A DNA stretch of 64,000 nt from Branchiostoma floridae (taxonomy: Eukaryota > Chordata > Leptocardii > Amphioxiformes > Branchiostomatidae). The notes under the pieces were generated by a model that was not told the origin of the DNA, searched no databases, and worked only from the letters and a program-made list of their open reading frames with translations. Below, in pieces: positions 1-64,000 of the stretch. The stretch lies in assembly GCF_000003815.2 (NCBI RefSeq), contig NC_049980.1, positions 27,654,762 through 27,718,761 of the forward strand. The letters run 5' to 3'. Every line of letters begins with the position of its first letter. The stretch's first letter is position 1. The position numbers and the translations under genes are program-made.

Positions 1-285
1 CTCGTCCACCTAACACAATGCACATTGGCTTCAGTCAATTGCTCATACAGGCAGTCAATATACAATTGGGACGTAAACAGGGAACGATATCGACTTCCAA
101 CAACCCATTGATGACGTTACATGTCTAAAGCGATTCGGTCGCATAATTGAAGAGGTCTCCAGTCGAAAATGCCGTTGTGTCTAATATTATTTTCAGTCAA
201 AAACCATTTTATTTCTCTTTGATAAACAATCATTGCCAATTCAGATGTGATTGTCAACCATTGATAAAAGAACAAAGTGTCTTAC

Positions 286-1066
286 AACTCTGTCGTCGAC
301 TTCCCTCGTGGCGAAGTAATCCGCCAGTTCCAGGTACTTCAGCCGCTTGTCCTCCGCGGACGGCAGGTACCTGGCCTCCACAGCCTGGCGGAGATGGTCG
401 TGAAAGAAGTTCAGGATGCCGTTCCGATTGATCAGGTTGTCGTCCAAGGAGAGGTAGAAGGGAGACCAGACAACGGATGGTACCTGTCAGGCAAAAGATA
501 AGCATTATGCTTACAACAAAGCTTACGTTACAGCAACAGTAGAACGATTATCTGTCAATGGAACATTCCAATGCACAAGTTTAGAATAAAAGTTTAATGC
601 CAAGAGCCCTTCAAATAACTGCTAAGAGCACTTCACGTTGTTATTTGTGACGCAGCAAAACAATGTATTCAATATCATGTTAACTGCTTGATTATTACTT
701 ATTGTAGGTAAACAAAGTAGTACATACGTCCAGAAGGGTGACCATTTCTTCCTCTGATAACCCACGATGGGAACACCAGATGGCAGACGTGGAAAGCCGA
801 ACAAGGTCTTTTCTGTATAAAAGATTTCAACATGTTATGTGGCGTTTAGATAATGGCATAAGGACAACTAGATCAGTAATAAGATATGTCAATGAAATGT
901 TAGATAGACATGCAATCTTGACAATCAATTACCTGGTGTTGACTCCTGTCTCAAAGTCATTCTCAAGGCGTTCCAAGATCTTGCCGAAAAGGACGCCGGG
1001 ATTCTCCGCCTCAAGATAATGCTTTATCCGGGTGGTCACCGTCTCAAACTCACCGTACAAGCGCAT
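286..1066 (-). other. Post-NTPase helical / winged-helix-like region, exons 26-28
   Basis: This part contains VLFGKILERLENDF, then HRGLSEEEMVTLLD (residues close to the G-L-S-E-x-E-L-x-x-L-L motif of NPHP3-type proteins) and WSPFYLSLDDNLINRNGIL followed by FFHDHLRQAVEARYLP. In relatives this linker leads to TPR or WD40 arrays. Bases 1-285 hold no further exon that I can support, so the next exon is outside the window. Confidence 0.75.
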
Positions 1067-4000
1067 CTGCGATATCAAAGGAATTCTATAGTCAACGTTT
1101 CTAGATGTTAAAGAGCAGGACGGAGAAATCGTAGAGACACTTTGGATTTGAACTGATGAGAAGTTCATTGCAAGTACAGTTGAGTACTCTGGTGACTAGC
1201 ATGAATGTTTGAACTTCATTGCTCCACAATCATGTATGGCAACAGATCAAACGACAATATAACAAGGCTGATCTTTGTAGCACTGGATTTTATGGCTACC
1301 AGTACATGAGTCAATTGATCATCAAGTATGGATTATGTGGTCTCACTTTTGGAATAAGAAAATAAAGAAATTGACCTACTATTTTGGCGGATATAGGTGT
1401 TCCGGGACATGCTGAAAGTACATAGAAAATACTGTGTACCAGAGTTGTGTACCAAACGTACCTCATCTAACAAGGCCTTCAGGTACAGCGGGTTGTTGGT
1501 CTGCGGAGCGTCAAGGATGAGCTGTTTCTGCTCTTCTGACAGCGTCTTGGTGTACATGTCCTCCAGGTACCCCTTGATGATAGCAGACTTCTCCTCGGGT
1601 TGCAGAGGCTGCACAGCAAAAGTTTCCCATCCACTCGCAGAGGCAGCCTCCATCGCCTGATGACCAATGAAGAATATATTTAGTTACTTTTCCGTACTCT
1701 CATGCCGTGCGGTTAAGACATGAAAATATAGCATATCATATGCATGATTCGATACATTAACAAGAAAACAAATAAAGCATTGAAACTCACCCTGCCCGGT
1801 AAGGTGGAGAGCAGCATGCTGACGCCAGGTGGCGTTTCTTTCGGGATCCACAACAAGTCGTGCTCATCACCTGAATAATGAGAAGTCAATACATGAAAAC
1901 CGTGTCTGATGCACACTGAATGTAGTCTTGTTAGCACTGGTAGTGAAGGAAATTTAGGTTAATCTAGATCCACCACATGCATAAACTGCGTAAACAAATT
2001 TCAATCCCAACCTACGTATTACGGATGCAAACATCATATCAGTGTGACATGATCTCAAATTCATATTTTACTTAACAACATAATTGCAAAATACCACAAG
2101 CCTTATCTACCTAAAACAAGATAATGTGTAGTATGGGATGATAATTTCTACAATCAATCATTGCTTTTATATTAAGCTTTTACAATCATTGGAGGAATTT
2201 CCAACTTCTAGTCTCATAATCTTTGATGTTTCTTATCTACGCCTACGTATGGCATGCGGGGGTTGTGACCTGTCATTACGTACTTTAACTTGCTCTTTAC
2301 TCTGGTTCTGTAACAGCTCCGAGTCATACCTTCCCCGACCAGTGCCGTGCCGCTGTCTAGCTGGTTCAGGGCGTCCATGACTATGAGGACCCTGCCCATT
2401 ATCCCGGCCATCCGTAACCACATTGGCAGGGACCGGACCAGGATCGTGTCAGACGTCGGCACAGTCATGGACAGGTTGAAGAAGGCTTTCAGCTCTTCCA
2501 TCAGCCTGAAACACAAGTGCATAGTCCAATTACCCTTGTTTGTGGTGGTCAACATTACATGTCTACTATGTGCCTTTCATCTTTACTGTTCTTCCCGTTG
2601 CAAGCCTATTTTGTTACCAATAATGCTGTGGCCACATTTTCAAGCTAGGGCCCGACCAGGAAGTTTGCGCAAACGGATCCGGAAATTAAAGTTTTTTTAA
2701 ACATTATCTGTGTTTTGCTGTAATTTTGTATGTACGTTCCGTTCCCGAAAGCTGCCCAGCCGGGATCCGGTTTGTAAGTGCGACTACAGCTAGCGTAAGC
2801 TCTGCCTACCAAATTCTAGTGTGTGGTATTGTAAAATGCATTAAAGGTAACTCGTGCCGAAACTAAAATGTCACAAAACTAATTTATCAAAGTTGGATGC
2901 AGTACCTTCTGACCAGAGTCACATGGTTGGAACTCTCGGCAGAACTCCCGATGAAGTGGACGAAGACGAAGTGATCAGGGTGCGCCTGCTCGTATTTGGA
3001 GACCCAGTTCGCCACCAGGGCAGACTTGCCTGACCCAGACTCACCAACTAGGACCTGTTTCGGGACAGACCGATGTCTCAGTGTTAACTGCTTCAATATT
3101 CCCCATTGCTGCTATAAATCTGTTATGTACGACGCGCACCAAGGGTGGAACTCATTATTTAAATCAATTCACTGACTGTGAATCACTGATGTTGTCATCG
3201 AAGAAGGCATTGCCCGATTTTTTCAGATATATATAATCATTGACAGAGCATCTTCAAATAGTGTATCAATTTACGCTTTTACGAGTAATTTGTTGTCTTT
3301 TCATACTTACATTTCAGCATGCAAATCTAATCATAAAGCCAAGGGTATACAAATTCAATTTAGGTTACAGCAATGTCGCAATGATATCGCCGTCTAGGGG
3401 AATGGGCCCTTAGGACCGTATAACACTCACCAGAGGAGTAGACTTGTTCCCCGCCATGAAGGCGTCGATCTTGTCAAAGTACTCCTGCCTGCCGATGTAC
3501 ACGCGCCTGCGCGCTTCGGCAAACGCCATGTGGTGCTCCCGCTCCCGCTGCATGGGGGTCAGCTCTGTTCCCAGCGGGAAATCTTCATCCACGCACCTTT
3601 GGAGGTCCTACAAAACGGAACAAAGCTGCAATCATCGCCATGAGCAAGGATGCGGTATAGTTAATCTCCCGAGCAACCTTCGTAACCGCTGCTTCGCCTA
3701 TTGAGTCAGTGAACTGTGAAGTCAAGCTTGCCTAAGCTTAATGTTTCTGACTTAGGGAGAAGAGATGCTGCTAAAGGTATAGCTATGGGCCACTCATCAT
3801 CTTAATGATTGTAACATCAGGCCCTACGAGCTTGGTTTAGAAAAAATGAAGGAATACTTGGTCACCTTTACAAGTAACGAAAGTAGCATTACATATAGAA
3901 TAGGTGGACCTATTTGGCATCGTCGGCAGATTTGGCATCGTCATCATTTTCGTTGCCCCGGTTCATACTTAACTTAGTGATCGATGCTTCCCTTTGGGCC

Positions 4001-7000
4001 AGACAGCAACAGTGGAAGTGAGAGTGTGTAAAAGAGTATTACCTCCATAATGAGAGTACAGGCGTCTTCTTTATCCTTGTAGTTCCTGACGTTCATCCCT
4101 GCATCTAATACAGCGTTTCGCAGTTTGTACTGGTGTTGATAGTGCCAGTCACTCTCCGACAGGAAAACCTGTGAAGGGCGCGAGAAATTTTAGCTGCGTC
4201 AGAATTGCCTGTGTAACACTTACGTTACAGTATGACGATTTTTCCAACGCTTTGAAAGAATTTTTCGTGTCAGGTTACATCTTGTTTGTATATTGTCTTT
4301 AGCAATACCCAAGAAAGAAAAATTCAGAAGAAATTCAGAGAATTTTCCTAAAAGGAATAAGTGATGAATCATCACACATGGCAAGATCATTATGGCTCTT
4401 GCAAATTCATGCCCGAGATCCAGGGCAAATTGCAAATGGTGCAAACGAAGAATTAAAAAAAAACATTGATGAATTAAAGTTACAAGCTATTCTTAATCTA
4501 AAACTAATGTTAGAAGCATATATTATATCTAGCTGAGTCATTCTTTTTTAACAAATCTTTATGAGACACACCTGTATGTCGTCAGGGCTGACTGTGCTCG
4601 TCTCCGTTTTGACGGGGTCTCGCATGTAGAAGAAACAGCGGTGCCGAACCTCGTCAGGATTGTTCAGCGCTGCGTGTTGGATCTCCAGCTAATGTCAAAC
4701 ATAATCAGTGGAATTCGGGACAAATGTCATACAAATATCATCAGGTAGTACACTAAAATCAAAAGCCATCATCAAGACAAAGATTGCAAGGTCAGATGTT
4801 TTAGATAACAAGGTAAGCGGAACTTCAAAGCAGCAAATCTTCCGAAGAGTCAATAGATGGCTGAGGAGAGAACAGCTAGCGTGGACAACGTCGACGTTCA
4901 TATAACACAGGCCGAAGAAGGCGAGGCTATCAAATGAATACATGAAACGTAGGAGTGATGAAGACGTGCTTCATCTTAGAGATGGAAATAATATCTACAA
5001 CAACTTGAAGAGTACAAGGGTCGATAGCACCACCCTGTCTCACCTGTGTGACACTTGTGTCGAACCGGTAGTCATCGATCCACTTCAGGTCGTCATTGTG
5101 TTTGATGGCGTAATCAAAACTGGCGTTCAGCAACTTGTCTGGTTCGTCCTTCTTCTGACTCCAGCCGAACCTCTCCCCCATCATACAGATGAAGTACGGG
5201 CGACATCGGTCCACCTGTTAGGGGAATAAGAAACTGTTGTCAATATGTTCAGGTTAAAGCATTACTTACTTACTTATCATTGCTATAACGTTTGGTAATT
5301 TGATCATTTTTCAATCATTGTGAGAAGATAAACGTCGGAAGCAAAATTTTGATACCAGTTCCCTACCTCCTTGAGACAGATTGAGATGGTCCGACCGTCA
5401 TCTGACTGTTCCTTAGTGATGCCCCAGCGAAGGTCCACGTACGTGAAGAAGACGGAACGTTCGGCACACAGACGGTTCAGTTCACGGAACGTCTTCTTAA
5501 TGAGGTACTCTCTCTCACCCTTAAAGTCTCTATTAACATAGAAAAAGTGTGGTTGCTTATCTGTACGTCTTATCAAGATTTAGATGCAAGCTTAGATGGC
5601 TTTTAATGAAGAAGTTGAAGAAGTTTATTTGTAAGTTCGTGCCCGAGGGCTAATTGCAAGTACATGGTATACACATAGTGACAATGGACAGTCATAAACA
5701 ATATTCTAATCTAATAGTAGTATTGGCTAATAAGCATAGCATTGCCGCAACGAGAGCCATTATTGCTTGACATGTAAAAGTATCGACTTTTTAGTGAACT
5801 GTAGAGAAATCTGTCGATACCACACGTCTTATTGTAATGTGCTATTAAACGGCTTACAGGTTCGGTAACTCACTTGAATGTACTGGAGACAAAAACTCTG
5901 ATCTCTCTCTGCTTCGGCTTCTCTGACCGTCGTACGCGTGTAGTAGTATTTTCTTCTTTATCATTCTCAACGCTGTCTGTATATTAGATATGAGAATGTC
6001 GTATAAGTGGGGAAGTTGTAAAAGTTTGCATTTGAAATTCAAAGACCATCTTTTCGTCTTCCTACAGCACCAATGATACAATGCTACATGAACATACAAC
6101 AGGCAATGCATTATGTATTATAATCAGTACTTCAGCATGTCATAAACATTGATAACAACCAGATTTGATACAAGTAGGGTTGACACTGAAATCTTGACAA
6201 TTCACAATATGGTACAATTCAACTAACGAAGTGAAATTTTAACTTCACTGCTCTAAACGACGGCTCCATGCACCAGGCAATGGCCAATATGACCGACTTG
6301 TGGAATTTTCCACGACAACATCCGCGACGATCTAGGTACGATTTTGCTCTCCGTGCATCATGTACTGTACATTGTATAACGTGTAACGTGCTATCGCCAC
6401 AACATGCACCTGCATCCTTCACCACCACCACCTCAAACATACGGACCTCTTTTACCTTTATGTTTTCCCCCTTGTTCCATTGACGGGAGGGGATCCTCCA
6501 TAGGTCGGGCTTTAAATCATTCCATGAAATGGTGAGAATTAAAAAACACAATATTTTATTGGTAATCAACCAGACAAAGGGCCTTTATGTTGGCGTTTCT
6601 AGTGGGAAAATGCGGAAACTAAAAAAAAGGACATAAATTTTGCTAGGTATTAGCAGTCCACTTGGAGATTTCAGCCTTACGCTTTAAAAGGTTATAACGT
6701 CGTAACATGCCCTGGATTACTAAGTGTATTAGTTATGCATCCACTCGGTCTTAAACATAAGATACATGTAACGTTATATCCTTGATTTAGTTAAAGAAAA
6801 CCAACACTTTAACTCTCAAATGTCTTGCTCATCCAAATGTCAAGTCAAAGTCAATGTCAAATTAAAAGCGTTACCTTCGCTGCTGTCTTGTGCCCAGAGC
6901 TCGGCGTTCTCCGTCAGCACTTTCTGCACGACCTTGTCCCTCACGGCTGCCTGCTGGGTCCTCTCCTCTTCCGTCACGCTCTCGGGTATGACGTCAGCAA

Positions 7001-10000
7001 ACGCGTCATCCTCCGCCGCGGTTGCTTCTCTCCTCACCCGCACGAAGGCGTTGGACATCCGGGCACCATAATGACCGCCCCAGTGCTTGTCATCTTTACC
7101 TGGTCAACATGAGTGAAAAGGTTTTGACCATAACCATTGAGTACATGTACGCAACTGGTTATTTTACATTGTTGCAAAAACATGCGCCTCAAAAGATCCC
7201 AGCCCTACGTTTTAAAGGTGCTGTGCTGTATGACCAATGAAGTCAGGAAGGAAAGTTGTTGTTTCTTCAATTCTAAGTCACTTAGAGCGGCGAAGGGCCT
7301 CTCGTGTCCCAAGTTTCTGTGTCGGTGACAGAAATGTGAGAGATTGTATGTAAAACTAAAGTAGAGGAGAACTGACATACCTGATGATTGCACCCCGACC
7401 AGTCTGACTCCTGTCCCATAGTCAGTAAATGTGACCTTCTCTTCGTGCCACTGTCCGGAGTACAGGTTTCCCTTCTCTCCACTGCTAAACCTGAAAAAAA
7501 AGAAATGCACGATGTGGGTATGGATGGTCTGGATCCATCTGTGTAACGGTACCTATCGATGCATGTTAATAATTATTTCATTGTATGTCAACGTTTAGTA
7601 CCCTGGTTATCCTAAGCAGGCATTTACAACCGATAATCTGAATTTGAATATAGACTATCCATAACAGTCGGCTGGACGGGTCATTGACCTTTCATTACCT
7701 TTTGATGACCTCTCCGTCATACGTCATCAGCGTGACTTCTAGGGTGTAGTAGCCTCCTCCACAGACGCCTTGGGTGTACCATTCTGACACCTGCGGGGGA
7801 AGGGCGAAAAGGCAAAGTTATAAATTCTTACCTTTTCGGCAACCAGTTTTACTTTTTCCCACAGCACATTGAACAAGTATCTACTATACTTGCCATGTTT
7901 TTCTCACTGACGGCAAAATATTCAGATGATAGTGGCTAAAAAAACTTACTGACGAAATGTCCGCTATAATTCGTGTCTAATCCGTTAGACCAATCCCTAT
8001 CGTAAGAACAAACCTGGATCTCAGGAGCCGAGTCAAGATGCTCCTCGGAAAACGTCTTGGTCAGATCAACCTCCTGGTACTTTGAGCAGCGCATATGTGA
8101 CGTCACAAAGCCTACAACAAGGAAAATAATGCAGCTATCGCCATTTTGCCTCTTTAGAAAGCTTCAGTCAAACTCACGATTCCTGGACGATACATGTATC
8201 ATATGATGTATATACAATTGTGCATGCAAATTAACATGGAAATTTTGTACGGGCAAAACAGGCTTGAAAAGTTGTCTGAAAAAAAAAGGAATTGTTATCT
8301 AAACAGCTGCATGTAGCACGCCAGCATTATCGGTATGTGAGACATAAAATGTGGTGACGTACATTTCTCTGTGCCATGTCCTCCTTCGATGACGTTCCAG
8401 TCGCCCCCTATGTTCCAGTGAGACATGTTCCCCAACTGTAAAGGCAGAAAATGTAAGTAAGTTTCCATGGCGACAATACGCGAACGCTGTGCAGTCTTTC
8501 AATTATCCAAGGGTCATATATTGCTCTACCTAAATTTGCATTCAAAAATGTATTGGCTAACTTCGCTCATGACAGTACCAGTCTCCAACTATTTGGTGAA
8601 ATGAATAACGATGGACAATAATCGTCGCACGACTATATATCTGTTGTCTGTCTAAAGTTGACCTAAGCAGGTCGGCGAGACAAAAATGCCGAATTCCGAA
8701 TACTTTCCGATCGACCGCCCAAACGATCCTCCTGAGCAACATATCTACTACGAGATTTGGCATATCCATGATCTCTGTGTAACAATAGAAAGCTCCTAAA
8801 CCTCTAGCTTCATGTACTTGTTTACTCCACTATAGTTTGGATTTCGGTAGTTCTCCTGCCGCACCTGTCCGCTGGCGTTCTCCAGGAGGTTTGCGGACCA
8901 GCCCGCGATCTGCATCTTCTTCTTCTCCAGACTGTCCGGCAGGGGCGTGGCCTCCAGACCAAGCTGGGAACAGTAGGCAGGGGAAAATACGTTATTTCGG
9001 GATATGAAGATCTTCCTATTTTACATAAGCAAATTGGCCAGCAAGCTAAAAACAGATAAGAATTTGTACTTTTGAAAAGAATCAAAATGGACACTGATTT
9101 ATTTCATTGTCAGTTTGCTTCAACACGCGACGAATCTTCGACTCGGTATATACTCATTGAGACTTTACATATCCATATTCAGCTGCAGTTTCCTTCGTCG
9201 CCGCCAGGAAGCCATAGATTTCCCTTATACATCAGTGCGCATGTGTGACACCCCACCTTCGCTCTCTCGTGATGTTCTCTCTTGACATCTTCTTGCGATT
9301 GTTCCGGTTTGACGTACGAGGCGTCGCAGATGGAGAAGCCGCACAGGTAGGAGGGATACGCCGTGAACTCCAGGGAACCGCCAGACACGGCCACGGGCGT
9401 GGAGAACGTGTGAGCCGTGTAGCCTGGAGAGGCCTCCGTCTGCGCAGGTTTGAAATTCACCCTTTTCTACAGAAACGGAAGTGGGACGAAAGACAAGAAC
9501 AATTTAAACCCCGTTTTCACGCGCTGTATACGCAAATTTATACATAATCTGTTAACATACAAAGTGTTATAGTTGTGATTTAGCACAGATTCTGCTACCT
9601 TTCTATTATGCTGAATGTTTCATAGTCCCAGCCAATTGGCCAACCAAAGGGTGCAATTATTCATAACTTGTTGGTTTATTGTAGTTAGAATCAGTACAAA
9701 ATATTTCCTGTACAAAATACTACGTGACCTCGCCAGAACTTTGTCGATATCAAGCAAAGGAACAAACCTGTCCGTTGATGACGATATGTCCTCCTCCTCC
9801 CACATAGTGAAGTGTGAGGGTGTGGTTTCCATTAGGCAAGTCCGCTACCTACAGGAGTGAACGGGTGAACAATGGAATGGGTGGTAACGCTGCTATTCGT
9901 AAGTCGTACAAAACGCCCCCCCCCCCGGTTTTTTTTTACCATGTCAGTAAAGCACTCTGTTCTGCTAATGTTTCGAGCACTATCCCTTGACCTCAGTGTG

Positions 10001-13000
10001 GGTCGTCGGGGCACCATGACTGCATCCGCTATTCTTCTCCACCTGTCTCTTTCCTCCGTCCGTAAATGTTAATATTACAGTATTACACCTTCCGAAGGCC
10101 ATGATTTGAGGACAGAACATGCATAGGTATGAACTACGTATAACATAATGTACAGATTTTACTTACGTTGTAGGTGACCCTGTTCTCATCCTCTGTCTGT
10201 GCGCTGTGATTGCGGGCAGTCCCATAGATGAAACCATCGTAGGTTCCACACAGCAGCTGCGGCATGGCACTGGTGTGTTTGATGAGTCCCAGAGTTTTAG
10301 ACTGCGGACCTGGAATCGTTTAGTTTACATGCAAGACGTCACTTCTACCGAGTAATGTCTTCAAAAGCGTTGTTCTAATTATATGATTACTTGTAAACGG
10401 ACTTATGAATACACTGATTACAACAATACACGGGATAACTCATCAGGGACTATTTTCAATAGGCCTTGACAAAACAGAAGTAGATACTTTTGCACAATTG
10501 AAAGTTAAGGTTAAGGTCAAAGAATGGTGTATTTCTCATTTTCCAAAGTAGTACAGTAACTATCGTATAAGTGAGTTTTATGTAGTGACATTCTTACACA
10601 AACTGTTAAACAATCAAACCAGCAGGTGCTTGTGAAACAATAGTTGATACAGAAAGCATGCCTCACCCGTCTCATAGTTGTGGTAGAGACGATGTTCGCT
10701 CAGGTACACGATGCTGTCCAGTGCCTGGTACGACGGACCGGCGGTGTTCAGGGCGAACAGGACACCCTTCGGCTGGACCACGTGTTGGCACGGAGAGCCC
10801 TCCAGCTCCAGCAGACGCTTCTGGCCGTCTTTTGAAAAAAGAACACAACAACTAGGCTTAACAAATACCAAAACGTTCAAATCCACTTTGAGATACATAT
10901 TTAGCATAAAGTGGTTAGATTGTTTGTGTTCAAAACTTTTCTTCTCAGCTTGCTCTCAAATAAACTTCGTACATTCAATAGTCCATGGGTAAGGGTTTGT
11001 AATAAAAAGCCCCTTCAAAAACACTCACTTTGATCATTCCTAATGGCGAACACCCTGACCAGACGTAATCCTGCAGTGATCTCGCCTTCAGCCCACCGCC
11101 TCATGAACGCCATCCTCCCCGCTGCCACTGACACCAGGTCCGTGTCTTTCACCATGGCAACCGTCCTCTCGTTCACCTTGATGACGACATCAGCGGGAGC
11201 CGTCACCCATCCGCGGATCCCGTTACCGTCCACTGACACAACCCCGCCGACAGGGCTGCTGTCGATAGTTGCTAGGCAGCCATCTTGGTGGCAACGGCCT
11301 TTGGGGTCGGGCTCGTCTTCAGCGAGGTTCGACAAGATGGCGTACCGACAGGGTAGAGGGGGACCTTCCACGACAAGTGTCCCGTTCGTTATCGTAAATT
11401 TCCACTGATCCGCCGACTCAGACGATCCTTTTCCCGAGCTGCCTGCCACAAATGCGGCCTCCACATACTGATCCCCCTGTGTGATTATGGTCAGCACGTA
11501 CAAGGAGGCAGTCGTGGCGGTCTCGGTCCCGCTACTGCTGGAGCAGAGGACCAAGGCCGCTCCACAGTTCCGGCACTCCGACATCAGGACGGTCTGGGAA
11601 TCTCCTCGGTAAGCCTGTGTATGGCGAACCTTTGCTGCCCTGTCCTGACCGGGAGTCGGCACGAACGTGTCCCGGTTGTGGAAGAGGGCGTACCGGCTGC
11701 TCATCGGTCCTGCGGCCTGCAGGATCCCCTCGCCGTCCACAGAGAACTTCCACAGGTCCTCGCCGTGGTCGAACAGCTTCTTCGTCCGGAAGGTGTTTTC
11801 GTTATACCCTGAGCTGATCACGTACATACAGGAAACAACCTGAGAAATAAACTTTTTATTAGGGCATAGGTAACATGTGATTCAGTTGGTAGTGCAAAAG
11901 AAGACAATACCAACGGAAAATCACTCTATAATCCAGCATCTAGACGACAGTACCTAACAAAGATAGATCAACATAAAGAACACAAAGACGACGATTCACG
12001 GTGATGATTTATTAAATAACAGATAATAAAAACGATGACGAAACCCACGACTGGCAAAAGATAGTGTATGCTTTTGGTAACGTTTGACAATTTACAAAAC
12101 TTGTTCTAAGTAACCTTATAGTAAGATTATAGAAGTAATTGCAAGAATACACTGTCTCTTGATGTCACAGTGGTGCCTGTACCTTGGCAGTATCGACGCC
12201 AGGCACCACCCCGCTGCACATGAGGATAGACGTGCCCCCTCCGTTCCCGCCGTTGACGTTGAGGCGGAGTTTGCCGATCTCGCCCTGCTCCTCCGGGCCG
12301 TCCAGCACCACCCCGACCCCGCCGTGACCCCAGCGGGAGTCGTTAGACAGCAGACAGGCGAAGTTCGTTCCGAAAAGGCAGTCTACTAGTAGTCTGAAAT
12401 AAAGACATGGGTATCCATAAGAAAAATGATAACGTTATGCTATTTCCGTCTACATAAACATCGTAATTTGCGCTTGTAATTTGCGCAACAAGATTTTGAT
12501 AACCTCTGATCCTTATCAGCTTGTCAGAGTTTTACAGATCATGTGTATTTCTTATGTAATGTATTTCCGAAGGTATATCTTCTGAATGTGACACTTGATT
12601 TCGATGATATTTGGTATTTTTGTTGGTGTTCTTGACGTGACGTTGAGGTTTTTTTTTGGCTTTGGTACTGCAGCTGGACTTCATTTTTTAAATCTTTGGC
12701 CTTGGATATGCTGTGGCCTTGATCTTTGGTGACTCATAGCCTTTAGTGTAAGGTGGAAGTGGTGCAAGTTTAGGCCCTCTAGCAGCATGCTCTAGTCTAA
12801 AACTGGTTAGTGAGATATAGTTTTTTTATCCATGTTTACTTGTATAAGTAGTTACATATCTGATTTTCTCCTGACAAAAGGGATAAACTGAGACTGTACA
12901 TATCGGACATTTTCTTGTACTGCATACATACCTGCCGTCTTCGTCTGTCTTGATGCCATTCTCTGCTCCAAAATGGCCGCCGTGACTCTTCACCAAAGAC

Positions 13001-14272
13001 TTAGCCTCAACATGGTTACAGTCGAATCCAGAGCGAAGAAAGATTATCTGCAAAAATCAAAACAGTTGAAACTTGCTCGTGTCCATTGATGCTAGAAAAT
13101 GATGATGTATTAATAATGGATATTCCCTAGTTTTTCGGTGTAACATCTCAACTATGGCTGTTAACCGATTTTCTCGCATTTTAAGGATTGAAAACATTTG
13201 AAAAAGTGTGCTCATTCTAAAGTTTCGAAATCCAAGAGTATTAATAGTCTACTGTAGCCTCCTTCACAGGCTTCTAGGAGCAGCGGTATTTCATTATATG
13301 AGCCAGGTTCTCTTTACATGCATGATCATCGTCGTTGCCAACGTATAGCTCTAGAAGGCTGCGAATGAGTCTTAGTCTAGTAGTAGTACTGCACCGTGAG
13401 CTGTGGACGATTGATATCACGTTATTACCGCAACGTCGTCTGGATAAGAGGAGACAGACGATCAATATATCTGATACTACATGGCAAACAAAGATAGGGG
13501 TATATTTTACCTCAGTGGTAGAGTTGTCCTTATTGTTGTAGCTACATGACAGTAGCAGGAGAGACGCACACCCTCCGTACCCAGCGTTCACGTTAAAGTC
13601 CAGGCTGCAGAAGCAGCGTATGGGCCACTTGGCGTTGTTTTTCGACCTGATGCAGGCGATGTCCGCTACATGCGATGGCAAAAAAATCTTAGGTTATGTG
13701 ACATTGCAATTTTAGACTTCACATCCTCTGTAGAAAATCAGCGCCGACCCAATTACATAATCTGTATAACCACGCATAATTCATTTCATGTATTACATGT
13801 TTGGAACGCGACAGATAAATCTAAATATAGACTAAAGTAACGTTTAACCATTAGACAGTGAATGACATGTTTGACCCATTTAAGCAATACACTGCAATCT
13901 GCCTCTTAACGAATTCTTTCACTGTTTTATATGTTTGTCATTTACGTTATCTTATATTGCGAAGAAAGCTTTACCTGGCCGTTTGATTTCTGTTAGACCT
14001 GGAAGGTCATCTCCAGTAGAAAAGTCGTTTCCCGCATGGATGACGCGATGTTCTGATGACGTCACTTCCGCCTGTAAGCCATCCTCGGCAGCCTTCACGT
14101 GAGGGCTGATCTCTGCCATAGGCTTTGGCTTATCGTCTGGGTGTTCTTTTTGTATGGTCATCTGTGGGTCGTGGTCCGTCTTGCCGTTTCTGATGAGTGT
14201 TTCCTGTTGCTTGTTTTCCCGTGGCGTCAGGTGTGGCGGTGGGCCGGGGCCGTGAGAGGTGCCGCAACCCAT
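286..14272 (-). CDS. Multidomain FBA - DUF4062 - STAND NTPase protein, 5' 28 exons, open at the left edge
   Basis: I do not know a named orthologue. Coding exons in transcript order: 14272-13975, 13665-13511, 13047-12932, 12393-12183, 11839-11029, 10828-10667, 10309-10167, 9848-9768, 9466-9257, 8963-8865, 8435-8363, 8111-8014, 7790-7699, 7490-7381, 7099-6875, 5922-5874, 5529-5367, 5214-5044, 4688-4572, 4168-4043, 3607-3431, 3054-2906, 2505-2330, 1870-1791, 1656-1462, 1066-933, 812-728, 483-286. Every junction has GT-AG ends and matching phase, giving 1568 codons without a stop. Order of parts: MGCGTS start and Pro-rich segment (1-99), beta-rich repeats (about 100-530), a carbohydrate-binding-like region (531-729), FBA (about 745-908), DUF4062 (from about 967), STAND NTPase (P-loop at 1233-1240), helical region (to 1568). 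The C-terminal sensor repeats (TPR or WD40 in relatives such as NPHP3, TEP1, TTC41 and NWD1) must lie beyond position 1. The product is probably an intracellular, membrane-tethered signalling switch; this role is inferred. Confidence 0.85.
1462..3607 (-). other. STAND-type P-loop NTPase core, exons 21-25
   Basis: The Walker A loop is VLVGESGSGKSALVANW (residues 1230-1246 of the model). Walker B is RVLIVMDALNQLD, with the aspartate at 1323, separated from the P-loop as in NACHT/AAA_16 ATPases. A sensor-like strand VSMLLSTLP follows, then the helical segment AIIKGYLEDMYTKTLSEEQK. Key catalytic residues look intact, so the NTPase is probably active. Upstream YIGRQEYFDKIDAFM is the region that precedes the P-loop in NPHP3/TEP1-like proteins. 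Confidence 0.9.
5044..5922 (-). other. DUF4062 domain, exons 16-18
   Basis: The spliced reading gives QREIRVFVSSTFKDFKGERE, then TYVDLRWGIT and a CRPYFICMMGERFGW segment. This is the DUF4062 pattern found before the NACHT/STAND module of NPHP3, TEP1, TTC41 and NWD-type proteins. The link to the FBA domain is direct: donor at 6875 (phase 1) to acceptor at 5922 restores codon phase and reads SSEEKPKQREI without a break. The acceptor at 5922 has a weak pyrimidine tract, so this junction deserves transcript support. Confidence 0.87.
6875..8963 (-). other. F-box-associated (FBA) domain, exons 10-15
   Basis: Successive exons reproduce the FBA signature: WSANLLENASGQ, HWNIGGDWNVIEGG, SHMRCSKYQEVDL, HLDSAPEIQVSEWYTQ, CGGGYYTLEVTL, KVTFTDYGTGVRLVGVQSSG and KHWGGHYGARMSNAFVRV. 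In FBXO2, FBXO6, FBXO27 and NCCRP1 this fold is a ten-strand sandwich; in FBXO2 and FBXO6 it binds high-mannose N-glycans. No F-box precedes it, which is the NCCRP1 situation. After the last strand about 50 acidic linker residues lead directly into DUF4062. Confidence 0.88.
9257..10828 (-). other. Carbohydrate-binding-like beta-sandwich region of the FBA-STAND protein (exons 6-9)
   Basis: The segment includes GNHTLTLHYVGGGGHIVING, which resembles the G-x-Y-x-x-x-L-x-Y-A-x-G-x-G-x-x-x-V-x-V-N-G core of CBM6/malectin-type galactose-binding folds. Around it are GFIYGTARNHSAQTE and a Tyr/Cys-rich strand, YPSYLCGFSICDASY. The assignment as a glycan-binding sandwich rests on this resemblance only. 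The exons lie between the N-terminal repeats and the FBA domain in the same phase-consistent model. Confidence 0.4.
11029..13665 (-). other. Degenerate tandem beta-rich repeats of the FBA-STAND protein (exons 2-5)
   Basis: The four exons encode about three and a half copies of a unit of roughly 95 residues. Recurring marks are a YVISSGYNENTF-like opening, a W-K-F-(S/T)-(V/I)-x-x-G-x-L core (LWKFSVDGEGIL, QWKFTITNGTL), an R-Y-A-(L/I)-x-(H/S)-N turn, and a closing segment rich in Gly and Cys (KLRLNVNGGNGGGTS, FNVNAGYGGCASLLLL, ECRNCGAALVLC). The first exon carries only the closing half. I do not recognise the family; the pattern suggests small beta-sandwich or trefoil modules. The 811-base exon 11839-11029 holds two copies without an intron. 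Confidence 0.55.
13975..14272 (-). other. First coding exon with N-myristoylation-type start
   Basis: The first ATG reads M-G-C-G-T-S. Gly2 followed by Cys3 and Ser6 is the classical signal for N-myristoylation plus palmitoylation, so the protein is probably anchored to the inner face of a membrane. The rest of the exon is Gly/Pro-rich and then polar and charged, without a recognisable domain, and no F-box motif is seen. The exon ends in phase 1 at a good donor and joins the exon at 13665. A codon TTG lies three codons upstream in frame but is not a plausible start. Confidence 0.7.
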
Positions 14273-17200
14273 GGTCGTCAACTCACTGCAATAAACATCA
14301 TCAGCCCATTAGGAGTACATTTCTGTGAAATTCTATATATATTCTGTATATAAATGTTAGAAGTGTGTAAAAACTGTTCGTCTTATGTGTTGACCCTCAA
14401 ACATCAGCAGGGCTGCCTCGAGGGTCAGGGTACTGTCTTGTTGCATTCTGGAATGAATATATTTATTGTCTGTAATCTACAAGCGAATATTTCTTATATA
14501 CAGCTACGTAATTTTGGCGCTTTAAATCTGCAAATGTACTGAATTTAAGTATCTTCATATTGACATTTGAAAAAAATATATTCAGCATATTTGTGTTATT
14601 TCTATACATTTTAGCACTGATAGACAACGCGTATTTCGGCACACTTACGTGAATTAAAAAAAAACTATTACAATTAATTTTTTGGTCATTTTTTTTTTAT
14701 TCGCACGCTCGCATCAGTTTTTAGATTCCCAGAGAATGTCATCCAAATAATCAAATAAACATGGCCCTGTCCCTAACAGGTTAAGGGGCGATGCACAAAC
14801 ATGCCGGACAGGCTTTGGAGCAGCGGTCACAGGCAAAACTCAATGTCCGTAACCAAGGCCCTCGCCAAGCCGCTTTGGAACGCCATACAGGCATGTTGTT
14901 TGACTCGCCCACAGTTGTTTGACTCGCCAACACCTAATCAAAGAACCTTTATCCTCCCCAATACAAACACTTCCCTTTCCAAGGACATGCTTGCCCACAC
15001 TAACAATGCAGAGGTGGGGAGAAGTGTTGTCACTCCTGCCTCAAGTGTTGGATTTATAATTAAGAATCCTACAGAGAGTCTTTTGGTGAATTAATATGTG
15101 ATGTATAATACAATACAAATATTAACCACTACTACGGACGAATAATTACTGTCCTTGAAAGTTTGTTTTCGTATTGTATGCAACCTATGGCTAGTAAAGA
15201 TGTCATGGACATTTCTTTAGTGTACTATTTAGAAGGCTAGTGTAGCGTTTAGTTGAATATCGATGTCTAAATCGATCGGTTTATGAGCTCTTCTTTCTCT
15301 GTGTGGATTCCGTGACATTCCGTGTGTGTATGGTCGCCATAAGCTACCCGACTTAACCAGGATGACGGTGCAAACCTTTGATCAAATAATTGACTTTGCG
15401 TCACAACCGTCAACCCGTGGAAGCAAACATATATAATGGGTGAACACTGAACAGGCACGTCATGTTTGGTGCTTTGTCGCTAAATTGCGTAGTGTATTTC
15501 CTATAGTATGGAGTTTCAAAAAGATAATGAAATGTCATAAACGTCTGTACCCTTTCTCCGACTGAACTGAACTGTAGAGTTAATTATGCAGACACAAAGG
15601 AACACTAACATGCGGGAGATTCCCCAGGGTAATTACCGTGAAGACGGGTTCCGTCGCCAGGTAACGCGTAAACAATGGCAGTGGTAAGTCGCACAAACGT
15701 CACAATCCGCCATATTGAAAATACTGCCTGGAACCGTCACTGTCTTATAGCACTATATTATATCACTCAAATTTACCCACTCCATGCATAGAAATATGGT
15801 TATTTTCATGAACGTAGATAATGGATTCTTGACATGTCGATACCCAACAATACATGTCCTTGATGAACAAGCTTCATATTACGGACCAAACAATGGTGTA
15901 CGTGTCTTTAGACAGGCTACGACCTCGGAAGACTCAAACATTCATTTTAGTACATAGTGCGTAGGTTCAGTTGTGTTTACCATAGTAAAATTACGATTTC
16001 CTTTTGACCTCCTGTGACCAGCAATGAGTTATTTGTCTTCAAATAGACCACATTGAAAATCGCGAAGTCATGATCAAGACTCACACGTAGATATTCACAT
16101 TACCAATTTGTAACGACAAATTATAAAATATTCATAAAATCATTACAAAATTCTGCTGACCGAAAGAAAAAATGACATATGTCAAAGCATTTCTTACATA
16201 TTGGGACTGACCTGTTTAGCTTCCTGACTGTCACCTGTTGTTCTTGTTATTATTGTTGCAGACAATACTCCTCTGTTTGTAGTATCCACCCAAAGCTTTC
16301 GGGTTAGTCGTTTGGCCGATTGGCACATCCACGGGTTAGAGCGCGAGCGCTTGTCTTGGTGATCTACTGCAGTGGCCTAATTTTTACAGAACTGGATTGT
16401 TCCACCTACGGCACCGATCGTTGCCGTCCGTCTGTCGTGACTGTCACGGTCTGAGCGGATCCGACATGTTGTGCACGAGTCAGGTAACAATGACCTGAAG
16501 TGAACCAGGGCGGGGCAACACGGCACGAACAAAGCACGTACAGGTAAGACACCTGTCCCGCACGGATGTCAAAGGGCAAGGTTTACACGGCGATTAGTCT
16601 CCAGAAAGGCTTCAGCCGACACCTTTTCACTGATTGCGTCCATTATTTTATTTTAGTGTTGCAATGTTATGATGTGATGTATTGATATTCGCCTTGGTTG
16701 TAAATGGCAAGGAAATGACAACTATCAGAATACGGTGAATTACTCTATATGTAGCATGCAACAAACTGCTGTTATTCAACTAAAACGCAGAATTCAAAGA
16801 TGGCAAAAATAAAGCGCCTTATGGGGTAATCCGACGTGAAAAGGACTGACCTAAATGGTAGCTTTACAATTGAATCATCGCCCGGTTTAGCGCACATAAT
16901 AAATGGATCACAATGACTTCCTTGGATGAGGAAATCAACGCAATTTTGCAAATCGTCCTAAATACAAAGTGTAAATATAACGTTAGCACAATGACCTCCA
17001 AGCAGGTGTAAGGAGTCGACTCGCTTTTGTCTTTTACGCCAGTTACTGCACCGTTTAGGTCCCTTTTCAAGTATTAGATTTCTAACGGTTTACTTTAGTT
17101 ACCTCTACTGTCACTTTTTGAAAGGATATGCCCTTCTTTCGTTGAAATAGTAGCAACTCAAGGCGAGGTCAATGCAAGCCTTTAAAATTACGATACTACA

Positions 17201-17437
17201 AAAATTACTAAATGCTTTGCCTGCGCGTGTCGCAAACTGGAGTTTGGGGCTTGCTATTTAAATCTCGTCTGATACATTATCTATCTTTTTGGCCAATTTC
17301 AACTTTTTCCCGGCGACGTGTGGAACCTGTTAGAGGCTAGTAAATGTTGCGAAATCATACGTAACGATAGTGAGACCAATCGTTATGAATTGGCAAGAAA
17401 AGAGGCTTAAAGACAATTATCATATAGCCAGACGCCG

Positions 17438-17532
17438 CGGACCAATCAGAAGGCCCCGTTCCACGTTGGTTATGACGCAGTAACATATAGATTCCGGCTT
17501 GGCCGGTGTGTTCGCTCCTTCTGATTGGTCGG
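17438..17532. repeat. Inverted repeat with paired CCAAT motifs
   Basis: GACCAATCAGAAGG near 17440 and its reverse complement CCTTCTGATTGGTC near 17518 face each other across about 65 bases. The arms match over 14 bases. It could be a hairpin, the ends of a very small foldback element, or a pair of CCAAT boxes; no gene start is found beside it. Confidence 0.6.
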
Positions 17533-17670
17533 AATGAATCGACACCGGCACCAGATATATCTACCAAAGAACAAAGGTAAATTTTCAGAAATTCGACAAC
17601 GGAATTTAATACAACGGAATTGTATAGTACCAAGGAATCTATGCGTCATACAGGAGTTTGCAAGTTTGAA

Positions 17671-17930
17671 TAGGCTATTTGATAATAACGTTAATGACCC
17701 GCCTGTTCCTCGGTGTACATGGTGTCATAACGCCTGGTCCTTTGCTATAACCACCTAATAGGCTATATGATAATAACGTTAATGAGCCGCCTGTTCCTCG
17801 GTGTACATGGGGTCTTAACGCCTGGTCCTTTGCTCTAACAACCTCATAAAACCATTCATTCGGTGTTTATAGAAAAGGACCAGGCGTTATGACACCATAT
17901 ACACCTCCGGGCGGGTCATTAACCCTTAAT
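17671..17930. repeat. Two tandem 88-bp units plus an inverted partial copy
   Basis: Units 17671-17758 and 17759-17846 are near-identical direct repeats containing GTTAATGACCCGCCTGTTCC and CGCCTGGTCCTTTGCT. An inverted, shorter copy follows at about 17873-17930 (AAAGGACCAGGCGTTATGAC). The arrangement lies just beyond the poly(A) signal of the GH10 gene and resembles a decayed foldback element. Confidence 0.75.
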
Positions 17931-17956
17931 TAAAGTAAAGACACGGAGAACGCTTG

Positions 17957-17962
17957 TTTATT
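17957..17962 (-). terminator. Poly(A) signal AATAAA of the GH10 gene
   Basis: AATAAA on the minus strand, 72 bases beyond the GH10 stop codon at 18034. Position and strand fit; cleavage has not been observed. Confidence 0.55.
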
Positions 17963-18033
17963 GATTTGGAACTTAGGCTAACAAGCACTGTCTATTACAC
18001 CATATGCACACGGCGATGCCACGTCACAATGCG

Positions 18034-21000
18034 CTAACCAACGATAATGTCATTGAAGACATTAATGTTAAGAACCAAAGTGTCGTCGCCAGGCAACAGC
18101 TGGAAAGTCTTGGTTGCCATGTTAACACCGTGCGACTTGATCTGGATGTCGTAGTCGCCATGGAAAGCGCGGAAGTCGAACTCCTTGCCCTCCGGTGTCA
18201 GGGCGCCGTCCGTGAGGTGTAGGTTGGTGCGCCAGTCGTGGAAGACTAGTTGGTGCCAGCGGTGGCCTGCTTCGTTGATCTAATAACACATTAGCGGAGA
18301 AAGGTGAATATTCAGTTCTTTCTTAAATTTTTCTTAAAGTATCTCAGCTCTGTGTCAATGATGTTGTAGAAAAGCTTAGGCTTCCGGACAGACGAGTTTG
18401 TCAGAGGGTTGGTTGAGGGAAAGGGTGTCGGTAAACGCTTTAATTTTATTTCCGAAAAAAGCACATAACATCTTTATAATGCTACTAGTATTGTTTGTTA
18501 CCTCAAAGTTGTCTCCATCCACAAGCGAGGCGTGCGACCGCCAGTGGGTCTTGTTCCAGAAGCCCCAGAGAAGGACGCCCTCCACGGCCGGGTGGCTGAA
18601 GGCGACCCTGAGCGCGTCCTCCAGCCCGCCCGCCCGCTCGGACACGTCCGGCTCGTTCACGTCCAGCTCCGTCACCCAGATGGGCAGCCCGGCCGTGGCC
18701 ACTTTGTCCAGACGGCTCTGCAAAGATTGTCCAGTAAGTCCAGAACAAGTTTCAGTCCTATAAAATGCTGTCATTGCCAGGGTTCGCTGCTGACCTCCAA
18801 AAATAAACCCCAAAACAAGGCCACTCTGAGTCTCTAACTTCTGGGGTTCGTGCGCTTCACGCGCGCAAAGCTGCTACTTCGGGGTAATACGCTATCCCGG
18901 ATATTTCCGGGCGCGGCAGTTTAGTTAACACGTGCTACAAGACCATTGATGTATTCTCAAGTGACAAAAATACATTTATCAAATGGAGTTGTTCAGTTTA
19001 AGAGGAACTTTCAAGATTATCATGAATAGTCACTTTAATAACTAAAGCCACTTTCCAATGTAGGTAGAATATTGTGCTATTGCAAATCTAAACGATGCAT
19101 CATAGGTTACGAAGCTATGAAATGCCAACTACATCATTTTTAAGGATATGTACTTCATTTTCGCAGTTGGTTAGATAAGAGAACTTTTCTGCGTTAGAGG
19201 TTAGGCTCTTGATTAACCTTATTAGATAGTAAATTGTAATCACCTTCATCATGACAGGGTCCGGTCGTTTTTGGAAGTGACCCTGTACACCAACGCCCTC
19301 TACCGGCGCTCCGTTGTCCAGGAACTCTTGTATTTGATCCGCATACGCCTGAAGAGTTAACAAAGACAAACAATTAGGCTTGTTGTTGAAATATATTTAC
19401 AATAACGCCTTCATTGAAAACCACGTTGCAAAAAAATATACGTACCGTTAGTGTCAGTAGCCAGGATACCTTTCTCTGTAATTACCGCCGGCTCGACCTT
19501 TTCGCTTGCTTATCCCGAATTCTGGCCCTTATACCCCCTCCACAATTAGGCGATAATCGATTGGACGACGAGTCTGCGAGCTCAAAATTACGAGGAGGCA
19601 TGACCCTGACGGGAAGGGGGAAACTCTGCCATTTCTTTGTNNNNNNNNNNNNNNNNNNNNNNNNNNNNNNNNNNNNNNNNNNNNNNNNNNNNNNNNNNNN
19701 NNNNNNNNNNNNNNNNNNNNNNNNNNNNNNNNNNNNNNNNCATGCCTCCTCGGAATTTAGACCTCGCAGACTCGTCGTCCGATCGATTTTCGCCTAATGT
19801 GAGGGGGGTATAAGGGCCAGAATTCGGGATAATGTGAGGTGGGTATTCCACTAGAAGGCGATCGCGCTGCGACGAACTCGCTGACTCCAGTACTGAATTT
19901 GTGTAACCCTTTACTTCATAATAAGAATATCATATATTCATTTCCTGAATTCAGCCCTTCATTCTATTAGCAAGCCAATCCAGACTCCTTGAGAGCCAGC
20001 GATAACTACGGAGAATGGTATCCAGGCTATACAGTCATCTAGTATCGGAAGCTTTGGGACTGGCTTTTATGTCATACCTGTGACGCGAAAACGTTCGATA
20101 CGGGTGTTTCGGACCGGGTCATAACTTCCGTATCGCACAGGTTCGAAAGGCGTATAACACGGGCTCCATTCGAATAAATCGAGCTGTTTTGAGCGGGCCG
20201 AGTGCGGCGCCATCGAAAGTTCGAATACCTGATTCGGACGTTGGAACATTACTTTTTGTTCGAGGGCACCAAATTTATTCAACTTCTGCCGTCGGGCTAT
20301 CCGACCCACGGTCGGACTGGTACCTCGGGTGGTACGGAATGCACCGTGTTGTATTCCATATGTATAGAACAACTTGCGAGGGACGTAGGGCTGCAGATTA
20401 AGGATGTAAAGACGCTATGGGGGACAGAGATGTCTTGAGAGATGAGGGGCTGGAACTGGTCCGGGCAAGCCGCCCGTGATTTTAAAAGTACAATTTTCCT
20501 CACACCTGTGTGGACATGCCAGAGTTGATGATGTTGAAGTCGTTGAGGAACGGCACGACGTTCGGGTCGTTCTGCTTCACCCTGCGGAACATGTCGTACC
20601 GGATCTGCTTACTGCCCGTCCTCCGCTCAAAGAAGTTCCCGTGGAGCATCTCGTTGTTAACGTCCCAGTGAGCCACCCTGGACATGGGATGGTTCAGTCA
20701 CAGAGCTGAGTAAAGTTCAACTATGATTTTCAACACAAGAAATTTTGGACATACCCAAATATTTTCGATCGATCGCCAAGGAATGAACAACCTACTGCTC
20801 CTGGTACTTTACCTCATGTAGCAAGCACCCGTGACACAGTGAGCAATAGATCATAAGCAGAGCTGTTCGTTCTTCTATATTTTTCGTTGAAGAGATTGAT
20901 TAGTCACGTATATGCACAGTCAATAAATTTTTCATCTAACAGTGACTACTTTTGGTTAAAGATAAATACACATACGTCCAAATTTCGAAGCTATTTGTTC

Positions 21001-22029
21001 ATCTTGTTCACGGAGTGACCTAGCTTCTCGCGAGAGTTAAGAGAATTAGGACGAGACTTGCGTGGATGTTCTGCCCCTCACCTGCCTCCTTGCGGAGTAG
21101 GGGTAAGTATACTATATCTTTTTTTTTAATCACGGGCACTTTGCAACGTGCATTACGAACATGTGATGGGGTTTGGGTCCCTTAAATTTTTTTTCGACGA
21201 ACTGCGACGTTTTTAATGGCATGTCTATAAAGAGGACAAAGGAAAGTGAAGTAGATCACAACTAAAGGGGGTAGCTATTGTATTTTCATATCAGCATCCT
21301 CTCAAGCTACAAGCTACTGCCTTTCAAGCTATACTGTTAGTTCTCTCTAGATGTCAATGATCCCTACCTTCCTCTGAAGCGGCTTACGGCGTTGTCGATT
21401 CTGGAGTATAATTTCTGCTCGACATCGGCGTTAGAGTTGTACCTGAGCCAGTTGGGCACGTGATCGTCCACTGCCCAGGCCAAACAGTGACCGCGGATCT
21501 GAACACTGTAAAGAACGGTAAAGATTAAGTTAAAACCATAGCCTTTTGTGATGCTGCAGGGGCGGTGGGTTGTAATAGACATTGTGTAGAATACGGTCTT
21601 GAAAGGCGAAGCCCATCACTCTCCTCCTACTGCGCATTTTACAGACCGAAGTCAGTTGCCAATTTCACACCCGGGTGAAGTGAATACATTTGTATAAAGT
21701 GCCTTTCCTGGAATAGAATGCAAATGCACACTGTGTGCGGGGAATGCATGTAGCGGTAAGCAGATGTTTGAAGGGCTAGTTAATGTGTGCTTGATGTCAC
21801 CAAGATGACCACGTGACTTACCCTCGACTTTCCATCAGGTCAATAGCCGGATCAGCCTCGCTCCAGTCATGGACACCCTGTGTACAAAACAGCAGTGTCG
21901 TCAGGTTAACCGGTTGCATTGTTTTTAGCCGATATAGCAGTATGGGAATCAAAAGCGTGGGTTTTGAAAGAATTTCACGTGGTTGAGATAGTTTGTGCAT
22001 TTGTGTGTGTATGTATGTGTGTATGTGTA

Positions 22030-22068
<39 letters not shown>

Positions 22069-25000
22069 GTGTGTGTGTTTGTGTGTATGTGTTTGTGTGT
22101 ATGCGCGCTCGTGCGTGCATGTGCGTGAGCGTGTGTATGTGTGTGTGTATTTGTATGTATGCACGCGTGTGTGTTTGCAAAAGAAGTAAAAGCTGTTCAT
22201 CATCAGTCACCTCGATCGTCTCCACCGCTTTCCACTTCATCTTATTGCCGATGACGCCCCAGTTGAAGTTATCGAGGAAGTAGTCCGTGTACTTGGTGTT
22301 GGCTGGGAAACCCATGACATCGCCCTTCGCGATGTTCACCTTTGACCCGAAGGGAAAGTGGGCCTTTGTCTGGACTACCTGCAAACACATGCATGTCGTA
22401 TTTTTGATTCTTTCTCCGAAAAGGCTTTTTAAATGTTTGTAAGAGCTTTATTGGCAACAGAAAAGTACCTTAGAGAGTGAATGACCTTTCAATGGCATTG
22501 CTCTGCAATAGAAAACATTGTTGCAAATCGAACAAAGATGAATTAAAATAATCAGACTTCTTACCTGGACTTCCAGGTGGTCTACATTTGGCGTGTTGAC
22601 CCTGCAGAAATGTTGAGATTGCTTAGATGTTGACATGGTGAAAATAGAAATGTCAACAGATCAACGTGGTTCTCGGTTTTCCCTTTTACTGCTAGCCTAA
22701 TAATTTACAGCTCTGCTGCCATCACAATATTTATGTTTTAACTAATAAATATATCGTTCGTTCTGTAGTGTTTTTAGAGCTCTTAACAGTTGCTGGCCGC
22801 GGAGTAATTGGATTACACCACCTGGTTTCTTTTTATTCAGGTAAACTGTTCAACATTTGGCATTTTTTTTAAATTTTGGCGTATCATACCAGCTGATTAT
22901 CATAATACACTATAGGACCTGTCACATCTAACCTTTGTACATCTCGTGTTGTTTAAAACTATGAAACCAAGTCGAAATGTACATATGACCAACAATGGCA
23001 TCATAAATGACAAACAACACAGTACATCTACTCTGTGTTGATAAGCCTGTTACTCGAAGGTGTGGCTATTTCATGTTCTTTTCTGAGCTGGTACTTCATC
23101 AAGATTTGCATCACCTCAATGCCGTTTCTTGAATTCTTTTTAGGAATTGGTAATTGCACAATCGTAATTATGTAAAAACTTGTTGCTGAATTCTATGTGA
23201 AATACAAAAATTCCAAACCCAACACTACTTTTGTGTATTAGTCGCAATTTGACCAATCTTAAATCCTTTTCGTAATTATAAAGGCTCAAAGGGAGTCTGG
23301 TGGAGGCTGTATGTTGGCCTGTGTGTACCTTATCTTGACGTCCCGCTTCCTGATCTGCTCTATCCGTGCGTCAGCCTCGCTTCTCCAGCTGCTGTAGGGC
23401 GTGGCCGACACCTCGTGCAGAAACACGTCATCCACCAGCAGGGTCACTCCGGCAGGCGGGCCCGAGATGTAGAACTTCACTCTGTCTACTGCCTTAGTGT
23501 AGCCTGGGTGTGGGTTTAGGATAAGAATAAAGGGTATTCTAAGTATAAGATAGTGACATTCTCTCTATTTCAAATGATTTTCGTCTGCTATAGTAAGTGC
23601 AATACGGCTTCGCCACTGGTTATGTTTCTAGCAAAGCACACCGGCTATATGTGGCCCTCGGGCGTGTGTGTGTGTGCGTATGTGTGCATTTTTATACTAT
23701 TTCATCAAGCTCTTTGTGTAATATGGTATAGTGAATTTGAAGGCCTGTCATNNNNNNNNNNNNNNNNNNNNNNNNNNNNNNNNNNNNNNNNNNNNNNNNN
23801 NNNNNNNNNNNNNNNNNNNNNNNNNNNNNNNNNNNNNNNNNNNNNNNNNNNGTGCAATATGGTATAGTGAATTTGAAGGCCTGTGCATTTGACAAAGTAC
23901 ACTGGGTCAACACATCGCAAATTGATCTTATACGTACGGTCCATACACACGTCTCCCTCCATCTTTTTCCAGCCGTCCGCGCCGGAGATGAACGCCTTTG
24001 AAATGACGGAGTGTTCGGAGCTGCCATCTGAGTTAGAAAGGCAAATCATTTTAAATGTTTTGTGGAAGAACAGAGAATTTCGCAAAGAGACAAACAGCTA
24101 CATCAGCAGTACTAGCATCTTACGCAAGACATGTTACAGTTATAGCAACACTATATATTATTTTCCCCAACATCTTTCTAGTTGCCTGTCAAATGAGTAA
24201 CGGTTACATTGCGTATCTTTTACCTGGATGTCTAACGTTAACCTTCACAGATATATTATGTACTTCTTTTTCAGTCTGTTAGCACAAGATGGCTTTTCTC
24301 ACGACTTTGCATTCCGATAGTAAATTGACATATCCAACCTTACTGAGCAATATCTCCTTACCGTCAAAGTTGACGGCTAGTGAAGCCTTGGTGTCGTACT
24401 GCGTTGTGGTGTCACTGCCGAGCACCTTGAGATAAGCGTTGAACTGATAACACTGCCCGCCGCGTATTGACGACCCCCAGTACAGCTCCTGGTACGGACC
24501 TGCCCACACGGCGGATCTGCACAACAACGGTGAGGATTGATAATGTTTTATCTAAAATATAGCGTTCATGTATCTGTTGGTAATTACGTTGTACGTACGT
24601 TATGTATTCTGTTTTCACACTTTTCATACTCAGATTTCTTGTATTTTTATGGGAACGTTACTTAGGTTTTATCAAGACGTGTTAACGATGTTAAGCGTAT
24701 ATACATTGTGTCAGTTTTCGGTGCAATAACTAGAGAATCTCTGAATGGATTGTGATGGTATATAGTATTAGGGTAGGTATTTTCGTTAAAAAAGTTTAAG
24801 ATCAACTTTGGCTTCTTGTCACTGACCATGGTACTACAGCAGAGCACCTGGTTTTATATCTTTTGTCTTGGACATTTTTGTGCGTTTGTGACACCTAGTT
24901 GCACATAGTGTAGTCCCCGAGAGCCTTCTGTTTTGTTACTTGCCTGTCCTGAGCTAACATGGCTGCAGTTCCTGTATGTTGATCAGTGGTGTAGTGGAGT

Positions 25001-27476
25001 CCCGTACACCCAGAACATCGCCAGCTGTCCAGGGCAGTCTCAAAACTGGGGTTCTCCAGGATCTCACCCTTGTGTATCAGCGACTGGAAAAATTAAATTC
25101 AGTACGACGTGGTCACTTTACAACAGAAATAGTTCATTCATTCATCTATTCATCTTTGAGTTAGCCTTTAGTCTTGTGACTGATTCCAAAAGAGAGCCCG
25201 ATATGGAATACGAAAGCAAATTAAATGGCAATGATAACAAAATAAATTATAGGTAATACAAGTGAATCATGATTAACTCATGAAGAAACGGTTAAAAACA
25301 TTGTACGAAGAAATGACTAACAGTAATGAGCACCAATTCGCATAGTTGGACAATGAAACGTAACTTTAAACACGTCACTACGTACATGTACAAGAGGCAC
25401 CGGTATGGAACCATACGTTTGCATTATATGAAAGTATAGAGCGGACAGTTTTGGTATTTTGGACCTCAAGTGATTTGTGCAATACAGTTGTGACCATACC
25501 CTTAGACCTGATTGATTTTGAAGAGAAGAAAAGCCACTAAATTTCTATATGGTGAAAATACTCACGACAATAGAGGACTCCATCAGGGAAGCCCTGTCTG
25601 CCAGGAAGTCCACCCCAGCGGGAGGTCCGGCCACGTAAATACGCATGGCAGTCACCTGTTTACTGTAAGCTATGGGAAAACAAAAAGTCAGTAATCCAAA
25701 GTACCTCGGATCTAAAACCCCAGTTTTGCAAATGCTTTAATCGCCAGCAAATATCTCAAGCACAGTATTCACACTAAGAGGCATTTTTATGATAACCTTT
25801 TTGTAAATTTATCACCAGCAAAATGATGTTACAAAGATATAGTTTATGCTTGTCAAGCAGTAAAAACTGTACAAACGACCAAAAAAAAAATCAAAACAGA
25901 GGACTCACCTGGCACTGTGGCCCTGGCTGTAAGCTTGAACCAGCCGTCATTCTGACTGATGAAGGTGGGGGAGCTGATCTTCTGGTACACTTTCTCTCCA
26001 TCTGTGGTATAGTTGTTCCAGTGTTCAATTACGCAAGTGGTGTGACTTACAGCTCAGTGCATGAAACAGTTATATCTAAGTTTTGACAGCCTGAATATCT
26101 GCCATCATGCTACTTACTGAACATGTTGGTCTGACTAGCAGATTTTAGAAACAGGGAATATAATATTATAGTCAATGCTTAGTCATCGGATGAAAATTTA
26201 AGATTGCACTCTATCGAAAGAAGATTCATTTCTTTAATATCTTTGCATTCATAACTGATTACATTTTCAATCTACGATGCAGTTGTTTTTCATTTTTCAA
26301 TTTCTTAATTTCATTTGAAATTTTAACTGTACAATTACAAATGTATGTCTAGAAATCCTGTAGTATTGAATACGTAAGAAGAGAAAGATGAATGCATATC
26401 AGTTATTACCAGAGAATGTTGCAGATACCACTGCCTTGATTTCGTGCTGGTTCGAACCGTCCGCCAGAAGTTTGACGTAGATCTGGAAGTCATAGGTCTG
26501 ACCGGAAATGACGTCAGTACCATATGTTAGTAGGTATGTTGGACCTGCCCAATCAGCCCGCCTACAAAAGAAGCAAAACCTCTTAGTGCCTCACAAAAAA
26601 TATCGTGCTTTTGTGTAATTATGGGCAAAATTTGAAGAGGGGATGTGTCAGTTTACTTTTGTATTCTAATTTTATAAGACTTTTTCATTTCATGAAAAAC
26701 AACTTATGCCTACCTTTTATTATAAGAATTTTATTTTATCAAATATTTCATGAGCAGTATGCATTCAATTGAAAACAAATTTGTCTTTAGTCTTAACGTG
26801 TGGTGCTATGTACTGAAAACAGGTCACTTGAAAAGAAGTAGTTCCAGAGTAGTTCAGTTTGCAATGTTCGTCCGCGATGTTATGTAACAACGTTATATGG
26901 GACCAATAAGCTAAGGGCACAACCAGCCGTGCGTGCAACTGTGTGGTGTCCACGTGCAAGAACGTGGGCAATTTGGGGGATCCGTAAGTGTTATTAAAGT
27001 ACCGCCTTCTTACGAAATCCTACGGAAACCAACGGATATGGGAGCACGCAGATAGGCCGCGCCGTACCACTTTAAGTGCATGCAAAACCAGTATGTATTC
27101 GGGCACTTACACCTTGTGCAACCGTGCGAGTGACGTGCGCTGAGACGTACTCCCTCCCTGCTCTTGCCGTTCCTTCCCCACGTTTTTTTTTTTTTTTAGA
27201 AAAACGTGGCGGACGTGACCTCCCAAATTAAAAACGTACGGACATATAACACATACGGCGGGTTTTGCCCTTAGCTTTATTCACTCACCTCCCCTGTGCC
27301 TCCATACTGTAGTCTCCCTCCACCTTGTCGTCGCCATACTGCAGTCCGGTACAGCCGCTACAGGACCAGTTATCCGGGCCCAGCGGGGACTCAAACCCGG
27401 CGTTACGGAAGATCTGAGACTCTGCACCGCACAGTGCTGCACAGAGGAGCACGGCGAAAACTGGGCCTGCCAACAT
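18034..27476 (-). CDS. Secreted GH10 endo-beta-1,4-xylanase-like protein with two CBM4_9-like modules, 744 aa
   Basis: Exons in transcript order: 27476-27289, 26561-26410, 26001-25909, 25669-25566, 25083-24944, 24516-24362, 24027-23938, 23503-23329, 22601-22565, 22378-22211, 21877-21822, 21505-21368, 20677-20506, 19348-19244, 18717-18502, 18279-18034. Phases agree throughout and give 744 residues. Residues 1 to about 18 are a signal peptide (MLAGPVFAVLLCAALCG), then two CBM4_9-like modules (about 20-179 and 180-345) and a GH10 barrel (about 366-744). The acid/base Glu508 lies in HWDVNNE and the nucleophile Glu608 in WVTELD; RGHCLAW, GVQGHF and LLWGFWNKTHW are also GH10 marks. The family hydrolyses beta-1,4-xylan and related glucans; in an animal this may serve feeding or matrix turnover. 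The start is the first ATG with a signal peptide. One intron (24944/24516) uses a GC donor. Confidence 0.9.
19511..19833. repeat. Inverted repeat of about 92 bp arms around an assembly gap
   Basis: The left arm 19511-19602 and the right arm 19741-19833 are reverse complements with a few mismatches (shared core GACGAGTCTGCGAG and GAATTCTGGCCCTTATACCC). The gap 19641-19740 of exactly 100 N sits between them. The structure lies in the GH10 intron between exons 19348-19244 and 20677-20506. It is probably a foldback or TIR element that blocked assembly. Confidence 0.85.
21993..22176. repeat. (TG)n-type microsatellite
   Basis: Interrupted TG/TATG repeat in the GH10 intron between exons 22378-22211 and 21877-21822. 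Long open frames of Val/Cys or His/Thr repeats across it are artefacts. Confidence 0.95.
23716..23887. other. Assembly gap flanked by a direct repeat
   Basis: About 36 bases ending in AATTTGAAGGCCTGT occur just left (23716-23751) and just right (23852-23887) of the 100-N gap 23752-23851. This suggests two overlapping contig ends that were not merged, so the true gap may be zero or negative. It lies in a GH10 intron and does not touch an exon. Confidence 0.8.
26905..27281. mobile_element. MITE-like TIR element in GH10 intron 1
   Basis: The left end near 26905 (AATAAGCTAAGGGCACAACC) and the reverse complement of the right end near 27281 (AATAAAGCTAAGGGCAAAAC) are matching terminal inverted repeats of about 20 bases. 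The interior has further GCCGTGCGTG / CACGTACGG-like symmetry and no coding potential. The right end stops about six bases from the GT of the exon 1 donor (27288-27287). Confidence 0.75.
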
Positions 27477-27545
27477 GTTGAGCGTACCTATCCACACGCT
27501 GTGTCTCAGTATAGGTACCAAGGGTTAAGTGCCTCCAGCTTGCTC

Positions 27546-27555
27546 TTATTTTATC
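27546..27555 (-). promoter_or_regulatory. TATA-like box of the GH10 gene
   Basis: GATAAAATAA on the minus strand about 70 bases before the ATG at 27476. The spacing would place the transcription start near 27515-27525. This is inferred from sequence only. Confidence 0.4.
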
Positions 27556-27867
27556 CCTTGATAAGCGTGTATGTTTTAAGCTTATGTAACGAGATGGATT
27601 TTCCGTTTTATCACCAAACCACTCAGTAATGTTTGGTATCGACCATAAAGTAAACAAATGCACGAGGATGTCTTCCTGTCTGCTGAAATATTCAAACATA
27701 AGATCGGATACTGCTTCCGAGAAACACGCCCCTATTATAACAGGTCCATATGTTCCGTTCACAAGGCATGCACGTCGATGCAGCAGGAGTAAGGCAGTTG
27801 TTAACCTGCTTACCACACCCCATATGTGTGAAGGATGACGGATCTGTCAGCTTGTAGTGACAAAATC

Positions 27868-28290
27868 GTTGCTTAGGGCGTTGCTAAGGCTATCGCTAAG
27901 GAGGTTTCTTGATCAGATTGCACTTAAAAACCAAACTAATACATAAAAATAAATTTGCTGTAGTATTTTGCGCTAATAACCTCCGTAGAAATGTAAGGAA
28001 AAGTGCTATAATGTTTAACGTTTAGCAGAGGCAGATTACAAGTTTTTTTAATGTCATTTCTGTCAGAATCTTTAGCAAAAGTGTTGCTAAGGCTATTGCT
28101 AAGGGGGTATTTTGTCATGTTTTAAGCAACGAAAGTAAAACAGATAGCCAAGTTCTCTAATACATGGTATCTGTCATCTCTTAAACCATGCACGACTGTT
28201 AAAATGATGATTGATTGGAAATGCTAATTTCTACACGGGGGGTATAAGAATACACGAAAAGAAATTGATTTTACACATTTCTATTTTTGC
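27868..28290. other. Left boundary of block A; intergenic between GH10 and IF1
   Basis: From about 27868 (CGTTGCTTAGGGCGTTGCTAAGG) the sequence is similar to 44240 onwards in block B, although the sequence to the left is not. Both copies carry GTTGCTAAGG motifs and the segment GTAAGGAAAAGTGCTATAATG. No coding exon is visible between 27480 and 28290. Confidence 0.65.
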
Positions 28291-28291
28291 T

Positions 28292-28297
28292 CTTTAT
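28292..28297 (-). terminator. Poly(A) signal AATAAA of IF1
   Basis: AATAAA on the minus strand, about 350 bases beyond the proposed IF1 stop. The surrounding sequence is conserved in block B. Confidence 0.45.
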
Positions 28298-28645
28298 TGT
28301 CATTCAGTAGATACCTACTACATCACTGTAATACGTCGCACACAATGACAAATGCTCGTAGAACAGAACACGTGGATGCAGGACTACATCATGCATATTG
28401 AGAATTTATCTAGAAACAAGACGATATGATAAATGTCAAGAACAAGGCTATTGTGGGATGAATACAAGTACATTGTACTTTTTCACCGACACATTATGAC
28501 ATCATATGGCTTCGCTATATAGCGCGAACTGCCGACTAAGGTGTTCTCTCTACTCGTAGGGTCGGATGACTTAATATTCGTCGTGACCGCACGCCTGACC
28601 TCACGGCTGCATGTTGACCTCAGGACAGCTGACCTCAGGACTGAT

Positions 28646-31600
28646 TTAGACCTGAAGAGCCTGTCATAGGAGTAGAGTTAAGAAATGATTATACAAAATG
28701 TAATAATAAGTTGAAACATAAATTTTATAATGACGACGCTTATAGTTGTTTTATGTTTTGAAGATGACGGTTTCTTAGGTTCCTTTCAGATAGAGATTTA
28801 TTTTACTGATGTGAAACGCAATAGAAAAGCGAATCCGCAGAAAGTAACTTTGATTCATCTTACAGATGTAACTTATTTGACAGAAACTTGTTCGAGACTA
28901 TTTCGCTATATTTGATGCTGCAAAGTTGCTATAAATCAGGGATTTGCCATAGCAAATATTGCTACTTACGTTTTCTGAGCAATTTGTCTTGAAGAAAAAT
29001 ACTGGAATGGTGGAAATTCATCTAATCTTTGTGTTATAAAACGTGAAAACTAACCCGTATTAGAAACATGTTATTATGCAAGCATCCTTACCCCAGTTCC
29101 GCCCTCCAGTAGCTTCCTGTAGGCCGCTATCTCCACGTCCAGCGACATCTTGATGTTCATCAGCTCCTGGTACTCCACGCTGTGCTGGGTCATCTCCCCC
29201 CTCATCCTCTCCATCTGCCGCTCCAGTTCGGCAATAGCGGCCTTGTACTCCGCAATCTCCCTCTGTCGGCGGGCCTCTGTTTCCACCATGGTCGACTCCA
29301 GCGAACCGGACTATTATAAAAACAGGTAAGAAAATGCAGTCCATGCTAGTAATGTCTACTAATACAGTATAGTTCCGTCAGATCACACATATCCTCTACT
29401 CTTTATAAACGTGTCTAAAGAGATTTCCAGAGCAGCACTCCCCCCCCCCCCACCTGCATACCTGAGTTGTGCAGTAGGGGGCAGGTGGCTGCACTGTAGA
29501 TCACTCACACTGTTTTTCAATATAACCCGACGGACAAATATCAACAGAGCTTTCAGTGGCGTCGCGTGTGGCGTAACTGGAAGTGCGTTCGATTCGGAAT
29601 CTAAAGGTCCTGAGTTCGATGTCCCCGACAATGTGCCCTTAGGAAAGACAATTTACACGACCTACCTCACTTCACCCAGATGTAAACATGGACAGCTAAA
29701 TTTGGTTGGAGTCGGGGAGGTAAAAGAAAAAAATTACCTTTACCTTCTGACTGTACTGTCTATTTGGCACTCTTAATATAATTATAAAATTTAATGCAGT
29801 GCCACATTGTCCTCGTCTGTCGAAAGCATATAGAGAAACATAGAGGTTACATCTTTTCGTTTTCTTTCGCAGTTTCATACGTACCTCACATTGGTTTCTA
29901 ATGTAGAAATTAAGCATCTGTTTTAATGGACAATGTTATTGTTTGAAATTTTAAGGTTCTTATCTTTCGCGATTTTCTTTTTTTTTTCATATGTTTAGTC
30001 CTATCTAGACCGGGCTCTTTTGACCCCTCCCCCCTTCGTAATTTCAAAACGGCTTGGGTAACGATCATCAAATTTGCAGGGAATGATGTACTGGTAATTT
30101 TTTATATTTCCCATGTTTGGTATCGTTATGACGAAATATTACGTAATTATGACGTCAGAAAATAACGTCATTTGTCCGCCATCTTAGATCGACAAGCTTG
30201 AATTTTGTAAAATAAGTTTTTTTCTACATATAACCCCAAAACCCAATGGAAGTAGACTACAAAAGGTCAATGTGATTGTGTTTTGTAGAAAAAAAAAGAT
30301 TTGGACGGAATTTGAGTAAAAAGAACATCTATTTATCGTTGATAATGCCATTGTCCACCATCTTGGAATTTGATCCAAGACGTCATCAAATTAGCATTGA
30401 TTATGAATATTTGATTATGGATGTAACTTAAGATTACACAGGATGTTGATGATATACATAAACATGTGTGGCCTAGGAATAAAACCATGATGATGATATT
30501 GGCTGTACTAGAGTACATCACCACTGTGTGTTGTTCTTTGATATATTTACCGATTAAAATAAATAAAATCATAAAATTTCATAATGCAAACTTAAATTAG
30601 TTACTTTGGTAAAATACACTTGTCAGAAACCCGTTGACATGGCAACACGAAAATCTACAAACTCAATTTCCTTTCGCAGAATTGTTGCCATCAATATTTC
30701 AGGTAAAATTTACGCGACCTCCATGAAAAGCGGCCTAGTAGGCCGATGGAGTATTTATCGAGTTAAAATAAAGGCACAAACAAAGAAACAAAACAAAAGG
30801 ACCAAGTTTCGTAGTCATGGCACACGTCAATCGGCCTTTATACGACGTCAAATTTGGCGCAGACACTTTTAGCCCCCCCCCCTGGTCTAGATAGGGTTAG
30901 GACTGCACACTATATCTTACATGTATGTCTATCACTGCATATCACTAATTTATGGTAGACATTGTTATAATATAGACGATGACCCAACCTTGGTCCTTAG
31001 AGCCTCCGTCTCGCCGGTGATGGACTGTAGAGTCACCTTCAGGTTGGTCAGCTCGGACCGGAGGGCGAGCAGAGCCTCGCTATCCGCTTCACGCTGCCGG
31101 GACAGCTCGCTGAACTGGGTGTAAAAGCAATGTCGACTTTATCTTGTTTAAGTTGCATGTTTGTTTCGCTGTTTTTTGGTATACTAGTATCTGTTAGTTC
31201 TGACTTCATGCGGTACCATACATATAAGCTGGAGTGTTATACCGAAGGACGGTTGTACAGGCTATGTAGATACAAATGCGGATACAGATACCGGCGTCAA
31301 GCCTAATTCCTGAACTTGTAATTCAAATACATGAGGAATGTCATACATAGCACACAAGAGACATAGCAACATTCCAGCAACTGGAATACTTCATTCAATT
31401 TGATGAAAAAGATTTCTACTTTTAAGAAATGCCAAAGAAAAAAACACCAATACACGAACGAGTCATTTTATCGTCTTCAATGTCAATGTCAATGTCAAAA
31501 TATTGGTACATTTCCAATATATGTGTACTCTGATTAATAATGCTATTTTCTACACGTAAAAGGCCTTCGCTATTGAAATCATACAAAACTCAACATATTT

Positions 31601-32872
31601 TTGCCGTGCCAGTGAGTAAAAAGTTTCATCCATTCTCACCTTGACCTTGTACTTGGCCTCGGCCTCCTCCCTGTTGGCCTGGCCCATGATCTCGTACTGC
31701 AGGCGGATCTCACGCAGCGTCTCGCTCAGGTCTGGGCCTCCAAAGTATGGCGTTTCCGTCTCAGCTATGGCCACGGCCTCGTTCAGCTGGCTCTGCACCC
31801 TCCTAGTCTCCTGTATGGGAAACACATCATTTGCATGTTGAGAAACTAGATGACCATATACAGTTTACTAACTGCGTGAAATTAAGTTTAAGTGGGAAAA
31901 TCTTTAAAGATTTTCTAGTTTCTTGCAACTGAAAGAGAGATTCACAGTGTGACGAGTGAGTTCAAAAGGTACAATAATCATTCCAGGTTTCGATACAATA
32001 CAAGAATGAGAGATCGATAAATACATAAGGTATCAAACACTATAAAAACATATTCACCTCAGCATAGACAATTTTGAGGAAATCAATCTCCTCCTGAGCT
32101 GTGGTCAGCCTGTTTTCCACTCCAACACGCTCCACAGTCGCCGCACCCACCTCCTGATACATAAAGAGAATGCAAACACTCTTGTATATACAATACTCCA
32201 AAAAAGTTCAGAATTGGATATGTTCCCGGCATATCAGCACCATTGAGATCTAATGGAACGACAAACACACCTTCTTGACCGCTGCAAGCTCAGCCCTCCT
32301 TGCTGCATTTGCGGCAGTCTCGGCCTCGCATCTGCAAGGAATCAAAGTGAATAGAAAATTTGAATAATTTTTCATTCAAACGTCGACATGTTTCTACACT
32401 GATAATGCGCTTCATTCAAAGTTTGACTATGAATGACCATTTATGAATCAATGAATGAATATCCAGTTGCTTAATTTCTTTGTTTTAAAGTATCATGTGT
32501 GACTTACTTCGCCTGCCACTCCTCGGACTGTGCCTGCCAGCTGGCCCTCTCGGCCTCCTGCTGAGTCGTCTCCTGGGTGAGCTGGTCCACCAGCGCGCGC
32601 AGCTCCGCCAGCTCCGTCTCATAGAGCGTCGTGATGTTCGACTCCTCGCTCCGACTCGCCTCCTGGATCCGGATCTGGGTCGTCAGCCTAGTGTTGCGCT
32701 CCTGCAGGGACCGCACCTTCTCGATGTAGCTGGCGAAGCGGTCGTTCAGGACCACCAGCTCCCTCTTCTCGCCGCTGCGGGTCACCCTGGCGTCAGCGAG
32801 GGTCTGCACCGCCCCATCGGTGGCGTGGTAATACTTTCCGCCGCCGACTCCAGCTCGTGATTTGGTGGCCAT
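28646..32872 (-). CDS. Cytoplasmic intermediate filament protein IF1, 350 aa
   Basis: Exons: 32872-32508, 32331-32271, 32153-32058, 31810-31640, 31114-30989, 29310-29092 and a tiny tail exon 28660-28646. Phases agree. The head of about 33 residues ([16 protein letters not shown]) leads to coil 1[20 protein letters not shown], coil 1B, the linker-coil 2 exon with [16 protein letters not shown], and the helix-termination motif [14 protein letters not shown]. Coil 1B lacks the 42-residue lamin-type insert, as in chordate cytoplasmic IFs. Exon lengths 61, 96, 171 and 126 are the classical vertebrate IF pattern. The product should form dimeric coiled coils and 10-nm filaments with other IF proteins. 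The tail would be only a few residues (TGALQV); its exon is supported by the same spliced ending in IF2 but is the least certain part. Confidence 0.88.
29552..29735 (+). mobile_element. tRNA-derived SINE fragment in IF1 intron 5
   Basis: TGGCGTAACTGG at 29569-29580 fits the tRNA box A consensus exactly, and GAGTTCGATGTCC about 32 bases later resembles box B. The rest (TTTACACGACCTACCTCACT, then GTTGGAGTCGGGG) looks like a SINE body. The matching intron of IF2 (around 46660-46690) lacks it, so it arrived after the block duplication. Confidence 0.75.
29999..30896. mobile_element. 898-bp TIR element in IF1 intron 5
   Basis: The left end CCTATCTAGACC and right end GGTCTAGATAGGG are inverted copies. 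TTAG stands on both sides (29995-29998 and 30897-30900), while the paralogous IF2 intron shows a single TTAGG at the same place (around 46900). So the element inserted after duplication and made a 3- to 4-base target duplication. It has no transposase; it is a non-autonomous element. It shares CGATCATCAAATTTGCAGGG with sequence at 37190 and 47930. Confidence 0.85.
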
Positions 32873-33029
32873 GGCGTGTCCTTAGAGCTTCGAGCGTGTC
32901 TTTGGTTTGATAGTAGCTTTCGTAGCAAGCTCCTCTATGCAGTATGTTCTGGTGCTTTGCTGTTTTATAATGGTCACTTAACATGCCGTCACCTTCTGCC
33001 AATAATCTGCTTTGCCCACGAAGCTCGCT

Positions 33030-33130
33030 ATTGGCGAACTTCGTCTTAGATTATAAAAACCCATTGGTTCCTGGTTTCAGGGAGGTTTACCAAGGACATA
33101 GCCGACCTCAATGTGTCAGCATATCTTTTT
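33030..33130 (-). promoter_or_regulatory. Conserved upstream region of IF1
   Basis: A block with ACCAATGGG, a second CCAAT (GCCAATAGCG) and an AT-rich TTTTATAATC is nearly identical upstream of IF2 (49600-49710). Conservation across the whole promoter agrees with a shared promoter, but recent duplication alone could explain it. Confidence 0.4.
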
Positions 33131-33739
33131 AAACTTAGAGGTTGGAGCCCGAACGGAATGCGATGTGTGGAAATAACAGATCGTTAGTATTTAGGGCAAA
33201 CAAATGTTTGACATAAATCGCTGAGCCAATCGCTTTTCATTATGCTGTCTGCAGTTTTTAATTGGAAATTATGAGAAGAAACAACTGATTTATTTACATT
33301 TATTCTGCAAAACCAACAAAGAGCCTTTCAGCGCAACACAAGATTTTCTTCAAAGTCACATCGCTGCACTGTTCAATTACCGGTCTACAAGTCACTCTAC
33401 CGCAGCAGTTTCTTTCTCCGAACATTCAAATTATTAAACTCTCTCGACAACAACTGTTTCTCTCCGGTCAGCCTTAAAAGCAAATGTCCACCGCCATCTC
33501 TGTGTACAATTATTTCAAACTTTTTAGTTCACTGTCTTGAAGTAGTATAATGACCTTGCTCTGAACAATCTCGTTTAAAAATTGGTCGCAAGGCCCACGC
33601 ATTAAAATCGTCATCTTCCTTCCTCTGCGGAATTGACAAATTTAAGTTTAATTCTATAGGGCTTACGGTGCAAAAAGGATTATGGCACGGTGACTTAGCA
33701 ACACAGGATCTTTTCATCTATTTTTGAAATATTATGTAA

Positions 33740-35720
33740 ATGTGATTCGTAAAATTCCTAATCATCATGACAAAATTCAAAGACTGTGAAAAGTCTGTGT
33801 CCACAATTTACATTCAACATTTACCTAGCCTATATACTATCATACTTCAAAGAAAGCACATTTCGCCATGTCAGACGTTTCCTTACGTTGAAGGCGTTCT
33901 CAAGTATTTTGCAGACAGCTGTATAACGGCACATAGATCGGAGCTTCAAATACACTGCGATGAAGATATGTACGAATATGGACAATTCCAGGCTTGGACT
34001 TCTGCAAAAAAATTACTGCAGTGGCCGGAAACTACTTCAAACATTTGATTACCCCAAATAACGGGAACCTAAAATGTTAATACTCCTGTGATTTCCCTAT
34101 TTACAACTAATTACGCGCTGAAGTAACGATATACAACAAGTTTTTTTGGCACTTGTATTATAAGAGACTAGTTTTAGCTGTTGGCCAAGTATTTGTATTG
34201 CTCTTCATGGAATATTGCAGTGTAATCATTTGTCCCGTACAGCAATGAACACATCTTCCACCCGACATAATCCTAGATCCTAGTCAAGATCCTAGTTAAG
34301 GACAGGACCTTATAGCAGGCATTGTGTCAGTGAACTGAATTTGTTAAGGTGACTAAATAGGCAGCAATACTGAAGAGGGGGTCAGAATGTCCTGTAAGAT
34401 GCATATTATAGATCGTACAGTTTGTGGATTACATAGTTTAAACGATGAAATACAATAGTGATATGTGATACGTCTCGTGTGATTTTTTATATGATTTCAC
34501 ATATTGGGGAAACTTTTCTATAACTATATCCTTATAAGACATGGTGTCAGAAATTTTTAAAAACTGAAGTTGCTCAAACATCTACTGGTTTTTCTAATGC
34601 CACACAGAACATATTTTGTGGCTCAATTCTATATTCCTTTGTGCTTATCTCTAGGAGAGCATCATGTACACTGTCAGAAGACTAAAAGAAAAAAAATTGC
34701 CGGAAAGTGCGGAACAGACACGTTATAAGCCATCTGAGGTCAAACTTACTCAGTCTCAGTAGCTGTGACCTGGTTATGATTGTTTAAAGGCACATTGCAA
34801 AGGGGCAATCTATGAGCACGGAAACATCGAGCAAGTTGAGACATTAGAACTTTGTCCTTGTTCATAACACAGGAAAGTGTAGTTGTGAGTAATAATGCAA
34901 GCATATTTAAATGAATCGATGTACACAGAATCTTTGTGTTGCAAGGCCTATGCACTGGCATCATCATCTTCCGTCCTCTGTTGACAAATTGATTTCTATA
35001 GGGATTCCGGTGCAAATTTTACCACGGTGACCTACAGGTGAACCGGTGAACACAGGATATGTTAATCTATTTTTGAAGGATAAGTAAATGTGATTCGTAA
35101 AATTCCTACTCATCATGCTAAACTATGAAAAGACTGTGTCCACAATTTACATTCAACATTTACCTACCCTAGATACTATCATTTCTCCATGTCACAGGTT
35201 TCATCCGTTAAGGCGTTGTATAGGATTTTACAGACAACTGTGGTTAACTGCACCACGGTGAAGATATGTACGAATATGGACTGTTCCAAGGTAGGACGTC
35301 TGCGCAGAATAATTGCAGTGGCAGGAAACTACGTATACTTCAAACATTTGATAACCCCAGTCAACGGGAACTTAAAATGTCCCTACCATATGTACAACTA
35401 AAGTAACGATAGTAAACAAGTTTATAAAACATCTATTCAACAAGTGTACGATAGAAGANNNNNNNNNNNNNNNNNNNNNNNNNNNNNNNNNNNNNNNNNN
35501 NNNNNNNNNNNNNNNNNNNNNNNNNNNNNNNNNNNNNNNNNNNNNNNNNNNNNNNNNNATTGCTCTATATAAAATATTGCAATATAATAATTTCTTCCGT
35601 ACAGCAATGAACAAATCATCTACCCGACATAACGTCTTATGTCAAGATGCCAATTAAGGTGGCTAGATAGATAGCAATGCTAAAGATGATTGTTAAAATA
35701 TGTGGTGACCTATTCAACTT
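33740..35720. repeat. Tandem, decayed repeat array between IF1 and IF3
   Basis: A unit starting CAAAGACTGTGAAAAGTCTG and containing CCACAATTTACATTCAAC, TACTATCATACTTC and, further on, CCGTACAGCAATGAACA occurs at 33770-34300 and again at 35110-35640, about 1.35 kb apart. The second copy is interrupted by a gap. Related copies stand at 56440, 57300 and 57540 in block B. No gene is seen; the open frame 33767-34048 is part of the repeat. Confidence 0.75.
35459..35558. other. Assembly gap of 100 N
   Basis: The gap is in the second copy of the tandem repeat 33740-35640. By alignment to the first copy it replaces roughly the stretch near 34150-34195, so the true length may be about 50 bases. Confidence 0.95.
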
Positions 35721-36173
35721 TACAGAGCCTTAAGCCGGAATTTAATTCTATTCGTAGACGTAAAGGCATAGTTTGAATATGTTCATATGTTCATGAATAG
35801 AATGTTCTTGGCTGCCACATTGATCCATGTGTGATATTTGATTGCCCCACATACCCAAGCCGCGGTATGCTCTGCAAATCGTCCTAGTCAGCGTCCGACC
35901 GGACCACATCACCCTATGACCTATATCTGCTATATGGGTCATTTCTGGTGGCTTCCTAGGCACTTATATGCACAGGGACACTCCTCTGTCCCTGTAATCG
36001 GCACCCAACCAATGACACGCCTTCCTGACCAAGAGATTGATAGGACGTGGTTACACCGATGAACTTAAACAAACTTTGAAGCCTACAAGTATTTAACCGC
36101 ATGTATAGCTCAGAATCCACTGCTTACAACTCCGTGGTAAGACTGCCCTGTTCGAAGCCCACAAGAGCACAGC
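35720..36173 (+). promoter_or_regulatory. Upstream region of IF3, conserved with IF5
   Basis: About 450 bases before the ATG match 58080-58532 closely, including GACCTATATCTGCTATATGG and GCACTTATATG. TATTTAA at 36090-36096 is a reasonable TATA-like box 78 bases before the start codon. The IF5 copy reads GCTTTAA at this place. Open frames here begin with non-ATG codons and are not genes. Confidence 0.5.
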
Positions 36174-39100
36174 ATGGCGACCCAGGCAATCCAAACTCTG
36201 CACGATGCCAAGATGACCCGAGCTGCTGAGAAGAAACAGCTCTCCGTCCTGAACGGCCGCTTTGCCTCCTACATCGAGAAGGTGCAGGCCCTGAACCAGA
36301 GCAATGCCGCCCTGGAGAGTCAGCTGCAGGCCGTCCAGGCCAAAGCATCTCCCGTAGACAAGGCGAAGTACGAGGGGATGCTGAGTGCGCTGCGCGCTCA
36401 GGTGGACGGGCTGTCTCAGCAGAAGGCTCAGGTGGAAGCTGAAAGGAACAGCTGGCAGTCGCAGGCGGAGGAATGGCAGGGGAAGTACGTTGATGATATG
36501 TTATTGCTGCTTTCATATGATCTTGTGAAAACTGCTTTCTATACCCCCTTCTTACCTCGGTCTCGTCGCGCTCTCTCTGCGACCTCAAATTGGTAAAAGC
36601 GCAGTGAGAGCGCGGTGGGATCGCAATTGACGCCATGGTTGCCATCATCTCCGTAACTGGGTTAAAAAATATCGCAGTGAGAGCGCGGAGGACGGCGAGC
36701 CAACGATGTGTGCAGAAAGATTACCAAGAGAGCGCGCAGCGAGCACAACATGTCTCAACAGTGGTTTATAATAATAAGTACCATTTTAACTAGAACGGCG
36801 CTCTCACCGCTTTCTCTGAACTCTCCCCTGTGGTTAGTGAAGAAGTATATTCGACACAGAGAGAACCTGGAGAAATGTTCAAAATGTGCCGATGTACAAA
36901 CAGAGATGGAATAACCAAGGTTTAAAAGCAAAGGCTTACCATTTCTCAACTTATTCTTGGACATGATGATATTAAAATCTCTTGTTCTTTAACTGTACAT
37001 TTGAATTTTTGAATTCCTATTTTCAATAGGTCGAAGTGTTTCAGTGTTCTATGATTTTCACAAATACGCGCTCTGTTGGTGCTCACAGCGCTCACTGCGC
37101 GCTCTCTTGGCGTTCATCGTTAAATCGCCGTCCTTGGCGCTCTCACGGCGACTGTTTTTACCCGGCGTAATTTCAAAACGGCGAACTGTACGATCATTCA
37201 ATTTGCAGGGACTGACATGGTCATCAAGTTTTATAATTCCGAAATCTTTATGACGTAAAATAACGTAATTATGATTTTTTGGGGCCAAAACGGGGAATTC
37301 CCATAATACTTAAATATTTCACACAAAAAAACTTCACAAGAAAGGTTTCTCATCAATATATGAGTGTTATAAGTCTTCTGTTGCCACAAGCTGACGCAAC
37401 GACGTCTAAATGATGTCATAAAATGACATCATCTGTATTTTAGCTACCCGCCATCTTGGATAGCGGAAATGGGATATTAGTAAAGTTACATGTCATCAAT
37501 GTTAACTCCCTCCTTATGTTATGTTATGGTAGCTCCTACAAAAACTTAGTTTGCTTGTGAATTGGTGACAGTAAAGCATAGTTAAACAATTTGGGTATAT
37601 CAAATTCATTAAACATGCATTTTTTCTGATTAATAGGTGCGAAGAGCAGTATACGGTGCGCTCAGGGCTGAAGGCCGAAATCGAGAGGAACAAAACGGTT
37701 AGTCTTCGTCCATTAGTTCTTTTGATAGAGTAAGAAATTTAAAAAAAATCTGTGCCCTCTTAGATTAACCTGTTACCTTTCAAACATGGAAAGTGGCACT
37801 TTAAGTCGTCTTATGTCTGATTGAATACAAATAACGAGGATCCGTTTGATTGACGTTATAGTTGCACGAGTGCAACATTGTAACGAAAAACGTAAAGTTG
37901 ACAGTCTGTTCCTTCAGTTATGAAGTGGGGGAACCGTAGCTTCTACACCAAATGTAACAATTAAAGATTCGTTACCGCCATACAGCCCGCAATATAATAA
38001 TTTTTGTACTTGAGTAACTGCTTTTGGGCGTATCTTCCGACCTTGATGTCAAACCTTCTATGACGTAACAGACCTTAATGTTTTAGGAACTGGCAATCAT
38101 CAACGCTGCTCGTTCGGGCTTCGAGAGCAGGCTGGTGGCCGCGCAGAAAGAGATCGAGGCCGTGAATACGACTCACTCTGCGGTAAGCACGTCCGTCTGC
38201 CTGTCTGTCTGTCTGTCTGTGATGCAAATTATTGATGTATGGCTCATTTTTTTTGAAATGTATTAATTGCTGTCGACTGCCTTTACGACTTGATCAGGAG
38301 CAAATTATAGGGAACATTACTGGTCCCTTCTGTTTTCTACAACGTGATATTTTACACAAGACTCACCACAATATTCATATTGGTTGATCGCCTGGACGTT
38401 TATTATAGCCATTGGTGGGATTTCACCCCCTAAAAATGGCTGTTGTCTGAGAAGACACAAAGAATTTGAATAGTAAACAAAACTGTAACAATTCAGTTCC
38501 CAAACTGCTTGTTCGGCAGGTGTAGCCAGCTACCCAGCCCTCTAATAGATCACGTCAGACCGCTACTGTCACTGATCTTGGAAGCTGTGTGAGGTTGTTT
38601 ATGCCTGTCTCCAAATCAGATAACAAACGTTCCCACCGCCAGTACGGTGGTTGTCACGGTTATATCATCCACGTATAAGACTAGAGATTGCCGTTTTTGT
38701 GACGTTTTGTGGTTTTCTGGCTTTCTAAAGAAAGAAGAAAGGGTCTTTGACTGCCATTTGTATCCCACATTGCTTAACTTAACAATATGTTGTGCAGAAG
38801 TTACTGTAACAAACGTTACCATTGTTAGATGCTTTCTAAACTCTCTATCTGACCTGGTTAAAAAATGTTGCCCACTTTTCAAATGTCTCTAGGGATGTCA
38901 ACTCATATCTAAATGATGTAACAAATTGTGTTAATCATATAGAAGAAAAAAAGGGTAAATTTATCTGTTTTAACAAAAGTTACCGTAACGTTTGTTACCT
39001 GCCATGTAATACATAACCAATCGGTAAGAAGAAATAAGTTTGGCTATTTTGGCATATTTGGATATGGTTGAAAGAGGAATTTTCCTGAAGAATCAAGTAG

Positions 39101-41170
39101 GTTTTACTGAAAAATAAGCCAAATTATGTTAAAAAATTTGCCATTCTTTACATTTCACTGAGGAAGAGTGGCAAAAATAAAAAAAACAAGTGTAAGTCAT
39201 TGCTTCTAAAAAAACGGAGTATATCAAATCCGTTCCTTGTCAAATGATCAAGCTATGCATCGACGACTTCTTTAATCAGTAGTCAGACTGTAACCGAAAT
39301 ACCTTTCCAAGCACTAGCCATTTTTAGTAATAAAATACAGCATGAAGTTTGCTCCGTAAATGATACATTATCTTATGTATGATACGTTATATATTACACA
39401 ATGAATATCAATAGAAATATACTCTTGGAAATAACACATAAACCTTGAACAAACCTGTTAACTGTTGTTGCATTTTACAGGAGATAGCAGCTATGCGGGG
39501 AGAGTTGGCCCAGACTGTGACTGCGATAGAGGCGAAGCAGGCGGCTGTGACTGGACCGGACCTCAGCGACACCCTGAGGGAGATCCGTGAGCAGTACGAG
39601 GTGGTCGGCCAGGCGAACAGGCAGGACGCTGAGGCGAAGTACAGGGCGAAGGTGAGAACAGATAACACCTATCCGGAATTGTTGTGTTTGAAATGTAGTT
39701 ATTTTGTAACGTTACCTCTAATAGTTAAAAAAAAGATCGAGAAACTTAAACTCGTACCTTCAACCAAGGGAACGAGCTAGACATGCAGACGTTATGTTTG
39801 GCCATTTTGTATAGTTAAGTGTGGCCGGTCATGCAAATATGCCAGTTTATACAGGTTGATTATGTTGATTTACATGTATGTAGATGTCTATTAGAAAAAT
39901 GGCGTCTACGAGTTAAATCATAATTGGCCAACTGCACATACTATATTTAAATGATTCAATACGATACCATGTTACCAGATTAGCTTTGCCGATGAAGTAC
40001 AACATGTTATTACTTGTGGTTGCTGCTATGTGACAGTTTGTATTTCTAACCTAAGTTTGCGGAGATAGCCCTGCAACGGCAGAAAGACAGCGATGCTCTG
40101 GCAGCCGCCAGGGCAGAAGTGGCTGAGTTCCAAAAGAAGGTTGACACCCTGAGGGCCGAGGCCGAGTCTATCAGGAGCAAGGTGAGTGGGTTGCCAGTAG
40201 GAGCTGGCTGTTTGGGTAAAATGTGTTCGTAAAATTTGTCAAGCCAAAGAGCACGAATAGTAACAATCATTGGGACTCCGTGATCACATGCACTGGTACA
40301 TCGTAGCAAATTTAGATTGAGTGTATTTAACTGCTATCTTTTGAACAAATCGAATTTATCATAAATATACTCTGTTCTAATCCATTTGTTCCTATTTCAT
40401 CGTGGCAATTCCCTGCTGTAGTCATCGCAAGGCAAACTCATACATAATCTCTAAAATGGACCTGTTCTCTTGTATCTGTAACAGAACATCGCCATGGAAG
40501 ACGGCATGAACCAAACTGAGATCCGCATACAGAAGGAGATGGAATCGTACAGGCAGGCCATCGCCAAACGCGAGGCGCAGATCGAACAGATGAAGCTGGA
40601 GATTGCACAACATCTCACCAACTACCAGGAGCTGATGAACGTCAAGATGGCGCTCGACATCGAGATAGCCGCTTACAGGAAGCTGTTGGAGGGCGAGGAG
40701 ATCAGGTACAGGCAGAATTTCTCCATGTTTTATGTTCCTATGCAGCAGGCCTACATTGTACTTATTCCTAGCCCATACAAAACTTACGGCAACTTTTTAT
40801 AACTATTTGGCACGTGAAACGGGAAGATAAAATGAATATTTCGCATGATTCCATTCTATAGCTCAATTGTCTTGATTTTGTTAAAGCCATTTATAATTCA
40901 TATCTATCTTATTTCGTTTGTAATTCTTTAACGATTTGTTAGTCGTAATTCACAACATTACTGGGTAGGTAGACAATTCAAGTAAAGACGGATGATTTTT
41001 ACCTTTTCAAGTGCCATCGCGAAAAAAGCAAAACGCAATAATTGTCTGATTTAAGCAAATCTGCATGTGTTTTCCCTGTATAGTTCGTTCTGTTTTTTAA
41101 ATTATTATTTATTATTCATCATTAATCTTTATTTTTTGTTGCGTCCCATAGGCTGGCCGGTCAGGCTTAG
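36174..41170 (+). CDS. Cytoplasmic intermediate filament protein IF3, 334 aa
   Basis: Exons: 36174-36484, 37637-37697, 38087-38182, 39481-39651, 40056-40181, 40485-40705, 41152-41170. All phases agree. The head is only about 18 residues ([16 protein letters not shown]), followed by coil 1[20 protein letters not shown], the coil 1B exons, [16 protein letters not shown] in the linker/coil 2 exon, and the end of coil 2, [20 protein letters not shown] with LLEGEE. The tail is only RLAGQA after the rod. No lamin-type insert, nuclear localisation signal or CaaX box is present. It is the direct paralogue of IF5. With almost no head or tail it probably needs a partner IF to assemble; this is inference from IF biology. 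The codons are GC-rich against AT-rich introns. Confidence 0.92.
36545..37170. mobile_element. Decayed TIR element in IF3 intron 1
   Basis: The segment is full of GCGCTCTC / GAGAGCGC motifs. The left end (GCGCTCTCTCTGCGACCTCA) is the reverse complement of the right end of a related segment in IF5 intron 1 (59085-59127, TGAGGTCGCAGAGAGAGAGC). The right part near 37068-37160 matches 58868-58960 of IF5. Each paralogue seems to have kept a different part of one ancestral element. Confidence 0.6.
38222..39205. other. Intron 3 segment of IF3 absent from IF5
   Basis: IF3 intron 3 is 1298 bases and IF5 intron 3 is 380. Similarity is lost just after the CTGT repeat at 38220 and returns at about 39205 (AAAAAAACGGAGTATATCAA). 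The extra part contains CGTAACGTTTGTTACC and its inverse (GTAACAAACGTTACC) but I cannot define clear element ends. Either an insertion in IF3 or a deletion in IF5 explains it. Confidence 0.55.
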
Positions 41171-41349
41171 ACGCCTCAGCCGATTCAGCCTGCCCAGACC
41201 CCCGAGCCAGAGGCAACATCACCTCAGTAAAATATTCGGCCACGCAATAGGAGAATGTTAGGACGTAAAACATGATTTCATTGCGAGTATGAAATAGATT
41301 TGATAGATGTGACCATCAACGCCAAAAATATCAACCAAGGAACCGTCCA

Positions 41350-41490
41350 AGGCAGAAGAAAGGGGCAATAGCAACATAAAGGATGGGAGGATAATATCAG
41401 AGAATGGACAGGCATGAGCCAATATGTTACATTAAGAAATGCAGAAAATAGGGAAGGGTTGGGAAACTGGTTCTTCCGTAACTACACACT
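41350..41490 (+). mobile_element. LINE ORF2 C-terminal remnant, block A
   Basis: From about 41378 the plus strand reads WEDNIREWTGMS and LRNAENREG, the usual C-terminal pattern of animal non-LTR retrotransposon ORF2 proteins. It breaks off at NWFFRNYTLGW, where block B continues with the rest. It lies in the 3' flank of IF3. Confidence 0.7.
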
Positions 41491-41624
41491 AGGTTGGCGA
41501 ACAGCTACGTACACAGTAAATGATAGATGTGAAGGCACTGAGCACCACATTTACGTCACGTTATTAGTGCACCTTGATCGGAAAGTACTGTGGCATATGT
41601 GTTAAATATAGAAGCATCGTACGT

Positions 41625-41630
41625 AATAAA
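41625..41630 (+). terminator. Poly(A) signal AATAAA of IF3
   Basis: AATAAA in TACGTAATAAAAG, 455 bases after the IF3 stop, conserved at 62578-62583 after IF5. It lies beyond the LINE remnant, so that remnant would be in the 3' UTR. Confidence 0.45.
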
Positions 41631-41782
41631 AGAAGAAGATCAAACTTAAAGAATTATTTTCTGAATGGTTCATTGCTCGTGTTTCCTTCTTCAAAACGTA
41701 GATTCCTTTTCTTTTCTTTTCCATGTGTTTTTCATGTCATTATCAGAAGCTGGTAACCACAGATAGCTAGAATCTGTAGCCG

Positions 41783-41948
41783 TTAGCCAACAATGATATC
41801 ATTCGACATGTCCATATCCAGGACCATCCTCCCGTCTCTAGGTGACAGGTAGTGGGACTTGACGGCAATCAACTGGCCTTTATCTTTGTTGATTGGTACG
41901 CCAGTCATTGCAGGCAAGCTGCCGCCAGCGGTAACCTGCCTCGTTGGC
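41783..41948 (-). pseudogene. Relic of a GH10 last exon, block A
   Basis: On the minus strand an exon-like segment starts after TATTAG with ANEAGYRWRQLACNDWRTN, close to INEAGHRWHQLVFHDWRTN in the last exon of the intact GH10 gene. It ends with MSNDIIVG and a stop, like VFNDIIVG there. It is 166 bases against 246, so an internal deletion of 80 bases breaks the frame. No other GH10 exons are seen beside it. Confidence 0.88.
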
Positions 41949-42229
41949 CTAATACATGACGGAATATGAACTAACGAGGACGTAAAGTTTCATTACTATT
42001 GGTATTCTTTCGCTTAGCATACTGCAGTGAAACAATGGCAATTTCCGAAAATACTACAAGATAATAGAAACGTATTAGAACTAAATAAATAAATAGATAC
42101 AACTATATTCAGGCAATCCTTTAACAGTGAATATCACTGATTACTTATCTACGCGAAAAAGCCAAATGACGTACAGAGACAAAGCTGAAGTACAGTATTT
42201 AAGGCGATGACATAGATTTTAAGTAAAGC

Positions 42230-44110
42230 ATGTTAAACCCTATTCAGACCTATTCAGTCTTTTTTGTCATCCTTGTCAGGCCTTTGGAAGCCCACCTCTT
42301 TAAACTCCTGCAACTCTTTAACGGCTATACTATAACGAAATAATGATAGAAGATTTCGAGAAGTCTGACGTAAGATGACGTGATTATGACGTCATCAAAT
42401 TTAATGTATTGGCTTGAACCATTAAAGATGGGTATTCCAAGAAAACTTCAAGCTATGCTACAACAATGAAACTGCAAGTACGGATTAGAGAATAATAATG
42501 TTTCTTACGACTTATGTTGCCAATAGCAAAATCAATGACGTCAAAATGACGTAATAAAATGACGTCTTCCATATCTAAGTTACCAGTTGGGCACCGCCAT
42601 CTTCTAGCCACCACCTTGAATTTAAAATTAAAAAAAAAACTTTTTTCTTCAGAAAATAATAGCAAAAAAAAAAATTGAAATGGACTAAATCTGTTTATTT
42701 AAATATTTTTGAGAGACAAATACCTGGTAATGAGCTAAATATTGTTGACCAGGTCATATGGTTCGCAATCTTGGATTTAGGCCGATTACTTCATCAAAAA
42801 AGGATAATACATTCATATTTTATAATGACAAATAATGTAGATAACATAAGATTTCATTTATGTTATGAAATAGCAGTAATATGGCAAATGAAAATTATAT
42901 ACAATGTTAGAATCAAAATAAGACATTTTTGTCAAAATGCCTATCAACAAACGATTGACAGTCTCTATAAAATCGTTGTCAACTAAAAGTCAGGAAAATT
43001 CATTCAATATGGTGCCTTCAACTTAAGCTGTTCTGGCGTTATACGACATGAAAATAGGCACAGGCCTTAACCTTATCCAGACTGGGGGGTGGCTAAAAGC
43101 GCCAGCGCCAACTATGAAGTTGTATACCTCTCAAACGGCTTGTGCTAGAACAGCCAAACTTGGTGACTTTTTCTAGAGTATTGTTGGCAACGATTTACAA
43201 AAACTTGTTTCTATGGTAACGGGTTTCTGAAAGGGATTTACGAAAATTAATAATTTTGGTTTAAAGAATGGGATTTTAAGATTTTTTGCTGAAATATACG
43301 TCTTTTTATATACCTTAAATATCTAACATATCTTAGTGTGATATCTATAATCAAATATTGATAAATTATGCTAATTTGATGACGTAATTGGTCAAAATCC
43401 AAGATGACTGACAATATCATGAAGAAAACTATAACCAGCTTTTTTTCACTCGGATTTCATCACTACTTGGCATTTTCTTAAAGAAAACATTCATGTGAAC
43501 GTTTTCAGCCCATTTTTATGGGATTTTGGCGTTATATGTTGAAAAAAAGGTTCACGAGAAAACCAGGCAAAACCAGGCAGAGGTCGAAAGATAGGGGTCA
43601 GCCAAATCCACTTATATTTTGTATGTGGGGTAGGTGGGTAGACCTTCACCAACCGTACAATTAAGACTTCTCAGGTATCTTAAATTTTTGAGTTCTGAGA
43701 TCCCCCTTAGTGACCCTAAAAATCAAGACATTTTGAGCTGAAATTTGGCAAAATTCTGATCACTAACCTGGTAACATTAGAAACAGTATTCTATTTTGAT
43801 TTCCAGATGCCCTAAGTACAGCAGTTTCTTATTGCAAAGTCTGGGGCCTCGGCATTGTTTTATAGATATAATAACGGGTGTTAAGAGTTTTGTTGTCTTT
43901 TTTCAGTCAAACCTTACCTATTTAATACTTAAATTTTGACGTCAAGGATTCCGGGTTTAATTTCTGGCGCTGTGTAAACTTTTCACCTTCTAGTTTCATT
44001 TAACACTCAACGATGAAGCTTTATGCTTCGTCCTCGGTTTGTGGTGGCGGCGTTCTCATGGCGATGAGGCAAATTTGCCAACGCAGCGGAAGCGCCGTGA
44101 GAGCGCCGTC
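42230..44110. repeat. Dispersed TIR-element sequences between IF3 and IF2
   Basis: ACCCTATTCAGACC near 42237 and TTAACCTTATCCAGACTGGG near 43066 are repeat-family ends. Between and after them are many TGACGTCA and AAGATGGC motifs and the segment TCTCAAACGGCTTGTG that recurs at 55896. The first part is conserved at 63190-64000. A GCGGAAGCGCCGTGAGAGCG stretch near 44087 relates to the element in IF3 intron 1. No gene is seen. Confidence 0.65.
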
Positions 44111-44631
44111 AGGTAGAATGGGGGCACAACGTCCGGCAGAGCAGCACAGTTAAGTTTTGCTTGATGATTTAGACTTTTTGTCTGCATCATGCTTAGCGAA
44201 CTTTAAATGATCGAAATCCTTTAATCTTAAATTAATAAATCGTTGCTAAGGCTGTTGCTAAGGAGGTTTCAGATCGCACTTAACAACAACTTCAATGCAT
44301 AGAAATTACTTTTTCTGTAGTGTTTTGCTGTACTGACCTCAGTAGAAGTGTAAGGAAAAGTGCTATAATGTTTAACGTTTAGCAGACGCAGAAACAAGTG
44401 TCCTTTCTGTCAGAATCTTGTTGCAACAAAACTGATGCTCAGGCCATTGGTACGGGGGTATTCAGTCATGTTTCAAGCAAAGGAAAGCAAAGAGTCGAAG
44501 TTTCCTGTTACATGATTTTACTCCTGTCATCTCCTATATCATGTATTACTGTTGAAATAATAATTGATTGGAAATGCTAATTTCTACATGGAGATATAAG
44601 AATACCCGAAAAGGAATTGATTTTACACATT

Positions 44632-44637
44632 TTTATT
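44632..44637 (-). terminator. Possible poly(A) signal of IF2
   Basis: AATAAA on the minus strand, 340 bases beyond the proposed IF2 stop, next to the region that matches the IF1 poly(A) region. Confidence 0.35.
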
Positions 44638-44976
44638 TTTGCTCTTTTACGTCATTCAGTAGATACTTACTACATCACTGCGTATATGTAGTATGTCGCA
44701 TACAATAAAGAATACTCGTGGAAAGGACTACATCATGCATGTTGAAAATTTATCTACAAACAAGGCGATGTAATAAAGATCAAGGACAAGGCTATTCTGT
44801 GATGAGTACAAGTGTATTGTACTTTGTCACCGATACAGTATAAAGCGCGAACTGCAGAATAAGGTGTATGCAATACGATATTCCCTCTATACCTGGATGA
44901 CTTAATTTTCGTCGTGACCGCACGCCTGACCTCACGGCTGAATGGTGATCTCAGAACTGCTGACCTCAGGACGGCT

Positions 44977-47900
44977 TTAGAACTGAAGTGCCTGTCATAT
45001 GGGTAGAGTTATGAAATAATCATAATAATAAGTTGAAACATATAATAACTACGCTTTCAGTTGTTCCGTGTTTTAAGATAAAGATTTCTTTTAATGATGT
45101 GAAACGCAGAAGAAATCCGCAGAAAATAACAATATTTGATGCTGTAAAGTAATTCAGTAATTTTTCATAGTCAATATTGCCACATGACTTATCTGAGCAA
45201 CTTTTCCTGAAGAAAAACACTGGGATGGTGGAAAATCATCTAATCTTTGTGTCAAAAAACTATAAACTAATCCTTATCAGAAACATTTTATTAACCCTCA
45301 AGCACCCGACCTTTTTTTGCGACTAAAATGACCGAGTGGGTCCAAACGGACCCCAAAATGTTTTGTTCATAAAATCTCAGTACCATTTCTTATCGGCGAC
45401 CATTGTATATACATTGCTTTGTCAATTAAATTGGAAGATTTTGAGATGTTAAGATGTTGCTAATTCCAACTCATTATCATAATTTATGCAAAAGTTCATA
45501 AGGACCACGTTTTGCACTAAACCAATTCCGACCAGATAGGTGAATTTTGAGGCCCTCAGCAATATTTATGTCGCATAACTCATGCACGGCTAGAGCTAAA
45601 GCTTCGAAACCTGGTAATTTATCACGAAATATTGTTCGCAAAAGTTTTTGGTCAATAAAGTAAGTTTATCATCTTCCGCGGTTGCCATGGTAACCATATT
45701 CTAAGAGGCATATTTTTGCCAAAATTCGACAATTTCAATTTAAACAAGGTTTTCTTGGTAAACTACACCTGTTTTCTGACAAAAATTAAATTCTATGAAA
45801 TTCAATGTAATTTTTATGACTTAAAATCTATAAATTATGCTAATTTCATGACGTCATTGTTAAAAATCCAAGATGGCCGCCCTGATTAGGTAAATGGCGT
45901 CATAATGTCGCCACATTACATGTTAATGACACAGAAATTTCTGTTAGGATTAAGGTTTACATTCTTATTATCGTCTAAAAGTTTGGTAGTTATACTAAAT
46001 GTGGTTAAGGAGTTAGCTTCCAAAGTTTGCTTCAAAAACTGCACATTTTTGCCGGGGTCTGTTTGGACCCCAGACGGACTGAACACAAACTTTCTTTATA
46101 ATTTCCACATTATTGTACCAATCTTTGCGAAAACTTAGCAGAAGACATATTGACTGAAAAAGTCACGGAGTGATTTTTTATTCAGATAAGAAATGTTCAA
46201 ATGACACTTCAAAATGTACGCCTGGGGTCCAAAAGGACCCCACTCGGGTGTTTGAGGTTTATAAAAGCATCCTCACCCCAGTTCCTCCCTCCAGCAGCTT
46301 CCTGTAGGCCGCTATCTCCACGTCCAGCGACATCTTGATGTTCATCAGCTCCTGGTACTCCACGCTGTGCTGGGTCATCTCCCCCCTCATCCTCTCGATC
46401 TGCCGCTCCAGTTCGGCAATAGCGACCTTATACTCCGCAATCTCCCTCAGTCGGCGGGCCTCTGTTTCCGCCATGGTCGACTCCAGCGAACCTGACTATT
46501 ATAAAAACAGGTAAGAAAATACATTAAATACTAGTAACATCTACTAACATATACTCCACTCTGTATAAACGTGTATAAAGACATTTCAAAAGCAACATGC
46601 CCCATCTGGTGTGCAGTATGGGGCAGGTGGCTGCACTGTAGATCACTCACACTGTTATTCAATATTAACAAATATAACAAAGTACATGACAGTGCCACAT
46701 TGTTCTCATCTCTCCAAAGCAAATAGAGAAATAATCGTTAAATCGTCACATCGTTATTTTTTCTTTTGCAGTTTCATAATTGCCTCACGTTGGTTTCTAA
46801 TGTGGAATTCAAGCATTTTTGTCAATGGACAATATTATCGTTAAAAATGTGAAGGTTATTGCCTTTCGCAATTTTGAGTTTCTTCGTCAGATTTTCATAT
46901 GCTTAGGACAGCACACTATATCTTAAATATACTGTATGTTATATATGTATGTCTATCACTGCATGCCACCACTATATCACGTTGGTTACTAGTTCTTTTA
47001 TATGGTAGCCAGTATTATAATAAGACGATGATCCAACCTTGCTCCTTAGTGCCTCCGTCTCGCCGGTGATGGACTGTAGAGTCACCTTCAGGTTGGTCAG
47101 CTCGGACCGGAGGGCGAGCAGAGCCTCGTTATCCGCCTCCCGCTGCCGGGACAGCTCGCTGAACTAAGTGTTGAAACAAATTCAACTTTAGCTTGTTTTT
47201 GTTCTATGTGTGCATCGTTGTTTCTTTGTATATCTGTTGTTTCTGACTTCATGTTACATCATACATGTGAGCTGGTGTGTTACGCCGAAGGGCGTTTGTA
47301 CAAGCAATATAGATACAAATGCGGATACAGACACCGGCGTCAAGCCTAGTTACTCTGTGACACTGGAGGGTAACCTCCAGTAACAGAGTATTGTAATCAC
47401 TTTGTGCGTTGAGTGTTCGCACCTATATCTCTATGTTCCGTAGGCCGCAATCGCATGTGGATTGGCATGTCGTCTGTACTCGGTTGGGAAATGATGCACG
47501 TTATTTTTTTTCGCCGTACTTAGCTGAAAACTATAACCAGCTTATTTTCACTCGGATTTCATCACTACTTGGTATTCTTACCGAAAACATGTGAACATTT
47601 TCAGTCCATTTTCATGGGGTTTTAGTGTTATATGTTGAAAAAATGTACGTTTAAGAATAATAATCCAAAATGGCGGATAGCTAAACTACAGATGATGTCA
47701 TTTCAAAAAATTGATGACGTCATTTTGACATCGTTGCGTCGACCTTTGACAACAGAAGTATTATTAACACTTGAATATTGATAAGAAACCTTTTTTAGTA
47801 ATTTTGTGTATTTAGGTATGATGGGAATCACCCGTTTGATGACGTCATAATTACGTCATATAACGTCATAATGATATAAGAATTTATTGCAGTATGAAAC

Positions 47901-49478
47901 TTGACGAGCATATCGCCCCCCTGCAAATTTGGTGATCGTACAGTAAGCAGTTTTGAAAATACGAAGGGGGGGGGGGGCGAATAAGCACCCCACACCCCCA
48001 CCCACCCCGGCCAGGGAATGCCCCAAAAGCCCAGTCTGGATAAGGTTAATTTCGTAAAACAGATTTCTACTAGGGAAAAATACCAAAGAAAAAACACCAA
48101 CAAACGAGCGATTCATTTCTCGTTTTCAACGTATATTGGTATATTTCCTATATCCGTACTCTGATGAATAAGGTCGTTTTTTTAAAAGGCCGTTTAAATT
48201 AAGATAACACAAAACCCAACATATGTTTGCAGTGCCAGTGGGTAAAACATTCCATCTCTTCTCACCTTGACCTTGTACTTGGCCTCGGCCTCCTCCCTGT
48301 TGGCTTGGCCCATGATCTCGTACTGCAGGCGGATCTCACTCAGCGTCTCGCTCAGGTCTGGGCCAGCGAAGAATGGCGTCTCCGTCTCAGCTATGGCCAC
48401 GGCCTCGTTCAGCTGGCTCTGCACCCACCTTGTCTCCTGTATGGGAAACACATCAATTGCATATTGAGAAACGAGAGGACCATATACAGTTTACACACTG
48501 CGTGAAATAAAAGTTTAAGTGGGAACTCTTCAATGATTTGGTAGTATTTTTGCAACGGAAAGCTATTTCGAAAGGTACATTCTTTTTTCGTTAGTGAACA
48601 TGTACCAGGAAGAAGAGCTTAAAAATTCACGAGGTTTCTAACGCTATAAAGACATATTTACCTCATCATAGACCTTCTTTAGGAACTCAATCTCCTCCTG
48701 TGCTGTGGTCAGCCTGTTTTCCACTCCAACACGCTCCACAGTCGCCGCACCCACCTCCTGAAACGGTAATTCAAACATCTTGTATGATTTATATAATACT
48801 CCAAACTAAAGCTATAAATCGGATATGTTTACCGCATATCAGCACCATGGAGATCTAATGGAACGACAAACACACCTTCTTGACCGATGCAAGCTCAGCC
48901 CTCCTTGCTGCATTTGCAGTAGTCTCGGCCTCGCATCTGTCAGGAATCGAAGTGAATAGAAACTTTGAATTGTATGTTAATTCACAATTCGACATGTTCT
49001 ACTCTGATGATACCTTTCATTCCACTTTTAGCTATGAATTGCTATTTAGATAAATCAATAAACATTTTCTTGATTTCTTTTTATTTCGTTTTAAAGTATT
49101 ATTCCTGACTTACTTCGCCTGCCACTCCTCGGCCTGTGCCTGCCAGCTGGCCCTCTCGGCCTCCTGCTGAGTCGTCTCCTGGGTGAGCTGGTCCACCAGC
49201 GCGCGCAGCTCCGCCAGCTCCGTCTCGTACACCACCGTGATGTTCGTCTCCTCGCTCCGACTCGCCTCCTCGATCCGGATCTGGGTCGTCAGCTTGGTGT
49301 TGCGCTCCTGCAGGGACCGCACCTTCTCGATGTAGCTGGCAAAGCGGTCGTTCAGGACCACCAGCTCTCTCTTCTCGCCGCTGCGGGTCACCCTGGCGTC
49401 AGCGAGGGTCTGCACCGCCCCATCGGTGGCGTGGTAATACTTTCCGCCGCCGACTCCAGCTCGTGATTTGGTGGCCAT
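44977..49478 (-). CDS. Cytoplasmic intermediate filament protein IF2, 350 aa
   Basis: Exons: 49478-49114, 48936-48876, 48757-48662, 48436-48266, 47163-47038, 46495-46277 and the tail exon 44991-44977. Exon lengths equal those of IF1 and all phases agree. The protein differs from IF1 at few places, for example [19 protein letters not shown] in linker L1 and a Ser for Arg change in LSEIRLQYE. Coil 1A and the end of coil 2 ([14 protein letters not shown]) are intact. The tail would read ALQF and stop. Intron 6 holds a 965-bp TIR element and intron 4 a second insertion, both missing from IF1. The two proteins are probably interchangeable subunits; expression differences cannot be judged from sequence. 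Confidence 0.88.
45294..46258. mobile_element. 965-bp non-autonomous TIR element in IF2 intron 6
   Basis: The ends ACCCTCAAGCACCCGA and TCGGGTGTTTGAGGT are inverted copies with small differences, flanked by TTA on both sides. Subterminal palindromes GGGTCCAAACGGACCCC and GGGGTCCAAAAGGACCCC lie inside each end, with another GGACCCCAGAC copy near 46060. IF1 has an empty site at about 29070. TTA would fit PIF/Harbinger; a decayed TTAA would fit piggyBac, whose ends often begin CCC. No transposase frame is present. Confidence 0.85.
47349..48050. mobile_element. Inserted repeat in IF2 intron 4
   Basis: This stretch is absent from IF1 intron 4. It ends with CCCAGTCTGGATAAGGTTAA, the reverse complement of the family end near 43066. 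It contains a run of G, a CCCACACCCCCACCCACCCC tract and several TGACGTCAT motifs. Confidence 0.65.
47351..47392. repeat. Short hairpin TACTCTGT...ACAGAGTA
   Basis: TTACTCTGT pairs with ACAGAGTA and ACTGGAGG pairs with CCTCCAGT around a GTAA loop. It stands at the left edge of the intron 4 insertion of IF2 and may be the foldback end of an element. Confidence 0.6.
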
Positions 49479-49599
49479 GGCGTGTCTTCAGAGATTCCTG
49501 TCCAGACCGTCTAGGCGATATGTTCTGGTGCCAGAGTTCTGGTTCTTTACAGTTTTATCATGGTCCACGCCGTCACCTCCTGCCAATTATTTCCTTGGC

Positions 49600-49720
49600 C
49601 AACGAAGCTCGCTATTGGTGAACTGCATCGTTTCAGATTATAGAAACCCATTGGTTCCTGGTTTCAGCGAGGTTTACCAAGGACATAGCCGACCTCAATG
49701 TGTCAGCGTATCACATGTTC
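49600..49720 (-). promoter_or_regulatory. Conserved upstream region of IF2
   Basis: The region matches 33030-33130 before IF1, including ACCAATGGG and the CCTTGGTAAACC segment. The AT-rich box reads TTTCTATAATC instead of TTTTTATAATC. Confidence 0.4.
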
Positions 49721-50796
49721 ATGACCTGATTTTTCATCAAATGGCTTCAAATAGAAAGTGCGTTGTGTAATAACAAATTCCATAGTATGTAGGGCAATCA
49801 AATGTTTGAGAAAAAAAATCTTGAAGCTTGTCAAGACGAATATTTGCTAGAAGTGTACTGGAATTATTTTATATGTCTAAAACAAATATGATTTTTAAAC
49901 AGTTTATCTACACACACTGTGTTCGTATGAGTTTATGGATTTTACAGTAAGTCTGTATTCGTAAACTTGACTGCCTATTTTACATGACGAAACTAGGTTG
50001 GAATGCGATGCTTGGAAATAACAGGTCGTTAGTATTTAGGGCAACCAAATGTTTGATTTAAACCACGGAGACACCATCTTCAGCAAAGTGTGCACGATTA
50101 TTTTTGCACCACGTTTCGTTTGCTGCATATTATTTTGTCGGAATTTGGTAATTAGGCCACAACAACTAAATTTTATGGTTGGCATCAGCGCGTACATTAA
50201 TTTTCGCCTGATTTGAAAAACAAAGCAAAGAAACATGCCGCAAATGGACAAATATGCCATAAATGTATATCGGCTCTGTCGTGATAAACCCTGTGTGGTC
50301 AACTCTAAAGTACAGCTAGTGATACAAAAGAATTCTTAAAATTCTACTCACAAAACAATATCCAGCCACTGGATCAAAAACGTTTTTACAATGATCTAAA
50401 GTTTTATCAATTCACTTTTTTAAAGCTGTTTCAGTGACAAATGGGCATCATTAGATAAAGAACTGTTGGATACATAAGTAAGTGTATGAGGCAGGTAATG
50501 TATGGTATTCAAGAGTACAAATACCCCTAAGTTTTGGCTTTAAGTCAGTTAAGTTATTCGTCATTCTGTCACTGATTGAACCCTGTGTTCGAGTAGGCAG
50601 ACTTTATTCGCAGACCATCAGGGATTAAGAAATCAACTTGCAATTTCTTTTGTTTTATGGCATGTGTAGACAGTCTATAAGGTGTTCAATCGCATACAAA
50701 TATCCAGTGTAGATGTTACGCGTGATGGTATGACAAACTTTTTTCAGGATTTTTTCTAGTTAACTTACAGTCTGTGTTCACATACAAATATTCAAT

Positions 50797-51225
50797 ATGT
50801 TCTACGTCTCTTCGCGAGTTGAAAAGGATTCTGAAAGACCCGTCACACCCGTGTCAAGTCTTCAACCAACTGAGGAACCACGATATGAACTGAGACATAG
50901 AAACCGGTATAAGCTGCCAGTCAGCCGCACGGAGAGGCACAGGAACTCGTTTGTGGCGAGGGCAGCGAGACACTTACTAGACTAAGTCTTATGTATACAT
51001 GTTGTTTTGATGTTGTTGTGTCGGAATGTACGTCGTGAAGTTCGAAGATATTTTAACTGATATACGAAATGGTTTTAAAAATGTACTCCACCTATCTTCT
51101 GATTTTAATTGCCAGTGAATTTGCAGTTTTAACTTGTTAAAATTTATTTGTACAATCGGCACAATTCAGTCTGAATTTTTGACTGCCAAGTTCGATTAGA
51201 TAAAGGTTTGATTTGATTTGAATAT
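50797..51225 (+). mobile_element. LINE 3' end with ORF2 C-terminus
   Basis: The frame 50797-50985 ends in RYELRHRNRYKLPVSRTERH and FVARAARHLLD, a typical C-terminus of amphioxus-type non-LTR retrotransposons. It is followed by a short 3' UTR ending in the simple-repeat tail TTTGATTTGATTTGAA near 51220. The 5' part is missing (5' truncation). Block A has no counterpart. Confidence 0.7.
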
Positions 51226-51882
51226 AATTGCTACAGTTCTAGACTTGATGGATACACAGCTACCAGGACAGGTAATAATGTTGGCTACAGGAATAAAATA
51301 TCCGTTGCTTGTAATTTCACGTTTTGCCCCCTCGATTATTGTGTTGTAAGGTTATTGATCTCAAAATTTGAAAATTTAGGAATCTTGTTTTTTCTGCACG
51401 TTTTGTTTTTTCCACTAAATTTGGAGTCAATGGGGAATGCCGTCCATAAAGTTTACTTGCTGTGGCCTTATATAGACACACTTGTTTCTTTAACACCATC
51501 GCGCAAACCCACCAAAAAGATTTCGGTAGCTTGGTTTGGAAAACGGCTGGGTAATGTGTGGGATATCAACGGTGTCCTTAAGCCTTGCTCTAGCCGAGTT
51601 TAATACAGTACTCTAAAGAACAATTTGTTGGGCTGTAGCAAGGGGTATAAGGCCCCAAGAGGTCATCCGTGGGTTATCTCGTTTGCGCAGAAGTTGGTCC
51701 ATATTGGTAATGTCATGTACTTATAAGGCATTGCTTGGTAACGTTCCTTGCCTGTGTGTTTACTGTCACATATGAACCAGTTAATGTGCCAGATTGGACA
51801 TGGACGAGATGACTGACTAGCGCTTACGTAGATGATCTTGAAATAACGAACCAATTGGGAAAAACGTAGCTTCAAGACAGCA

Positions 51883-51890
51883 GCTTTAAA
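51883..51890 (+). promoter_or_regulatory. TATA-like box of IF4
   Basis: TTTAAAAG about 110 bases before the IF4 ATG; the start of transcription would fall near 51915. Inferred. Confidence 0.4.
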
Positions 51891-51998
51891 AGCAAGCAGT
51901 GCGCAGAAGCCTATTATTTACAGTCCCACACTAGCTACAAAAACACAGGACACTGCTTAGGCTGACTAGAATTGAATCCTATTAAAACAAGTGTCAAA

Positions 51999-54668
51999 AT
52001 GATTCAACCGAAAACAACCGAGGCAATTCGAAGCTCTGTAAGGTCCTCTTTGGTCGCCAGGGGTGAAGACTTCAGTAGATCCGGACCCGAATCTTTCAAG
52101 GCAAGAACACGCGCCATCCGAGCCGGCAATGTGATCACATCCCTGGGAGGGCCTGGCGGCGCGCAGCAGACCATGGCCGGCGCACGCAAGGTTCGGGCCC
52201 AGGAGAGGGAGGAACTATCCGCCCTGAACAACCGCTTCGCCTCCTACATCGAGAAGATGCGCTCCCTCCAGCAGCGTAACTGCACGCTGGAGGCACAGGT
52301 GCTGAAGCTCCAGTCGACTGAGACGACCGCACACACGAAGGCGCTTTACGAGAAGGAGACCAGGGACCTGCGCGCGCTGGTGGACGAGCTGTCTGAGGAA
52401 AAGGCCAAAATGGTTCTGGAGAGAAACCAATGGCGAGAACAGGCAGAGGAGTACAAAAGAAAGTAAGTTGTTTTGTTTGGGGGCTTCGCACAAGCTCCAT
52501 TGACGTTGTATTTGTATATTATCAAACGCCTAACTTGTTGGTTCTCATGGAGGAAAAACAATGTGGCAAGTGCCTGTGTAAGAAAATGGACATCACGTAC
52601 ACAATTGTCAAGAAGACCAAATTAGATATATCACACGTATTTGCATCAATTTTCCGAAGAAAAAGCCCCTTTAGTTACAAGACATAAGGCAAAGATTACC
52701 TTTTCAGAAACGGCAGGCAAATAGTTCTTATGGGCGTTGCATGTGCACGTGTATTACTATGACATGTTTATTGCTGTCTTAAATGTGATTTTGTGATTAA
52801 ACTAGTGCTGCTCTGTCTTATTAGCTGTGTTGAATGTTGATTTGAAACTTTCCCTGACAGGTGGGAGGATGAGGCAGCCTGGCATGCGGAGCTGAATACT
52901 GAGGTTTCAAAGCTCAATAAAGTAAGCTCAATAAAGTTAGCTCAATAAAGTAAGCTCAATAAAGTAAGTGCCATTGCTTTCGGCTATTTCAGTACTGTTA
53001 GCTATATCGAACCGAATGACGAATTTTTGTGGCATGAACAGATTCAATCGTTCACCATTTTTGCAATGCCTTGTTGTACGATACCCCCCTATTTTAGCTG
53101 TTTATAAAAAAAATCACACTCTACACCTTTTTTTCACCAGAACTTGGATGCTTTAACGCTAGTACGTCTGGACCTGCAGAATAAGATTGCTACGATGCAG
53201 CAAGAGATCGATTTTATGGTGGTGGTGCACAAGCATGTAAGGTTCCTGTTACATTCCTGACCATACATCTTATCCTTACGATGGTAGATTGCGCACTTTG
53301 ATACGTACCACTGCAATGAAGCTGTGTTTTTCATCTGCATAATGATTAAAGCTATTATGTCAAGTTTGCGCCACTTGATATCTGCTAATGATCTTCCGAC
53401 CAAGGATGCAAGGGGTTCGGATTCGATCTCAGACCTCGCGTTCCGACTTAGGTTCGTGAGGTTGTAGCCTTCATTATTATGCACATAAAACATGGCTTAA
53501 TCGCAGTTATATGTACATGTACCAAAGTACTGTAGTTTCTAAAAAAACTATTAGGGGCAATACAACCTGATGACGTCTTCTATATGGTCCACAGAAATCA
53601 AATTTAGAATCCTTACATGCCCATATATCAATGTTTGTTACAGTTCCATTTTTTTCATTCATTTATGAGAAAACAATGGAAAGTCAAAATGCCTATTCAG
53701 CCTACCTTAATTTACCAGCATCCACTTATATCTATGTATATTAAGTCGCAGGAGACGTTACCGTAGATTTCGTTTTTGTCATTAAATATTGTTGATTAAG
53801 ATCGTCGTTGTAATTTGGCATGCACATAAACACCTCTCTCTCTTTCTTACTCTCTCTTTATATATGTCTGTATTTGTGTGTGTGTGTGTGTGTGTGTGCG
53901 TGCGTGCGTGTGTGTGTGCGCGCGTGTGTGTTGTTAATGTATGCGTGTTAAAGATCTGAATATATTTTTGTTTGCAGGAACTGAAGCAAATTCAGGACCA
54001 GTTGAACGAGAGCCTGTCCATTGCCCCTGTTGATTGGACTCAGGAGGCCGGACGTGACGTCATTGCTGAACTGTACGACCTGCGCCAGCTGTATGGAGAC
54101 TTCTGCCGGGGCATTCAGGAGGATGCAGAGGCCAAGTACAAAGAGAAGGTAAGGCACATTTGTATAAAAATGGACGTATGGTAGTAGACCATCATAGGTA
54201 AAATACTTTCCTGTGATATAATATGTAATTACAACATAGGAAAATACCCTATTGTGTGTGTTCCCCCAGTCCACCGAGCTTGAGCTCGAGCGGGAGCGGG
54301 AAAACAAGACAATGCTGGCCGCCAGGAGTGAGCTCATCACCTCCCGAAAGGAGGTGTCCGATCTTCGAGGACAGCTCAACACCTTGATGACCAGCACTGA
54401 CATCCTGGAACATGAGGTGAATTTACAAAGTATTCAACTAGTCAATAGAGGATTCATAAATGGATAACTCAACCACCCATCGTTGTTTCCTTGAAATCAG
54501 GAAATGCAAATATCCGTCAATTAAAAGAGAAACAAATGTACGTCTAATTGCAGACAAAGTTGAGAAATGTATTAATCAAATTGGCTACTTTTTTTGCAGA
54601 GCTCGTCCTCTTCATCTTTCAGCGTCCAACAAGTAACGATCACTTCTCAGGATGACATTGAAATGTAA
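51999..54668 (+). CDS. Intermediate filament protein IF4 lacking the coil 2 end, 335 aa
   Basis: Exons: 51999-52462, 52861-52921, 53141-53236, 53978-54148, 54270-54416, 54600-54668; phases agree. The head of about 66 residues is Ser/Arg-rich (IRSSVRSSLVARGEDF, GPGGAQQTMAGARKVR). Coil 1A is [19 protein letters not shown]. The next exons keep the IF lengths 61, 96 and 171. The fifth is 147 bases rather than 126 and ends TSTDILEHE. The exon of about 220 bases with [20 protein letters not shown] is missing: only 183 bases separate 54416 from the tail exon. The tail (SSSSSSFSVQQVTITSQDD, then IEM) looks like an authentic IF tail and follows in phase. The protein would lack the helix-termination motif needed for normal filament elongation. 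It could be a capping or regulatory subunit, or the product of exon loss on the way to becoming a pseudogene. Confidence 0.8.
52911..52966 (+). repeat. Four tandem 14-bp copies of the exon 2 splice donor in IF4
   Basis: AGCTCAATAAAGTA is repeated at 52911, 52925, 52939 and 52953 (one copy has AAAGTT), so the donor AAA|GTAAGC occurs several times. Use of the first donor keeps the standard 61-base exon. Later donors shift the frame or bring in the TAA of CTCAATAA, so they would destroy the protein. Confidence 0.9.
53872..53935. repeat. (TG)n microsatellite in IF4 intron 3
   Basis: TGTG/TGCG repeat upstream of the 53978 acceptor. Confidence 0.95.
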
Positions 54669-54709
54669 ACCGGTACATACTGCAGACAAACGCCACTCTT
54701 TCACACCAG

Positions 54710-54958
54710 GTAGGTCGGTATAAATACATATAACGACCGATGATGACTTCCAGTTTTTCTTAGTGTTTAAGAGTGAATATAGAATGCATTTGCACATTTA
54801 CCATTTACAATACCAGCAGTACTGCATATATATTGTTCGCCAAATTATCTATCAACAACAGTCTGCAATCACATAAGAAAGATCACATCACATATCTCTA
54901 TCGCATTTCATTTATTAAACTTTATTATCCACAAACTGTACAATCTCTCAATTTGCAG
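54710..54958 (+). other. Possible 3' UTR intron of IF4
   Basis: CACACCAG|GTAGGT after the stop codon and AATTTGCAG|GCC at 54958 form a good GT-AG pair. The junction is 41 bases after the stop, which is below the usual distance that triggers nonsense-mediated decay. Confidence 0.45.
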
Positions 54959-55277
54959 GCCATCCTGATCCTTGCAAAATTGGACATCACGGGGGAGTAA
55001 GGATGGGATATCCTAAAGACGTCACGAAAGACATCTGACAGCACTCTCGTAGTGGACTTTCTGTTGCAGTTTTACTAGAAATCATCTTGTTACTTGACTT
55101 GTGTAATCTTCTTTTAGTCACACATCGGTATTCCACCGGAAGCGTAACTACAGAATTGCAATTCTGTCACGCTGTAGTTGCTATTTGACATGTTTTATTC
55201 TGTAATTTTATTATTATATATTGACGTAGCTGTCATTTTGCGATTACTTTTCCGATAGGTTGTCAAAGAAAATAATC

Positions 55278-55283
55278 AATAAA
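55278..55283 (+). terminator. Poly(A) signal AATAAA of IF4
   Basis: AATAAA in AATCAATAAAATAATAAG, about 610 bases after the IF4 stop, or about 360 if the UTR intron is removed. Confidence 0.5.
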
Positions 55284-55289
55284 ATAATA

Positions 55290-56520
55290 AGATGGTTATA
55301 ACTATGTCTCGCTTGATTTTTTATATGATTTCCATGATTTTTTTATATGATTTCCATAGTTGTGAAATTGTCGGCAAAGTAAAAACTGTGTGAGACACAG
55401 ATATAATTTGTAGTTGAATAATGAAAATCATCGCACATTGATAAGCGTAATGACAACATTATTCATAGAACTTTACAATTATCTTTGACGGCTTTTTATG
55501 ATAATATAGACAATGTTCAAGATCTCAACAGTAAATTACCCGCAACGAAAAAAGTCAAAACCCCACATTTGGGAATTTGGGTTTTAAAATGAACAAGTAC
55601 TGGTCAAACATATCTATATCTATTGTTGTGAGACATAGTTTCAGAAATCTTAGAAAACTACTGAAAAAGGCACTCAAAGATCTATTAATTGTCCGATGCC
55701 ACACAGGTCATATTTTGTGGGCCAAGTCTGGATTCCTTTGTTTGTCCATGAAAGTCTCGATCTCTAGAAAAAAAATACATCACCTACATTGTCAGAATAC
55801 AATTTAAAAAAAATTGCCAAATCGTATATAACCCGCCTGACGTCAAAGTTACTCAGTCTCAGATGCTATGACCAGGCCAAATTTGACGCCTTATAACTCT
55901 CAAACGGCTTGTGTTAGGACAACCAAACTTGGTGACTTCTTGTAAAATATTGTTGGTAACAACGCACATAAAAAAGGGTAAGGTTATATTTTCATGTTGC
56001 CATGGCAACCGGTAGTCCATTTTCATGGGGTCTTAGGGTTATATGTTAAAATGTATCCTAAGACATTTAAGATCGATGATCTAAGATGGCGAATTGAAAG
56101 TGATAGCTAAAATATAAAACGTAATTTTATGACGACATTTTGGAGGCGTTGTGGCGGCTTTGGACAATAGAAGTCATGGAATTTTGGCGACCGTACAGTA
56201 AGACATTGTAAATTATGAAGAGGGCCGAGTGAGGACCACCACCACCCCCACACCCCCACACCCCCCCACACCCCGGTCAGGGAATACCAAAAAGCCAGGC
56301 TGGATAGGGCTAAAGGCACATTGCGAAGGGGTACCCAATAAGCAAAGAAACCTCAATCCAGTTGAGATATAAGTAGTCCTTGTTCATAAGACAGGCAAGT
56401 GTCACATAGCTGTAACTAAGAGTATTAGCACATTTTCAACAATTCAACGACTATGAAAAGACTATGTCCACAATTGACAATCAACATTACCCAAGCCTAG
56501 ATATTGTCATACTTCAGAGC

Positions 56521-56552
<32 letters not shown>

Positions 56553-56556
56553 CAGA

Positions 56557-56588
<32 letters not shown>

Positions 56589-58080
56589 AAATATAGACGC
56601 TTCCAGGGTAGGACGCTTCCGCAGAATTACTGCAAAACAAGAAGAAGTTGCCAGCCAAGTGTTTGTAAGGCTCTACATGATTTTTTTATTTGATTTCCAA
56701 TAGTTTTTAAACTGTCGGCAAACATCTGACTGCATATTGTAAAGAATCTCCGTGTCATATTAAACTGTGAAAATAAAAGTAGGTTTATAGAGCAGACATA
56801 ATTTTTAGATAAAGAAAACAAAATGATGCCAAAATCCTAGTTAAGGACAGGACCAGGTGTCACCTTTCTTAGGATGTAATGAACTGAACTTCTAGTTAAG
56901 GTCATTAAACAGACTACAAAATGCTGCTGAAGATTGAGATCAAGATGGCCTGCAAAATGTATATGGTAGATTGTACAGTTCGTGGATTACACAGTTTAAA
57001 CAATGAAATGCGATAGAGATATGTGATACATCTTATTTCAGTTTTTATTTGATTTCCCATAGTTTAAAAATTCAAAACTGTTGGCAAACATTTGACTGAA
57101 TATTGTACAGAATCAGTTGAGATATTAGTAATTCTTGTTCAGAATACAGGCAATTGTAAGATAGCTGTGGCTAATAGTATCATTATAATTTATTTAATGT
57201 TTTATCGATTTACAAAGAAACAAAGTGACTACAGCATATTGTCATCTATTTTTGTAAAATTATGTAAATGCGATTCGTAAAATTTCGCATTCTCATGCCG
57301 AATTCAAAGACTGAAAAGACTGTGTCCACAATTTACATTGACCTAGCCTAAATACTATCATACTTCAGAGAGCGCACATTTCCCCATGTCACAAGTTAGG
57401 TCGATGTCCATATGGCAGTTTAATTCTATCAGGCTTACGGTGCAAAAAATATGACACCGTGACCTAGCAACACAGGATATTTTCATCTATTTTTGTAAAA
57501 TTATGTAAATGTGATTCGTAAAATTTCCCATCCTCATGCCAAATTCAAAGACTGAAAAGACTGTGTCCACATTTTACATTTACGTAACCTAGATACTATC
57601 ATAGTTGAAAGAGCGCACATTTCCCCATGTCACAAGTTAAGTCGTTGTCATGACAGTTATCATGTTCCCTCTCTGAGGATGAACTGAACTGAACTTAGCA
57701 AGTTAAGATGAATAATAGGCAGCAATGCGTAAGATGGAAGTTAGGATGACCTGCAAAATTTCTGGTTAAAACAAAGAAATACGATAGAGATTTGTAATAC
57801 TTGTCATATAATTTTGATATGATTTTCCAGTTTTAAGATTATCGGGAAAGCAGCATATTGTAAAGAATCATTGTGTTAGACAATACAGTTAAAATAGAAA
57901 TAGGTCAATAACACAGATATGAGTTTTTAATGAAGGACAAAATGATGTCAAGATCCTAGTTAGGGACAGGACCTAATGACAGTCAAGCAGCAACGCTGAA
58001 GATGATTGTGAAATTTGCGTTCCCGATTACATGAACTATTCAACTTCACGAGCCTTAACCCGAATTTGCGGTTCACCGAG
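55290..58080. repeat. Repeat-rich region between IF4 and IF5
   Basis: 55640-55870 and 56310-56420 match 34550-34880 of block A. Between them about 440 bases are inserted, ending CAGGCTGGATAGGGCTAAAG; this relates to the elements near 43066 and 48045. A (GA)n microsatellite is at 56518-56589. From 56440 to 58000 there are several decayed copies of the 33770 repeat unit. No gene is seen. Confidence 0.7.
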
Positions 58081-58532
58081 GAGACACTGTCATCAACTTT
58101 ATTCTAACTGTCGACGTAAAGACATAGTTTGAATATGTTCATATGTTCATGAATGGAATGTTCTGGCTGTCACACTGATCCACGTGTGATATTTGATTGC
58201 CCCACATACCCAAGCTGCGGTATGCTCTGCAAATCGTCCTAGTCAGCGTCTGATCGGACCACATCACCATATGACCTATATCTGCTATATGGGTCATTTC
58301 TGGTGGCCTATAAGGCACTTATATGGACAGGGACCTTCCTATGTTCCTGTACGCAGCACCCAACCAATGATACACCTTCCTGACTAAAAGATTGATAGGA
58401 CGTGGTTACACTGTTGAACTTAAACAAACTTCGAAGGCTACAAAGCTTTAACTGCGTGTCGGTATAGCTCAGGATCCACCGCTTACGATTCTGTGGTAAG
58501 ACTGCCCCGTTCGAAGCCCACACGAGCACAGC
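58080..58532 (+). promoter_or_regulatory. Upstream region of IF5
   Basis: Nearly identical to the IF3 upstream region. The TATA-like position reads GCTTTAA (58445-58451) instead of TATTTAA, so promoter strength may differ. Confidence 0.45.
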
Positions 58533-59824
58533 ATGGCGACCCAGTTGGCCAAGATGACCCGGACCGCTGAGAAGAAACAGCTCTCCGCCCTGAACGGCCG
58601 CTTCGCCTCCTACATCGAGAAGGTGCAGGCCCTGAACCAGAGCAATGCCACCCTGGAGAGTCAGTTGCAGGCCGTCAAGGCCAAAGCCGCCCCCGTAGAA
58701 AAGGGGAAGTACGAGGGGATGCTGAGTGCACTGCGCGCTCAGGTGGACGGGCTGTCGCAGCAGAAGGCTCAGTTGGAGTCCGAGAGGAACAGCTGGCAGT
58801 CGCAGGCAGAGGAATGGCAGGGGAAGTACGTTGATAATATGTTATTGTTGTACGAATGTGCGAATGATTTACGCGCTCTCTTGGCACCCACGGCGCTCAC
58901 TACGCGCGCTCTTGGCGCTCATCGTTAGATCGCCGTCCTTGGCGCTCTCACGGCGACTGTTTCGACCGGTTTGAAAACAGTCGCAGAGGTGATGGCGACC
59001 TGAGCGACCGTTGCGCTTCTACCACGTTTTTTGCGTGTTTCCATGGCTACCTTGGCGGTTTCATTACGCTCTCATAGCGATCTTACCAATATGAGGTCGC
59101 AGAGAGAGAGCGTGGTGAGGGAGTATTAAATATTATCAATGTTAACTACCTCCTTATGTTAGCTTCTACCTAAAACGTGGTTCGTTTGTTGAATTGGTGA
59201 CAGTAAAACATTGTTAAACAATTGGGCTATATCAAATTCACTAAACGTGCATGGTTTTCCTGATTAATAGGTGCGAAGAGCAGTATACGGTGCGCTCGGG
59301 GCTGAAGGCCGAAATCGAGAGGAACAAAGCGGTTAGTCTTCGTCCATTAGTTCTTTTGATAAAGTGTAAGAAATAAATAATAAATAATAAAACTGTACCG
59401 ATTTAGATCAGCCTGTTATCTTTCTAACAAGGGAAGTTGTCTTATGTCTGTTTAAATACATGTAACGAGGATCCACTTGATTGACGTCATTGTAACAAGA
59501 GTGCAACATTGTAACAAAAAACGTAAAGTTGACAGCCTGTTTCTTTTAGTTAAGAAGTGGTGGAACCTTAGCAATTGTTTGAATAAGATAAGTTTTTACC
59601 GCCATAATACAACCCTAAATACAATTTTTGTACTTGGTTTACTGATTTTTGGCGTATCTTACTACCTATAGCTAGATGTCCAGCTTTCAACGACGTAACA
59701 GACCTTAATGTTTTAGGAACTGGCAATCATCAACGCTGCTCGTTCGGGCTTCGAGAGCAGGCTGGTGGCCGCGCAGGGAGAGATCGAGGCAGTGAATAGG
59801 ACTAACTCTGCGGTAAGCACGTCC

Positions 59825-59876
<52 letters not shown>

Positions 59877-61891
59877 TCCAGATCAACCAATCTGTTGCAA
59901 TAGAAAACATTCGCAAGTCTTTGTTTCTAGAAAAAAAACGTACATCAAATCCGTTCCATGTCAAATGATCAAGTAATGCATCGATGCCTTCTTTTATTTG
60001 TAATCAGGCTGTAATCGAAAGACCTTTCCAAGCACACAGTACAGAACAATTTTTAGTAATAAAATTTACTCCGTAAATGATACGCATCTTACGCATAATA
60101 CGTTCTTATATAATAAATTACAATGGAAATATACTCTAGGAAATAACACATAAACCTTGTACAAACCAGCTAACTGTTGTTGCATTTTACAGGAGATAGC
60201 AGCTATGCGGGGAGAGTTGGCCCAGACTGTGACTGCGATAGAGGCGAAGCAGGCGGCTGTGACAGGACCGGACCTCAGCGACACCCTGAGGGAGATCCGT
60301 GAGCAGTACGAGGTGGTCGGCCAGGCGAACAGGCAGGACGCTGAGGCAAAGTACAGGGCGAAGGTGAGAATAGATAACATGTATCCTGAATGTTTGGAAT
60401 ATAGTTATTTTGGAACATAATTTCTACAGGTAGAAATACCAAAAAACGACCAAGGAACTTAATCTCGTACCGCCTTCAACCAAGGGAACGACAAAAACAT
60501 GCAAACGTTATGTGTGGACATTTTGTATAGTTAGGTGTTGCCGGCCATGCAACCATACCAATTTATGCAAGGTAAATTATGTTAATGCACATATATGTAG
60601 ATGGATTTTGGAATAATTGCGTCTATGAGTTACATCAGAAATAGCCAACAGCTCGTACAATTTTGTAATGATTCAATACCATAAGATGTTACCAGTTAGC
60701 TTTAGTCATTACGTACCATTGCTGTTATGTGATAGTTTGTATTTATAACCTAAGTTTGCGGAGATAGCCCTGCAACGGCAGAAAGACAGCGAGGCTCTGG
60801 CAGCCGCCAGGGCAGAAGTGGCTGAGTTCCAAAAGAAGATAGACACCCTGAGGGCCGAGGCCGAGTCCATCAGGAGCAAGGTTGGTGTGTTACCAGTATA
60901 GGTAGGAGCTGGCTGGGGGTACAATGGGTCTTTGGATTATATCTGAATTTGGCAAGCCAAACAGCACGAATAGTAACAATCATCGGGACTCGTTGATCAC
61001 ATGCATGGTATATATCGTAGCAAATTTAGGTCGGTGATTAAGCATTTTAACTGCTATCGTTTGAACGTATCAAGTTTGCTATGAATTTACTCTGTTCTAT
61101 AGGATGTTCCTATTTATCCCCTGCTGTGATCATCGCAAAGCAAACTCATACATAATCCATAAAATGCACCTGATCTCTTGTATCTGTAACAGAACATCGC
61201 CATGGAAGACGGCATGAACCAAACGGAGACCCGCATACAGAAGGAGATGGAATCGTACAGGCAGGCCATCGCCAAACGCGAGGCGCAGATCGAGCAGATG
61301 AAGCTGGAGACGGCACAAAATCTCACCAACTACCAGGAGCTGATGAACGTCAAGATGGCGCTCGACCTCGAGATAGCCGCTTACAGGAAGCTGTTGGAGG
61401 GAGAGGAGATCAGGTACAGGCACAGTTTTGCCATGTTTTATGTTTTATGCATCAGGCGGAAACTGTATTTATTCCTAGCATTGTCAAAACTTTAAATAAA
61501 AAGAGACTTAAAGCAACATCTTTGAAGTGTATGCCGTACGAAACGGAAAGATAAAAAGGCATACCTCATATAAAGTGTATATTTACCTTGATTCCATTCT
61601 GTAGCTTAATTTTCTTGACTTCTTTTATTAAATCATATATAATTCATGTCTATGTTATTTTGTTTGTAATTTGTCGAGCGATTTGTTAATCATAACTCAC
61701 AACATTATTGGGTGGATAAAAACCGACGCAACCCACCTTTTCAAATGCCGTCAAAAAACGTAATTATTATCTGATTGAAGCAAATCTGCAAGTGTTTCCC
61801 CAGTGTATTTCGTTTTGTTTTCAAATTAGCCTAAGTCTAATCACCATCTTTATTTATTCATTTTTCCCATAGGCTGGCCGGTCAGGCTTAG
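58533..61891 (+). CDS. Cytoplasmic intermediate filament protein IF5, 328 aa
   Basis: Exons: 58533-58825, 59271-59331, 59717-59812, 60193-60363, 60755-60880, 61193-61413, 61873-61891, with the same phases as IF3. The head is six codons shorter than in IF3 ([15 protein letters not shown]). Coil 1A, the coil 1B exons, [16 protein letters not shown] and the end of coil 2 ([20 protein letters not shown]) are intact. The tail is RLAGQA. Differences from IF3 are mostly conservative (KKIDTLRAE for [18 protein letters not shown] for AQHLTNYQE). The frame is fully open, so both copies are probably functional. The protein would be a co-assembling filament subunit in the same tissues as IF3 unless regulation has diverged. 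Confidence 0.92.
58865..59127. mobile_element. Decayed TIR element in IF5 intron 1
   Basis: Rich in GCGCTCTC motifs, with a right end TGAGGTCGCAGAGAGAGAGC that is the inverse of the left end of the IF3 intron 1 element. The left terminus is missing here. Confidence 0.55.
59824..59875. repeat. (CTGT)13 microsatellite in IF5 intron 3
   Basis: About 13 units directly after the exon 3 donor. The same place in IF3 (38201-38220) has 5 units, so the repeat has changed length since the duplication. Confidence 0.95.
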
Positions 61892-62081
61892 TCGCCCCAG
61901 CCGGTTCAGACGGCCCAGACCTCCCGAGACAACTGCAGCAACACCTGAGAAAAGTATTCGGCCGCTCCATCGTGAAACGTTAGGACGTAAAATATTATCT
62001 AATAGCGAGTCTCTAATAGATTTGATATATGTAACATTCATTGGGACAAGCCAAAACTGTTAACCAAGGTACCGTACAAAG

Positions 62082-62246
62082 AAGACGAAGAAAGGAATGG
62101 CAAGATGGGAGGATTATATCAAAGAATGGACAGGCATGACACAAAGTGAAACACTGAGAAATGCAGGAAGCCAGGAAGGGTGGAGAAAACTGGCTGCAAG
62201 ATCTTCCGTGGTGGCACATCCCTCAAATAGTTCGACTAGGGGATAG
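62082..62246 (+). mobile_element. LINE ORF2 C-terminal remnant, block B
   Basis: A frame of 54 codons and a stop reads WEDYIKEWTGMTQSETLRNA and GWRKLAARSSVVAHP, the usual C-terminal end of an animal LINE ORF2 protein. It is the fuller copy of the block A remnant, so the LINE inserted before the duplication. Confidence 0.75.
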
Positions 62247-62577
62247 ATGACACAAAAAGCGTTGATTTTAAAGATGCCATGTATGGATGGTTCCATGATT
62301 ATGAATGGATGTCCTCACAGCGCATGTTACTCGTGAACACCACAGTTGCTATTCTGATAAGAAAATTACGATATAGCAGCAAAACTGGTAACACGATATA
62401 TATCAACAAGAAAGCATGTTTCTAAGTTACGTAACTACACACTAGGTTGGCGAACAGTTACGTACACAGTAAATGATAGACGTGAAGACTCTAAGCACCA
62501 CATGTACGTTACGATATTAGTGCACCTTGATCGGAAACTACTGTGGCATATGTGTTAAATGTAGAAGCACCGTACGT

Positions 62578-62583
62578 AATAAA
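62578..62583 (+). terminator. Poly(A) signal AATAAA of IF5
   Basis: AATAAA in TACGTAATAAAAG, at the same place as in IF3. Confidence 0.45.
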
Positions 62584-62727
62584 AGAATATCAAACTTAAA
62601 GAATTATTTTCTGAATGGTTCATTGCTCGTGTTTTCTTCTTCGAAACGTAGAATCCTTTTCTTTTCCATTTGTTTTTCACTTCATTATCAGAAGTCGGTA
62701 ACCGCAGATATCTAGAATCTGTAGCCG

Positions 62728-62893
62728 TTAGCCAACAATGATGTCATTTTAAATGTCCATATCCAGGACCATCATCCCGTTTCTAGGTGACAGGTAGTGG
62801 GACTGGACGGCAATCAACTGGCATTGATCTTTGTTGGTTGGTACGCCAGTCGATGAAGACAATATGCTGCCAGCGGCGACCTGCCTCGTTGGC
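62728..62893 (-). pseudogene. Relic of a GH10 last exon, block B
   Basis: Starts ANEAGRRWQHIVFIDWRTN after TATTAG and ends NDIIVG with a stop. Like the block A relic it is 166 bases, so both have the same net 80-base deletion. It has an additional TAA in the final frame (DMDI-stop). It is therefore a duplicated dead exon. Confidence 0.88.
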
Positions 62894-62949
62894 CTAATAC
62901 ATGAAGGAATATAAACTAACAAGGACGTAAAGTTGCAATACTATTGGTA

Positions 62950-64000
62950 TCCTTTCGCTTAGCATACTGCAGTGAAACAATGGCAATTTCCAAAAATACT
63001 AAAACATAATAGAAATTTATTAGAACAAAATAAATAAATAGATGCAACTATATTCATGCAATCCTTTAACCGTGAATATCGTTAAATACTTATCTACGCG
63101 GTAGATAAAAAAAAAGCCAAATGACGTATGGAGACAAAGCTGAAGTACAGTATTTAAGGAGATGACATATATTTTAAGTAAAATCAAGTTTAGCCCTATT
63201 CAGAACTATTTAGGCTTTTTTGTCAACCTTGGTAGTGAGAGGCCTTTGGGGGCCCACCCCTTCTAAATCCTGCAGCTCTTTAAAGACTTATTATATGGCC
63301 ACGAATGCTGTAGACATAATGATAGATTTCAAGAAGTCTGACGCAAAATGACGTTATTATGACATCATCAAATTTACTGTATTGGCTAGGACCATTATCC
63401 CAAAAAAACTCAAGCTATGCTACAACAATGTAACATCGAGTGCAGATAACAGAATAATAATGTTTCTTACGACTTATGTTGCAAATAGCAAAATCAATGA
63501 CGTCAAAATGACGTCTTCCATTTTGACGTCTTCCATATCTAAGTTTTCAGTTTAGCCACCATCTTGAATTTAAGGCAAAAATACAATCTTCTTTTAAAAA
63601 AGTAGCAAAACATTGAAATAGACTAAATCAATTTAATTAGATATTTTTGTTGGACAAATACCTGGAAGTTACAAGTTTTACGAGATGATAAGCTAAATAT
63701 TTTTGACCAGGTCATATGGTCCGCCATCTTGGATTTAGGCCGATTACTTAATGTAAATAACATAAGATTTTATTAATGTAATGAAATAGCAATAATTTTT
63801 GTCAAAAATGCCTATCACCAAACGATTGCCATAGCAACACGAAAAAACAGGAAACATTTTCAGTCTCTATAAAATTGTTGCCAACTAAATGTTTGGAAAA
63901 TTCATTCAATATGGTGGCTTTAACTTAGATGTTCTTGCGTTATACGACATAAAAGTACGCAAAGGCCTTTTAACCCTGTTCAGACGGGGGGCTAAAAGTG
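62950..64000. repeat. Right end of block B: dispersed repeats
   Basis: Matches 42000-43100 of block A, including AGCCCTATTCAGAACTATTT near 63193 and TTAACCCTGTTCAGACGGGG near 63970. Several TGACGTC and AAGATGGC motifs occur. No gene is seen and the block runs off the window. Confidence 0.65.

Follow-up and report, generated by a model that had tools for sequence, protein, structure and literature searches.

The window analysed here, a 64,000-nucleotide stretch of the Branchiostoma floridae genome (NC_049980.1, positions 27,654,762 to 27,718,761), carries on its minus strand a gene that we rebuilt from the sequence as 35 phase-consistent exons, with a coding sequence of 5847 nt that translates into 1948 amino acids and has a single terminal stop. 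The start codon at 14272 lies within ACCATGG, a strong start context, and the stop codon is found 3.07 kb past the left edge of the window, at -3071; the part of the gene inside the window (1..14272) comprises exons 1-28 and the opening 9 bases of exon 29. The 34 introns have a median length of 330.5 nt and are all of the GT-AG type, by choice, since the sites were picked as such. A preliminary description of the window had proposed 28 exons on the minus strand between 14272 and 286, and their splicing does keep phase without a stop; the boundaries that it gave at 14272, 7099, 6875, 5874 and 286 are the same in the rebuilt model. However, 286 is not the end of the gene: seven further exons follow, down to -3071, and add tetratricopeptide repeats (TPRs).

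When we followed the exon model from the 5′ end, we found that exon 1 (13975..14272, minus strand, as for all features below) holds the ATG and begins MGCGTSHGPG, of which residues 1-6, MGCGTS, are presumably an N-acylation or N-myristoylation-type start. Exons 2-9 (9257..13665, residues 100-729) belong to no known family according to profile searches, while exons 10-15 (6875..8963) encode an FBA domain followed by a 52-residue linker. The FBA call had been staked beforehand on the profile score, and it holds with 95.8 bits against a cut-off of 32.4 (Pfam PF04300 on the spliced protein, residues 754-908, E 3.4e-27). The TIR-like DUF4062 domain is encoded by exons 16-19 (4572..5976; PF13271, residues 988-1073, 50.8 bits against 24.7, E 1.9e-13) and the NACHT NTPase, which starts at the end of exon 21, by exons 21-25 (1462..3607; PF05729, residues 1247-1414, 46.2 bits against 26.7, E 5.8e-12). 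Exons 26-28 (286..1066) form a part C-terminal of NACHT that is collinear with a relative on C5 (L046), and exons 29-35, which lie mostly outside the window and run to -3071, encode TPRs, with TPR_12 above the Pfam cut-off (E 1.3e-26) and TPR_NPHP3 (residues 1578-1751) below its own, at 81 bits against 100.

The Pfam scan thus supports the NLR-like (STAND) layout that had been proposed, with FBA N-terminal of DUF4062-NACHT. No F-box occurs among the 24 families matched by the 1948-residue protein at E values up to 1, and the families listed for it include neither TROVE nor WD40, nor the C-terminal LRRs that are a classical NLR trait, TPRs being found instead. PADLOC and NCBIfam scans of the DUF4062-NACHT part returned only weak matches, in the P-loop part. 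The highest mean hydropathy over 19 residues is 1.36, without any strongly hydrophobic segment, and together with the MGCGTS start this value makes a cytosolic or membrane-tethered protein likely; it is possibly a cytosolic STAND protein that is N-acylated. Overall, the gene looks like a DUF4062-NACHT-TPR gene to which an FBA domain and an orphan N-terminal region have been added.

The architecture appears real and unusual, but its weakest point is the junction between FBA and DUF4062, where the join across 6875-5976, and with it the fusion at the mRNA level, is a splice prediction. Intron 15 (5977..6874) is the longest of the 34, with 898 nt compared to 539 nt for the next longest; it contains an AATAAA at 6560 and, alone among the 35 exons, exon 16, which follows it, has a codon score below zero (-0.22). 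Those features would suit two adjacent genes, the first with the orphan region and FBA and stopping no later than intron 15, the second with DUF4062, NACHT and TPRs and starting near an ATG at 6501 (MEDPLPSMEQGGKHK and then D...), an arrangement that we consider unlikely. A 54-nt stretch at 6456..6509 contains this ATG, scores 0.12 per codon and has a phase-1 donor fitting exon 16. Since exon 16 enters in phase 1 without a methionine, DUF4062 requires an upstream coding exon, which counts in favour of one gene. The 54-nt stretch, being in frame (phase 1-1), can also be read as an internal exon, so that it is a candidate cassette exon as much as a candidate beginning for a separate gene or for a shorter isoform. 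Two genes would also agree with the nearest relative, on C5, which apparently begins near its own DUF4062. In favour of one gene, another DUF4062 gene (L025, on C11) starts with MGCGAS and then runs into DUF4062, so that the MGCGTS start of the window gene would suit a DUF4062 protein, but motifs of the MGCGxS kind are common.

Against two genes, the coding signal ends at the donor and not at a stop codon: the codon score drops from +0.81 over the 52 linker codons to -0.92 over the 11 read-through codons at donor 6875, which suggests that coding stops at the splice site, that exon 15 hardly ends by read-through and that a gene end there is difficult to defend. The read-through stop, at 6840, is about 340 nt from the downstream ATG at 6501, while the poly(A)-like signal is only about 55 nt from it, and eight further AATAAA or ATTAAA sites are present in six other introns of the gene. 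The seven ORFs of at least 15 codons that start with ATG in the gap score from -0.10 to -0.81 per codon; 66 comparable ORFs in other introns have a mean of -0.52 (SD 0.3, maximum 0.51). As for the splice sites themselves, the donor of intron 15 ranks 8th and its acceptor 6th from the bottom among 34, which counts against the join, though few decoys score as high (2.2% of 681 GTs for the donor, 9.8% of 560 AGs for the acceptor). All things considered, a single gene seems to us probable.

The preliminary description had placed glycan-recognition-type modules at the N-terminus, for which we found no profile support in Pfam or among PDB sequences. Residues 96-735 have no Pfam match above the curated cut-off (the best one below it is Big_3_5, with 17.5 bits against 35.5) and no match in PDB sequences; residues 96-530 had none in PHROGs, exon 5 none in NCBIfam and parts of the region none in phage records. 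The region perhaps contains three repeats of about 80 residues, tentatively called by eye and from our alignment A1, where they are 22-26% identical to the first row, whereas self-BLAST of the protein gave no off-diagonal match and the profile of these repeats matched PDB sequences only at E 0.83 or worse. Exon 5 alone, when modelled with single-sequence AlphaFold, came out mostly as strands with a mean pLDDT of 35.2.

FBA is normally the sugar-binding part of ubiquitin ligases, and the solved relatives found for the FBA domain of the window gene are FBXO2, FBXO6 and FBXO44 (8 distinct sequences), with an E value of 8.7e-20 for the match to an FBXO2 structure. In Fbs1, Phe177, Tyr279 and Trp280 are reported as essential for GlcNAc-GlcNAc binding (PMC4603797). 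Their equivalents in the window gene are H792, H892 and W893, so that one of the three, the tryptophan, is kept, and FBXO44/FBG3 is reported to lack sugar binding even with Tyr/Tyr/Trp at these places. With such a pocket the term glycan-triggered, which had been applied to the protein, finds no support: the classical chitobiose core is probably not the FBA ligand and, judging from the aligned residues, glycan binding is conceivable but we do not predict it. The other FBA gene of the genome (on C230, L030) has Y, F and W at the pocket places, as judged by eye, so that of the two it is the window copy that seems to have diverged; the C230 gene also has an F-box-like stretch, again by eye. The window gene has FBA homology in common with FBXO2, FBXO6, FBXO44 and NCCRP1, an FBA protein that is linked to the FBXO family (PMC3210139), yet it differs from the three FBXO proteins by having no F-box, by its H/H/W pocket and by the joining of FBA to a STAND module. 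A possible ligand would be a glycoprotein exposed by organelle damage, or else a protein partner; organelle damage is a conceivable trigger because FBXO2 is reported to work on damaged lysosomes (PMC7605537).

NLR effector domains usually sit where DUF4062 sits in this protein. DUF4062 had been regarded as a neutral part of the switch, a view that gives way to that of a likely effector enzyme in light of a 2026 preprint, in which DUF4062 proteins are presented as a family of TIR-like NADases (PMC13174449). According to this preprint, the NADase activity of TEP1 needs E1008 and is lowered by alanine at R908 or R976, and TEP1 is the only active protein among the four human ones tested, purified NPHP3, NWD1 and NWD2, which are also DUF4062-NACHT proteins, having no NADase activity (PMC13174449). 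The DUF4062 domain of the window gene matches the TEP1 TIR structure 11gz with an E value of 1e-15 (query residues 1-169, chain residues 4-158 of 220), and the aligned residues can be numbered as in TEP1, since chain index plus 893 reproduces R908, R954, R976 and E1008. The catalytic glutamate E1008 corresponds to E1109 (codon at 4683..4685), R976 to R1065, R954 to R1042 and R908 to K995, which means that the glutamate and two of the three active-site arginines are kept. The glutamate is also present in the relatives on C5 and C3 (SITELEI and SMTELEI), and NADase activity of the window DUF4062 is plausible on the basis of these residues.

The NACHT domain had been described as a P-loop NTPase with intact Walker A and B motifs. 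This stands for Walker A, GESGSGKS at residues 1251-1258 (3022..3045), but only in part for Walker B, VMDALNQL, where the first aspartate, D1341 (2373..2375), is kept and N/Q replaces the second acidic residue, a position at which NACHT proteins usually have D or E; the C5 relative has VLVLDGIDEL there. ATP binding is likely from these motifs, while ATP hydrolysis is uncertain.

We found no paralogue with the same architecture when the genome (513,431,437 bases) was searched with FBA, with DUF4062-NACHT and with the N-terminus plus FBA, with the DNA ahead of each of the nine other loci covered to about 1.5 kb. The FBA family search returned three matching exons among four candidates, all from the one gene on C230, and it is not exhaustive, having missed the small FBA exons of the window itself. 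All 15 matches scored in the search with the N-terminus and FBA were positive, 14 in the window gene and one, to FBA, on C230, and the same search revealed no second copy of the orphan region. With DUF4062-NACHT, 20 of the 31 candidates scored were matches, seven in the window gene and 13 at nine other loci, among which the gene on C5 (L007/L012/L046) is, by sequence comparison, apparently the nearest relative. This gene (L046), which we take to be TTC41-like, keeps collinearity with the window gene all the way from DUF4062 to VDELP, including NACHT and the region after it; one weak TPR-like piece was seen beyond that point, and the significant pieces are 30-46% identical. It appears to start near DUF4062, neither FBA nor the orphan region was seen in its vicinity, and a tblastn comparison of the whole window protein with about 1.5 kb of DNA upstream of it found nothing more.

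Among known proteins, TEP1 has the same succession of DUF4062 (169 residues aligned), catalytic glutamate and NACHT, whereas the window gene has TPRs in place of WD40 repeats, no TROVE, and FBA and the orphan region in front. A separate locus on C3 (L008) is TEP1-like by eye. What the window gene has in common with NPHP3 is its DUF4062-NACHT-TPR parts, and to our knowledge FBA is absent from NPHP3. We rejected orthology with NPHP3, since the TPR_NPHP3 score of the window gene falls below the cut-off and a locus on C13, probably the NPHP3 locus of this genome as judged from its sequence, scores 191.7 bits. The logic of a TIR-like NADase coupled to a sensor, which we infer for the window gene, is that of the bacterial Swarozyc protein KpSwz and of TIR-STAND defence proteins, although the sequence match of KpSwz to the window protein reaches only E 0.38; KpSwz carries a C-terminal portal-binding domain, as stated in the preprint (PMC13174449).

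The reading that we favour, while accepting that it could just as well prove wrong, is that of one gene for a ligand-released STAND protein with the order orphan region, FBA, DUF4062 NADase, NACHT and TPRs. At rest, the NACHT-TPR part would hold the protein inactive; release would come from a ligand bound by FBA and the orphan region, by the TPRs, or by both; and oligomerisation of NACHT would then bring the DUF4062 domains together and turn NAD+ hydrolysis on. What the sequence itself provides is the exon model, the identity of the domains, the conserved catalytic glutamate, Walker A and the lack of any strongly hydrophobic segment, whereas we infer the mRNA fusion, the NADase activity, the oligomerisation and the recognition by the N-terminal modules. 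The same activation idea has been speculated for TEP1 in the preprint (PMC13174449). The preliminary description had the sensor moved away from the C-terminus, which does not fit the rebuilt gene well: with DUF4062 as the likely effector and TPRs in the usual C-terminal sensor place, FBA would be an additional N-terminal module. It is quite possible, if short of probable, that in a single gene these C-terminal TPRs are the sensor and that FBA and the orphan region serve only for localisation or substrate recruitment, given that C-terminal repeats are where STAND proteins usually have their sensor and that the sugar pocket of FBA is degraded to H/H/W. A catalytically silent scaffold, similar to NPHP3 and ciliary or involved in trafficking, with DUF4062 and NACHT as binding modules, strikes us as improbable. 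NPHP3 starts with MG, as the window protein does, and the TPR_NPHP3 match of 81 bits, the N/Q in Walker B and the inactivity in vitro of human NPHP3, NWD1 and NWD2 (PMC13174449) all agree with such a scaffold; but the catalytic glutamate and two active-site arginines are kept, and the TPR_NPHP3 score is under the cut-off of 100 while the C13 locus exceeds it.

Within the favoured reading of a ligand-released STAND protein, the NADase effector is sounder than the glycan sensor. We think it rather doubtful that FBA, together with a module not yet seen, detects an abnormal cytosolic ligand and triggers the DUF4062 NADase via the NACHT switch. If this were true, glycoprotein quality-control machinery would be wired to NAD+ depletion in a TIR-NLR-like cell-death sensor, whose ligand might for example be a glycoprotein that becomes exposed when organelles are damaged or during infection; we know of no such combination of FBA, DUF4062 NADase and NACHT. 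If the two halves of the gene are fused, an FBA domain has been placed in a STAND protein, and a gene that keeps the catalytic glutamate while adding FBA and an orphan region at the N-terminus would make it tractable to ask, in an animal, what activates DUF4062 enzymes. Among the matches listed in PMC open-access text, we saw no animal protein described in which FBA is combined with DUF4062 or with NACHT, and no co-mention of DUF4062 with F-box associated. F-box associated was likewise absent among the matches listed for its combination with amphioxus, lectin and NACHT, and no FBA receptor appeared by title among those listed for FBXO6, NLR, glycan and cytosolic sensor. The only co-mention of F-box associated and NACHT, in the open-access search with DUF4062, F-box associated and NACHT, is in a text on oaks. 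Amphioxus is known for its many NACHT domain combinations, about 21 being reported in one study (PMC2575513), whose additional files may include the present one.

Searches of the B. floridae genome placed two DUF4062-NACHT genes (L021/L027 and L024/L029) on opposite strands of contig C5, at 19.86 and 19.95 Mb, a spacing of about 90 kb. Because the pieces of these two loci that could be aligned are near-identical, we interpret them as a recent duplication. A second close pair, L022 and L023, lies on contig C3 at 20.75 and 18.57 Mb, respectively. The first coding exon of a further DUF4062 gene (L025, C11:7204358) opens with MGCGAS and continues into DUF4062, and its product, like that of the window gene, is possibly N-acylated. 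The sole FBA gene besides the window gene found in our non-exhaustive genome searches (L030, C230:60000-67999) combines, as read by eye, an F-box-like segment with FBA and starts with MGATPSKKS.

Inside intron 15 of the window gene, an in-frame candidate exon of phase 1-1 (6456-6509, minus strand) was absent from the exon model of the preliminary description. Upstream of this predicted FBA-DUF4062 gene, two minus-strand ORFs (18376-18873 and 21818-22447) appear, by eye, to be portions of a xylanase-like (GH10) animal gene. Three plus-strand ORFs (36141-36596, 51966-52466 and 58500-58928), which by eye resemble intermediate-filament head/coil segments and are alike among themselves, are probably tandem paralogues.
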